A DNA stretch of 64,000 bases from Asterias amurensis (lineage: Eukaryota > Echinodermata > Asteroidea > Forcipulatida > Asteriidae). Positions 1 through 64,000 of this stretch are shown here, piece after piece; within the stretch, counting starts at the first letter, position 1, and every line of letters begins with the position of its first letter. The stretch covers positions 19,142,349-19,206,348 of the forward strand of contig NC_092651.1 in NCBI RefSeq assembly GCF_032118995.1, given 5' to 3'. The notes under the pieces are model-generated. The model saw only the letters and a list, made by a program, of their open reading frames with translations, ran no database searches and was not told the origin of the DNA. A program made the position numbers and the translations under genes.

Positions 1-99
1 GTTCTGTTTAGAACTGAAAAGTCTCCCAAAAAAACCCCGAAAAACCCCCAATCATTTGATCAACTGATTGTCAAAGGGGTGGGGACATTGACAAGTTTG

Positions 100-1030
100 A
101 AGTAATGACCATTTAAGGTTGTCATTGCTTTAGCTCATTCAACTAGAACCAGTGGTCTTTGAGTTTTATCTTTTCATGTTAAATACATGTAAGTAGCAAT
201 ATTTGATTCACATTTTGCACTCTTTAGTGATGCACTCTTTGAGGTTTATCGTTTATGTAAAAAAGCAATATTTCATTTAAGTTTCAAGTCAGTACATCAT
301 GCCAATAAGGAGTTAGGCCTATTCAAGCTTTTCATTGTTTAAGCTCATTCAACTGGAATCATCTGATGCACTCTGAGGTTTATCTTTTCTTATGCATTTA
401 TATGTAAGAAGCAATAGTTTGAAGTCAGTTCATCATTGAAATAAGGAGTTATGTCTATGAACATTTTTCATTGTTTTAGCTCATTCAACTGAAACGAGTG
501 ATTTATTCTTTGAATTTTATCTTTTAATAATATAATGAATCTAACAAAACATTATTTGATTCAAGTTTCGAGTCATTACGTGAATGCAAGAAGGAGTTAT
601 GACCATTTTAGGTTTTCATTAGTTCAGCTCATTCCACTGGAACCAGTGATGCACTCTTTGAGTTTCATCTTTTCATATGAATGTTTATGTAAAAAGCAGT
701 ACTTGATTAAAGTTTCAAGTCATCACATCATTGAAATAAGGAGTTATGCATAAGTTTTTCATTGTTTTAGCTCATTCAACTGAAACCAGTGATAAATTCT
801 TTGAGTTTTATCTTTTCATATGAATCTACATGTAAGAAGCAATGTGTTTTTCATTGTTTTAGCTCATTCAACTGACACCAGTGATTTATCTTGAGTTTGA
901 TCTTTTCATACATGAATCTACATGAAAGAAGCAATATTTGACTTGTTTCAAGTCAGTACATCATTGCAATCAGGAGTTATGAACATTTGTGCTTTTCAAT
1001 GTTTCAGCTCATTCAACTGGAACCAGTGAC
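100..1030. repeat. Degenerate tandem repeat, ~145 bp unit
   Basis: The phrase AGCTCATTCAACTGGAACC recurs with small changes near 131, 342, 479, 626, 769, 861 and 1006. Typical spacing is 137-147 bp, with one longer and one shorter interval. Each unit also has a TGCACTCTTTGAG-like stretch, an ATCTTTTCATATGAAT stretch and a GGAGTTATGACCAT stretch. No reading frame is conserved between units. It lies 3' of the last exon seen for the minus-strand membrane-protein gene, so it is probably intronic or flanking satellite DNA. Confidence 0.85.
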
Positions 1031-1280
1031 AGAGAATTTGTTTTTACAAATTATTTCTAAACTTTAAGATTTCATTTTGAGTTTGTTTCTTTGTTATTAC
1101 AAAAAACTTAAACATATTTTTTTATTCCAAAAACTTCAACATTATTTGAAAACATAGCTGAAAACTACTGAAAATGACTGGCAATTGTATCTAACAATCT
1201 CACTTAGGCAAAAACAACTCAATTCAAACAATTAAACTTGAACCAAAAACTTTAACATTTCCACTAATCGCGGACGGCTG

Positions 1281-1322
1281 GCCGGACGGACGGACGGACG
1301 GACAGACGGACAGACGAACGCC
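1281..1322. repeat. ACGG tetranucleotide microsatellite
   Basis: Consecutive GGAC/ACGG units with a few GACA variants. It is a simple repeat with no coding role. Confidence 0.85.
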
Positions 1323-1496
1323 GGACGGAAATTGGTATTACATAGGCTCTTAATGCTCTGCAGCTCGCCAAAAATCCGAAAACCTACTCCGCGGTAGTAG
1401 AATGTAAAAAACATTGCTATTTATATGTAAAGAACAAACTCTACTTGGCAAGAAATTATACACATGGTCACACTGCAAACTACCGGGGCCCAATTT

Positions 1497-1680
1497 CATG
1501 GAGCTGCTAAGCACAACAATTTGCGCTTAGCATGAAATTTCTTCCTTGATGAGAGAAACAGGTTTATTGCACATTGGTTGTTACTAGTCTTGTTTGCTTT
1601 ATCCTGAAAATATAGTGGTTGGTAATTGTGTTGTTATCAACGCAAAATTTGTATGCCTAGCAGCCTTATGAAATTGGGCC
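1497..1680. mobile_element. Short inverted-repeat element ending GGCCCAATTTCAT
   Basis: The left end GGCCCAATTTCATGGAGCTG is matched by an inverted copy ending at 1680 (ATGAAATTGGGCC). The element is about 184 bp and has no coding capacity. Related copies lie at 5,765-5,953 and, degraded, near 45,733 and 58,690. It is a MITE-type element. Its transposase family is not identified. Confidence 0.7.
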
Positions 1681-1692
1681 TTAGCTACTTAC

Positions 1693-4600
1693 CACTGATA
1701 TCCCGACCAGGACCAGGATGGATGCTATCAACACCAGTGCCCAGAGGCCCTCACTAATGCAATACGTAATGAAAGTTGCTTCTAATACACCATCATAATC
1801 TGCACAAAATGAGTTTAAACAAACATAAGAAAAATCTATACGACAGGTCGAACTCGGTTGAAAACTTGCAGTCAAAGATTACAGTCAAAGGTCAAGGTCA
1901 ACACCACGGACAACAAAGGACATGGTCTCATTGGCATTCGTGTAATTGATCAGATCGTCAGCCTTGTAACTTGAAGAAACCGGGAATAACATGATCTTAT
2001 AAGACTTACGATTTTTTTTACAAACCTAAAAAATTACGGGGACACCACAAAGCACTCAATTTCAATATATCTAAACCTTAGTTATAATCACAATTAAGTC
2101 ATCATGTTTTTTGTTTTCCTCCTTGCAGTAATACCGTTTTCCCCGTGCGATAGAGCCATTGCTACCCATTTGATTACCCGACAATAACTTTCGGGCACAT
2201 GCCTCACGAAAAATCTGCACCCACTGATGGGCCCCCGATCGCAGGGACCGGACCATTGCTGGGTATATCGCCGGTCAACATTTTCGATATCGTCCAGGGT
2301 TAATGATTATACTTCCCTCAGCAACAATTTCCAACACTTATTCTGATTGTATAAGGTCGGGTCAGTTCAATATGTAACTTGATAAAAATACTTGCTATAA
2401 TGCTAAGTGTAAACTCACAATAAACGCCAGCGAGTAGTGTTATCTGCCAAGTGCCATAGGCCAAAGATACCGCAGCGGAGACCTGTACAGTATCAATGTA
2501 AAAGAAATGTTAACATGAAACGATTCAAGTTGGTAATAATAAAAATAATAAACAGCATTTATAAGGCGCATTATAAATCAAAGATTCCTCAGTGCGCCTA
2601 ACAATAAAAACTAAAAGACAAAAATCATGACCAATTAAAAAAATATAGGCTAAATACTTTTAAACCGAAAAATAACCGACATAAAAAAGATTCAAAAATG
2701 CAGACAAAAGTAGATACAAATTTAAAACGTTAGAAACATCAGACCTAGAAATATTATATAGGGCCTAAACCCATGAAATGGAAAATTTTAAAAATACACG
2801 AAATTAATCCAACAATTTACATTGTTGGATGTTGGGTACTGTCATTTTGAAACGTCGACGAATACTAAGATATAGACCTTTCCATAACAGCCGAATGTTA
2901 GCAAATACTCAATAGTATAGGTTTTCTCGGTCAAATTCGGCAAATGAGCAGCCAATTTCATGTTCAGAATTCGGTCATTCAGTTTCGTTTTGAGGCATTC
3001 AAGTTCCTAGCACACTCATTCTTTCTCATGACACACAATCATCATTCAATTTAGCAAAGCTGGTTCGACTAGAGATTTTGCTGATTTAAATTTCGTAAAG
3101 ACACAATCAATTTCGCTCACCGAGGATTCAAATAAGTACGACTAAAGAAATACGAGTAAACAGATAAACTGTAATAAGGCAAACCGTTTCGTACCTTCAC
3201 AGGTTCAAGATGGAATGCTCCCTTCAAAAAGGCGAAGTCGAGTTGAGCAATCAATCTTTCAAAAAATGGAAATTTATTTTCTTTATTTTATGTTTCCAGT
3301 AGACTTTACCTTGGGCCCCATAAGGGTTGTTTTCTTCTTTATTATTTTCGGGAGACCTTCAATGGTTAACTGACCAAGACCTGGCATTTGAATGTGTTTG
3401 AATGTTTTTTATAAAAAAATGTTTTTCCAGTTGTTGTTTTTCGTAAATATTCACCAACCATCTGTTGGCGTGCCAGACATCTTGGCATATTATGTTCAAG
3501 AGTACCAAAACATTAACCGCATGCCTTTAACATTCGTATAAGGAAACAACAACTTAACCAAGCGTTTTTAAGACTGCACAAATATCCGAATTGACTGCCT
3601 CAAAATGAAATTGAATGACTAAACACACGCCTCAAAAACACTCCTGCGAATTTGAATGCAGCTTCGATGAATTGTTAAATTTAATTATTATTTTGTTAAA
3701 TCGAATGACGTAAAAAGTAGATTTGACTAGTCTTAAAATGAAATCGAATGACCCTTTTTAGTAGCATTCGATTTCGTGCGAAATAGAATAGGCTGGTGGT
3801 TAAATTGGCTGCTCATTTTCCGAAATTTACCGAGAAAACCTATATTAAAAAGAATGTTGACAAAATTCAACATTTTCTGTTATTTACAATTCATGGGCTG
3901 AAATATCTCTTAGGCCTATGATTTGTTTCTAACTAATTCAATTTTGTTTTAATATCATGTTGCTACAAACTAGGGTTGACTGTTTTTGATTATGTTTATT
4001 TGGCTATAGGTCCACCGCAAATTTGACAGTTGCAGCGCAAGCAATGCAGTGATAGTTCCATGCATGTATTTCATACACAAAGCAACACAACAACCACACA
4101 TACATGCCACAACCGGCGTTGCACATAATGGCATGATAAAACTGAAACTATCACAGTAGTGTCAATGTGTTGCTCGCTCTGCAATTGTCACGACTATAAG
4201 TACGACTGAATAGAAAACACAACTTCATATTTAGTTAAAAACTCACCTTCAAATTGGATCTATATCCACTGGACAACCCCGCTCGTCACAGCCACTCCTC
4301 CACTCGCCATGTTGGAAAATATCTTTGTTCTACTGTTTAATGCCCAACTTTTTGGCAACTCTTTAATCGTAGTGCGCATGATCGGACGATTTTGACCAAC
4401 TAATGTGCATAATTTTAACCAACAATCGAGATTAATTAAAATTACCAAAAAGTTGCCCAATAAATAAGCAAAAGTGTAACCAACAGTTATGATGAATTCA
4501 GATTACGAAATATTTTCCCAACACTTGCCCAACTTTTGTTCCGCTTTTTAAACAAAGAATGGGCAAACAAAATGTTTGCCCAACAAGACCAATTATTTGT

Positions 4601-7600
4601 TTTGTTGGGCAGTTATCGACCAATAATTGTTGAAGTTACTTTGCCCAACAAATGATTTGACCAACGTTTTTGCCGTGAAGAGCGATAAATTTTATTAAAA
4701 TTCTAAATGTGGAACACAAACAGTCAACAAAGACTTTATTCTAACAACCGGTATACAATTCCACAAAGAAATACATCCAAAAGAAATGAACCATTAAAGG
4801 CAGTGGACACGATTAGTAATTGTCAAAGACTAGCCTTCACAGTTGGTGTATCTCAACATAAGCATAAAATAACAAACCTGTGAAAATTTGAGCTCAATCG
4901 GTCATCGAACTTGCGAGATAATAATGAAAGAAAAAACACCCTTGTCACACGAAGTTGTGTGCGTTTAGATGGTTGATTTCGAGACCCCAAGTTCTAAATC
5001 TGAGGTCTCGAAATCAAATTCGTGGAAGTTTACGTCTTTCTCTAAAACTATGGCACTTCAGAGGGAGCTGTTTCTCACAATGTTTTATACCATCAACCTC
5101 TCCCCATTACTCGTCACCAAGTAAGGTTTAATGCCAATAATTATTTTGAGTAATTACCACTGCCTTTAACTTTGTATACATTCATCCACGATGCACCTAT
5201 ATTGAATGTTTAATTTTAAGCAAATTAAGGTAACTAAATTAATTATCTTACATGGTTTTACAAATAGTAAATCACTCACTGTAGTAACATGTCATGGGTT
5301 AGCTTTATTGTATATCTAAAAACATAGAATTGAAACATTCGAGTGGTCCCAAGCCAAATGAAGACAGACCCTTTAAAATGTCTGTGCCGTTTTCAAGATT
5401 CAGTAGTGTGTAGTTTGTTGTCAGTGAGTTTTTTATGACATACTGTTCTGTCAGGAAAAGTGTGTAAATCGTTGAGAAAGATACAATATTCACAATTCAA
5501 GTTATTGAGAGTTGTCCCCGTTTTGAGAACACTCATACATAAAACAGCCGCAGGGTAAGGCGACACCCTAAGACACATGGAACTTTCAGCCACGACTGTT
5601 TAACGTCGTACTTATATTACGCAAAGCAATTATTATTTATACATGGATAAACAATATAATTGTATGGACGAAACAGAAACTAACATTAGCCACATGGCCC
5701 GATTTCATAAAGCCTATAAGCACACAAACTTGCTAAGCACACAAAGTATTGCTTAACTGAACAGGGCCCAATTTCATTAAGCTGTTTAGCAGAACATTTT
5801 GTTTTACAAAATTCTTTGCTAAGCAAGAAATGAGCCGGGTACACCAGTCACAGCCATGGTAAATGTACGGTATTTTGGCTGGTAACCTATTTTGTTTTAC
5901 TAAGCGAGAGTTGTCTTGTTTTTGTGCTTACACGCGCTCATGGAATTGAGCCCAGGTCATCGCTATAGCCTTGATGCAATCCATTTTACACCAATCGGAT
6001 GTTAGTAACGTCTGGACTCGTTTCTCGAAGTCATACCAAATGCTGCAGATTGTACCGGAATGAAACTTTCCTAAATAACGTACCAAAAGAATAAAAATGG
6101 AAGTCATCTTTTATTTTTTTAATTTTATCAATACAATATTTGGCTCCCTTGATCTGGAAAGCCATTTCACAATCGTCATAATTTCACAATATTTAACCTT
6201 GTGAACACAACAGGATATGAATGGCGGGCACCAAAGTCGTCACTGTGCATTCGTCCATTCCCCGTGTGTGGGCGGGGGAAACTCGGTGTGATTTTATGAC
6301 CTGTGCTGCCTATCGTGGGGGTCAATTACATTGACAAAGAACCTCCGTAGGATTCGATTGCAGTGCTTTTTAGAAGATTGCGAATCAGAGGGGAAACCCC
6401 TTTATATTCCCAGACTCTTTGGTATAGACAAACAAACGTCACCGTTTCCACGAGAACCACGTCATAAATGACAAATTTATGATTACTAAAGTATTAAAGG
6501 GGCCTTTATCTCAAGAAATGTATTTTTGCGTTTTCACGAATGTATTGTGAAAGAGCCACAGGTCCCCCCAAATGCATACAGAAGATTGTAACATAGGCTT
6601 AAAGGCACTGTATACCTTTGGTAGTATTGTGAAAGACCAGTCTTCTCACTTGGTGAATCTCAACATGCAAAACTAACAAACCTGTGAAAATCTAGTTTGA
6701 GCTCAATAGCCGTCGAAGTTGCGAGAGAATGATGGAATAAAAAACACCTTTGTCGCACACTGTTGTGTGCTTTGAGATGCTTGAATTCGAGACCTCAGCT
6801 GAGGTCGAATTCGATTTAAACATTTTAGTGAAATAAATACTTCTTTCTCAAAAACTATGTTGCTCAGAGGGAGCCGGTCCTCATAATGTTTTATACTACC
6901 AACAGCTCCCCATTGCTGTTACCAAGTAAGTTTTTCTGCTGACAATTATTTTGAGTAATTACCAATAGTCTCTATAGAGCCTTTAAAAATGTCAAATCGT
7001 TGTTCGAGTTTCACGAAGAGTGCGTGCGATCACGTGTCATGAGCGCCCCTTTCCTACGTCAAAAACACTACTTTTGTAGGTTTCACAAAGAGACGTTTAT
7101 TTTCGACTAAATACTATAATATGGCAATTAGCCAATCAATTTGTAGAAATTAGTCCATGGAGAGAATGAGTCATCTTTAAGCTGCAAATAATGGCTTTAG
7201 TATGGCAGATTTTGCAGTTTTAAAAGGTCAAATCGTTTTTCAGGTTTCACGAAGAGTGACGTGACATGCGCGCCCTTCTCTTGAGGTAAAAACACGTCAC
7301 CCAGTTGTGTGTTCTGAGCACATCTAACTTTTGAGGTTTCACGAAGAGACACATATCTTCGACTATATACTGTGGCAATTAGCCAATTAATTTGTAGAAA
7401 CTAGGCAATGGAGAGGATAAGTCATGAGAGGTATCTTAGCTGCAAACAATGGCTTTGGTATTGCAGGTGCTGCAATTTTAAAAGGTCAAATCGTGTTTTT
7501 AAGGTACTATTGACGAAGGTACTGAGGTAAAACACGTCATCCAGTTGGGTGTTTTTATAGTAGTAGGACATCTCACTATTTTGACTAAATATTATGGCAA

Positions 7601-10600
7601 TTAGCCAATCAATTTGTAGAAATTAATCATTGGAGCGGATAAGTCATGAGAGATCTTTTAGGCTTCAAATGATGGCTTTTAGTCTGGTGGATTTAGCAGT
7701 TTTAATGCCAAGCACAGTGAGCATTGTAAATCTCAATCAAGCGTTTTGAACATAAAATTAATTGAAGTGGCTATTCGTTTTTATTTTGTTGTGATCTGGG
7801 TCACTATGGTCCAGATTCTGAGTCACAATGATCACAAATGGGTCAAACTAACGCATAATCTGAATCAAAATTCCCCCCAAAATCCAGAAATGGGTCAAAT
7901 TCTTACCCCGGGATTTTTAAGAGCGTATGATTGATTATCCTCACTAGTCTTGATTTGGGACGTTCATTTTTGTTTAAGTTGCCGAAATCGCAACACGAAT
8001 ACTGTCCACAATACTTGAGAAGAGATTACTAGACTAAGCCCCTGTCTTTAGGCAGGTACTTGCTATTTAGAACTAATGATTTCATTGGATACATTATGTT
8101 TGTATGTATTATGTTTGTGCAGCTGACAAACATCACCTTGAACCAATCAAAACACAGATACTGAAAGCTCACTTTCGGTCGTCTGCATGCTGTGTCCACG
8201 TGTGTATTATATCATAGGAAGGCACTAAATACTAAACTCCACAGCGGTTCGGCCCATCGGAGAATACCCGAGCGAGAATGACCTTATGACGTCATTTTGC
8301 ATATGCTTGCATCTTTTAGACATGAAAACATTAACAACCAGGTCCTAGTGGTTAGTCCACTCTTATGTAACAACTCCCCAAAACCTGCTGCTGCAAATGT
8401 ACTTGAATAAAGAGGTCTGAAGCAGTGCTTGCATCTTTTAAACATGAAAATATAAACAACCAGGTCCCAGTGGTTAGTCCACTCTCATGTAACAACTCCC
8501 CAAACCTGCTGCTACAAATGTACTTTAATAGAGGTCTGAAGCAGTACTGATCTTTTAGACATGAAAATACTAACAATCAGGTCCTAGTGGTTAGTCCACT
8601 CTTATGTAACAACTCCCCAAACCTGCTGCTACAAATGTACTTGAATATTAAGAGGTCTGAAGCAGTGCTTGCATCTTTTAAACATGAAATCATTAACAAC
8701 CAGGTCCTAGTGGTTAGTCCACTCTTATGTAACAACTCCCCAAACCTGCTGCTACAAATGTAATTGAATAAAGAGGTCTGAAGCAGTACTTGCATCTTTT
8801 AGACATGAAATCATTAACAACCAGGTCCTAGTGGTTAGTCCACTCTTATGTAACAACTCCCCAAACCTGCTGCTACAAATGAACTTGAATAAAGAGGTCT
8901 GAAGCAGTGCTTGCATCTTTTAAACATGAAATCATTAACAACCAGGTCCTAGTGGTTAGTCCACTCTTATGTAACAACTCCCCAAACCTGCTGCGTGGGG
9001 GATCGTCGCGAACCGTGCCGGAATGTTCCGAGAGCACACGAAAAGTTCCGAACCGCTGTAGAGGTAAGTGACACACTGCAAATTTGTTGGTCAAAAAAAT
9101 GTGTTGGGTAAATGCATTACTAATTTGTTGGTCACAAATAATGGACGTTGGTTAAACAAAACCGTTGCCCAACACGCTTGGGCAAAGTTGACCAAATTAT
9201 TGGTTAACTGGTTGGTCCAATGTATATATTATTGTAGTTGAGCAAGATTTGCCCGAAAGTTGGTCAAAATTACCACAGTAACCAATGGTGTTGTGCACAA
9301 AGCTTTCTGGTTGTTGGGCAAAGTTACCGGTGCGCAATATTGTAACAAAACTGTAATGATTTAGTATTATGTACATGTACAACGTTCGTACTGTATGTAT
9401 AGTAGTGGTAGGCCTACACACACACACACACAAGCATTATCATGGCGGCTGGCTGTCAAAAATACTCTTCGAGATTGGGGAATGGAGTGCTTCTCTGAAA
9501 CGTTATAGGTTAGATGCAAAAACAACCAATATTTAAAGGTTTACCCATAGAATACACTGATTAATGTGTAGGGACACAGCTTAGTTTTCAGAAGTAAAGC
9601 AGGACGGAGCTCACCGTGAATAGTTTGATGTTTACTCCCGTGTTGGGGAAATGGCTGAACAGTCCGTTGTCGTTAACGATCGAAAGGCAAGGGTTAGATT
9701 AAATCCGTTGTGTTCCGGACTTTTTGATCGGGCTCAGTTATATCGACAAAATTATATAGACCCAATATAATTCGGAAATTGTTATTTTAAAAAAGCAAAA
9801 AAAAAAAAAGAGAAAAAAAGGGCAATGAACACTGTTGATTGCTGACTCTTACCAGGTTACTTCTGACATGATAAATTTATTTACCTTTAAATTGTGAGCT
9901 GTATAACTTGGGCCTTTTGGATTTGAGGAATAATCCATTACAAGACATAATGCAGTATTAAGTCAAGAAATAAAATAATTTTTGCAACGCAGTATATAGT
10001 CAGAATAAGATTATTTCAAAATGCATTTATTATCACACCAAGGGCATTTTACCGCACAACAGTTACCGATTTGATTTCAAGACTACATACAACCCGTTCA
10101 AAGGTATTGTTATTATTATTGTTATTATTGTAACACGGGGAAAACAAGGACAAGTCATGCGGCTCGGGGCCAAAACTCAATAACTTTTACTCGGAAGCAG
10201 GCTGCCCTGAGCAAGGTATAAATTAACTCAAACCTCCATGTTCAACACAAAGGGCAGGAGATTGGAATCCCCGTAGGAGTGATAAGTGCGTCTCGTTAAC
10301 GGCTACCAGGAATTGTATGGATGACTTTTTATTTTATTTTTTATAAAAGGATGAACACAATTAGTTTTAAGGGTTTCGATAGATCAAATTTAATTTTCCT
10401 TTCAAAGATTGCTTGTCAAATATTTGTGGCGATGATATTATTTAACCTTAGTTTATTTTGCTATAGTTATTAGTCAGTTCGAGCATTTGACGCTTTCGGT
10501 GACCTAGAATTTTGTCATCTACATTGTAACAGCCATTTCATGTAAACATTGGGTCGACCACTGGCAGGCCGACCATGCGCACACACAAAATGGGCATAGC

Positions 10601-13600
10601 ACATTATGATAATGCTGGCCGCCTGCACTGCAAAACAAGTTGGTCAAATCATTTTACCCAACAGTTGCCCAGCTTCCAGCAGATTCAACAAAGCAGAAGT
10701 TGAAGCAGAAGTGAAGAGGAATGACTGGCTGAAAACATTATATACTGCACATATCAGATGAATCCAGTGTGGATTGAGTACCGCAAATTAAATGCCCTTT
10801 CCGAACTGAAGTTTTTGTTGCAATATGGCGCTGTTTTTGCTGCTGCCGCTTATGAGAATTTGCTCCGGAAATCTCAATGAAATATTCTTGTTATGCTTGG
10901 ATTTTACCACCCAATTCTTGACATAGCTTCGAATATGGTGTAGTGCATCAGCTAGGACCTGTAAAGGAAAAATCAGACCTTGTTTTGCTGAAATATTCTG
11001 GATGTTTTGCAGGATGTTTCCAGTCACCTTGCTAACAGTAAGTCTTGTATACGCTTTGTCTGCCTATACTCCGTTGGGCATTGTTATCACCATGGACACA
11101 ACAATGCTTGACTCTGCTTATTACGTCACTATGAATGAAAGTGTACAGCTTGAACAAACAAACTCAATGCCATCTCTCCTGTACACTAGATCTGAACTTC
11201 TTGTTCTAAAACCTAGCAACAACTTGTGTACATTGCCAACCCATGTATTCCAAAATCTTAAGGACCTGGGACTGCTTCATCTACGAAGTCGGCGGGCTGG
11301 TTCTCATATCCGCCACCGTAAAATTAAGAGCACTATTCCAAATGTCCGAAATGGTCTGCAACCATCTATGTCACAACCCTCGCAAGACAATGAATCAAGC
11401 TATCTTAATGTAGCTCACTGGAACGTCCACTCTGCCTGCAACAAATCCCTGATCATCTGCGACTACATTATATCCCAGAACATTGATATAATGTTTTTAA
11501 CAGAAACTTGGCTTGGCTTTAATGATCAAGTAATCATTAACGAGATAACCCCACCTGGGTTCATGTGCATTAACATTCCGCGCCCCGGGGACAAGCATGG
11601 AGGTATTGCTGTCATCTTTCGTGACGAGCTTCACTTAATACATGTTCCATGTGACAATTTTGAAACTAGTACATTTGAGCATGCTCTTATATCTGATACC
11701 ACGCATCACCTCCACTTAGCAGTAATCTACAGACCTCCTCCGTCTGCAAGAAACAAACTTAAGACATCTACATTTCTCAGTGACTTCGATCGGTTCATCG
11801 AATACATTGATGAGCTACCTGGAAAACTAATCTGCCTTGGTGATTTTAATATTCACTTTGATTGTCCTCACAAACCTGATACATCTCACGTCCACACTAC
11901 ACTAACAGCCTATGGATTCAAACAACTTGTTACTGGCCCTACCCACAAACTTGGACACACTTTAGACGGCATTATCGTAAAATCTGATAATGATGAACTG
12001 GTCAGTGACTGCACAGTTGACATGAATGACATCTCTGACCACGGTGTTGTCAACTGCAAACTTCACTTCATTAAACCTCAACCCGTGCTCATGGCATCAA
12101 AGTTCCGTAATTTTCGTAAGATTGACCATGATGCTTTTGCTCGTGAACTAACAGAACGTCTCCACGATGTCACCTGTGAAGGCGACGTTGACACGGCAGT
12201 CGTGGAATTTAACTCTGCAGTAAACTGTGCTCTAGACATCCATGCACCGTTGTTGACTTCTAAACCAAAGCCCAAACGCGCTAAACCAAGATGGTACAAC
12301 AACGATGTTGATGACGCTAGACGCGGACGTCGTCAAGCGGAACGCAAGTGGCGAAAGTCCAGACTACCCAGTGACCGCACGAACTACGAACAATCCAAAC
12401 GCAAACTTGCAGAAGTGCTTGTCAAAGCTAAATCTGTCTTCTATAGAGAGTCGTTGATAGGATCCAGTCCAAATGAAGTCTTCCGCATCGTCAATAACCT
12501 CACTGGTAAACCCCGGTTAACCCCATCAATCCAGGACTCGCCCACAGTTCTTGCTCAAGCTTTCAGTAAATTTGTCACTGACAGAATTAAAAATATCCGA
12601 GCTCATATGGATGACGTTCAACTTGATTCAACTTCATCGGCTGATCTCCATACATGCCCCCCAAGTGCTCAGTTCGCGCATTTCATGCCGATCACCAAAG
12701 ATTACCTTCATAAAGTGATCAAAAACTCGGCGACAAAATCGTGCCAGCTCGACATAGTTCCAACTTGGGTATTCAAAAAGCATACGGCTACATTCTTACC
12801 GAAGCTAACGGAGATTGTAAATACCTCACTGACATCAGGTGTTTTCCAAGAGCTATTCAAAAAGGCCGTCATCACTCCTAGCCTGAAAAAACAATCTCTT
12901 AATAAAGAAGTACTCAAAAATTATCGCCCCATTTCTAATCTCCAGTACCTAGCCAAACTTATGGAAAAGATCGCCTGCGAACAACTATCCCGACATATTG
13001 TTCAACATCAGCTAGCAGAGCCTCTACAGTCAGCATACAGGCCCAATCACAGCACCGAGACTGCTCTGCTTCATGTACAAAATGACATCCTTAGAGCAAT
13101 CGACAAAAACAATGCCATTTTCATGGTCATGCTGGACCTCTCCGCCGCCTTCGATACCCTAGACCACCAAACCCTCCTGCAACGCTTCCATGACAGATTT
13201 GGTATAACCGACACAGCGCTCGACTGGTTCACGTCATACTTCAACAATCGTAAGAGTCGGGTTATCCTACCTGACGGTGTCACCTCCGATGAAACTGTTC
13301 TTCGTTTCGGTGTCCCACAAGGATCTGTTATAGGTCCTCAGGCTTTCACCATGTACCTGTCCCCAATCGGTGATCTTCTTCGTCAGCATGAGGTCAAGTT
13401 TCACATGTATGCAGATGACATCCAAATCTACGTAGAATTTGACCCCCAAATCCCCAATGATGCAGAATGCGGGTTGTTCAAGCTCTCGAAGTGCATCAGT
13501 GACGTTCAACACTGGATGTCAAGCAACAAGCTTCAGCTAAACGAAGAGAAAACTGAATTTTTCATTGCCTCTTCAAGCTGTAACTACAAACATCTTGCCC

Positions 13601-16600
13601 ATCTGACTCTCCCTATAAACAACAGCACACTCCACCCATCAACTTCCATCCGGAATCTTGGTGTTGTCTTCGACAATACTATGTCGATGAGTGATCATGT
13701 CACATCAGTCTGCAAATCAGCTAACTACCACCTCCGAAATATTGGTAGAATCCGAAAGTACATTGACGCTGAAGCCTGTCACGCCGCTGTTAGGGCACTT
13801 GTACTCTCCAGATTGGACTACTGCAACTCTTTGTTATGTGGTCTCAAGCAATCTGATTTAAGCAAGTTACAAAAGATACAAAACAGAGCATCCCGTATCA
13901 TCTTCTCCTACCCAAACCATGTCCCCACTTCACCACTGATCAAACAGCTGCACTGGCTCCCAGTAGAAAAACGAATAATGTTCAAATTGGCCTTAAACAT
14001 GTTTAAGTGTATGTCTGGTACTTTTCCCACATACATTTCCAACTCATTAGAAACCAGGGCTACAAAGAGCAACTTACGTTCACAGGGCAACTTGTATATT
14101 CCTCGAACCACCAGAAAATCAGGAGACAGAGCATTTTCAGTTGCAGGCCCTAGGATGTGGAATTCCCTTCCAAACTCAACCAAAAGTTCTAGCTCTGTTA
14201 CCTTGTCAAAAGGTCTCTGAAAACATTCATTTTCAATCAGTAAATCTCGCATGCTTGGCCTGCGGTTTTAGTCAAAGAGAGACCGGCTTTGCGCGGGACT
14301 TTCTTGGCTAAATGCTGCTAGCTTTGCCTAGTCGTGGTTTTCCTCTTGGTTTTGTTTGCATTCCCTTTTTTGTTTTTTCCTGTCATTCTCTGAGCGCTTT
14401 GTAACCTTAGGAAAAGGCGCTATATAAATGGTATTATTATTATTTTTATCATATTTTACGTTAAAAAAAAAGGGCCCTCATCTTCCTCTTTTTGGAAAAA
14501 TCCGGACGATCAACGTTTTTTTTTTTTGGCCTAACCAACAATTGAATAAAGGAGTAACCAACAAATAATCGATCATTGCTACTTTTGTTGGGTAGCAACC
14601 TTTGTCCAACACGGTTGTCCAACGTTGGTTCAAATATCAACTGACTACATTATTGGGCAACATCTTAACCAACATAATGGTAAACAAACTTGCCCAACTA
14701 TTGGTCAAAAGTTATTGCCCAACTGTTGGGTAAAATGATTTGACCAACTTTTTTTTGTTAAACTGTTTGCCCAACTATTGGATAAACGTTATTGCCCAAC
14801 CACTGTTGGTTAAGTTATGCCCAATTATGTAGTCAGTTGATATTTGAACCAACGTTGGGCAAAAAAGTTGGGAAATTTTTGACCAACGGGATTTGCAGTG
14901 CATGAATGTAGGTGAAAGGGCCTCGAAGTGTGACTTTAGGTGTTCAGTCTAACTATACTTACCTGTCTGATAACCCTTGCATCTTCTCCGTAGCGGAGTT
15001 CCTGATATCTTGAAATCACACATAGTAGACTCAATGACTGCAGATGAATGAGTCACAAAAAACTATTAAGTCATCATTTTAGTTTTAAATTCAAATTCAC
15101 ATACACATTTATTTCCATGAAAAATATCGACAAGTACATGTTTACTATTTGAGTAAAGCAAAAATGACATAAAGTGTTTGATTGATTATAATTCATCTTT
15201 TTACTTGTAAAGCGCCTGGGAGCATTTTTAATGGATTTGGCGCTATATAAATGTTTATTATTATTATTATTATTATTATAAAGTAGCCTAGCAGGATGAA
15301 TGTAATAAATGGGGCTGTTTTGATAAGCATAGACTTTTAAAACCACGTCTGCAAAAGATGTAACCTCCCTACACAAGAAATGCAAGGAAACTCAATGGCT
15401 CCACTCTTGACAATAATTGTCAGCGCACTAGTTATTTGTAAAAACATTTTGAATATGCTCGACTTTTTGAGCTTTTTATATGACGTGTTGTATCATAAAT
15501 AAAGTGTACAACGCAAAAACTTTTTTCCAGTTAAAATTATTATGTTCCTATTGTCGTGTCAATCTGTTTGAATGCAGAACAGACTGGTACCGGAATACAT
15601 GTTTATAAATGAGCACAATGTACATGTGCACGGTTTAATGTTTACTTAGTACGCGTTTAAGGTTACGAGCATAAAATCTCACTTGGTAACGAGTAATGGG
15701 GAGAGGTTGACAGTATAAAACATTGTGAGAAATGGCTCCCTCTAAAGTGACGTAGTTTTCGAGAAAGAAGTAATTTTCCACGAATTTGATTTCGAGACCT
15801 CAAGTTTAGAATTTTGAGGTCTCGAAATCAAGCACCTGAAAGCACACAACTTCGTGTGACAAGGGTGTTTTTTCTTTCATAGTTTATCTCGCAACTTCAA
15901 GACGACCAATCGAGCTAAAATTTTCGCAGGTTTGTTATTTTATGTGTATGTTGAGATACACCAAATGAGAAGACTGGTCTTTGACAATTACCAATAGTGT
16001 CCAGTGTCTTTAAGTTTATTCCATCTCAACTCGGGTCTGCTCAAACACTTCAGTTTATATAGATTTTATGACTCAACAACCATCCAAACAAAATATTTGA
16101 TATGAGAGTGTCTTGTTCAGATCTGTGTGTATTTAGAGAGCTTCGACATATAAGGACCAGTTTTCTTTGGTCATCACGCGGTTGCTTTATGCCTACACCA
16201 TTTTCGGTCCAAATACAGCACCAATTTTGAACCCTGAGGTCACCCATGCGTTTGATTATGAAAATGGAAACGGCTTCTAATCAAAAACTGTCGAAACTCT
16301 CATCATGGTACGGCTTTGGTTGTGATACTATGTATAGCCTCCTCTTGTGAGGACATGAAATCATGTTTTGCCGGTCACCTATACAATCAAGCGTGTACAT
16401 TCATTTGCTAAAAATCCTTCAAAATATAGCAAATATTGTCCTTTACGCCCGTTTCAAAACTTCAAAAAAAAAAAGTGATTATTATACACATCTTGACTGG
16501 CAACGAGGTTACTAGTATACGTCTATTCCCACGAGGGACTTTGAGTGACCAGAAGAGCGACCTATTTCCCGAGGCCGAAGGCCGAGGGAAATAGGCCCCT

Positions 16601-19600
16601 CTTCTGGTCACTCACAGGCCCGAGGGGAATAGACGTACACTAGTTACCGAATTATGCCAGTCAATATGTGTTTTATAACACAGGTCGGTCTTAAAATGTC
16701 AAATATGAACAGAAAAGGGAATTTTGTAGTTTGTTCACGGTTCAAGTCAAGAGAGGGCGCTGTTACCGCGGGCACTATTTGCAAAGTCTAGTGCCCGCTC
16801 TGGTACTATTCCCGCAAAACACGCGCGCGCGATCACTAGCCTATATTAGTTCATCCCACGTGACCGTGTTTCAGCCTACCAGAATACAGACAAAGCAAGA
16901 GGTGTGTTATCAATTAAAATAATGAACGCAAGGTCTTGTGGCAATTTTTTAACTTACGTATAAAACAACGAAAACAGCTGCCATAGACAAAGCAATGAGA
17001 TTCACCAAGTTGTACAGGTAACCATCTTCGAAAACCTTAAGAGATAAACGCAATAGAGATATATATAAATCACAAGAGAAACGATCACAAAAAAGTAATA
17101 GCTAAATATACCCATTGCATATGACGTCACTAAACCCAAACAGCGCCCTCACTAAGTCCAATAAAGTCTAGCCTGATCAGCTGCGTCTTTCCATGCTCGT
17201 GAATAACGCCAAAGAGTGGCCTAGGTCAATCCCCACCCATCTGCACCTTTCACTTAGATTCAATGCATACAACCGTAAAGTGCAGCTGCCAAACGACACC
17301 TCGGACCAATCAGATATGGAAACAGATATGGAAAGCTTACGTCATTGCACGTTTATCCAATGAATTAATGACCCAATGGAATCACTGGTTCTGAAAGAAA
17401 AGTGTAATAAAGTCCAATTATTCGCTGTGAGTTACGCGCGGTGTAAAACGTTCTTGTGCACGATTTCCAGTTTGAACTCCGATGATTAAAATGACCCTCG
17501 CGGAAATTGATGATGGCGTCATTCAGGAATCCATGATGATACAAGCTTTTAAAATTGATTGCACCATTGGCGCTTTCTAAAGCAAGGCTTTAGCTTCGGC
17601 TTCCCACACAGGTCCAGTACTCCTCCCTTGTTGGATACCAAAAACAATCGCTTTCAAAAATAGTTCAAGGAGCCTGAAGCCACAAATCGTGGTTTCGAAA
17701 AGGTCCTAAATTTGTTCCAGTTTGTCTATCTCACCTGAATCATTATATACAGATAGAAGGCACACAAGACGCACTGAACCAGGATAACAAGAACATCAGC
17801 CACTATGTATGGTATGAGAAGACCACGACGATCCTGTAGGGAGTTTAAAACAACACCAATGAAAGAGTGCATTGAAAGCTATAGGTGACACCAGGAGACT
17901 AGTTTCTCTAAGAAGGGGAGGGGTTGCCGGTGTCCCAGTGGATTTTGTCCACTGGACTGGAGATGCTGCCCCCCCAAGGAAACTTAACATTGGCTGGAGG
18001 AGAATGATTCAAAAGAGGGCGCTAACAGAAGAAGTTTGTACACAGTTCACCATAAACGGGGGACAGAATCATCCGGGGGGAGGGGGGGGGGGGGGGGGAT
18101 GCACAGGATTTACTGTCACACCGGCTGCTGCTTTAGGGGAAACTGTGCACAGCTGATGCCCAGTCCCCAGTCGACATTGCCGGGCAAGCAAGCAGAGCCC
18201 GTCTTCATGGTGCACTTAGACTTAAAGGCAGTGGACACTATTGGTAATTACTCCAAATAATTATCAGCATAAAACCTAAATTGGTAACAAGTAATGGGGA
18301 GAGGTTGATAGTATAAAATATTGTGAGAAACGGCTCCCTCTGAAGTGACGTAGTTTTCGAGAAAGAAGTAATTTTCCACGAATTTGATTTCGTGACCTCA
18401 AGTTTAGAAATAAACTTGAGGTCTCGAAATCAAGCATCTAAACGCACACAACTTCGTGTGACAACGGGTGTTTTTTCTTTCATTATTATCTCGCAACTTC
18501 GACGACCAACTGAGCTCAAATTTTCACAGGTTTGTTATTTCATGCATATGTTGAGATACGTACCAAGTGAGAAGACTGGTCTTTGACAATTACCAATAGT
18601 GTATACTGTCTTTAACTCAAGTCCCAATCCCGTGGGAGAGTCCTATTATTTTACACACAAAATGTATGTCCCATCGCCTAACGTAAGACGAAATTTGCGC
18701 ACCGGGCATCCCCAGCCTGTGCCGCGCCGCCAACAACAACATCTACATTTTGACGGTGGAACCATAATTATATAAAGTTATAAATAAGAACGGGCACAGT
18801 TCCAGACGGCTTGTTTTATAGTTGGCGTGGTATGCTTAGGGACCTCTCGCACGAGAACGGGACTTGAATCAAGTCCAGGAGCAACCTTACTATACCAGCA
18901 GAGAAAAAAACAACTGTTGTATGGACCGTAAGCGCAAAATTCCCCGGTAAGGCATATCGTGAAAATTGGGCCACCAAGGAGGCAGACATAACCTTTGGCT
19001 ATTGGCTTTGTATACACATGTACGTCGCATTTAAATGTGAATATACAGGAGCAAGGTTAAGGGTGACTATGGACGTGGGTTAAAATGAAGATCCCTGGTA
19101 GATCACGAGCCTCGACGTGTGGCGTCAGATGTTCAGCAGCCGATTTCACAAAACGCTAGGATTAATCCTATCACGAGTTAGGACGAGTAACTAGTCCTTA
19201 GGGTTTGCATGTTACAGTACCAGGCTGCAGTGACTCGTTCAAGTCCTAAGATCAATCCTATTGTGGGGAAGAGTTTGGTGAAATCGACGGCAGGCTTGTT
19301 CCCACGACACACCGCGTGAATTATTATGTCATCTCGAGGGAACACCGTTGGTGGCGCACTCTATGGCAAATGGCCAAAGTTTGACGTTGTGATGGACAGT
19401 TTTGAAATAATACTCACACAACAAACTCCCGCCACCATGAAGAAGGATGTGATACAGAGAAATAGCCACAACCCGACACCGACTGCATATCCGTAATAAA
19501 ATGGTGGAACGTCTGACACTGTAGTTTAATAAGTGTACAAAAAGGTATAAATGATTATTACACTGTTCAGGGTTAATTTGGGTATGCATTTACCATGATA

Positions 19601-20964
19601 GAAGGTTTTGAGGGAAAAAAAACCAATTACTCCAAGTTGTTGAAGGAACGTAAAGCATACGGTTCTCTAGAATATTTACATACTGGTGTCAGATGCAATT
19701 GTGTTCCCCGTGCAATACTGTCCGCTCCGGACACTTTTTTTAAATAAAAAAAAAAAAAAAAAAACACACATAAAAGGCCATTTGCACGCGCCATGTTGCC
19801 GCAAAGCATACTTGGCCCAATTTCATAGCGCCGCTTAAGCCCGCTTCCCCTTCGACCACAATCCTTGTCCGAAGCTGACTCACCTGATTCCGTTTGTAAA
19901 AGTCCAGAGTCGAACAAGTTATAGACACCCCATGCCGCCCATGACAATGACGTCACCTATAGGGGAAAAGGAAGCATTAGGTAATAACAATCCGTTGTTT
20001 TTCAGGGACGAACAATTTATTTTGATGACTAAGCTTATTTCATGGGCAAGTTGGTCCTCAACGTGCATATGACGCTAAGGACGAGTTCGGACACAATTTT
20101 CTTATGTAAAAAGGCTGGCTAGATCATCAAATTCCAAAGACCGTTCTATAATATCCTTGCTGATAAAATTAGATCAGTCTTACTGCAGGTAAAATTCAAG
20201 GCTCAAACATTTCTCATGTGTCCACAGCCTCACAGTCTATCAAAAGAATATAAACGTTTTTGATAGGCTATAAAAGAACTGGGATTTAGTGCGCCCAATA
20301 ATTGTAAAAAGTACTTATTCAAAAATATTGCCCACAAAGGGAATCTGTACCTTCATGTCCTCGCGATCCTTTGCGAGATATTTAAACAAAGAAAGTTGGC
20401 ATGTACACTTTTTATTGTTATTCAACCGTAAATCGAAGTTTCACTTTTGGTTTTCTTTCTGCTTTGTGACAACTAAAGTGTAAACCTGTGGAGGAACTTC
20501 TATTTACAATCATGCAGTGGGAAGTGATAAGGTTCTTTCGTAACTTGAAAGCTTAATGTCACGTTCGGAAAGACATTCTCACTCGGCGTATATTCCAACA
20601 TTCTCCCAACAGAACAAAAAATCTGAGTGAAAATTTGGATTAACTTGCGGTCGTCGAAGTTAAAAGGGAAAAATTTGATAAAGGAAAAACATTATACAAT
20701 GTGTGTTCTTTGATTCCTTAATAGACTTTGGCCTGAAGTCTTTGATATTATGAGTGTGAGAATTTACTATCAACAGCTCTCCCTTGGTCGTTACCAAATA
20801 AGTTCAAATGTCCAACATATATTTTGATTATTTACCAATGGTTTCCACCAGTGCCTTTAGAAAGCGTATTCAAAGATATCTTGATAACTCACCATTGAAA
20901 AGATCCCAGAGAAAATACATCCAGCTCGCACTCGGCAACAACAACAAGCTTTCATGATTGGCAT
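1693..20964 (-). CDS. Multi-spanning LAPTM/Mtp-like membrane protein (3' end not seen)
   Basis: Seven coding exons on the minus strand join in phase: 20964-20893 (ATG at 20964), 19956-19884, 19518-19418, 17833-17735, 17035-16958, 2482-2419 and 1799-1693. All have GT donors and AG acceptors. About 198 residues are encoded. The N-terminus has a run of four Cys followed by RVRAG, then a hydrophobic segment. Further hydrophobic segments lie in exons 3, 4 (DRRGLLIPYIVADVL), 5-6 and 7. The Cys-rich start followed by VR-[TA]-G and the LIP motif before a membrane helix resemble the LAPTM/Mtp family of endosomal-lysosomal proteins. That assignment is from memory. The last exon seen ends in a donor (1687-1692), so at least one exon is missing. 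A second in-frame ATG lies three codons downstream. The fifth intron is 14.5 kb and holds a LINE and many MITEs. Confidence 0.72.
2530..2612 (-). repeat. Truncated non-LTR retrotransposon tail
   Basis: An AATAATAAAAATAATAA tract is followed by TTTATAAGGCGC. Read on the minus strand this gives GCGCCTTATAAATG plus an ATT-rich end, as in the 3' tail of the intact LINE at 14.4 kb. No coding sequence remains. Confidence 0.45.
2917..3843. mobile_element. Inverted-repeat DNA element, ~930 bp
   Basis: The left end ATAGGTTTTCTCGGTCAAAT recurs inverted at the right end (CGAGAAAACCTAT), and similarity continues about 40 bp inward (GAGCAGCCAATTT against AAATTGGCTGCTC). The interior has many partial inverted copies of TCATTCGATTT-like words and no long reading frame. 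A TA dinucleotide may be the target duplication, but that is weak. The transposase family is unknown. Confidence 0.65.
4030..4677 (-). mobile_element. CACTG-type element, truncated inverted copy
   Basis: On the minus strand it starts ACGTTGGTCAAATCATTTG, runs through repeated TTGGGCAA/TTGGTCAA words, and then through an AACATGGCGAGTGG segment. The same order occurs on the plus strand at 48,614-49,250. A GTGAGT follows the ATGGCGAGTGG segment, but a stop codon comes first, so I do not call it a gene. Confidence 0.65.
4794..5169. mobile_element. TTAA-flanked hairpin MITE (AAAGGCAGTGGACAC family)
   Basis: The ends are TTAAAGGCAGTGGACAC and CACTGCCTTTAA, with TTAA on both sides. The interior holds the family hallmarks CACACGAAGTTGTGTGCG and GAGGTCTCGAAATC as short self-complementary blocks. 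Other copies lie at 6.6, 15.7, 18.2, 26.6, 27.2, 30.2, 31.1 and 47.3 kb. It is non-coding. TTAA target duplication is typical of piggyBac or Kolobok transposases. Confidence 0.85.
5696..5953. mobile_element. GGCCCAATTTCAT MITE plus an adjacent partial copy
   Basis: A complete copy runs 5765-5953, from GGCCCAATTTCATTAAGCTG to ATTGAGCCC. A partial copy (GGCCCGATTTCATAAAGC) sits just upstream at 5696-5762. This is the same family as 1497-1680. Confidence 0.65.
5954..6598. other. Intronic DNA without a recognised feature
   Basis: Apart from AT-rich runs I see no exon, RNA gene or clear repeat here. It lies in the large intron of the minus-strand membrane-protein gene. Confidence 0.5.
6599..6986. 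mobile_element. TTAA hairpin MITE (AAAGGCAGTGG family), divergent
   Basis: TTAAAGGCACTGTATACC opens the element and GAGCCTTTAA closes it. The interior keeps CACACTGTTGTGTGC and GAGACCTCAGCTGAGGTC. It is more diverged than the 18.2 kb copy. Confidence 0.75.
6990..7700. repeat. Degenerate tandem repeat, ~220-250 bp unit
   Basis: CCAATCAATTTGTAGAAATTAG occurs with variations near 7131, 7384 and 7603. GGTTTCACGAAGAG, AATGGCTTTAGTATGGCAG and AAAACACGTCA blocks keep the same order. There are about three copies and no conserved reading frame. Confidence 0.75.
8306..8994. repeat. Tandem array, ~121 bp unit, about six copies
   Basis: GGTCCTAGTGGTTAGTCCAC recurs near 8341, 8463, 8580, 8703, 8824 and 8945, followed each time by CTCCCCAAACCTGCTGCTAC and GAGGTCTGAAGCAGT. 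Units are nearly identical, so the array is young. It ends abruptly at CTGC before 8995. Short minus-strand reading frames through it exist only because the unit lacks stops. Confidence 0.9.
9074..9345 (+). mobile_element. CACTG-type element end with TTGGGCAA/TTGGTCAA subterminal array
   Basis: CACTGCAAATTTGTTGGTC is followed by about a dozen TTGGTCAA, TTGGGCAA, TTGCCCAA and TTGACCAA words in both orientations. Other members are at 4.0, 10.6 and 48.6 kb. The right end is not clear. Confidence 0.6.
9346..10625. other. Intronic DNA, no gene recognised
   Basis: It contains a short CA microsatellite (about 9416-9432), an A-rich tract (about 9791-9815) and ATT-rich stretches near 10110. No exon with good splice sites or RNA gene is apparent. 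Confidence 0.45.
10672..14460 (+). mobile_element. Full-length non-LTR retrotransposon (CR1/L2-like)
   Basis: It spans a short 5' leader, the 1072-codon ORF (11002-14220) and a 3' UTR ending GGCGCTATATAAATGG followed by an ATT-rich tail, the usual end of CR1/L2-type LINEs. The 5' boundary is set by the resumption of the host element and is approximate. It is in the antisense orientation relative to the gene whose intron it occupies. Confidence 0.8.
11002..14220 (+). CDS. LINE ORF2: endonuclease-reverse transcriptase
   Basis: An uninterrupted 1072-residue frame. Residues about 135-365 form an AP-endonuclease domain: NVAHWNVHS, FLTETWLG, YRPPPS, LGDFNIH and ISDHGVV. The reverse transcriptase follows: RPISNLQYLAK, SAYRPNHSTETALLH, LDLSAAFDTLDH, GVPQGSVIGPQ and the catalytic YADD in FHMYADDIQIY. 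The C-terminus carries RAFSVAGPRMWNSLP, a tail motif common in CR1/L2/Rex-like LINEs. The protein nicks target DNA and primes cDNA synthesis on the element's own RNA. The start is the first ATG; the first 100 or so residues match nothing I recognise, so translation may begin later. Absence of stops suggests recent activity. No separate ORF1 is visible. Confidence 0.93.
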   Translation: MFCRMFPVTLLTVSLVYALSAYTPLGIVITMDTTMLDSAYYVTMNESVQLEQTNSMPSLLYTRSELLVLKPSNNLCTLPTHVFQNLKDLGLLHLRSRRAGSHIRHRKIKSTIPNVRNGLQPSMSQPSQDNESSYLNVAHWNVHSACNKSLIICDYIISQNIDIMFLTETWLGFNDQVIINEITPPGFMCINIPRPGDKHGGIAVIFRDELHLIHVPCDNFETSTFEHALISDTTHHLHLAVIYRPPPSARNKLKTSTFLSDFDRFIEYIDELPGKLICLGDFNIHFDCPHKPDTSHVHTTLTAYGFKQLVTGPTHKLGHTLDGIIVKSDNDELVSDCTVDMNDISDHGVVNCKLHFIKPQPVLMASKFRNFRKIDHDAFARELTERLHDVTCEGDVDTAVVEFNSAVNCALDIHAPLLTSKPKPKRAKPRWYNNDVDDARRGRRQAERKWRKSRLPSDRTNYEQSKRKLAEVLVKAKSVFYRESLIGSSPNEVFRIVNNLTGKPRLTPSIQDSPTVLAQAFSKFVTDRIKNIRAHMDDVQLDSTSSADLHTCPPSAQFAHFMPITKDYLHKVIKNSATKSCQLDIVPTWVFKKHTATFLPKLTEIVNTSLTSGVFQELFKKAVITPSLKKQSLNKEVLKNYRPISNLQYLAKLMEKIACEQLSRHIVQHQLAEPLQSAYRPNHSTETALLHVQNDILRAIDKNNAIFMVMLDLSAAFDTLDHQTLLQRFHDRFGITDTALDWFTSYFNNRKSRVILPDGVTSDETVLRFGVPQGSVIGPQAFTMYLSPIGDLLRQHEVKFHMYADDIQIYVEFDPQIPNDAECGLFKLSKCISDVQHWMSSNKLQLNEEKTEFFIASSSCNYKHLAHLTLPINNSTLHPSTSIRNLGVVFDNTMSMSDHVTSVCKSANYHLRNIGRIRKYIDAEACHAAVRALVLSRLDYCNSLLCGLKQSDLSKLQKIQNRASRIIFSYPNHVPTSPLIKQLHWLPVEKRIMFKLALNMFKCMSGTFPTYISNSLETRATKSNLRSQGNLYIPRTTRKSGDRAFSVAGPRMWNSLPNSTKSSSSVTLSKGL
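15170..15290 (+). repeat. Truncated LINE 3' tail with ATT repeat
   Basis: AAAGCGCCTGGGAGCA, then GGCGCTATATAAATG and an ATTATTATT run. It is a 5'-truncated tail like that of the intact LINE. Confidence 0.65.
15657..16013. mobile_element. TTAA hairpin MITE (AAAGGCAGTGG family)
   Basis: It carries GGTAACGAGTAATGGGGAG, GAGGTCTCGAAATCAAGC and CACACAACTTCGTGTGACA and ends AATAGTGTCCAGTGTCTTTAA. The left terminus is rearranged and lacks the AAAGGCAGTGG words. Confidence 0.75.
16494..16664. mobile_element. GC-rich hairpin element
   Basis: GACTGGCAACGAGGTTACTA pairs with an imperfect inverted copy at the right end (TAGTTACCG...GCCAGTC). The centre CCGAGGCCGAAGGCCGAGG is self-complementary, and AGTGACCAGAAGAG pairs with CTCTTCTGGTCACT. 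It is non-coding. Confidence 0.7.
18222..18615. mobile_element. TTAA hairpin MITE (AAAGGCAGTGG family), well preserved
   Basis: TTAAAGGCAGTGGACACTAT starts it and TATACTGTCTTTAA ends it. The order AGTAATGGGGAGAGGTTGA, GAGGTCTCGAAATCAAGC, CACACAACTTCGTGTGACAA and CACAGGTTTGTTATTTCATG is intact. A poly-G tract at about 18,076-18,098 lies upstream. Confidence 0.85.
19139..19287. mobile_element. Short inverted-repeat MITE (GATTTCAC / TAGGATTAATCC family)
   Basis: GCCGATTTCACAAAACGCTA opens it and GTGAAATCG closes it. TAGGATTAATCCTA and GTTAGGACGAGTAAC recur in inverted form inside. Related sequence is at 25,330-25,525 and about 33,092-33,160. Confidence 0.65.
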
Positions 20965-21539
20965 GGCGTTTCTCACCCACCGTACATTGCCCCTGAATCA
21001 GTGTTAGTCACGAAGACAACCTAATGCTAAATAGTGTAAATAAAAATATAAACAATAAAACACCGCTACACAGTATGGTATGATGAAATAGGAGTGAACT
21101 GTATTAAACCCCCTCTACAACAAAAAAACAAAACTTTTACAGTTTCAGCAACCGAAATTGTAACGGCAATCTCAAACACGCAACAAAAACACAAAATTAA
21201 TATTAAGATCCAAAAATGGCCTAACCAAAATACTATATTATTCTATGATTCTACCGTACCAAATATCTAAAAAATAACACTGTTAGTAAACCAACACAAT
21301 ATTTATTTTGAATCAAAACACAGCTACAACCTTTAAATAGATCTTCTATTTAAAAAAGAAAAACCAACACAATCAACAGAAGCCTGAAATCAACAAAATA
21401 ATGTTCAATATGACGTCACATTTTGTTTTTGTTTTACATGTTTTAGCTTTAGGCCTATACTGCTTATCATTGAACAAGGTGCACCACTCTGGAACATAAC
21501 AATGTATTCAGTTAATAACCCATCATACTTACATGCGTT

Positions 21540-22569
21540 TTGAAGACAATACCAAGTTGGGGGATTTTGTTTCGACGGAGTAGTCTAGGGTTTGACAGGA
21601 CAGCAAAGGTGGCAATTATGGTAGCATATTGGTTCATCAGGCGATTTAACTATAATTCAATGTCAACGTAGGATGTATAGCTACACTCATTGTTTATTCC
21701 GGACGCTCCCAGCAGTGTGTTGTACAGATAAAACTTCCTGTTCCGGCTGTTTGGGGTGCATGGCCATAATCAGTTTTCCTTTCGTTTGCTGCGCTGTGTG
21801 TGCTTGTCAATAAAAGCATGGAGGTAGAATATGCGAGTCTGGACAGCCCCTCTCATGGGCAAGCTCTCAGACTCATGCTTCAATAGAAGCGTGGGTGAGA
21901 GATAAACCAAGAAAAAAGAGGGCAGTGCCGCACCAAATATCAACCAAATGTCTCTCCAGCTTCAGCCCACTGTAATCAAATCAAACCGTTTACTAGCTGA
22001 CAACTCATCTTCTTTATTCTTTTCAATAATAATATGCGATTTTTTAATAATATTGCATTTTGTAACTATAGAAAACTTCCACACAGAATAAGTAAAGTCT
22101 AACTCCATCTTGGCCATAGTGACTAGTAAGCCAAATGGGGCCATTTTCGGGGTTTGGTACTATTCACCCAAATTGCAACGACCAACAACCAAAGTGCAAA
22201 CAATGGATAACTAACACAATGAGCTTAATAATGTTTTCACGGGAGTGCCACGAAGTTAGTGTGATAATGAAATCACCATCGCTTACGCTGATAATCCAAT
22301 TTACGATGACCCCTCGAGGCCATCATTAATGACACAAAGTCTTCAATAATGGGAAATCAATAATCAACGACAGAGGGCGCCACACAACTACACTCCCGGA
22401 AATGAAAGCAAAATAACTGGGTTGTTTACTCTCCTCGATCGACTCTCGTTTCATCCGGATTTGTTTGACTGATTCTCAACATGTACTAAGTAAGAGAGTG
22501 TCACCACCTCGAAGGCGTTCCAGCCCATGCTGTGGAGGGTCCAGACATGCTGAGGTTGACAATAAGACC
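21540..22569. promoter_or_regulatory. Probable divergent promoter region
   Basis: The first coding exon of the minus-strand membrane-protein gene has an acceptor just upstream of its ATG (CTGATTCAG at 20993-21001). A likely 5' UTR exon with a GTAAG donor lies near 21,540. On the plus strand, the leader exon of the TNFR-like gene ends at 22,572. Both genes therefore probably start within this kilobase, head to head. I see no reliable TATA box and place no transcription start site. Confidence 0.3.
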
Positions 22570-25500
22570 ATGGTAAGACCCATTGAGCAAGGAGAACGAC
22601 CAACTATTTTTTGGGGGGAATTACCCCTTTTTGACTGATTGAATGCCTAGTGCCTCGTGTAGTAGTAGTAGTACGGTATTATAAACCGCGCGGGAAAAGT
22701 TTCCGTATGGCGACACCACTTTTTCATTCGAGATGAAATAATATAGTAAAATTTACCTGATTGATATATCCCTTTTTGTAAAAATTAGTGAACAAGTGGT
22801 GGCGCCATACGGAAAGTTATCAAAGAGTATTATAACTATTATTAGAACAATTAGAGTATAGAAAAAGGTAAAGAAAACATTATGAAACTTCTCCCTTCTC
22901 TGTCCTTCCTCTATGATTATCCAAAACCCCAATGGTTGTTCTTTTCTGAGTGAGAGGGTACTGTTGAGACTTGAGTGTTTGGTGTGAGACACACGTCCAA
23001 CGTGTCCAAGTTCATTGTCTCTTAAATAAAGTCAACAATAATTATCTTTCGGTGTACTGTAGTTAGTGTCAACTTATTGTTTTGTAGTAAATTAGACCAT
23101 GAAAACACGTATTTTATGTATGATGTATACACAAGGTCGAAACAAACAGCACTTGGTTATATGTTAGTATTACCAGGCTAGTACTTTTATCTATCTTTAT
23201 ATCTATCAAGCTTTCTATCTCACTACTGTTAGCTATGTTGATGCCTTGTTTCCATATGGCGGCACTACATTTTCACTAATTTTTACAAAAAGGGATATCT
23301 CGTTAAAGCCATTGGACACTATTGGTAAACAGTATTGTCCAAGGCCCACACTTCGTGTATCACTACTTATTAATAAAAATAACAAACCTGTGAAAATTTA
23401 GGCTCAATCTGTCATCAAACCCACCATTTTTTCCGCACGTTTCGCCGTGTCATGACATGTGTTTAAAATAAATCCATAATTCTCGATATCAAGAATTAAT
23501 ATTGTTTTAATGTTTTCTCAAAAAGCAAAGCATTTCATGGAATAATATTTCAAGAGAAGTCTTTCACCATTACCTTCTGTAAACCCTGTAAACTATTTGT
23601 AAATCTGTGAACTTTAAAAAACAATTCTGTACCAAAAGTGTCCAATGGCTTTATGGTCAAAGTGGTGGCGCCATGCGGAAACTTTTCCGTATTGTGCTCT
23701 TTTGTGGATATACAGCAATTAACCTTCTACAGTGGTACTTCAACTTTGAAACCCATCTTGTGTTTCCCTTGCCCCTCCCCCAAGAAGGGGGGGGGTGTCT
23801 GGTACTACTTTACAGGCAGTTTGGCTAGCATGTTGCACATTTCCACCAATAAACTCTTCTCGTGTATCATTTCCAGTGTTTGGACTTATAATATAACATT
23901 AATATAAGGTTGGAATACCTCGCCATAGGAGAGGGCCAAACCAAATCCAAAACGTGGAGCAGTTTCCATAAAGTTTTGCAATTTGTTCCACAATGTTTAA
24001 TTATTTGTACACATTTACACAAGGTTTAATAATAGACACGTTTATTCGTTTTATTTTATTTCAACAGGACATCTTGAAAGGACTGTTCCTGGTAATGGTG
24101 TTCAGAATGGGTAGTTCAGAGATACGCATGATGGACACCGATGAGAAGCAATGCAATTTCCAGTGTAACCTCTCACGTGGGTAAGTACATGTCGATTGTG
24201 TACTCAGGCCTGTATGCTTTGTTTTTGAAAGGGAAGGGCACCAGGGCGATTTCCCCTTAAAAAAAGGGCACCCTATGAGAAAATTGTAAACTTCTACTGT
24301 CGCATTTCAAGGGCACCAAGGCAATGACCAGGGGCATGGAGGCAATTGGCAACATTAATTCCTTAAAACATGTCAGCTCCTTGGGGAGTATACAGCATGT
24401 GCAACAAATATGCTCTCTACATGTACAAGCTAAATCAATCGCAAGAACCATCTCTGCCCTCACAGGTACCAATTTACCCTTGGGTGAAGAGAAGCAATAA
24501 AAGTAAAGTGTCTTGCTCAGGGACACAAGTGTCACGACCTGGACTCGAACCAACACTCTGCTGAACAGAAACACCCGAGCTTGAGTTCTATGCTCTTATC
24601 CGCTCGGCCAAGATTAAAGGTTCAGCGAGTGTTGTTTAATAAATGATAAAGGGTCTGGGTACTTTTTGTAGGACACAAAACACAAATAAATTTCGTCTCT
24701 AAAGGCTTCAATATTTTAGCATGTAAAATGGATTTCTGTGACTTTGTTTTGCTCATTTCTTTAAAACTACAGCACCTCGGCTAGTAATTTTTTGAGGTAA
24801 GCTTTCTACTATAATTTTTTTCAAACGGTGTAAGTTTAGTGTAAGTCTGGAAAAAAAATTACCGTATGGTGCCACCACTTTTTCATAATATAGTATCTGA
24901 TTTACCTCAATGAGATATCCCTTTTTGTAAAAATTAGTGGAAAAGTGGTGGCGCCATACGGAAAGTTGTCCTAAACCTGTGGAAATTGTGTTTTGTGTCA
25001 CAAAAAGTACCCAAATCCTATGGAGTTTTTTCTTTACAATAAGTTTTTTTCCCATTTACCTTCCCTATAGAGAGTTTTGTCTAGGTCGCCAGTGTGTACA
25101 ATGTTCTTACTGCCCAGAGGATCCGTATGACTTGGATCAAAGAGGAATACTCTACGTCTACAGGTCGTGTTATAGAAATGGGTTCTGCCCCAAGATATGC
25201 AGTTCCACCATGGGACTGGGGAGCAATCCACGAGCAAATGAAACGCTGTGTCAAAAGCTCCGGAAGCCAAAAGGTAGGGTTTCAATGACTTTTGACTTTT
25301 CTTAACAAAGAGAAAGGACCAGTCAATGATCTCTTCACCAAACTCTTCCTAACTTAGGACGAGTTAAATTCCATATCCCAAGACAATGGGACACATTGAA
25401 CCAATCCTAAGTTAGGACATGTTACTTTTCGAGGTTACTAACTCGAGATAGGATTAATCCTATTGGGTCAATTTCACAAATAGTTAGGATTAGTCTTGTC

Positions 25501-28500
25501 TCAAGTTAGGACAAGTTACTTGTTAGACTGGAAAGTTAGACTGGAAAATTGTAACAGGACTTTGTATATTTTTGTTGGATATTTACGAGACAAAGCTGAA
25601 AAAAGCTTTGGCAATTGAATTTCTATATTGATTGCCGTTCAAACAAAGCCTCAGAACCTTAACCAACAAAGTGTTTTCATCGAGTGAGTATTGTACTGGT
25701 ATGCATAATTTTACGTTTTGTTTATCATTGACTCCAGTAACCAAACCCCTAACAACACAACCTCAACCTGTTTCAACCACTGAGTACGAGGCTACATCTA
25801 GCAGTCCTAAAGGTAAGTGTGACCCACATGATAACATAACAATTCACATTTATAAGAGTGCCATTCCATCAAGATCATAGCGCACTAGAGAAAGAAATTA
25901 ACATGGAAAAAAGGCGAGTCTTTAGGACTTGCAGAAATGCAGACAGAGTAACAGATTCCCTAACATTAGGGAATATGTCATTTGACGGAAGGGAGATTGT
26001 TTCAACTCATTGGCCCAGCTACACTGAAAGCTTTTTGACCTACAACTGTTTGCTCGGGAAACATCCAAGCGAGTGATGTCAAGTGTGGACCGAAGAAATC
26101 GTTGAGGAGTGTTATGATACTACCATTCGTGAACCCCAACCAATATGTGGTGGTGGTTTTTTTTGGCTCGACAGTGTTGTAGTCGAGACCCAATAGTCAA
26201 ATCTGAGACCAAGACTGAGACACAAAACCAGCTAAACCTTCCCTTTAAAGGATTTGGGTACTTTTTCAAAATGTCCATAGATTTACATTAAACTTACAGG
26301 GTTTGAAGATAATGATAGTGGAAAGCTTCCCTTCAAATTTTACTTACTGAGGTGCTGTAGTTTTTGAGAAATGAGTAAGACAATGTCATGAAAATCTGTT
26401 AGTAAATGATTAAAATAATTTTCGTCTCATGAGACGAAAATTATTTTCATGACATTGTTTTACTCATTTCCCCAAAACTACAGCACCTCAGCACGTAGTA
26501 TTTTCAGGGAAGCTTTCTACTATCATTATGTTCAAACTGTGTAAGTTTAGTGTAAATCTGTGGACATTGCGTTTTTTGTCCTACTAAAGTTACATAGACC
26601 CTTTAAAGAGAGTGGAAACTATTGGTAATTGTCAAAGACCAGTCTTTTCATCTCAACATACGCATACAAACAAAAACCTGTGCAAATTTAAGTTCAATTG
26701 GTCATCAAAGTTGTGAGATAATAAGGAAAGAAAAAACACCCTTGTCACACGAAGTTGTGCGCTTTTAGATTGTTGATTTTGAGAGGGCAAATTCTAAATC
26801 AGATTCGAGGAAAATTACCTCTTTCTCGAAAACTGTTTCACTTCAGAGGGAGCCGTTTCTCACAATGTTTTATACCATCAGCCTCTCCCCGTTACTTGTT
26901 ACCAAGTATGGTTTTATGCTAACAATTATTTTGAGTAATTACCAATAGTGTCCACTGCCTTTAACTCATTGGCCCAGCTACACTGAAGCTTTTTGACCTA
27001 TAACTGTTTGCTCGGGGAACATCCAAGCGAGTGATGTCAAGTGTGGACCGAAGAAATCGTGGAGGAGTGTTATGATACTCATGAGCCCCAACCAATATGT
27101 GGTGTGTTTTTTGGTGGTTTTTTTTTTTTTTTTTTTTTTTGGGGGGGGGGTGCTTGACAGTGTTGTAGTCGAGACCCAATAGTCGAATCTGAGACCAAGA
27201 CTGAGACACAAAACAGCTAAACCTTTCCTTTTAAAGGCAGTGGAAACTATTGGTAATTACTTGAAATATTTATTAGCATAAAACTTTACTTGGTAATGAG
27301 TAATTGGGAGAGGTTGGTAGTATAAAACATTGTGAGAAACGGCTCCCTCTAAGTGGAGTAGTTATTGAGAAAGAAGTAGTTTTCCACGAATTTGATTTCT
27401 AGACCTCAGATTTAGAATTTGAGGTCTCGAAATCAAGCATCTGAACGCACACAACTTCGTGTGACAGTGGTGTTTTTTCTTTCATTATTATCTCGCAACT
27501 TCGACGACCGATTGAACTCAAATTTCCACAGGTTTGTTATTATATGCATATGTTAAGGTACACCAACTGTGAAGGCTAGTCTTTGACAATGACCAATAGT
27601 GACCATTGCCTTTAAAGGGGAATTATAGTGTACAAAGATTAAAACAAAACAAAACCTCTGGGTCTGGCAAAAGGAGTGAGAATATGCCAAACTGACACTT
27701 AAAAAACTAAGCAAGTGCGACCACTTTAAGATGCTGTCAAACATCGAGAAACGGCTCCCTCTGAAGTAACGTAGCGTAATGTAAAATGTAAATTCTCACA
27801 CTCATAATATCAAAGACTTCAGGCCAAAGCCTATTAAGGAATCAAAGAACACACATTGTATAATGTTTTTTCTTTATCAAATCGGGCTTTTTCTATTTAT
27901 GCTCCCATTTTTGGGAATAACTTACCCATTCATTTGAGGATTATCACCAACTTTGATATTTTTAAAACCCATCTCAAAACATTTCTTTTTAAAAGACATT
28001 ACCTTTGACAATTTTACATTAAGTGTTATATTATTGTTGATTGTCTCGTATTGGTGTTTGTCATTGTATGTTTTTGTCGTTCTTATTGTACAATGTAATT
28101 TTGCTGTATTTTGCTTACTCTTTTTATAATATGTAACATACTGTACAGCGTTTTGAGATTTTTTTATATAAGACGCTATATTAAAAACAAATTATTATAA
28201 TTATTATTTTATAAAAGGGAATTAATAAAGAGAAATTGCTGGATCCAAACTTGATCCGTATAAAGTTGTGTGTGTGTGCTTACGGGAGCAGCGCTCTTGT
28301 GGGGGTATTTTAGACAATTGAACACTAGACCCACACATGACACTTCTTTGTTCAACATGGACCCCACAAGAGAATTGAAATAGTAAAACAACAATAGCAG
28401 AACCCCGCGAACACGATCGCTATGTGGGTGGGTGGTTGCACGTAAGGTTTTAAAACAGCTGGAATATACGTACATTAAACACCACAATCTTTTGATCGCC

Positions 28501-31500
28501 ATGTTTTTACCAAACGGTTCGGAGATATCAACACAGTTGCATTACATATGGCGTTATTTTCTCTCTAATAACTTGCTCGCGCGATACCACCCATAGTTAC
28601 CAGTTTCTGATGCAACAGTTTAATGAGGAAGACGCCACACACTGCGTCATTTCCTGTTCGTTTCTGAAGCTAGAATGAAGCCGTGTTTTGGGGGTGTGGT
28701 TTTTTTTTTGCCAGCGGGAATACACAGGTATAGCTGACTTCAGTTTGCACTGCGTTATCGAAACAACACACGGTGTTTTTGTCAGAGTCAGAATCAAGCT
28801 GTAAAAAGTTTGCATGTACTCAATTTTGTCTCTATCTTTTGTGTGATTATCATGGGGTATCACGCTGTAGTATTTGGCTCCTTGTCCCTAGTCGTGTTGC
28901 TGGTTCTGCCGGGCACGAATGCCGTGAGTTACGGAGCCTGTCCTGAAGAATGGCAGCAATGGAAAGGGTCTTGCTACAAGAGCTTATTAAACCTAATGCG
29001 TACATGGAAAGATGCCGTTGAAATCTGCAACGAACTTGATGCACATCTTGCCACGCCTAACTCAAAAGAAGAATATGATTTTATGTGGGATTTTACTAAC
29101 TCGGGTTTGGCACTCTCTACCGGTGTTTGGATTGGTTGTACGGACGAAGACGGAGATGGGGTTTGGGATTGTATCGGAGACACCTCAGACATTCGTTACC
29201 GCTCTGACTGGTGGAACAGTCCTTCCCCAGATAGTCTATGTTCTGTCTTCAGTACAAACTTTCCTAACTGGGGGTCATTTCCATGTGTCAACACTGAAAA
29301 GCATGTCATGTGCGAACGTCCAGTTCCCGTAATAACCGACTCCGTAAGTTGCTCTGTTGTCGCTATCGATCGTTGTTTGTCTGACCACACCTTTAAGACC
29401 CTCACCGTACGGGGGAAGTTGCAGTGCTGTCTGGCTTGTCACAAAGACCAACGATGCAAGTCTTTCAACTTGAGAGGAAATCAGTGTGAACTGAGTGAAG
29501 ATACCCACAGAGCCAGGCTCCTTGTATCCGATGGAGACTGTGTGCACTACGAACTGTAGGTACAGTCTTTAAACCACAACTTTGAAAATCTTGTGTAACT
29601 TTTTAAGTGCGTTCAATAGGAACAGGAATTAGGGTATTTACTACAAACTGTATTAAACATACAAAACAAGAATGCATATTGTTCAGTCGTGAACCGTTAC
29701 CTATTTCCGCTGAATCTGATAACCCGTTTCTACTGCTATACCCTAGCAAAGGTTTCCATCGACGGCGAACGATACACAGGTTTCCAGTTCACTGAAAGAA
29801 TGAGTGTACCTATATTTCAACACGAACTTTAACCTGTTTCTACTGCGAACTACAATAATATTGTTTCCATCGACGGCGAATGATATACTGGTTTCCAGTT
29901 CACTAAAAGAATTACAACATGGGTGTCCTCTACGAACTGTATATGGTCATGTACAGTGATGATGATATAAACTACGAACTATAACCATTTTTTTCATACG
30001 GCCAGAAGAACTGTAACTCGTTTCCACTACAAACTCGAACTGTATTCCAACGGACTGTAACATGTTTCCGCGTATGAAGTATAAAATTGTTTCCAGACCG
30101 GCAAGTTATAACTAGTTACCACTACGAATGTTAAAGTATTGTACTCTTTGGTATTCTCAAAATGGTTGTTAGCATACTAAATTGCTCCCTCTGAAGTAAC
30201 GTAGTTTTTGAGGAAGAGGTAATTTCTCTTAAAGACCATGGCTGAAATGCAACCGAAAGCACGAAAAGTAATGCAACAGGGGTGAATTTTCTTTCAGTAC
30301 TATCTCGCAAATTTGATGACCAATTGAGCCAAAATTTGCACACATTTGTTATTTTATGCATATGTTGAGATACACCAAGTGAGAATACTTGTCCAGTGCC
30401 TTTAACCCATTTCCAGTACGGACAATTACATGTTTTCAGTGCGAACGAAACCGCGCATGTTTCCACCTTAACAGCTACCTGAGCGGAATGTTTTCAACAG
30501 AAATGGTATTTTTACTTGTTTATAATGCACTTGTTCACCATTTTAATGTGATTTTGATATGTGTACACTTCTGAACTTTTCGTAATTATCGATTAAAAAA
30601 TCAGGCCCCTACCTAAAGGTTTTTTGAAAAACTAAAAATACTTCTGCCGTTGAGAGCGGGCGTCAAAGGACAATGCCGCTGACGTCATTTGTGGGAGTTT
30701 GCTTTGTTATACATCCGCGCTGCAACAAAGCGGCTTTATCTACTTATGACGTTTTGAGAGTGATTACGTATAACGGGGCTTTTCGCAAATCTCGCAGAAA
30801 AGCTCTGGATAAGGGCATACTAAATGATTGGTTTTTTTTACACAATTGAAACCTATTTATAATCATATGACTCGATTTCCTTATTCATCGAAAACATTTT
30901 AAGTATTCATCGAAAACATTTTAAGTGGAATTCAGCAAAGTTTACGACTTGACATTTTCGTTCAAGCAGCTCTTTAATACAAGGCGAGTCAAAAGTAAGT
31001 TGAACGGGATTGGTGATGTTTTTCCAAAACAAACAAACAAATGCGACTCAAAAGTTCAGTAAAGCATATATTGAACAAGCACTCTCTCGCACTCTCTCGC
31101 CTATTAGAAAAAGAAAAAAAACATAATTATAAGCATAAAACCTTACTCGGTATACGAGTAGTGGGGAGAGGTTGATGGTATAAAACATTTCGGTAAACGG
31201 CCCCCTCTGAAGTTACGTAGTTTTCGAGAAAGAAGAAATTTTCCAAGAATTAGAATTAGATGTTTGAGGTCTCGAAATCAAGCATCTGAAAGCACACAAC
31301 TTCGTGTGACAAGGGTGTTTTTTCTTTCATAAAGTTATCTCGCAATTTCGACAACCAATTGAGCTCAAGTTTTCATAGGTTTGTTATTTTATGCATATGT
31401 TGAGATACAAGTGAGAAGTCTGGTCTTTGACAAGTACCAATAGTGTCCAGTGTCTTTAAAGGGTATATGTACTTTTTCATAACAAAAAACACAATGTCCA

Positions 31501-34500
31501 CAGATTTACATTAAACTTACACAGTTTGAAGATTATGATAGTAGAAAGCTTCCCTTGAAATTTTACTTACTGAGGTGCTGTAGTTTTTGAGAAATGAGTA
31601 AAAGTAATAATTTTCGTCTCAGTTTTAGCATGTAAAAACGTATTAACCAGTTATGCTATGGTTTTGGTTTAATATCATAACTGGTTAAGGGGATTTTATA
31701 TGCTAAAATAGTTCTGGTCTCATGAGACCAAAATTATTTTGTGACTTGTTTTACTCATTTCTCAAAAACTACAAAACCTTAGTTAGTAACATTTGAAGGG
31801 AAGCTTTCCACTATCATTATCTTCAAACCCTGTAAGTTTAATGTAAATCTGTGGACATTTTGAAAAAGTACCCGTATCTTACAAAAGTGTTTTTTTTTTT
31901 GCCAGCAAAATAGTTGCTGACAGTGTTAGCACTTTATGTTATCCACCATATACATAAACTGACAAACCTGTAGAAGTTTGAGATCGATCGGCCGTCTCAC
32001 CGTCTGGGTCACAAGAAAATAGTTTTAAAAAATCGATTACACATTTTGCATGACCTCGGTTTTAAAAACAAAAAATTAAACGCTCACTATAAGCGATAAA
32101 CTCCTAACGGGATTTTGTTGTTGTTATTTCTCATCATATGACATTTTAGATAGAAGTATTTAAAGGGATGTTTTCTACTATAATTATCATCATTGATCAT
32201 GTACGTTTTATTTAAATCTGTGATCTAAGACGAGTTTTTCTTCTTTACAAATTCTGTAAAATTCCTTTAAACAAATACAAATTTTGACAAAACAGTTAAT
32301 GTTTGTACAAAATATCTTTGTAGCTATACAATTACTAAAATATGGCAAAAAAAAAATAAAATATGCGTAATAGCTTAAACTAAAAGCATTTTGACCTCCT
32401 TTTTCTTAAAATAATATTGTGTGAACAGTAAATTCTGGATCGACCGTAAGCTACATTATTTGGTAACTGATGACAACACAGTGATAACAAGTGGGCCTAA
32501 CACAACAAACACAATTTATGAGAGGTTGAGTAGGTATAAACATTCAAACCGGGGACCTATAACAAAAAAGGAAATTGAGTCCACGGTTCGATAAAAGGTA
32601 CACAGTTGGTAATTGTGGACAAAACCAATAGGAGCTGTTGCGAACAAGTTTAAACAAAAGAGGGACAATAGGAGTTTCACGGTTGTAGGGGTATACAAGC
32701 TTGGGTGATTTGGGGCCTATTTTGGGTCTTCCTTACTTTGCATGGGGATTTCCGGAATTAAGAAATAGCCTCACGGGTCGTTGTTACAGTAAACAATATT
32801 AAGCATCTTTCAAAAGGCATCTTTTAATTAACGATTTTTAAAAATATCTTTTGGCTTTTAACGAACCGCCAAAACGCACAAATTTTGACCAGACAAGGAA
32901 GGGGTTGGAATTATATGCTTTGCAGGGTTTAACAATATAACTCAGCGGTTCAGTTGTTTTAAATAATAAAGGTGTGTGTTTTCGACAGGGATCCCTTCTT
33001 GCTATGTCATTTGCCTCAGTGAACAAAAGGACAGTTGGTTCGCTTGAGTGGTTATTGAAGTAATAATGTGCATCCAACACTGACTAAGGGGCCGATTTCA
33101 ATACACTTGACCAGGGCTGGAGTAGTCTTATCTCAAGTTTGGGTCCTAACTTCTACAACTAGCCTTAAAGGAACACGTTGCCTTGGATCGGTCGAGTTGG
33201 TCTTTGAAAAGCGTTTGTAACCGTTTTTTATAAAATGCATATGGGTAGAAAGATGTTGTAAAAGTAGAATACAATGATCCACACAAACATGCCTCGAAAT
33301 TGCGTGGTTTTCCGTTTACCTCGTCGACTAACACGTCGGCCATTTATGGGGGTCAAAATTTTGACTCCCATAAATGGCCGACCATGTTAGTTCGCACAGT
33401 AGAAGGAAAACCACGCAATTTCGAGGCGAACTTGTGTGGATCATTGTATTCTACTTTTACAACATCTTTCTACCCATATGCATTTTATAAAAAACGGTTA
33501 CAAACGCTTTTGTTTTGACCAACTCGTCCGATCCAAGGCAACGTGTTCCTTTAAGTTTTTAACATTTCCTAAAGAGTCATTTTGACTAGTCCCAAGTCAG
33601 GGTGCAACTGCATAAACGGAACACAAAGCCAACAGAATCGAATATAAATACAGAGACAAACAAAATAGCAAATGTACAACACCAATTGGTGATCCCTGGC
33701 TATATGACAGCTACTGGTTGTACATAAATGGCCTCTGACTGTTGGGAAGCCCGGGACAGAGACACTGACAACATGAGGATTAGTAATGAGGATACCACCA
33801 GCAGAACCATTGATTAGCTCAATTGGTCTAGATAGCGCCATAGGTCGGAGGTTCAAGTCCCCTCCAGGAAATTTTCCTTTTTTTCCTAACAAAAATTTGT
33901 TAAATAAAAATGCATATAGTCCAATAAATGATATTTATTTTCATTTCTCTTAATGTGCTTTTGCAGATACTATTTTAATGACTTCGGGAAGAACCCATAG
34001 CAGCACATCTCAAGTGGTAACTACATTGACACCCAATGGAGGTAAGGACAAACTGATGTGAATTAAAAACTAAAACAACTGTACCCCCCCCCCCTGTAAA
34101 AGAAAAGTCATTATGTTGGATTGTGGTCATCACAGCCTAAATATAAGGGGAAGAACACACAAACTAGGATACCATTTATAGATGTTAAATTTGCATTGAG
34201 GATAAAGATTATACCATTCTAGGATGAAGAATATACCATTTTAATATAAAGAATATACCATTCTAGGATAAAGAACAAACCATTTTAAGATAAAGAATAA
34301 TAGACCATTCTAGGATAAAGAATATACAATTCTATGATAAAGAATATACCATTATATGATAAAGAATATACCATTATAGGATAAAGAATATACCATTCTA
34401 GGTTAAAGAATATACCATTCCAGGATAAATATACCATTCTAGGATAAATATACCATTCTAGGACAAAGAATATACCAATCTAGGTTAAAGAATATACCAA

Positions 34501-37500
34501 TCTAGGTTAAAGAATATACCATTCTAGGATAAATATACCATTCTAGGATAAAGAATATACCAATCTAGAATAAAGAATATACCATTCTAAGATAAAGAAT
34601 ATACCACTCTACAGGATACCATTACTTTGTTTGGTTCTAGTCTGAGGTGACTTGAAGATTTGTAATCATTTGTTCGTGCAATATGTTAAAGGAAAGCTAG
34701 GAAAGTCTGGTTGGTATGACGCTGCTTTAGAATAGCAAAAATCGTGGGTTTGAATCCCACCAGAGTAACATGCCTGTGATTTGTTTTCACAGAGCTTGGG
34801 TAAACGCTGAGTAACGTCCGTCGATGTCGGTTTTTTCCCATAACCGATATATCGAAAATTTAATATCGAGTATACTCGATATATCGAGTATTTCCCGCGC
34901 GCAAGATGGAATCCTAAAAACAGCACTTGGTATACTCATGGAGGTAGAAATATATATACCGTAGACTGACAGTTTACACGGCCGTCCCAATTCCATTGAC
35001 GCAGTGTCAATAAAGTGCACCAAAATATTTGTTAGAGATTCGTTACTCCAATAATGTGTATTAATGTGAACGACAAAGATGGCGTCGTATTGTCCGTAAC
35101 TAGGGAATCAAAACATTGAATTAAACATGTGTTTTATAATAAAAGACAAATCCCCTTACGAATTTAAGTTGTGAGTTGTTAAATATGTTTTAAAAGGTCA
35201 TACATTTCATGTATTAGAAACACTATTTCAGTGAGAAATATATTAAAAAACGATGTTTCTTAACACGATCGTGTGGAAAATTAAAACATTCGTGGCGAAA
35301 ACCGACGGACAAAAGTTCGCGTAAAATAAAAGAAAATAACTTTTTATTTGTAAACCGACCTACAATTTGGATTATTTACTCAAATGTCTACATAAATCTT
35401 GATTTTTAAACTAAGGGCAGCTCAATTTATCGAGTTGTGGCCGTCAGATTCAGCAAGGTTTTAGCTGTTCGGTGTTTTCCCACGCGGCTTCACACAACTA
35501 ACCCACGCGTCGTCAACATACCCCCAGGTATGTCCAGTTTCCGGACACCACTTTTTGGGAATTCAAAGTCCTTTAATTGTGCATAACGTGGGTTTTGATC
35601 TTATTAGAGTTAAACTGACTGGACATTTAGTTAATACTAGAGAAATAAGTTCATACTATAGTTTACAGAGACGTTAAGCAATACTTCAAGGAGAAAATAG
35701 GGACAAAAGTTTACGTCTGTTCACGTGGTTTGCGCAAAGTAAAAAATTTGCGCAAATAATGAATGTGTGCGCACCGACCTGTTTTGCGCAGTAGGTTTCT
35801 GCGTTCTAACGTAGTGCGCAAATACAAAATGTGTGCATTTGATTAATTTGCGTAGATAGCCACATTAGCAATGGCGCCAAGTTCAATTGTGTTAAAACTT
35901 TAAAATTTAAGAAAACAATCTCTAACGTAAGCGGCGCACCATCGTTAGGTATTCTCATCATCATTAGCATTGAATACAATTCAGTCGAGACACTGTAAGG
36001 AATAAAAGTTACATTTGGCACAGTTTTGGTTCAGCAAATTTTATTTTGTTTTATTTTAATTACTTCTTACAATACAATGGAACTTTTCAAGAAATTATGG
36101 AGCACCACCAGGCAGTTTTGGCAAAATTGTGCCGTATATGTGCAAGAAGGCTAGAAACTGCAAAACAAAAACAAGCTGGTAAGAGTAATACAAAACCCGT
36201 TGACTGTTCGAAGTACAGAAAAGAAGCGTATGCTGTTTTTAATTTAAGTACATGGGAAGATAACCCGGAGGTTCACCCTGGATCAGTCTGCTATAAATGT
36301 TCACGATCTCTACGCTATGCATCACAGGGCGACAGATTAGATAGTAGTCCTGACCATGAAAATGCATTACGTTTACCAAGACTAAAGTGGACAAAGCATC
36401 CTAGGACTGGTGAATGTGATATCTGTGAGCAGTTTTCTAGGCAAACTGTTGGGGGTCATCAACCGAACAGAGAGCGACCCGGTCAATCTGTAATTGTTAA
36501 TTCCAACAAGTGTACTTTACCAACACATGATCTGTTTGGAATAGAAAAGGACAACTGCACTTCTGTAAGCCCTTTGCTTGAAATTTGTGGCAAATCTTCC
36601 GAGGAGCAAAACATTTTCATATGCCCCATTTGTCAATGCATATTGAGCAGTCCAGCCATCCAAACACTCTGTGAGCATAATTTTTGTGCCATTTGCCTAT
36701 CCTCCTGGTTTAAGTACAACAACAGCCCTGAGGTACCATGTCCAGTGTGTAGGCAGCCAGTACACTTCACAAATGTATCACCATGCCCAAGAGTTCTACG
36801 CTTTCAATTGAGCACATTGACAACAGCTTGCTCAAAATGTGGCTCTTTAGGGAAATTAGAGAAAATGCTATCGCATGAATGCCCCTCAAAAAAAGCCGAC
36901 TGCCATTGCAAGTTGTGTTATGCACCCAGTGAACCTCCACCCTCATCTGAGGAGTCAGAAATCATAAAGGCAGCCAAACTTCTGGAAAAAGTTGCTTCAC
37001 AGCATGTAAGAGGGACTCCAATTCCACCCCAAATTGAAGCTGCAGCAGACAGGTGGACATGGCACAAGCTGAAGGTTCATGGAACTGCAAAGCTGAAAAC
37101 CCCTGGTAGGGTAAGTACATTCAAAAAGTATGTTCATACTGTGTTCAAGTTTGATTTTAAATGTCAGTAACTAAAAGTAAATCATTAATAAATCATTGTT
37201 ATCCTTTTTCCAGTCCGCTTGTGTTCAACTTAAACGTAAAAGTGCAGAGACCACTACCAACAATCACGTGTCCACAAATCAGCCATCTGACAACAAAAGC
37301 TTTACACCTGATCGTGCTTTAGCAATGATGAGAGATTGCCAGCTTGCCTGGGAGCAGATCCGCAAAATGCGAAGGTAGATGACATATCCTTTTCAATAAT
37401 TGAATTTTTTTCCTAATTGTATGCATCAAATAAAGCAATTCAGAAATTACCATTGCTTGTAAATAGTTCAACAGTTCTAAAAAGATAATCTTTCAAGATT

Positions 37501-40500
37501 TGTACTGATGCCTTTGCAGATATCTTGGTACACTTGGAGTGACAGTGACATCAGAGCGACAGATGCGGAAACGACAGAGCAGTCTCTTGAAAGACAACTT
37601 ACACGGTTGTCTTCAGCCCATGCTCCTTCCATCCAACAAGGCTACTGGGGTAAATGGAAAAGTCACTGTAGATGTCCCCTTTGTGTTTGTGAAGGATCTC
37701 CCTGCGATGATCCTTGATTATCTTGAACGACATCAATCGTAAGTGCATTCTAATAAAATAAAACAAAAACATCATCAAGTTTTAACCAATCGCATGAAAA
37801 TTTAAAATCTTTGTGGTTATAACAAAATTAATTTGTTTGTGTCTGCTTGTGTAGGAAAGGATCCCTGACTTGGCATAACGGCGTTATTCCCGAGAACGAG
37901 ATATGGATTAAGGTAGGTGGGGATAAAGGAGGAACCTCCTTTAAACTCGCCTTCCAAATCGCCAACACCCACCGCCCCAATTCTCTTCAAAACACTGTGG
38001 TATTCGCTTGTTTTGAAGCTCCAGATTCGACTGCTAACTTACAGTGTCTCATTCCGATCCTTGAGCAGCTGTCATCACTTCAACGTCAGACTTGGAGGTA
38101 ATGTAAACCATAACAGTAGTACGCATCTCAAATTCACCATCTAAAATTACGGGGGGGGGATTTGAAAAGGTATATTAAAAATAAAACTGAATTGGGTTTT
38201 CAATGTTTTCTTAATGATTAATATATTTGGATAACTAACACACAAATCTGTCTTTTCAACATGTTGAATTTAGAGAGAAGATAATCCGCACATTCGTCTT
38301 TGGAGACTACGAACTTCTCACCAAGATTTATGGCATCTGCAGCTGCAATGGTAAATAAACCTTTCAATTTTGTTTTCTTACATTCCTTCTGTAATACTAC
38401 GATGCAAATTACAATCTGCTTGCTTATTTTAATATATTGTTTGTTTGACAGCCCGTTATTGCTGCTTATATTGTCACACCTCAAAGGCTGACATGCAGGC
38501 TCCATTGGAAGAACAAGATCAAAGTGTTCAGTACAGAAGCCTTGCATCACTTGCAGAAAGTTACAAAGCATACCAGGAAGATGGCTGTCGCAAGGTTCGG
38601 GCAAAAGACGTATCAAACAGTGTCATAGCAAAGGCAATGATTCCTGTTGAGATTGATCAAGTAAGTTATTGATACATGTGGGTTTACATTTGGTGTAACT
38701 TTTTGTGTTTCAACATTAATTACAAATGTTTTTGTAATTTCTTGTACAGGTGGTGATTCCTAGTCTCCACATATCCCTCGGCATCTACAAAAAGTTGTTT
38801 GATATGTTCGAAAGCAGCTGTCACAACATTGACCTTAAATTGTATAAGTGGTCTGTGGAGTTTGCTGATGAGGACGACGACAACAGTGCAACCAACTTTG
38901 AACAGCAGATCTCCAATGAGTTTGAAAGGCAACAGAAGATCGACAGTGTCATGACCCAAAAACAAAAAGAGCTAGAACAACTTGAAGAGGAGCTACCATT
39001 GCAATTTTTTCAAGACCAAAAAAATGCGGGGAAAGCATTCGAAGGAATTGCTAACAAGGCCTTTAAGATCCGATGTGAACTAGAGGAAATGGTAATTCAA
39101 ACATTTTTCCTTTAAGACTATTTGAAATTTAATTTCAGCTGCAGGTTTTTTTTTCAACATCAAATTACCCAACTACTTACCTATATTGTACGTCATATTG
39201 TTGTTTGACAGGAACACACGCAGAATGTTGCAGATCTGCCATTTGGCACCGGACCCATCGCCAGTGGTCTTGATGACACCCTAAAGAGACACAGAGTAGA
39301 AAGACAGGCGTATCATGGGAAGGCCTTTGTGGGCAACCACGTACAGAAGTGTTGCAGGGTACATTCACATTCAATTTAGTTGTATTTTATTGTTCCAAAT
39401 ATGCCTATTTATAAACAAACTTACACATTTTGAGTGTTTTTATTCATTTTAATTTAGATAGAAGTCATCAAAGACCTTACAGCCACGCCAAAGAATGTGA
39501 TGAAAGATATGATATGTGACACCATCCCAGTTGTCAGATACACCGACCTAATACGCGAGGCTTCATCAATTGGTGAAACCTTCATGGAAATATTCATGAA
39601 GTTCGCCGATGTACACTTTGCCATTAATCATGCCAAAGCTGTGTCAACAGAAGACTTAAATCAAATTGGTATGTAATAAAATCATGTGGGGAAATTACTT
39701 TTAATTTTTATTATTTTCTTAATTTTATAGATCCTCTGATGCCACAGCTTTATTTAATATGTCTTACGTAATTACATTTCAGACGCCTGTATCACTGACT
39801 TCATGTCTTCATACCGAAGGATGTTTCCAGGTCATTCAATTACCCCCAAGATGCACCTCCTGGAACGCCATGCAGTGGAGCAGCTTCGGAGATTTGGTGT
39901 AGGGTTTGGACTAATGAACGAGCAGGGTGGCGAGCTCGTCCACACTGAGTTCAATAGAACAGGTCGTGTTGTTCATGGTATGAAAGATAATCTGCAGCGT
40001 CTTCTCACCATCATGAGGCGTCATCATGTTAGCACCACACCAGAAATCCAGGCTCAGGTGATCACTGCTGTAAAAAGACCAAAGGAGGAATAAATGTTTC
40101 TGATAACAATATTGATTTAATCTACGTATACATGCAAATAGAAAATTTTGAATGTAACCAGTCACAAAATGTGTTTTTTGAAATATTGACTTTAACATGT
40201 TTATAGAAGGGGGGTAACATGATTAACATAAATAGCGTAAGAAATTAAGTCGGATAAACAAAACAAAAGTGTATCTGACGACAATACGTAGATCTACTGT
40301 TCTTGCAAATGTAGCTTTACAGTCTTTCCAACTTTGAATCTCCAACTCAAAGTTTGTCAACAAAAGTTAGCATAGTTAAATTAGGCCTGACTGATAAGTG
40401 ACTGTATATATTGAGTGCTTGTTATAATTATTTGTAAAATTTACCAGGAGTAGAGTGCCAAAAATAACTAGAGACAGTAATTGGGGTGCTGTGTTATAAC

Positions 40501-43500
40501 TCCCTTCAGTTCAGGATAAAACAAAACAAAAATAGGAATACAGCACCCTGGTTTCTGGATTGAAATACATGTACATAAAATAAACTTGTTCCGTTCTAAA
40601 CTTCTATTTCTAAGTGCTTAATTCTTAATGTTCTGCTCTTCGTCAAAGTGTTGATTGTTAATTTGTTATTGCAATGTATATGTACACCCAAGTTGACTAG
40701 TTTACTTCCTATTTCGAATCACAGAGCAGCCATGCTTTCATTATGATTAGGCCACACACGACCATGTACACTTTACACGTGTGTACATGACCGACCGTCT
40801 CCATATAGTTCCACGCGTGGCCTATACACAAAACACGTTTATGAAAAACGTAATGTATGTACATGTGTTGTACGTGTGTACACGTCCGTATAACGAACGA
40901 AAAACTGAAAAACATTGTCAAACTTTGTCTTAAAATTAGGATAAAAACCGAGCTGCCCTTACCTTTTTAGACCCACGATCTTCTGCAAAATACACACTCC
41001 TTCTGTGAATGGCTCACGTTTCTAAAATGTTAAGTTATATTTTGGTCTGATTTGCCGTTTTTTTGTGACATTGTGGCGAGTACGTTCGAAACGTTTGGAG
41101 AAAACAGCATGTCTAAACTTGGCCCAAGATTAAAAAATAGTTGACCTTTGACCCAAGTAAATAAAGAAAACAAACCACTGCGTCATAGATACGCCCACTT
41201 AAAAAAATTGTTTGAATAATTAACCTAAACTAATCAGGGGTGCCGCTTGTTTATCTTGTATGCAAATTAGGCCGTTACTTCCGTGATGGGCACATTGCGC
41301 CACGCAAAAGAGGCGGGGTTTAAATGACAAAAGTCATCCGCAAGAGGGCGCTATCTTATTTTATGTATGATACGGCCGTGTTTAATAGGGTTACATTTCA
41401 ACCTGTTTTTGTCTGATCCCCCGAACTTGTTTGTAGTTCAAACAATTTCAAATTGCGTAGTCCCGCCCCGATTATTTCTGGTTTTACAACAAAGTATGAT
41501 CGCCGCTACCGCTGGCTTGGCCATTTGGTGAACGCTCACCACAATTCTCGATTCGTGATTGGCCATGATTGGCCGTCTCAAAATGACACAGAGCCTTTGT
41601 GAGTTGCGTGACTCGCCGACATTAAGGTGTCAGTTGCCGATGCATTGACGTAGAAGTGTCAATCAAGTTGTCCGACAGGCGCCCGGACTACCTTTACGGT
41701 TGAAAATGGTTGAGATAATCATCGAAAAAAAATCACTAGAAAGTCCCGCAAAACACAGACCTACCACTCCGCATGCAGTCACATAGTCTCCAATAAAGGC
41801 TCGTAGTCTTTTTACTTTGCATTCTATAACAAAGGCAAGAAACATTGAATGCTAGAACGCCCTCTACTGTCGAAATAACGCAGTGCATCACGCGTTACCG
41901 CCTTGACCAAAGACTGCACGTGTCTGTGCATGCTTGGGCAAACGGGTTTTCCCCCCGAATTGCAATAACCATACACGCTGGTGTGCACACTTAAACCGTA
42001 CAAAAGCATAGTCTTCGCTGGTACGCACGCAATAGCCGCCGACAGCGTGGTCTGTGCTGCGAAGCATAAAGTTCCTCGGAAATGTTAGCTTGTTTACCGA
42101 AAACAACACAACGTGTAGGCTTTATTTGACTACGAAACCTTGGATTGTTAGAAAGATTATTTTACTATATAACGTAAGATTGTTTTCTTCCTTGTTTTCT
42201 TTTGTCTTGTTGATTCGGGGAAGTTTTTGCGGGGTGAAGACGCATTGATTTTGATCACATGCGCAATGGGAAGTTGCATCTTAAACAGCCGATGGGGCAG
42301 CAGCGGCGGTTTCTTTTGAGGTTTTACCGAGCGCTCGCCGCGGGGTCGTGAACTTCTGCGGCGGGCCGGCGGCTGATGGCGAAAACACAAAGAACAAGCA
42401 GACATACTTGGTTGTAAAACGTATTTTATTTAATAGGGCAACTCAAAATGATGAAACTACATAACGACGACGGCTTTTCTAATACTCAAACACAGATTTC
42501 TTTTAAATAATCGGACACTCTTTTGGTATTTTCGATATCATTTAGGAACATCGAAATTTTCAAAACATCGAAATTATTTTCGATATATCGAAAATCCGAT
42601 ATTACGATATGATTATAAAAGTGATATCGGCGATTTCGATGTCAAAAAAATATCGAGTTTTTGAGTATTTTCGATATATCGACGGACGTTAACGCTGAGT
42701 ATACAGTGCTAACACACATCGGTGTAGGGGTAAAACCAAAATTAATATTCTTTATCACCGATGTCAATTTACACCTCTGAAAGAATAGCTTTACAAATAA
42801 TGAAGGCCCTGTCTTTTAACAGTTTTAGTATAAACCTTTTCAATTTTATTTCACAGAACCTTCAAATTTTAATTGCTTATTTTGTCTGTTTCTCTTGAAG
42901 GATTTTCAGATGTTTACGTCAAGGTTTTAGTTGTAGGTAGTATTAGTCTGGCGCTGGTATCATTTTATCTTTCATACAAACTGTGCAGAAAGGTAAAATG
43001 CTGGAAAAAGCTTTGGATCAACTCTACAGAGGAGACTAAAATATCCGTCAGGAAATGTAAGTATTCCCTAAAAGTGCTCTATCGCAAGAGGGCCTCTCCA
43101 GGCCTGGGGGGGGGGGGGGGGGGGGGGGGGTTACATCATGGAGTAAACTTTGGAAGCAAATTGATGGTTCCATTTGAGATTTGGACAATGTAATAGAGAT
43201 AAGAAAAAGCACCACAGGGACTCGAATTCACACTCTGCTGATCAGAACATCTGCAGAATTTCAGTCTGGTGTGTTAGACAACTAGGATATTACACGCCAC
43301 TATAGGGTTAAATCACCCACAAATACCATGTAACTTTACTTGCTACTCATCACCAAGGAGTAAATAACAATAAAAATAACAATATCGCAGTCTTGTATAT
43401 ATATAGCGCACGTATCTACCAACAAGGTACTCAAGGCGCTTAGTATATATAATGTATACAGCAAAATGGGTACTTAAATTTGGCGTTCATTTGTTTGCCA

Positions 43501-45173
43501 ATTACTGAGTTGATGTGCTTCTAATGTGGGTTGATTTTGTGTATGAAGTGCACTGCTGGTGTCCTAACAGATATCTTTTACTTAGTTACAAAGTTTTGGG
43601 AAATAATTGTTCGAAAAAATTTCATTTGCAATGCATGCACTGCCTTTCCGGTACTTTGATTGACCTAATGTTTGTTTGAATTTGCCATTTTCATTAGTTA
43701 AAGCACTAATGTTTGTTTGATTTTGTTTGTGTTTGCCATTTCCAATAGATAAACAATTGCAGATTCAGTTAGATCGTCAAAGTAAAACAGCCACCGTGAA
43801 AGGTTTACAGAGTCTCAACTGCAATGCTCTGCAACTTTGTTCATGTTTTTCAAACCCTCGTTATCCTCTCCAAAATTGGATAAACACAGATGGATTGGAT
43901 GAGTATCAACTAAAAGGTGTTCTGATCCCACACCAGATGTATACAGTGAAGGCTGGTAGAGTTACTACAAGAGGGGAGTTTGAGTGCATCGCAGAGGGTT
44001 TAATCAACACTGAAGGTAAGACACAAAGACAGACCACCAATGTATAGGGATGTGTGATTTTTAAAAACGAACTCTGTGTTGTTTTTGCCCTATAAAAAGG
44101 AAATACCGTTTTTCTATCCCCCCCCCCCCCGTTTGACAAACTTCAGTTGAATCAAGATAAGTAATATAGCATAGTGTCCTTTTCAACTGTTGGTGTTGCC
44201 CGCTTGTATTATGTACTGCATTTTCATAATAATAATATTAATAATATCGAAGTCTTATAATAGCGAACGTATCTACCGACGAGGTACCCAAGGCGCCGAG
44301 TATATACAAACTTTAAGAAAGATAGGTTATTGAAGTGATGAATTCTTAGACCCAATTATGTAGCACCTTATTAGGGTTTTCGATAAGTGCACTGGGTTCT
44401 ATTACATGCGTTACACAACACAAGGGACCAACGGCTTTACGTCCCATCCGACGGACGAAGCAATGGTTTAATGTCTCGTCCTTTAGGACACAAGTGTCAT
44501 GGCTGGGATTCAAGCCACTGTCTGCTGATTAGAAACACCAGAGTTTGAATTCGGTGCTCTTAACCACTCGGCCAAGACATTCCCACTCCGGACATTTCTG
44601 CCATATGCGGCCAGAGTATAGTTACAAACAGTTAGAAACATTGCAGTACAGTCAACAGCACTGCACAACATCCCTTTTTGTTCACGTTCCCTCTTAAAGA
44701 AACTTTATATGTGAATACTTCTGTTCTTTTTAGAATTTGTCAATGTCACCCTAAATGATGCATGTTCAACCACACTTGAAGACATATTTGGGAATTTGCC
44801 TCTAAGAAGATCCCTCAAACCGGAGCTGAAATCTTCACCTGAGCGAGACATAACCGAGATCATCGGTACTGCATTAGGGTTGACAGGAAAAGAGTGTAAG
44901 GACTTTAAGGGTCACCGATCCCTCGGACTTCTTTATGACGAGACACTTACAGCAAATGACGTTGTGGATGATAGTATACATCCTATGATGGAGGGCCTTG
45001 CCCAGTCCAACGAGGCCAAAGACTTTGTCATTAAGATTGTCAATTCGCAGACAGACAGGGGCATGTACTGCATGAAGTGCCTGGAAGTCCAGCATAGCAT
45101 GTGTAATGTGGATGATGCTCGCGAAGTCGTCAGTGAAAATTTAGCTTTAATGGTGGGTTCTAGTGCTGTGTAA
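22570..45173 (+). CDS. TNFR-like type I transmembrane receptor
   Basis: The model has eight exons: 22570-22572 (ATG only, directly before GTAAGA), 24068-24180, 25071-25273, 25738-25812, 33967-34041, 42901-43056, 43749-44015 and 44734-45173 (TAA). Every junction keeps frame, giving about 443 residues. The ectodomain (exons 2-3) has ten Cys in about 75 residues, with the pattern CNLSRGEFCLGRQCVQCSYC then SCYRNGFCPKIC, like a TNFR-family cysteine-rich domain of BCMA/TACI/EDAR size. Two 75 bp exons encode a Ser/Thr-rich stalk. Exon 6 has one transmembrane helix (VLVVGSISLALVSFYLSY) followed by basic residues. The cytoplasmic region is about 230 residues; its last part (DITEIIGTALGL to EAKDFVIKIV) could be a divergent death-fold domain, unproven. 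The start is the weakest point, because the leader DILKGLFLVMVF is a poor signal peptide. An intronless lectin gene and a transposon lie in its introns. Confidence 0.62.
22686..22825. mobile_element. Small inverted-repeat MITE (TTTCCGTATGGCG family)
   Basis: GTTTCCGTATGGCGACACCA is matched by inverted TGGTGGCGCCATACGGAAA at the right end. The interior has ATATCCCTTTTTGTAAAAAT. Related copies are at 23.24-23.69 and 24.85-24.97 kb, both involved in nested insertions. Confidence 0.75.
23243..23695. mobile_element. MITE inside MITE (AAAGCCATTGGACAC inside TTTCCGTATGG family)
   Basis: The outer element starts TGTTTCCATATGGCGGC and resumes at about 23,656 with GTGGTGGCGCCATGCGGAAA. Inserted between is a 350 bp element with ends AAAGCCATTGGACACTATTG and AGTGTCCAATGGCTTT. 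The outer element is therefore older. Confidence 0.65.
24470..24612 (-). repeat. tRNA-derived SINE
   Basis: On the minus strand, GGCCGAGCGGATAAGAGC resembles the A box of a tRNA-Leu/Ser type head and GGTTCGAGTCCAGG resembles a B box. Related copies occur near 43.2 and 44.5 kb. It is dispersed and diverged, so it is not called a functional tRNA. Confidence 0.65.
24645..25025. mobile_element. GGTCTGGGTACTTTTT MITE with a nested smaller MITE
   Basis: The outer ends are GGGTCTGGGTACTTTTTG and CAAAAAGTACCCAAATCC. The interior words ACTACAGCACCTC and AAGCTTTCTACTAT are shared with the copies at 26.25 and 31.46 kb. The outer element's GTAAATCTGTGGACATT stretch is broken at about 24,848-24,972 by a TTACCGTATGGTGCCACCA inverted-repeat element. 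The order of insertion is clear. Confidence 0.75.
25330..25525. mobile_element. TAGGATTAATCC-type inverted-repeat MITE, rearranged
   Basis: CCTAACTTAGGACGAGTTA, GATAGGATTAATCCTA and GTTAGGATTAGTCTTG occur in both orientations. It is a diverged relative of 19,139-19,287. Confidence 0.5.
26245..26606. mobile_element. TTAA MITE (TTTGGGTACTTTTT family) with a perfect central palindrome
   Basis: It begins TTAAAGGATTTGGGTAC and ends CATAGACCCTTTAA. The centre AATTTTCGTCTCATGAGACG is part of a perfect palindrome around 26,419-26,444. It shares its right-hand TTAA with the next element. Confidence 0.8.
26603..26964. mobile_element. TTAA hairpin MITE (AAAGGCAGTGG family)
   Basis: TTAAAGAGAGTGGAAACTAT to GTGTCCACTGCCTTTAA. 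The family blocks CACACGAAGTTGTGCGC and CTCCCCGTTACTTG are present. Confidence 0.8.
27231..27615. mobile_element. TTAA hairpin MITE (AAAGGCAGTGG family), reverse order
   Basis: TTAAAGGCAGTGGAAACTAT to GTGACCATTGCCTTTAA. The internal blocks run in the opposite order to the 26.6 kb copy. A separate partial fragment follows at about 27,740-27,880 (ACGGCTCCCTCTGAAG to ACACATTGTATAATG). Confidence 0.8.
27900..28210 (+). mobile_element. 5'-truncated LINE 3' end
   Basis: A frame with NLPIHLRIITNF and FKTHLKTFLFKRHYL, followed by a stop, resembles the C-terminal end of CR1-type LINE proteins. Downstream, ATATAAGACGCTATATTAAA leads into an ATT-rich tail. Confidence 0.65.
28852..29559 (+). CDS. Secreted C-type lectin with C-terminal PAN/apple domain
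   Basis: A single-exon 235-residue protein. The chosen ATG (28852) gives a clean signal peptide (about 1-24, hydrophobic VVFGSLSLVVLLVLP); an in-frame ATG 14 codons upstream would also give a hydrophobic leader. Residues 30-154 form a C-type lectin domain with Cys pairs C30/C41, C59/C154 and C130/C145 and the core WIG at 93-95. The sugar-site position reads SPD (125-127) rather than EPN or QPD, and the usual WND is replaced around FPNW, so canonical Ca-dependent sugar binding is doubtful. Residues about 167-230 contain eight Cys in a PAN/apple arrangement. It lies wholly inside the fourth intron of the TNFR-like gene on the same strand. Lack of introns suggests a retrocopy or a naturally intronless family member; no promoter or poly(A) tract was identified. 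A role as a secreted recognition protein is inferred. Confidence 0.88.
   Translation: MGYHAVVFGSLSLVVLLVLPGTNAVSYGACPEEWQQWKGSCYKSLLNLMRTWKDAVEICNELDAHLATPNSKEEYDFMWDFTNSGLALSTGVWIGCTDEDGDGVWDCIGDTSDIRYRSDWWNSPSPDSLCSVFSTNFPNWGSFPCVNTEKHVMCERPVPVITDSVSCSVVAIDRCLSDHTFKTLTVRGKLQCCLACHKDQRCKSFNLRGNQCELSEDTHRARLLVSDGDCVHYEL
29600..30140. repeat. Degenerate short tandem repeats (GTTTCCACTACGAACTGTAA)
   Basis: Variants of TTTCCATCGACGGCGAACGA, CAGTTCACTGAAAG and GTTTCCACTACGAACTG recur irregularly through the region 3' of the lectin gene. No coding frame persists. Confidence 0.55.
30160..30405. mobile_element. Partial TTAA hairpin MITE (AAAGGCAGTGG family)
   Basis: It starts internally at TGCTCCCTCTGAAGTAACG and ends CCAGTGCCTTTAA. 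The left third is missing. Confidence 0.65.
30406..31120. other. Intronic DNA without a recognised feature
   Basis: I see no exon, RNA gene or strong repeat other than a doubled CATCGAAAACATTTTAAGT (about 30,886-30,927) and a doubled CTCTCTCGCA (about 31,081-31,101). Confidence 0.4.
31122..31459. mobile_element. TTAA hairpin MITE (AAAGGCAGTGG family)
   Basis: Internal blocks AAAACCTTACTCGGTATACG, GAGGTCTCGAAATCAAGC and CACACAACTTCGTGTGAC, ending GTGTCCAGTGTCTTTAA. It abuts the next element at one TTAA. Confidence 0.75.
31456..31880. mobile_element. TTAA MITE (GGGTACTTTTT family)
   Basis: TTAAAGGGTATATGTAC to AAAAAGTACCCGTATCTTAC. The arms carry AAGCTTCCCTTGAAATTTTA and its inverse. The centre includes CCAGTTATGCTATGGTTTTG and TATCATAACTGG as a stem. 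Confidence 0.7.
31881..33164. other. Intronic AT-rich DNA, no gene recognised
   Basis: No exon with convincing splice sites is seen on either strand. Short reading frames here lack recognisable protein features. Confidence 0.4.
33165..33554. mobile_element. Near-perfect 390 bp palindromic TTAA MITE
   Basis: It starts TTAAAGGAACACGTTGCCTT and ends CAACGTGTTCCTTTAA; almost every base of one arm pairs with the other. The centre is GGGGTCAAAATTTTGACTCC. A second, shorter copy is at 49,492-49,835. TTAA flanks both sides. Confidence 0.88.
33800..33875 (+). repeat. tRNA-like sequence, probably a SINE head
   Basis: TTAGCTCAATTGGTCTAGAT resembles an A box and GGAGGTTCAAGTCCCCTCC a B box with a T-arm. 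I cannot form a good acceptor stem, so I treat it as a SINE or tRNA relic. Confidence 0.45.
34201..34613. repeat. Minisatellite, ~22 bp unit
   Basis: About twenty copies of AGGATAAAGAATATACCATTCT with point changes, and some units shortened by loss of AAAGAA. It lies in the fifth intron of the TNFR-like gene just upstream of the transposon. Confidence 0.92.
34680..34811 (+). repeat. tRNA-derived SINE, left part, split by the transposon
   Basis: GTCTGGTTGGTATGACGCTG resembles an A box and GGGTTTGAATCCCACC a B box. GTAACATGCCTGTGATTTG and ACAGAGCTTGGGTAAACGCT continue to the insertion point. The rest appears at 42,692-42,760 (ACGCTGAGTATACAGTGCTA onward), so the transposon landed inside the SINE. 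Confidence 0.65.
34804..34811. repeat. 8 bp target site duplication, left (ACGCTGAG)
   Basis: ACGCTGAG directly precedes the left terminus TAACGTCCG. The identical octamer directly follows the right terminus at 42,692-42,699. Confidence 0.93.
34812..34825 (+). repeat. Left terminal inverted repeat (TAACGTCCGTCGAT)
   Basis: Fourteen bases that are perfectly inverted at 42,678-42,691. Further in, this end carries CGATATATCGAAAAT and a palindromic TATCGAGTATACTCGATA, possible transposase binding sites. Confidence 0.92.
36097..40093 (+). CDS. RAG1-like transposase (RING + DDE core), 977 aa
   Basis: Ten exons: 36097-37110, 37214-37374, 37520-37738, 37855-38097, 38274-38350, 38452-38660, 38750-39091, 39212-39358, 39458-39668 and 39783-40093 (TAA). 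All junctions are GT-AG and in phase, with no stops. The first ATG of the long frame (36097) is used. N-terminus: LCRIC (12-15), VCYKC (65-68) and GECDIC (107-110) match the order of the zinc modules of vertebrate RAG1. A C3HC4 RING follows (C176, C179, C192, H194, C197, C200, C215, C218), then a further Cys/His pair set (C245, C248, H260, C262). Core: candidate acidic residues D488 in VGGDKGG, D557 in FGDYELL and E921 or E925 in NEQGGE, plus CLYC (576-579) and HLLERH (899-904), placed as the zinc pairs of RAG1 and Transib are. It should cut and join the element's ends in the nucleus, and the RING may act as a ubiquitin ligase. Core similarity to RAG1 is in motifs and spacing only. Confidence 0.86.
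42678..42691 (-). repeat. Right terminal inverted repeat
   Basis: ATCGACGGACGTTA, the exact inverse of the left terminus. Internal to it, the right end continues with TCGATATATCG and AAAACTCGATATTTT-like words and does not match the left end beyond the first 14 bases. Confidence 0.92.
42692..42760 (+). repeat. Right target duplication and remainder of the split SINE
   Basis: ACGCTGAG (42,692-42,699) repeats the octamer left of the transposon. TATACAGTGCTAACACACAT continues the interrupted SINE. Confidence 0.65.
43107..43130. repeat. Poly-G tract
   Basis: An unbroken G run of about 24 in the intron after the transmembrane exon of the TNFR-like gene. Its length is likely variable or poorly assembled. 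Confidence 0.8.
43205..43460 (-). repeat. SINE fragment followed by a LINE-tail fragment
   Basis: GGGACTCGAATTCACACTCT (inverted B-box-like) and TGTGTTAGACAACTAGGAT suit a degraded tRNA-derived SINE on the minus strand. AATAACAATATCGCAGTCTT and CAAGGTACTCAAGGCGC suit an inverted LINE 3' tail related to that at 44.2 kb. Confidence 0.45.
44218..44582 (-). repeat. Inverted LINE tail plus tRNA-derived SINE
   Basis: AATAATATTAATAATATCGA, then GAGGTACCCAAGGCGCCGAG, is an inverted LINE 3' end. Near 44,465-44,582, ACACAAGTGTCATGGCTGGG and TTAACCACTCGGCCAAG match the minus-strand SINE seen at 24.5 kb. Confidence 0.5.
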
Positions 45174-45216
45174 ATGTAGATGCATTCACCACATACTGCT
45201 ACACGTTTTGAGAATA

Positions 45217-45367
45217 AAGGCCGGTTTATAGTCGGTCGCGCGATGGTCGCGCGATGGAAATCTTGACGCGCGATCATAAAAAGACACAGTTTTCAGGCCT
45301 CAGTCTTAGGATTGCGCGCAAGATTTCCATCGGGCGACCATCGCGCGACCGACTATAAACCGGCCTT
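45217..45367. mobile_element. GC-rich hairpin MITE (AAGGCCGGTTTATAGTCGG)
   Basis: Both ends are long inverted copies: AAGGCCGGTTTATAGTCGG then CGCGCGATGG and GGAAATCTTG, mirrored at the right. It is about 150 bp with few CpG losses, so it may be young. It begins about 43 bp after the stop codon of the TNFR-like gene, within its likely 3' UTR. Confidence 0.85.
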
Positions 45368-45732
45368 GACCCCGGGGGTTTCCCCAGGGTATGCCCTTTT
45401 GCCGGGGCAGACCGGGGGAAAGCGATCAAAGTATGAAAAGGCTGACCGTTATTCTCAGGGGGCAACCCTGGGGAATAGAGTAGTGTGAAAGGGGCTATGT
45501 TATCATTATGTGATCATACAGGGTTGAATGTGTACTGTGTAGATGCATTCAACTACGAGAAACTCAGAAACTTTTTTTTAATTGACTTTTATCCAGGCAA
45601 ACCCAGTTTATTACCATGGCAATGACCTTTTGTCTAAATCCATTTTCTGCCACAGAGCAGAGAAAATCATTCCATCAAGTGCCTTGAATTGATACGCAAT
45701 GTTGTGTGCGAATTAATAGTCGTTTTGCTGTA

Positions 45733-45865
45733 GGGCCCAGTATCGAAGAGCTGGCTAAGCCAAACATGTTGTTTAACAACTTGCTGCCAAGAACAAAAAA
45801 CTGAGCAGAATACCAGTCACACATTGTGGTGTGGTATTTTGGGCTGGCAACCTTAACTGGTAACA
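45733..45865. mobile_element. Degraded GGCCCAATTTCAT-family MITE
   Basis: GGGCCCAGTATCGAAGAGCT opens it, and ATACCAGTCACACATTGTGG and GGGCTGGCAACCTTA match the middle of the 5.8 kb copy. Confidence 0.5.
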
Positions 45866-46247
45866 ATAAATCTGTATGGCTTTATAAGATTGCCAGAGAT
45901 CATACGCATGACAATAAAGTGTGTGATTGGTTTTGATTTGTAAATATAATTATGAATGGTGGTGGGATTAATATGTTTTTTTCTGGAAACTTTGCCATCA
46001 TGTGCCTTTTAGTGTAGGTTTAAAACCACTAAAACACTTTTTTAAATGTGAAAATTAAAATTGTCGCGTCTTTCAGTGAATGAACGAAGTTCAATGTGTT
46101 AAATTGTATAGTTAATGTTATTAGTTACTATAAGTTGGTGGAACTTAATAGCCAACGACATGAGTAGTGATTAGGGAATTGACACGCTTTGTATGGACAT
46201 CTATAGCCGTAGCTGTACTAGTAGCCGTCAATTCGGACACGGCTTTA

Positions 46248-46431
46248 GGCCCGGTCACACAGGCCCCGATAACGAGACGAAAACGAGAACGAAAAAAAAA
46301 AAAACCCGACGCCCTCGATTGGTTGAATAAGCGTGGGCGTATTCTGTGTGGAGAAATTCAACCCATCGAGGCTGTGCGGTTTTTATCGATCTCGTTTTCG
46401 TTCTCGTTATCGGGGCCTGTGTGAACGGGCC
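46248..46431. mobile_element. Hairpin MITE GGCCCGGTCACACAGG with TTA duplication
   Basis: GGCCCGGTCACACAGGCCCC and CGATAACGAGACGAAAACG are mirrored at the right end. TTA flanks both sides (46245-46247 and 46432-46434). It is non-coding, 184 bp, and similar in style to ISL2EU/Harbinger-type MITEs. Confidence 0.82.
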
Positions 46432-46434
46432 TTA

Positions 46435-48410
46435 GTATAATCAAAGAAACACAAGGATTAAAACGAAGGAAATGACCATTTCGGTTGATATTCACGAAGT
46501 ATGCTTTGTTAAGTTATAGTTTAAAAAAACATCGTATAAATATTACGAGATATAATGCCTTTGTTGTACACCAAGCTCTGTTATAAATACTTGTGTGAGT
46601 GTAAAAGTGTCTTTCTCGGTGAACGGGTTTATGATGTACAAACTTTTATCTAAAAAACTTTTAAAGTTTATTGGATAGATTTTTAGTTCGACACGGTGTG
46701 TACATTTGTTGGCGGTTTTAACTTAATATATGTAGAGGTTTCACAGAATATACATATTTCCTATAATCAAACGAGATGATATCTTCATAAATAACTGAAA
46801 TGTGAATTGTTGGAGGATGCAATTAGTAATTACACGTGTTATTTCTTTCGTACTAACAAGAAGAATGTTTTAATATGGTTATTTTGTATATAGGACTTGA
46901 GTCATTGCATGGTGGGGTATCAATGTATATTTGGTTTGCGGTAACACCATGTGTGTATCTACTTGCCAGGTAGAGTTGTTCTTAGGGAACTGTCTTGCTT
47001 ATTCTACTGCCGTGGAGTAGATAATCGGAGGTTCGGGAGACTTCTCAGTTCTGAAAAGAACTGTTCTGTTTTTATAACTATTACCAGGGCGGATGGTATA
47101 GAAATTAGACTGGACTACTACTTTAGCTTATAGGATCGTAATAACTGTACTGCCGCGGAGTCAGTTCTGAATTGGTCTCAACGTTTCGACTAGCTTGCTC
47201 TAGTCATCGTCAGGAGACAATGGTTATTTTGCATGATTTCATTTAAAGCAAATTATTTGTTACAAACGACCTAATTATGACAGTTGGAATTTGTAAAAGA
47301 CCAGTTTAATTATTCACTTGTTGTGTCCCAAGATATGCATCAAATAATAAACCTGTGAAAATTTGGGCACAATTGGTCATCGAATTTGCAAAAGAATAAT
47401 GCTAGAAAAACACCCTTGTTGCTTTAGTTTGTATGCTTTCAGGTGCACAATAAAAGGCTTCAGCTGAAGTTTTTATTATCCGAGTTTTTTTCTGAAAAAC
47501 TACCCTTCTTTAGAGAGAGGCGTTTCTCGCATTGTTTATACTATACTATCAACAGCTCTCAATTGCTCATTACCATGTAAGTTTTTTATGTCAACAATTA
47601 TTATGAGTAATAACCAATAGGGTCTAGTGCCTTAAAACTTTTAATAATAGCTACAGTCACACATGGGAATGGAGTAAATTGTGACGTCAGTGGTGTGACG
47701 TAGAGACATTAATGCAAGATTAAGTGCAAGTTGCCAAATAATTTTGCTGTTTAATTATTAGTTTTATACGAAATTGTACTTTCAGAAAATTGAGACCAAA
47801 CTATATATCCAGCTATTGTAAACAATAGTGTTCGATGGCAATCAACGTGTCTCGTGAAATATACTCGAGAATAAAATATATAATTTTGTTTAAACATTGA
47901 AGCTTATGTAATATGCCTACCACCAAAAGCAACTGTTTTTTGTACAGTGCTTGTGTGTTATGTTGTTGCTATTATTTTAATCAACACCACGCGATACCCC
48001 TTACACTGATATTAATCATAGATATATTCTTTTAAATAAATAAATGAGGAAAATACAATTAATTCAAGAAATAGGGAGGCTATTTTTTACGATTTTGTAT
48101 GATTTTCCTTGCAAGATTATTGGAACCACAATAAAAAATAAAACAATTTAATGATAATTTTTAATAAAACACGTCTTAAAGTCGATGTTGTTGCGTACCT
48201 CAATAGTGGTTCTTTTTACTTTAGGCTGGTACAACCTAAGGTCAGTGGTACCAACTCCATTCAGCATTGTAATCAGTGGTTTTCAACTAGAGAGTTTGGT
48301 CTCTTTTATCTAGTATTGTTTATGCAAATTGTTATGCAAATAAACAGGTTACTCAGTTTACAAGTTGCGTCCATCTTGTTTTGTTGTTATCGTCTTGAAG
48401 TTTAGAGGTG
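46435..48410. other. Intergenic DNA with one TTAA MITE
   Basis: No gene is recognised. A diverged AAAGGCAGTGG-family element lies at about 47,285-47,635 (TGTAAAAGACCAGTTTAATT to AATAGGGTCTAGTGCCTTAA). A near-perfect short stem TGCCGTGGAG / ACTGCCGCGGAG near 47,010-47,160 is of unknown meaning. Confidence 0.45.
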
Positions 48411-48613
48411 CAGGGAGTTTGCCAACATGATGCACAATAGTACACGAAGAAACTTAGATAGACAGTTTGAGTTTCCCAAGATACCGCCACATAAAGATAC
48501 TATAATACCAAGTTTGAGTCATGCCGAAGTAGTGCCACCAAGAAACTTTGATAGTTAGCCAAGATAGTACAACAAAGATACCAAGTTCAAGTTTGCTAAG
48601 ATAGTGCCACAAA

Positions 48614-50089
48614 CACTGCAAAAACGTTGGTCAAATCATTTGTTGGGCAAAGTAACTTCAACAATTATTGGTCGATAATTGCCCAACAAAACCAATAATT
48701 GGTGTTGTTGGGCAAACATTTTGTTTGCCAATTTTTTGTTTAAAAAGTGGAACAAAAGTTGGGCAAGTGTTGGGCAAATAATTCGTAATCTGAATTTATC
48801 ATAACTGTTGGTTACACTTTTGCTTATTTATTGGGCAACTTTTTTTGGTAATTTTAATTAAATTCGATTGTTGGTAAAAGTGATGCACATTAGTTGGTCA
48901 AAATCATCCGATCATGCGCACTACGATCAAAGAGTTGCCCAAAAGTTGGGCAAGGTATAACAAAAAACATAACGATATTTTCCAACATGGCGAGTGGCGG
49001 AGTGGCTCTGACGAGCGGGGTTTTCCAGTAGACATAGATCAAATTTGAAGGTTAGTTTTTAACTAAATATGAAGTTGTGTTTTCTATTCAGTCGTACATA
49101 GTCGTGACAGTTGCAGAGGGAGCAACAAAGTGACACTACTGTTGAAATAGTTTCAGTCTTTAGTTTCAGTTTTATCATGCCATTATGTGCAACGCCGGTT
49201 TTGGCATGTATCCGTGCTTGCGCTGCGATTGTCACGACTGTGTACAACTGAACAGGAAACAAACTGTATTTAGTTAAAAACCAACCTTCCATAGCATCTA
49301 CAAACCACTGAGCACCCTCTCGATTTTGAGAGAGATGCCAAGGTCACATCTCACTACCGTTTGCCATCGTGGAAAATATATTTTCTATGCCTGGTTGTAT
49401 GACGTATCACAAAAGAAACTGTAAATCAAAGGGTTAAATATATTCACCATTTGTTGAATAACACCGAAAAAGGTTAAATCATTAAAGGAACACGTTGCCT
49501 TGGATCGGTCGAGTTGGTATTTGAAAAGCGTTCTGTAACCGTTTGTTGTAAAATGTATATGGTTAGAAAGATATTGTAAAAGTAGAATACAATGATCTAC
49601 ACAAATATGCCTCGAAATTGCGTGGTTTTCTTTTTACCCTGTCGACTAACACGGTCGGCCATTTATGGGAGTCAAAATTTTGACTCCCATAAATGGCCGA
49701 TCGTGATAGTTCGCGACGTAAAAGGAAAACCGTGCAATTTCGAGTGATACATGTACTTGTGTGGATCATAACAAACGGTTTCAAGAACGCTTTTAATAGA
49801 CCAACTCGTCGGATCCAAGCTACGTGTTCCTTTAATAAAACCATCGCCCAATAAGTGGGTTATTGATAATGTATTAAATACCCGAGAAAATGGGTAAAAA
49901 AAAATTACCCAACTGTTGGTTACCAAAATATACCCAACTATTGATTACCCAATTATTTTTATTATTAATTATTTGGCAATCAGAGTGCCTAACTTTGATG
50001 GGTAATATTTTGCCCAAAAGTTGGAGTTCACTATTCGCCCTTAATTTGGTAAAAAGTTGGGAATTTTTTTACCCAATTTTTTTACAGTG
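48614..50089 (+). mobile_element. CACTG-ended DNA element with subterminal repeats and hairpin interior
   Basis: The left end CACTGCAAAAACGTTGGTCA and right end TTTTTTTACAGTG lie inside a tandem array. Both ends carry many TTGGGCAA / TTGGTCAA / TTACCCAA words. The middle (about 48,985-49,390) is an imperfect inverted repeat around AACATGGCGAGTGG. A TTAA palindrome (49,492-49,835) is nested in it. Flanks allow a 2-3 bp duplication of A residues. It is non-autonomous, with no transposase frame. CACTA/EnSpm relationship is inferred from end sequence and structure. Confidence 0.62.
49492..49835. mobile_element. Palindromic TTAA MITE, second copy (nested)
   Basis: TTAAAGGAACACGTTGCCTT to TACGTGTTCCTTTAA, with the same central TCAAAATTTTGACTCCCATA as the 33.2 kb element. 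The right arm has lost about 40 bp. Confidence 0.85.
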
Positions 50090-50951
50090 AAGGTGATTGG
50101 ATACCAAGTTGGAGTTTGCTATGGTAGTACCACAAAGAAACGTAGATACATGTACCAAGTTACAGTTTGCTTAGATGGTGCCACGAAGAAACGTATATAC
50201 ACAGTTTGAATTTGCCAAGATATTGCCCCAAAGGTGCTTGAATACCAATTTGGAGTTTGCCAAGATACTACAACAAAAGGTAACTTGTTCATGTATTGTA
50301 CCTAAGTTCGAGTTTGCCAAGAAGTGCCACAAAGAAACTTTTATATACCAAGTTTGAGTTTGCCAAGATAGCGCTAAAAAAGAACAAACTTGGGTACCAA
50401 GTTGGAGTTAGTCAAGACAGTGCAACAAAGACACTTGAATCGAACCTGCAGGGAACGAAATTGAAATCACAGTAATTTGTGTCAAAGGTATGAGGCAATT
50501 TCCTGATAGTTTGACAATCCATCTAATATACCACTGCAACTTTACCAACGTCTCCCTCACTGGACACTTTCGGGCCGAGTGGTACAGCCTGTCACTAGCC
50601 ACTGTGAGTGACGTTACTCTCGTGTCTATAAACAAGTTACTCATTAACTCTGACTGCCGATTATTGTAAAGAGGTCTAAAAACAAGAAATGTTAAAATCA
50701 GTCTAGTCTTTGGACTCTGAATTCTATAGTACACAGCTCGTAGTCTCTTAATAATTAATCTATTATAGTGTGTTGCCCTCATACGATGCACCGTGAACAC
50801 CGAGCACCGACGCCATTTGGAACCCGTGCAGCACTTGTGCTTTGAATCATCTAATTTTAAATCTGTAAACCCAATCCTGTGATATTTGCAAGAATATTGG
50901 TGTATGTTTTATGCTTTAATCCTACGAACAATATTTCCCCGTGTTTAAAAG

Positions 50952-53900
50952 ATGATGAGATCGGCTTCTGACGTCAGTTTGCTTGTTATCGTGGTAGCGG
51001 CCATAGTTAATACCTGCACAACTGCATACTTTAAAGGTAAGCATTAGTGATTTAAATTATATTTAAAGCAAGCTGACAACTCACTGCCTTGAAAATGCTG
51101 AATTTAAAAAAGAAATTATTGTTATTTTTTGTTTGATATCTGCTTGAAATCAAACAGTAAAGGAAAGGGCAAACCATTTGGTGTGAGTTCTTTGATGCTA
51201 TTTTGTTTTGTGGTTTGAGTGTTATGTTTGTTTTGGGTGTTTTTTTCTCTTTCTCGATCCAACACTTTCACAGGTAAAACACAATGCATTGCAGTGGAAG
51301 AAGTTTTCATTCTATTTTGTTTTATTAGACAGTTGATGATTTTTATCTGTTGATAATAATTAAAAAAGAAGGGGGGAAAGCAACGATGACACGTTAATTA
51401 CACATTTTTGAAGTTATGTCCATCGCCTAGATTTGAATAGACATAATCATCCAACCAAACGAAATTACGTGATCACGCTGTTTATAATAACATTTTATGG
51501 GTCTAAGTGCACAAATCGATGGCAGCAAACGCAACAAGGAAAGAAAGATTGATCTTTTTTAGATGCTATTTCCTTCTAAAGTATTGCAGAAGGAAATGTT
51601 TCTCCAAAATGGTTGGTATTTGAGTTTTAGAACCATTCAGATTGAAGCTAATTTCCACTGATAACTATACCGATTCTGCATATTTAAAAGCTCACTAACA
51701 CTACATTGCTCATACGGATCCTCTATTCAAAGAACTCTACCTTCTTAACCTCGATAACAGCAACACATACCATCAGAACATCTTCATGCACAAATTCTTC
51801 AACAAACAACTTCCCACTCACCTCCAATCGCTCTTTACATTTAATTACAACATTCACGACCATAACACCAGAACTTCATCAAACATTCATATTCCTAAGC
51901 GCATGACACAAGTTTTCAAACACACGATTCGGGACTCTGATGCGGCCAACTGGAACAAGCTTCCTAGTGACATCAAAAGCTCTTCCTCAATTGAATGTAT
52001 TGAAACGTGAAGTCAAAGCCTTCCTCTAATTCTACTATGTGTTAGCTATTTTTCTGTTTTGTATTAATACTTAGTTTTGTAATCATTACTTATCGTAGAT
52101 TCATGTAAACTCTTGCAGCTATTTCTGTAAGTGCTTTGTGTTTGCCCACCTGTCTGTCCCTACCGTCCGTATGTCTGTAAATGTTTTTGTCTTTTTGTCT
52201 GTCTTGTCCTGATTGCCATCCCCAAATCAAGCAAACGCTTAACGGGGATTGCCACCATTTCACTTACTCTGTCCTTTTCCTACTTTTATTATTTAGTATC
52301 ATTTAGCTGTTTTAATGTTAATCTTTATTTTGTATAATACTTGTAATATTGTTTGTGAAATGGAAATAAACGTTGTTGAATTGAATTGAACTGAAAAGCA
52401 AAATAAAACTTTTTTTTTTTTGAATAGTCCGATTGTTTTGATCTTTAAATGCACATGTGGGCCTATGCAATACAACTAACATGAAAAAAATTCATTTCAA
52501 AAGGTGATTGCTTGAGATATCGCAAAAATCCGGAGCAAATGACCAAGCTGGAAGAATCTGAGAAACGTTACTGACAGTAACGCTTCACATATAAACATTT
52601 AAAAAGGGGATGTTAATGATACACTTTTTTAATACCAAATTACTTCGAAGTTAAATGTTTTTCAAAATTATTATATAAAGCTGATGTAGGCTTCAAGCCT
52701 TAAGTTGCCATTAGTTCTGAGAGCATACCCTAATCTATGCCTTATCTTTAAAGGTGGTCCAAGATATATATTTTTTTACAAAATGGGTTTTCCTTTAAAC
52801 CCCCTTTACAGACGGTGATGTTCGACTCGACACTGGACAGAATGAGGTATCACCTTACGAAGGTGTGGTTCAGGTGTACAACAACGGCAGCTGGGGTGGC
52901 GTTTGCGCGGGAGAATTCGGCAATGAGGAAGCCATGGTTGTATGTCGCCAACTCGGTTACAGACTCCACACGCGTACGGCGAAGTCACAGGACATGTTCC
53001 CCGGGAATAACAACATGGTGGTGACGGTGAGCTGGCTGCATTGTTATGGGATAGAGAGTTCGCTTGGGAACTGCAAGACTGTTAAGTATGAAACGGGTGC
53101 GAGCCTGACTGTATGCCTTGATGATTGGGATGTGGCTGCCGTTGCATGCAGCCCCATTGATGGTGAGTGTGGCTCTTTATTTTTCTCGCCGCTATTCAGT
53201 TACTGATTGTTTCATTTATGGGGGTACGGGCAATTTAAAAATATAATTTCCCCTTTTAATTTGTCTTTAGGGCCTAGAACTACTGAAATAACGTTAATTT
53301 TAACGATTATTTTACTTTTTGTCAGCTTTTATAATGCCAAAGCTAAATTGATTCAAGTTGGGACTCGTTCATTATTTTAACGAAAAAGCTCTGGAAAAAA
53401 AAACGAAAAAAACTTCCATCTTCCACAAAAAAAAAAGATTTCGTGGTCTACATGTCTTACGAAACTGGAAAATATGTACATATATTATTCACAAAACCCC
53501 CAAATCGCAATCATCACTCATGTACGTTCCACCAATGCGCATGACCCACACGCATAATGTTTGAGGATGAAATGCGAATCAAAGAAACAAATATATGTGG
53601 GATGGCACTCCTGAAGCTCCGTACAAAACAGTTCAAATCTTAGAAAACTATTTACAGCATGGCGTCCATCTTGGCTGCCTGATTTTTTTCTCTCTTTTCG
53701 AAGACACATTGCGGCATTTTTCAAGACGGCACTTGCGCATAATAACTATTTATTTGTTTATTTTAATTTTAATTCTTTGGACAATACACAAATTATGAAA
53801 ACAAGCAGAGGCCGTCCAGGGAAAGGCAAAAGTCAAAAACTGTTATAGAAACAAAAGTTAGAAACTGTCATCAAAAAAGGTGTGCCCTCCCGGACCTTTC

Positions 53901-56900
53901 TCGTAAAAAGGTAAAAATTTATATACTATTCATACCACATAAATCTAAAATGTGCCATAGACTTCCTATGTAAAGTTATTGTGATGAATACGGGCTCTGA
54001 GGATGTGCATGTTTTTACAACATGGCTTACAACGCGGAGAAGTCACGTTCCAATTAGGCTGTGTAATGCTTTTTGTGAAATAAAATGTACATTCACGGCA
54101 TATCAAACATCCACATGACGTGGCGAGTGACAACCAAAATCAGTCGACAATGACATCATTTGATTCTTCCAATCTATGCATTACACATGCCAAAGTCATT
54201 AAAGGCACCTGGAAATAGGATTTTTTTCTTTTAAACATAAGAGTATATGTTTATTAACAATAAACACATTTTTTGAGTAATTGTTTGTCACGATTTATGT
54301 GTTAAAAAAATTAATTAAGTGACTGGGGGGTTGACTCCGCCTACCCCTTTTGTGACGTAGGAAAAGGAAGACTTTGCCTCGATCAAACATAGACCCCCTC
54401 GATGCGTAGATAAACACGCGTGCAAAAGTACATGTAATTCTAAGACGTGAGTTTGTACGCTGCGAAAAAGGTTTTTTTCTGGCATTTTTCCGGCAATGCC
54501 GACCAGGTGTATTGCTGCTGGATGCAGCAAAACAACTCAAGATGGGGTCAGTCTTCATCTGTTTCCTGCAGATCCCAAGTATAGGCGGTTGTGGGCTGCG
54601 AAAGTCAGATTAACTAGAGCAAAGTGGTCCGGTCCGACGTCTTTTTCAGCGCTGCAGCGAACACTTAGAGCCGTCGTGCTTCGAATCCTGGATACACAAC
54701 TCATTTGACATGACGAGAAGAGCCATTCTTAAACACGACGCCGTCCCAACGATTTTTCTAGCTAGTGGGAGGGTATCTGAAAGACGTGACGAACTCAGAG
54801 GAGCATTTGTTAAACGTGAAAAAATTCGGGTAAGTTTGAACTTTGAGGGTATGTTTTTAGCTTTTGCCAAGTGACACGATTTTTTGTTGGTACCGCATGC
54901 GATTCACCGTGCGTGCAGGTCCTATGTGACCGTCCGCCCATTAAACAGCAGCCATAGTGCGTGCGTGCGTCTGCTCCGTGGCCGTATTTCTATAATAATA
55001 CATAGGCAGACCCACATCTTACAACCCATTTGGTCACTAAAAAGTCGCATAGTTAAATAAAAATAGCAGCAATAGCTTTTGTAAAAACCACTAGGCGTTC
55101 AACATGTTCAAGTTTCAATGTACGTATGTGTGTAAAATCGTGTCTTAATTTGTTTTGATGTACCATGTTCCCAGACGTAATGTACGGGGGCCCGACTACA
55201 AATTTTCTCTCAAAATATCGCGCCTTGAAATACGTCACGAACAGCGCCCTCTCGGGTCGGGGCCTACTCGTAAATTTGTAAATACAATCAAAACTAAGAT
55301 TTTTAAACCTTAGTTAATTTTTTATTCACATTCCTCTCATAAAAACACATATTTTAGTGACAAAAGCTTTATTTAAAAAAAATACCACTTCCAGGTGACT
55401 TTAAGTTCGATTTTTAAAATAAGTAGGCCTACATCACACACAAAAAGTTTCTCAGTCGGGTAAATTAGAAAGTGCGCTTTATAAGTTTTGCATTATTAGT
55501 AATTATATTATTGTTTGACATCACTCTTACAAACAGTGTATACAACCTGCAAGAAAACGGGGAAGAATTATGTTAGTTCTTCGCTCACCAGTGTTGTACC
55601 ATTGGTGACCATGTACGAACTCCAATGTAGCAGTCATGAAAGAGCCATTAGACGAACCCATATCACACATCCATAGATATTCAACCCATACCACACACTC
55701 CACAGATATTCATCTCAATTTGTAGGCGGTACTACTTTCCGAGCTCGATAAAGTCCTTCCCAGATAATTATCAGTCAGCGTATAATTCTCGCATAGTTCA
55801 GTCCCAAACTTCAAAGACAAACAAATAATGTTACCCTTTACGTACCGTCAGTAAACCTCACACAAGTGAGATTCTCGATCATTCCAAAACCACCAATCAG
55901 CAAACCAACACCTTATAACCCGCGCCATTTTTAATGTACAAACGGACGGGTCGGCAGTTTTTCGGTGAATGTCCAAGGAGAAGTGTATGGTCCTATATAT
56001 AGGACCACGAGCAAACGCTATGCATCTCTGTACAACATGCATATAGCATGACAGCTCGGAATGTTCCAATCTTCCATTTGTAGTCTTTGACCCAGCTATT
56101 TACACAAAGAAACTCATTCACTTCTTACAGCACCGTTACGTCATTTCAGAACTAGCCTTGATCAAGGCGCTACAGCCAGCCGCGATCTGCAAAATCCCAG
56201 TCCCCATCACTGAATTCCGCCAGCGCACCCCCATACATAACACAGTGCATATAATACGTGTACTACAGCGTATGTACACATACTTACTGTACATGTACAT
56301 GTACCATCTGTATACGGTACACTTACGGTACTTGGGTACCTCCCAAGTAGTGTTGTTTGAGCCACGTGTATGAGGTTGAAAATACAAAGACACGACCGTT
56401 CTCACGACTACACTATACTGTTCTCGCTGTACAATGTATGGTAATGTACATTTGTGTATGCACTGCATGCGTGTGCCGCGAACCGGGCCGGGGAACAGTA
56501 CGTCAACAGCCTTGATCAAGGCTATTTCAGAACAAGACAAAAAGAAAGAGGTAATGTGCATAACAATGCACACATTATCTCACTCATTCCAAGCAAGATC
56601 CAAAGGGAACAAGCCCCACTCATTTGCTCTTGAATATGAAGGAATGAAGCCCCTACTCGTGCTCTATTTATTTTTGGTTCTGAATAATATTTCAGTGCCC
56701 CACTGCACGGTCGAGTATACTAACGTCCGTCGATATATCGAAAATACTCAAAAACTCGATATTTTTTTGACATCGAAATCGCCGATATCACTTTTATAAT
56801 CATATCGTAATATCGGATTTTCGATATATCGAAAATAATTTCGATGTTTTGAAAATTTCGATGTTCCTAAATGATATCGAAAATACCAAAAGAGTGTCCG

Positions 56901-59900
56901 ATTATTTAAAAGAAATCTGTGTTTGAGTATTAGAAAAGCCGTCGTCGTTATGTAGTTTCATCATTTTGAGTTGCCCTATTAAATAAAATACGTTTTACAA
57001 CCAAGTATGTCTGCTTGTTCTTTGTGTTTTCGCCATCAGCCGCCGGCCCGCCGCAGAAGTTCACGACCCCGCGGCGAGCGCTCGGTAAAACCTCAAAAGA
57101 AACCGCCGCTGCTGCCCCATCGGCTGTTTAAGATGCAACTTCCCATTGCGCATGTGATCAAAATCAATGCGTCTTCACCCCGCAAAAACTTCCCCGAATC
57201 AACAAGACAAAAGAAAACAAGGAAGAAAACAATCTTACGTTATATAGTAAAATAATCTTTCTAACAATCCAAGGTTTCGTAGTCAAATAAAGCCTACACG
57301 TTGTGTTGTTTTCGGTAAACAAGCTAACATTTCCGAGGAACTTTATGCTTCGCAGCACAGACCACGCTGTCGGCGGCTATTGCGTGCGTACCAGCGAAGA
57401 CTATGCTTTTGTACGGTTTAAGTGTGCACACCAGCGTGTATGGTTATTGCAATTCGGGGGGAAAACCCGTTTGCCCAAGCATGCACAGACACGTGCAGTC
57501 TTTGGTCAAGGCGGTAACGCGTGATGCACTGCGTTATTTCGACAGTAGAGGGCGTTCTAGCATTCAATGTTTCTTGCCTTTGTTATAGAATGCAAAGTAA
57601 AAAGACTACGAGCCTTTATTGGAGACTATGTGACTGCATGCGGAGTGGTAGGTCTGTGTTTTGCGGGACTTTCTAGTGATTTTTTTTCGATGATTATCTC
57701 AACCATTTTCAACCGTAAAGGTAGTCCGGGCGCCTGTCGGACAACTTGATTGACACTTCTACGTCAATGCATCGGCAACTGACACCTTAATGTCGGCGAG
57801 TCACGCAACTCACAAAGGCTCTGTGTCATTTTGAGACGGCCAATCATGGCCAATCACGAATCGAGAATTGTGGTGAGCGTTCACCAAATGGCCAAGCCAG
57901 CGGTAGCGGCGATCATACTTTGTTGTAAAACCAGAAATAATCGGGGCGGGACTACGCAATTTGAAATTGTTTGAACTACAAACAAGTTCGGGGGATCAGA
58001 CAAAAACAGGTTGAAATGTAACCCTATTAAACTGTCAGTCTACGGTATATATATTTCTACCTCCATGAGTATACCAAGTGCTGTTTTTAGGATTCCATCT
58101 TGCGCGCGGGAAATACTCGATATATCGAGTATACTCGATATTAAATTTTCGATATATCGGTTATGGGAAAAAACCGACATCGACGGACGTTAGAGTATAC
58201 CGTATATGAAGAAAGACAACAATACGAACATACTCCTCGATATTGTATAGGGACTGAGACAATAACATAAACTGTCCTTCATTTGGGGATGTAGCAATGT
58301 TGGACAATATTTTACATTACAGGGCCGGTGTCAGATGCAATTGTCGGCCGAACATTTCCCATATCATTCATGACATGCACTTAGCAGGTACAAAAATGGC
58401 GGACACGGTTCCGTCGACCAAGGGCGTTTAATTGAATGTCAGACAACACCGTCGAGTTGTCCGAACGGACGAGTTGCTCGACGGATGAGTTGTCCGACGG
58501 ACGAGTTATCCGACGGTGGAAGTGTCTGGTCTCCGTTTAATTTCTTACAAGGACAGTTTTGCACGGGGGTGGACACAATTGCATTATGCAGCAGCGTCCG
58601 GGCGGACACGATTGCATATGCAAAACCGTCCGGCGGACATTATTGCATATGCAATAATGTCATCCGGATAGTATTGCATGCGACACCGGCATGGCCTCAG
58701 TTTTCTTTGCATTAAGCTGCTCTCTGGATAAGCAGACAATTATTGCTGAGCAGAAATGAGCAGGATACCAGGCAATACGTACATGAGACATGGTACTGTG
58801 GCTATTATCTTATTCTCGTACATAATTTTGATCTGCTGAACAGCAACTTTTCGTGTTAGTTTAAGGCAGCTTAGTGCACATAATTATTCTGGGAAACCAA
58901 GCTTGATTGCCAGTTCATCTACCCTTTAACAGCTGCCATGTCATAAGCCCTTTTCACACACTATAAAATGTAGTTCCCGGGAAATTCCCGGACAATTTTG
59001 GTCGATCTTTTTACACTACAAAAAAACTCCCGGGAATTTCCCAGGAATTAACTTGTTCCCATAGGAAATAATTAACCCTGATCAGGGGTAGGGTCAAGGG
59101 GTAAAACATTTTCCCGTGAGACGACCGTGTATATTCCTATAACACAGCTAGGGCCTACTCCCCCGGGAGTTGCCAAATTGGGATAGTTAGAACGGTTGCT
59201 TGGGTGGCGGTAGGGTTAAAAACTCATTGGATGTGTCCAGGCTTTTATTTCACGGGAAAAATAAACCATGGCTCTGTAGTATAAAAAAGGGGTTATGCTT
59301 TACTGAAAATTGTGTACACGTATACACGAGTCATTATGTAAGAAAAAAGTGAAGCAAACAATGTTCGATTGTTATTCTCATTGTACAGATTATGCAGTAC
59401 GTTTGATGGGTGGAAGCAATCGTTTTGAAGGTAGGGTGGAGGTATACCACAGAGATTACAGCAGTGGGATATGGGGAACCATATGTAACGATTATTGGGG
59501 CTACTCCGACTCCAAGGTAAGTGCAAAACACTCTAAAAGCCCTTTTCATTACACTACAGAGGAGTTTTAATCTCGAGAGTTTTAACCCCCACCACCGTCA
59601 ACCCAGCAATAGACTTGAGTAAACTCCCAATCTCGTGTCGTCGCCAGACAGAAATTATTGTTTTGTGATGCTCTGCATTCCCCCAAACCTGTTCCATTCT
59701 CGGGACCACATTTTTGGACGGCGAGTGCGATATGCTTGCGGACTTCTCACACGAGAACGGGACTTGAATCAAGCATGGAGGAATAATTTCCTCCATGAAT
59801 CAAGTACAAGGTTGTAGCTAGGGCAAATTGGATGCTTTGTCGAGAGCATGGTCGAGAGGGTGGGTGTACATGTAGGGGCAGCGTAGCGCCTCACAACCCG

Positions 59901-62325
59901 GTTGGATTTTTAGGTTTTGTTTAAGCTTTGATTGGTTCCCCAGGCTCTATCTTGCCCATTTGTGCCTTGACATAGCCATTGTCAAAGGAAAAAACATGTC
60001 CAGGGAGCCATAGAAAATAAATACTTATTAAGTTTTAAAGTAAAATGTTAGGGTAAAATAAATAAAATTAATATTCTGTTTGCGATTTAAATCCCATCTC
60101 AAAATAGGGTAGGTAGACTACTAGGCAGAATTTTTGAGTGTTGAGTTCATCAATTGAAAAGCTTGCAGTTGCATATATTCATCAGTAGGCAATCAAAGTG
60201 GAGAGACAAGTTCAGAAACACAGGATGACGGGACACATGTCCGATCACCCGCAAAATCTAGACTATTCCATTTCAAAAAGGAGCACATTAGTAAAATAGA
60301 AAAGCCATGTTTCACTGAGTTGTATTCATTGACAATTTCTCAACGAAGTACATTCAATAAACTCAAAAATTGATTCTTGTCATTTCATTTTTTTTTTCCA
60401 CAAGTATTAATAGACAGGAAAATCATCTAAATAAAATTCTAAATAAAAATTTAATGCAACTTCGACGACTCCCATCAACATTGTCCGCCTATCAGAATAA
60501 CTTTATTTTCAACCGCCCGCCGGGCGAGTCAACCAAAATTCTTGATCGCCCGCAGGTTTTTTCACTAGCCTGCTGCATGTATGTTACAAAAAAAATTGAA
60601 ACTAAAAACAAATATTAAAAAAAACACGGAAGTGAAGTCCCTAAAATTGGACGACTTTATCTCTTAATTTATGCCCTAAATTATCAACAACCATTTGAAT
60701 GAACTTGTTGTTTGAGAGTTGTTTGTTTTGAACATGTTCTGATCTCCGTTTGCAACAAAATCTTCGTGAATCAACGATCGGTCAACAACACACATTGAGA
60801 AATAATTCAATGAACTTTGGCCCGCAACGCCCTCTGTTGGCAGAAGTTGTCCATGTTACTAGAATTCCTCCAAGGCTGTGCATTGTGCATACAGTCTGCA
60901 GGCGTGATGCACAACGTTCGCCAATTCTTTACTCCGTTCGTGAGCGTGTATTGTGAAGAAGGCTAGCCAAGAAGATCATGAATATGGATTTATTAACAGC
61001 CATCAATGGCCAATCACAGCGTGCGGAATCTTGGTTACCGGAGATTGTGCGTGATTTTTTTAGTACTCCATAGAACTCGCAGCATTCAAGCTGCTTATTT
61101 TTAAGCAACAATCACGGAGAAGATCGCGGTTTTGGAGAGAAAATTGTTTTGATTGTTTTTACAGAAATAAAATACACATCTAATTAGGAGTTTTACATGA
61201 TTGTTTTCTTTATTTTTCACTTATTTCAATGGCATTTAAAACAGTTTTACATAAATTTATGCCGGTCGGAGTTTGATATTTTTTGTTGGATCCCGGTCGG
61301 CAAAAGCTGGGGCCGGTCATAGCCGACCGGCTCCGACCGTGGTAGCTACAACCAAGTATAATTCCCGATACCTCATTTCTGTTATTATAGTGGTTCTTTG
61401 TTTGCTTTTCTGTCTTAACACCGTTCCACGGTAACTTTATAAGAGGTTTGACCAGTTCGAGATCTTAGTTGTAACGAGAGCCGACTGTACATATTGTAAT
61501 ACCATCTTGGTTTGTTATCTGCAGGTAATATGCCGGCAGTTGAAGTACGGTAATCCCGAAGAGGCGCGAGAGCGTAACGGTGACTACTACAAGGCCGGGT
61601 CAGCTGGCATGCGCGTCCTCCTGGATAACGTTGGCTGTTACGGGGACGAGACCACACTGGCATCATGCCCACACCGGGGATGGTACATTGAGAACTGCTA
61701 CGGGAATACGGAGCTTGCTGCAGTTGTGTGTGAACCAGCAAGTACGTCATACCTTTATCTGAACCCGTTTGCCCTTTTGTCGTGTCCCCTGTGTTCGGAA
61801 ACAACTGAATGCGTCCCAAATGCACCGAAAGGGAGTCAGACGTTTGAGCATGGTTTGACCAGCCACCGTCGGTTTTATTAAACAAAAATATGTGAATGGG
61901 AAAAGTAAAGGGGCTGCAATTAATAATAATGTATAATTTTTTTGTTAAGCATTGTTAGTAATAATTGTGCCGTTTAAAATTGTTTCTTTCTCTTAGTCGA
62001 ACAAGGCTACCTGACTGTGGGAGCCATTGCGGGTATCGTGACGGGTTCAATACTAGTCATTATATTCGTTATGATGCTCGGTGCTGTCTGCTGCAAGCAA
62101 ATGAAGAACAAGAAGAGGTCTCGCACTGATCCCACCTCTGCCACCACTTATAATCAGAACTCCACATACATGATCTCACGCGGCTCTGCCGCAGCTCCTG
62201 GTGTCCATCTACCAGCTGGTAACCAACCCGGTGTTGTGCATTACAACGTGGCAGCAGTACCACCGGGACCACCTCCGTATTCCGTCGTAGGCCCGCCTGG
62301 TTCAGCCGTCGCCGGGTACCAATAG
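50952..62325 (+). CDS. Transmembrane receptor with two SRCR domains
   Basis: Five exons: 50952-51036, 52812-53162, 59389-59516, 61525-61741 and 61997-62325 (TAG), in phase throughout, giving about 369 residues. Exon 1 is a signal peptide ([15 protein letters not shown]). Exon 2 encodes SRCR domain 1 ([45 protein letters not shown]). Exons 3 and 4 encode SRCR domain 2 ([55 protein letters not shown]). Each domain has six Cys. Exon 5 has the transmembrane helix ([20 protein letters not shown]), a Cys/Lys stop, and a tail with PPPYSVV, a PPxY-type WW-domain ligand. It is likely a surface scavenger or recognition receptor. Sea-star and sea-urchin genomes hold large SRCR families; this ligand is unknown. 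The start is the first of two adjacent ATGs. The second intron contains a THAP exon and a transposon derivative. Confidence 0.88.
51690..52385 (+). mobile_element. LINE 3' fragment
   Basis: A broken frame with [28 protein letters not shown] and [17 protein letters not shown] matches the C-terminal tail of non-LTR retrotransposon proteins. It ends GGAAATAAACGTTGTTGAAT followed by TTGAA repeats. It is 5'-truncated in the first intron of the SRCR gene and differs from the 11 kb LINE. Confidence 0.78.
53163..54495. other. Intron of the SRCR gene, no gene recognised
   Basis: AT-rich sequence with several short A-tracts (about 53,396-53,440). I see no exon, RNA gene or clear repeat. Confidence 0.4.
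54496..54829 (+). pseudogene. THAP zinc-finger exon with a 1-base frameshift
   Basis: From ATG 54496 the frame reads [33 protein letters not shown] and W-x-G, the first half of a THAP domain (C2CH zinc finger, DNA binding). After SFSA (about 54,651) one extra base shifts the frame. In the next frame the expected second half continues: [13 protein letters not shown], then [14 protein letters not shown] (the AVPTIF box). It ends at a GTAAGT donor at 54,830. All metal ligands are present if the two frames are joined. It may be a decayed gene, a transposase relic or a single-base assembly error. It lies in the second intron of the SRCR gene on the same strand. Later exons were not found. Confidence 0.72.
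54830..56712. other. Intronic DNA between THAP exon and transposon derivative
   Basis: No gene is recognised. A doubled GCCTTGATCAAGGC palindrome (near 56,155 and 56,508) and tightly spaced TACATGTACATGTAC words near 56,290 are the only notable structures. Confidence 0.4.
56713..56720. repeat. 8 bp target site duplication (GAGTATAC), left
   Basis: GAGTATAC precedes TAACGTCCG here and is repeated exactly at 58,193-58,200 after the other terminus. Confidence 0.92.
56721..58192 (-). mobile_element. 1,472 bp non-autonomous deletion derivative of the RAG1-type transposon
   Basis: In inverted orientation it contains the right 1,307 bp of the large element (41,385-42,691) joined to its left 165 bp (34,812-34,976). 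The sum, 1,472 bp, equals the length of this copy. The joint sits in GTTTA, present at both breakpoints (34,972-34,976 and 41,380-41,384). Several long stretches read identically, including an 82-residue frame (57,007-57,255). The termini are the same 14 bp repeats, and GAGTATAC is duplicated at both sides. It lacks the transposase gene and would need it in trans. Confidence 0.93.
58201..59388. other. Intronic DNA with repeat fragments
   Basis: Repeated CGACGG/GAGTTGTCCGACGGACG words near 58,450-58,520, GTCCGGCGGACA-like repeats at 58,590-58,680 and a degraded GGCCCAATTTCAT-type fragment near 58,690-58,870. CCCGGGAAATTCCCGG near 58,976 and CTCCCGGGAATTTCCC near 59,027 are partly mirrored. No exon precedes the acceptor at 59,388. 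Confidence 0.45.
59517..61524. other. Third intron of the SRCR gene
   Basis: No exon or RNA gene is recognised. CACGAGAACGGGACTTGAAT near 59,750 recurs near 18,850, marking a dispersed repeat. The rest is unremarkable. Confidence 0.45.
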
Positions 62326-62601
62326 CCACCGAATCCTGGGGCTACTCTTGGAGGGACGGCTGGAAATTAATCGCAAACTATGTATACGCCTACACATTTA
62401 AGTGTGTAATAAGTTTTGCTTGCATTTACACAGCAATGTGGAACATTAGGAACTGCTGGACAGACCAATGAACATTAAAACTGAACGGTCAGACCAAAAG
62501 TGTCAAAATGTTGCAACTTACAGAGACAAGTTTTAGTTTTGTGATGAAGTGTTGTTCATTTTGCTTGCCTTTTATTATATTTTAAAAAAAGTTATTGAAA
62601 T

Positions 62602-62682
62602 GTTAAAAGCATATTAAATATGCTTTTAACTATATCAAAAGGATTATATTCAATTTTTGTGAATATGATCCCTTTGATATAG
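62602..62682. other. Two adjacent hairpins in the SRCR gene 3' UTR
   Basis: GTTAAAAGCATAT and its exact inverse flank a 3-base loop (62,602-62,630). Immediately after, CTATATCAAAAGGAT...TATTCA pairs imperfectly with TGAATATGATCC...TTTGATATAG (62,630-62,682). They start about 275 bases after the stop codon. They could act in RNA stability or be a decayed MITE. Confidence 0.6.
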
Positions 62683-62929
62683 TTACATGTGCTACCTTGT
62701 GATCCTTTTCATGTAGAATAGAGTTTGTATTGGTATCATGTCATACAAAATGTATATACAGCAGCCTATTTCCTCATCTAGATGCTGAATAGGCTTTGGT
62801 GAGAACTCACATAGATGTAGATGTGTGTATACTGCATGTATACGGCAGTTAATGGTTAAACGGCTTCATGACTTGCGCCCCGACTAAACATATTGGCAAA
62901 ACGGGGAGATAACCAGTATAGTACAAGAT

Positions 62930-62995
62930 TACTCAGTTGGTGAAGCGCTGGCACAGTATAGCCAGAGGTTTCAGGTTCATGTTCCGCTTAACAAA
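62930..62995 (+). repeat. tRNA-derived SINE head
   Basis: ACTCAGTTGGTGAAGCGCTG resembles an A box and GGTTTCAGGTTCATGTTCC a B box. No intact acceptor stem was found. Confidence 0.5.
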
Positions 62996-63383
62996 AACTA
63001 TGTAGTAACTCTACCGCACATAACTCAAGTGATTCTTGTGAGTATTTTGATGATAAGGTACTACCAGTGCATAATATGAAGTTCACTTGTGTGACAATGA
63101 CGTGCGATCGATGTGTACATTGAAAGTGAAAAACAAATTGTGGAACAAATTAATGTTAGAAGTTTTACCCATATAGTAAATATTCCAGTCTACGTCATAA
63201 GCGGGAGGAGGGGCTAGAGTTACGACTCCAGCAACTCCTGATTTGTTTTGCATTACGTTTACCACTTTTGGATGTATCAGAATTGTTTGACTTTCACCTT
63301 GTTTTATCATCTTTGGGCTTTTTTTGGAGGGGAGGATCTGTGGCTATCGAAGGAACATTCTCAAGGAGTTGGATGTTCGTGAT

Positions 63384-63467
63384 GTAATCCACATTGTTGA
63401 GTTGGTATGGAAATGTTTATCGAGTAATCCACATTGTTGAGTTGGTATGGAAATGTTTATCGAGTAA
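63384..63467. repeat. Perfect tandem duplication, 40 bp unit
   Basis: The 40-base unit beginning GTAATCCACATTGTTGAG occurs twice without change and is followed by GTAA. Confidence 0.92.
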
Positions 63468-64000
63468 AGGCCCGACTTCTTACATGCTGTGTGGGCCTTG
63501 ATAACAATCCACTATTAAATCACAATAGTTCTTTTATTTTTTCCAAATAGCTAAATAATCAGAAATCAGACTAGGGAGAAATTTTCAGAGGGGAGAATAC
63601 CATAACTGAAGTTAATAAGAATGGGATTTGTACATATGGGGCAGACAGACCCGTTGTAAGGCGGACTACGGCTTTCAAAGCAGTCCAGTGTTGTTTTTTT
63701 TCTTTGAGCGGGTAAATAAAAGTGCGCCCTTTGTTAGTGAACATTTCAATAATAATGTAAACTTCTTGAGTCCAGATTTGCACACTTTTAATAAAAAACT
63801 CAGATGATTTCTTTGCAAAGTGACGTTTCCTCACTGTTTTATTGCGACAATCTTGTTGATGTTTCCATAATGCTGATAAATATTGCAAGTAAAAAACTAA
63901 ATATGAAAGTGCGATATCACATAAATAGCCTCTAAATAGCAGCCAGGTTACTTGGAAGAAAATCAGTTCCCAATAATACCTTTCTACATTTTGGTTTGAG
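63468..64000. other. Downstream flank, no gene recognised
   Basis: AT-rich sequence with no exon supported by splice sites and no recognisable domain in the short minus-strand frames. Confidence 0.4.

Follow-up and report, generated by a model that had tools for sequence, protein, structure and literature searches.

A RAG1-like Chapaev transposon nested within a hAT-type element in the starfish Asterias amurensis

A locus of the starfish Asterias amurensis raises the question of which mobile element its RAG1-like gene belongs to. In a 64,000-nucleotide stretch of contig NC_092651.1 (hereafter the window), an initial annotation described a single transposon carrying a RAG1-type gene, bounded by 14-bp terminal inverted repeats (TIRs) and an 8-bp target site duplication (TSD). 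We found that this 7,880-bp unit, at positions 34812-42691, is a nested pair, with an inner Chapaev element inside an outer hAT-type element (Table 1). The gene very probably belongs to a complete, apparently autonomous Chapaev transposon, which recently inserted into a non-autonomous hAT-type element.

Table 1. Coordinates of the nested elements and of the exons of the RAG1-like gene in the window
Feature	Position	Strand	Description
Outer TSD ACGCTGAG, left copy	34804..34811		Exact 8-bp repeat, no longer
Outer hAT-type element, left part	34812..34976	+	TIR TAACGTCCGTCGAT at 34812-34825; 3' end is one inner TTTA copy; identical to the 56721-58192 copy
Inner TSD TTTA, left copy	34973..34976		Exact 4-bp repeat only; joined flanks with a single TTTA present in the empty copy
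Inner Chapaev transposon, 6,404 bp	34977..41380	+	Ends CACGGCCGT...ACGGCCGTG; recurs alone on C15 and C10 with other 4-bp TSDs
Exon 1, residues 1-338	36097..37110	+	Entire RAG1-type N-terminal module
Exon 2, residues 339-391	37214..37374	+	GT-AG
Exon 3	37520..37738	+	GT-AG
Exon 4	37855..38097	+	D488, putative first catalytic Asp
Exon 5	38274..38350	+	D557, putative second catalytic Asp
Exon 6	38452..38660	+	C576/C579 pair
Exon 7	38750..39091	+	LH motif at residues 647-648; modelled as long helices in the relative P0001
Exon 8	39212..39358	+	GT-AG
Exon 9	39458..39668	+	GT-AG
Exon 10	39783..40093	+	H899-x4-H904, E921/E925, stop codon
Inner TSD TTTA, right copy	41381..41384		Exact 4-bp repeat
Outer hAT-type element, right part	41381..42691	+	TIR on the - strand at 42678-42691
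Outer TSD ACGCTGAG, right copy	42692..42699		Exact 8-bp repeat
Empty outer copy, 1,472 bp	56721..58192	-	100% identical to the outer parts; own 8-bp TSD GAGTATAC; inner insertion site uninterrupted

The gene and its RAG1-type product

The ten exons, between positions 36097 and 40093, are separated by GT-AG introns and form an open frame of 977 residues with no stop codon, as initially proposed. The splicing pattern is a model deduced from sequence. That the gene shows no visible lesion is true of its reading frame and splice sites, and its function is a prediction. Apart from these exons, the list of open reading frames contains no frame longer than 134 residues between the inner ends, and no tRNA genes were found in the window using ARAGORN.

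The window protein matches the DUF1280 signature (E value 5.7e-18; 65.8 bits for a cut-off of 25) and harbours D488, D557, C576-x2-C579, L647-H648, H899-x4-H904 and E921/E925. The Asp, CxxC, HxxxxH and Glu residues are spaced much as in RAG1 (D600, D708, C727, C730, H937 and H942, with E962 named in PDB titles). Two of the protein searches retrieved P0001 and P0002 and no other protein, and that performed with the C-terminal part returned at least 14 proteins, as scored among the 7,992 candidates with the largest number of words in common. P0001 is assigned to Asterias amurensis by its source, and its residues 1-348 are found at 100% identity in the genome. Its predicted fold, modelled for P0001 and not for the window protein, is RAG1-core-like; the N-terminal third of the model has low confidence. 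A link at the sequence level between the core and RAG1 was sought by comparing a profile of core relatives with PDB chains (HMMER), and no RAG1 or Transib chain was found among them.

Exon 1 encodes a Chapa-type Cys/His region (residues ~4-120), a RING (residues 176-219; zf-RING_2, 28.8 bits for a cut-off of 27.3; zf-C3HC4, 25 bits for a cut-off of 21) and a further Cys/His finger (~245-262). The AlphaFold model of the N-terminal part is poor (pLDDT 45.9). When the RING and the next finger were compared with PDB chains, the RAG1 chains 3jbw and 1rmd appeared at rows 30 and 33 among the best 60 of 152, behind RING2, BRCA1, TRIM and other RING chains. We therefore gave up reading kinship with RAG1 from the RING, and the RAG1-type character of the protein lies in its Chapa region and in the order of its parts. 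The Pfam RAG1_imp_bd signature has no match in the window protein at E values up to 10, as in four of the six proteins scanned, the window protein included; P0009 passes the cut-off with an E value of 2.7e-7, whereas P0008, at 5.1e-4, does not. A profile of residues 1-290, built from the window protein, P0001 and P0002, aligns to P0009 (E value 4.1e-15), P0012 (3.4e-14) and P0008 (1.2e-7), which links the window protein to P0009, itself a RAG1_imp_bd match.

A phase-0 intron directly follows exon 1 in the window gene. In two related families, with exon-1 products of 36-45% identity, the similarity at the translated level stops at this very point. A module contained in one exon, with similarity ending at its border in two families, could thus be a movable exon cassette. 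The vertebrate RAG1 N terminus might then have been gained by exon transfer from a Chapaev-like to a Transib-like element, and not by inheritance from a common ancestor. We consider this cassette scenario rather unlikely.

The gene-bearing family and its classification

Our search of the genome with P0001 yielded at least 88 matches, 46 of the 229 first-look candidates having been scored. Beside the window copy (6,404 bp, TSD TTTA), a second intact copy of the inner element, on contig 15 (C15), is 6,405 bp long and flanked by GTGT. The two differ at 3 of 6,405 columns (99.953% identity), and the C15 copy keeps every splice signal, with a single amino-acid change. Copy C1 on C10, 98.5% identical to the window copy and with the TSD ATGT, contains one stop codon and has TTG instead of GTG at its 3' end. 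The same family includes two partial copies, F1 and H1. Two related families were also characterized: family A, to which P0001 belongs, has three copies that are 99.0-99.8% alike (TSDs CTCC, AGGA and CTGT), and family B, that of P0002, has two copies at 99.15%, one with the TSD GGCT and the other, B1, without TSD. D1 is a broken family-A-like copy, and E1 and G1 are more distant. The ends of families A and B (CACGGCTGT...ACAGCCGTG) are similar to those of the inner element, and GAGGGCGC is common to the right ends of all three families, starting 34-37 bp from the end. Exact 4-bp TSDs flank seven of the eight copies of the three families (three of three in the window's own family and four of five in the related ones), the left end is CAC in all eight, and the right end is GTG in all except C1.

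The inner family is thus multi-copy. The gene might instead have been domesticated by the host or be dying there, and not encode a mobile transposase, given the stop codon of C1, the fragmentary state of F1 and H1, and the pN/pS ratio of 0.58 obtained when C1 is compared with the window copy (8 synonymous codon changes and 17 others, for a non-coding difference of 1.36%), although little can be claimed from a ratio based on so few changes. However, two near-identical intact copies are present on different contigs with different TSDs, and the acidic and zinc-ligand-like positions are retained, which makes this explanation very improbable.

The Chapaev superfamily, with RING-bearing subgroups, was reportedly described by Kapitonov and Jurka in 2007, and Panchin and Moroz are said to have described in 2008 N-RAG-TP of Aplysia, with homology to the RAG1 N terminus. 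Chapaev elements are characterized by TSDs of generally 3 to 4 bp, 5'-CAC...GTG-3' ends and a DDE core in which C(2)C, LH and H(4)H motifs occur, according to the description in PMC4079192, and DUF1280 is reported to correspond to Chapaev and to belong to one clade with RAG1 (PMC3985635). The inner element has all these features, namely the TSD length, the ends, the three motifs and the DUF1280 match. Two Chapaev subgroups are described as having a Chapa domain followed by a RING, 'similar to RAG1' (Kapitonov and Koonin 2015, PMC4411706). The RING is present in the inner element and the Chapa domain is recognized only via relatives. Compared with these subgroups, as they are described in publications, the inner element is alike in its CAC...GTG ends, 4-bp TSD, DUF1280 core with the motifs, and RING preceded by a putative RAG1-type N terminus; it differs in that its family comes from a starfish and includes two intact copies that are nearly identical. 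The Chapaev3 group is reported to have a 3-bp TWA TSD (PMC4079192), whereas those of the window family are 4 bp long (TTTA, GTGT and ATGT). N-RAG-TP, described as a mobile element composed entirely of a RAG1 N-terminal-like part (PMC8355894), shares with the inner element the presence of such a sequence in a mobile element, but by that description the inner element also has a complete transposase core.

The inner element resembles RAG1, RAG1L and Transib in the predicted fold of P0001 and in residue spacing; the HMMER profile revealed no core similarity among PDB chains. Another reading is that the element is not a Chapaev but of the Transib/RAG1-like (ProtoRAG) kind. Yet Transib and RAG1L TSDs are described as 5 bp long (PMC8355894), whereas the inner ones have 4 bp, and DUF1280 is assigned to Chapaev (PMC3985635); we regard this placement as very improbable. 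RAG1-like Chapaev elements with Chapa and RING are a kind already described (PMC4411706), and the starfish family adds a member to it. Among the matches listed in the open-licence literature, no title deals with such an element in Asterias.

Insertion of the Chapaev element into a hAT-type element

The 14-bp TIRs TAACGTCCGTCGAT at 34812-34825 (+) and 42678-42691 (-) are real, with no mismatches, and the TSD ACGCTGAG is repeated over exactly 8 bp. These were taken as the bounds of the gene-bearing transposon, but they belong to the outer element; the gene lies within 34977-41380, which has its own ends and TTTA duplication. Further exact TIR matches occur in the window at 56721 (+) and 58179 (-). 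The copy that they delimit aligns at 100% identity with both extremities of the 7,880-bp unit, namely its first 165 bp and its last 1,312 bp, the two blast matches overlapping by 5 bp. Joining the flanks of 34977-41380 minus 4 bases gives a string found in this empty copy, and no match to it was obtained on removing 3, 5 or 6 bases. Conversely, the match of the C15 copy to the 7,880-bp unit is confined to unit positions 166-6569 (12 fetched regions compared) and that of C1 to positions 166-6566, the span that is missing from the 1.47-kb outer copy.

Among the 37 outer copies besides the gene-bearing one, 31, including 56721-58192, show an uninterrupted inner insertion site (at most 4 errors in 28 bases). 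In five of the remaining six (L012, L034, L040, L041 and L043), blast alignments indicate a deletion spanning that region, and the sixth, L024, is a 97-bp remnant. The empty state is therefore most simply the original one and the gene-bearing element a later arrival. As the inner stretch recurs alone, has its own CAC...GTG ends and TTTA duplication and is absent from 56721-58192, we conclude that a Chapaev element inserted into the hAT-type element.

The alternative of a single 7,880-bp element, whose RAG1-type transposase would generate 8-bp TSDs and of which the 1.5-kb copies would be internal-deletion derivatives, accords with the perfect outer TIRs and TSD and with the 31 copies crossing the same junction, which one founder deletion would also give, but it is overturned by the internal 6,404 bp, which stands by itself at other sites between ends and 4-bp TSDs of its own, by a junction lacking exactly one TTTA and by the BED/hAT-like sequence encoded instead in a sister outer copy, so that we give it virtually no credence. 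In the wider CMCT clade, most elements are described as ending in CA..TG, with TSDs of 2 to 5 bp (PMC12730594). A single element would have implied a RAG1-type transposase violating this rule of its clade, and the corrected boundaries take away what would have been the oddest feature of a RAG1-like element.

The lack of a multi-copy family, named in the initial annotation as an outcome that would refute it, was not observed. The outer TIR has 210 sites genome-wide (102 forward and 108 reverse in 491,506,623 bp and 23 contigs, the window being on contig 4), compared with 0 and 1 matches for the reversed pattern used as a control. From the first 100 of these 210 sites, we drew 40 stretches, consisting of facing pairs and a few odd sites. 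A TIR pair was present in 36 of them, the others being L045 and L046 (halves of one 10.9-kb span), L047 and L048. When the two window copies are added, 37 of the 38 pairs have an exact TSD, of a maximal length of 8 bp and representing 35 distinct sequences; the sole miss, the 97-bp L024, has 7 of 8 bases equal. With shifted flanks, 1 of 1,368 comparisons matched.

The preference nTnnnnAn is typical of hAT TSDs. Those of the outer family show a weak preference for T2 and A7 (16 of 35 at each position; p 0.004, for positions picked post hoc and an assumed base frequency of 0.30), which fits a hAT-type assignment. L021, a copy that has these TIRs and is flanked by an 8-bp TSD, encodes a BED finger (E value 2e-10) and, in a separate frame, a sequence weakly matching the hAT-dimerisation domain (20.5 bits for a cut-off of 21.4). 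Since hAT elements are described as generating 8-bp duplications (PMC12730594), these features together indicate that the outer family is of hAT type. A difference is that both window copies are non-autonomous.

Mechanism and implications

The protein is a single chain that combines a RAG1-type N-terminal zinc module and a RING with a DDE transposase of predicted RNase H fold, the shape of which resembles the RAG1 core. We propose that the transposase would bind both inner ends and cleave next to the terminal CAC bases, D488, D557 and E925 (or E921) being the putative catalytic residues. The excised element would then be joined into another site, where a 4-bp TSD would result. By analogy with RAG1, for which tuning by the ubiquitin-ligase activity of the RING is reported (PMC4411706), the RING module may tune the transposase by ubiquitin-ligase activity.

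Our analyses support the presence in an echinoderm of a potentially autonomous transposon with a RAG1-type N terminus. Its designation as a RAG1-N-terminus element is apt for the N-terminal module and too narrow for the whole, as the protein also has a RING and a full transposase, with a RAG1-core-like fold predicted for its relative. The locus also calls for caution, because perfect TIRs and TSDs around a gene may be those of a host element; here, the nesting is visible only through copies across the genome.

The starfish element is intact-looking, multi-copy and recently inserted, and its one protein has both halves of RAG1, the N-terminal zinc/RING module and the RAG1-like core. From domain layouts, Kapitonov and Koonin argued for a common ancestor in which the two halves had already been joined (PMC4411706). 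An element of this sort would make the ancestral-fusion idea testable at the bench, through the effect of the RING on transposition and RAG1-like cutting by the core.

Right ends and genomic distribution of Chapaev families

The motif GAGGGCGC is common to the right ends of all three Chapaev families compared (the window family, A and B), where it starts 34-37 bp from the right end. Most of the 88 genome matches of P0001, the family A relative of the window protein from Asterias amurensis, were located on contig 10, a clustering that may be biased because scoring covered no more than 46 of the 229 candidates.

Positions of features in the window and the genome (C4, C10: contigs 4 and 10)
Feature	Location	Remark
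GAGGGCGC, window copy	window 41344-41351	right end of inner Chapaev
P0001 match regions	C10, about 8.97-12.5 Mb; 18.4-18.7 Mb	
Third identical outer copy (L029)	C4:19210532-19212003	
Open frame, 1,097 aa	window 10927-14220	looks like LINE endonuclease/reverse transcriptase, by eye
Open frames	window 28738-29559; 52799-53206; 61435-61881	look like C-type lectin domain and SRCR domains, by eye

Judging from the lectin- and SRCR-like frames, putative immune-receptor-like genes share the window with the RAG1-like Chapaev.

Copies of the outer hAT-type element

Three occurrences of the 12-bp palindrome TCGATATATCGA lie close to the ends of the outer element (subtermini of 34812-42691), and a search of the window found none beyond its two outer copies. 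These palindromes are candidate binding repeats for the hAT-type transposase.

Outer copies L025, L026 and L027 (C4:2.2-2.65 Mb) probably represent a single insertion within a repeated segment, since the duplication TGCCCACC is common to all three. Three other contig 4 copies, 34812-42691 (the one split by Chapaev), 56721-58192 and L029, lie within about 35 kb of one another and show 100% mutual identity, each with a different 8-bp duplication, a pattern suggesting that this hAT-type element hopped locally.
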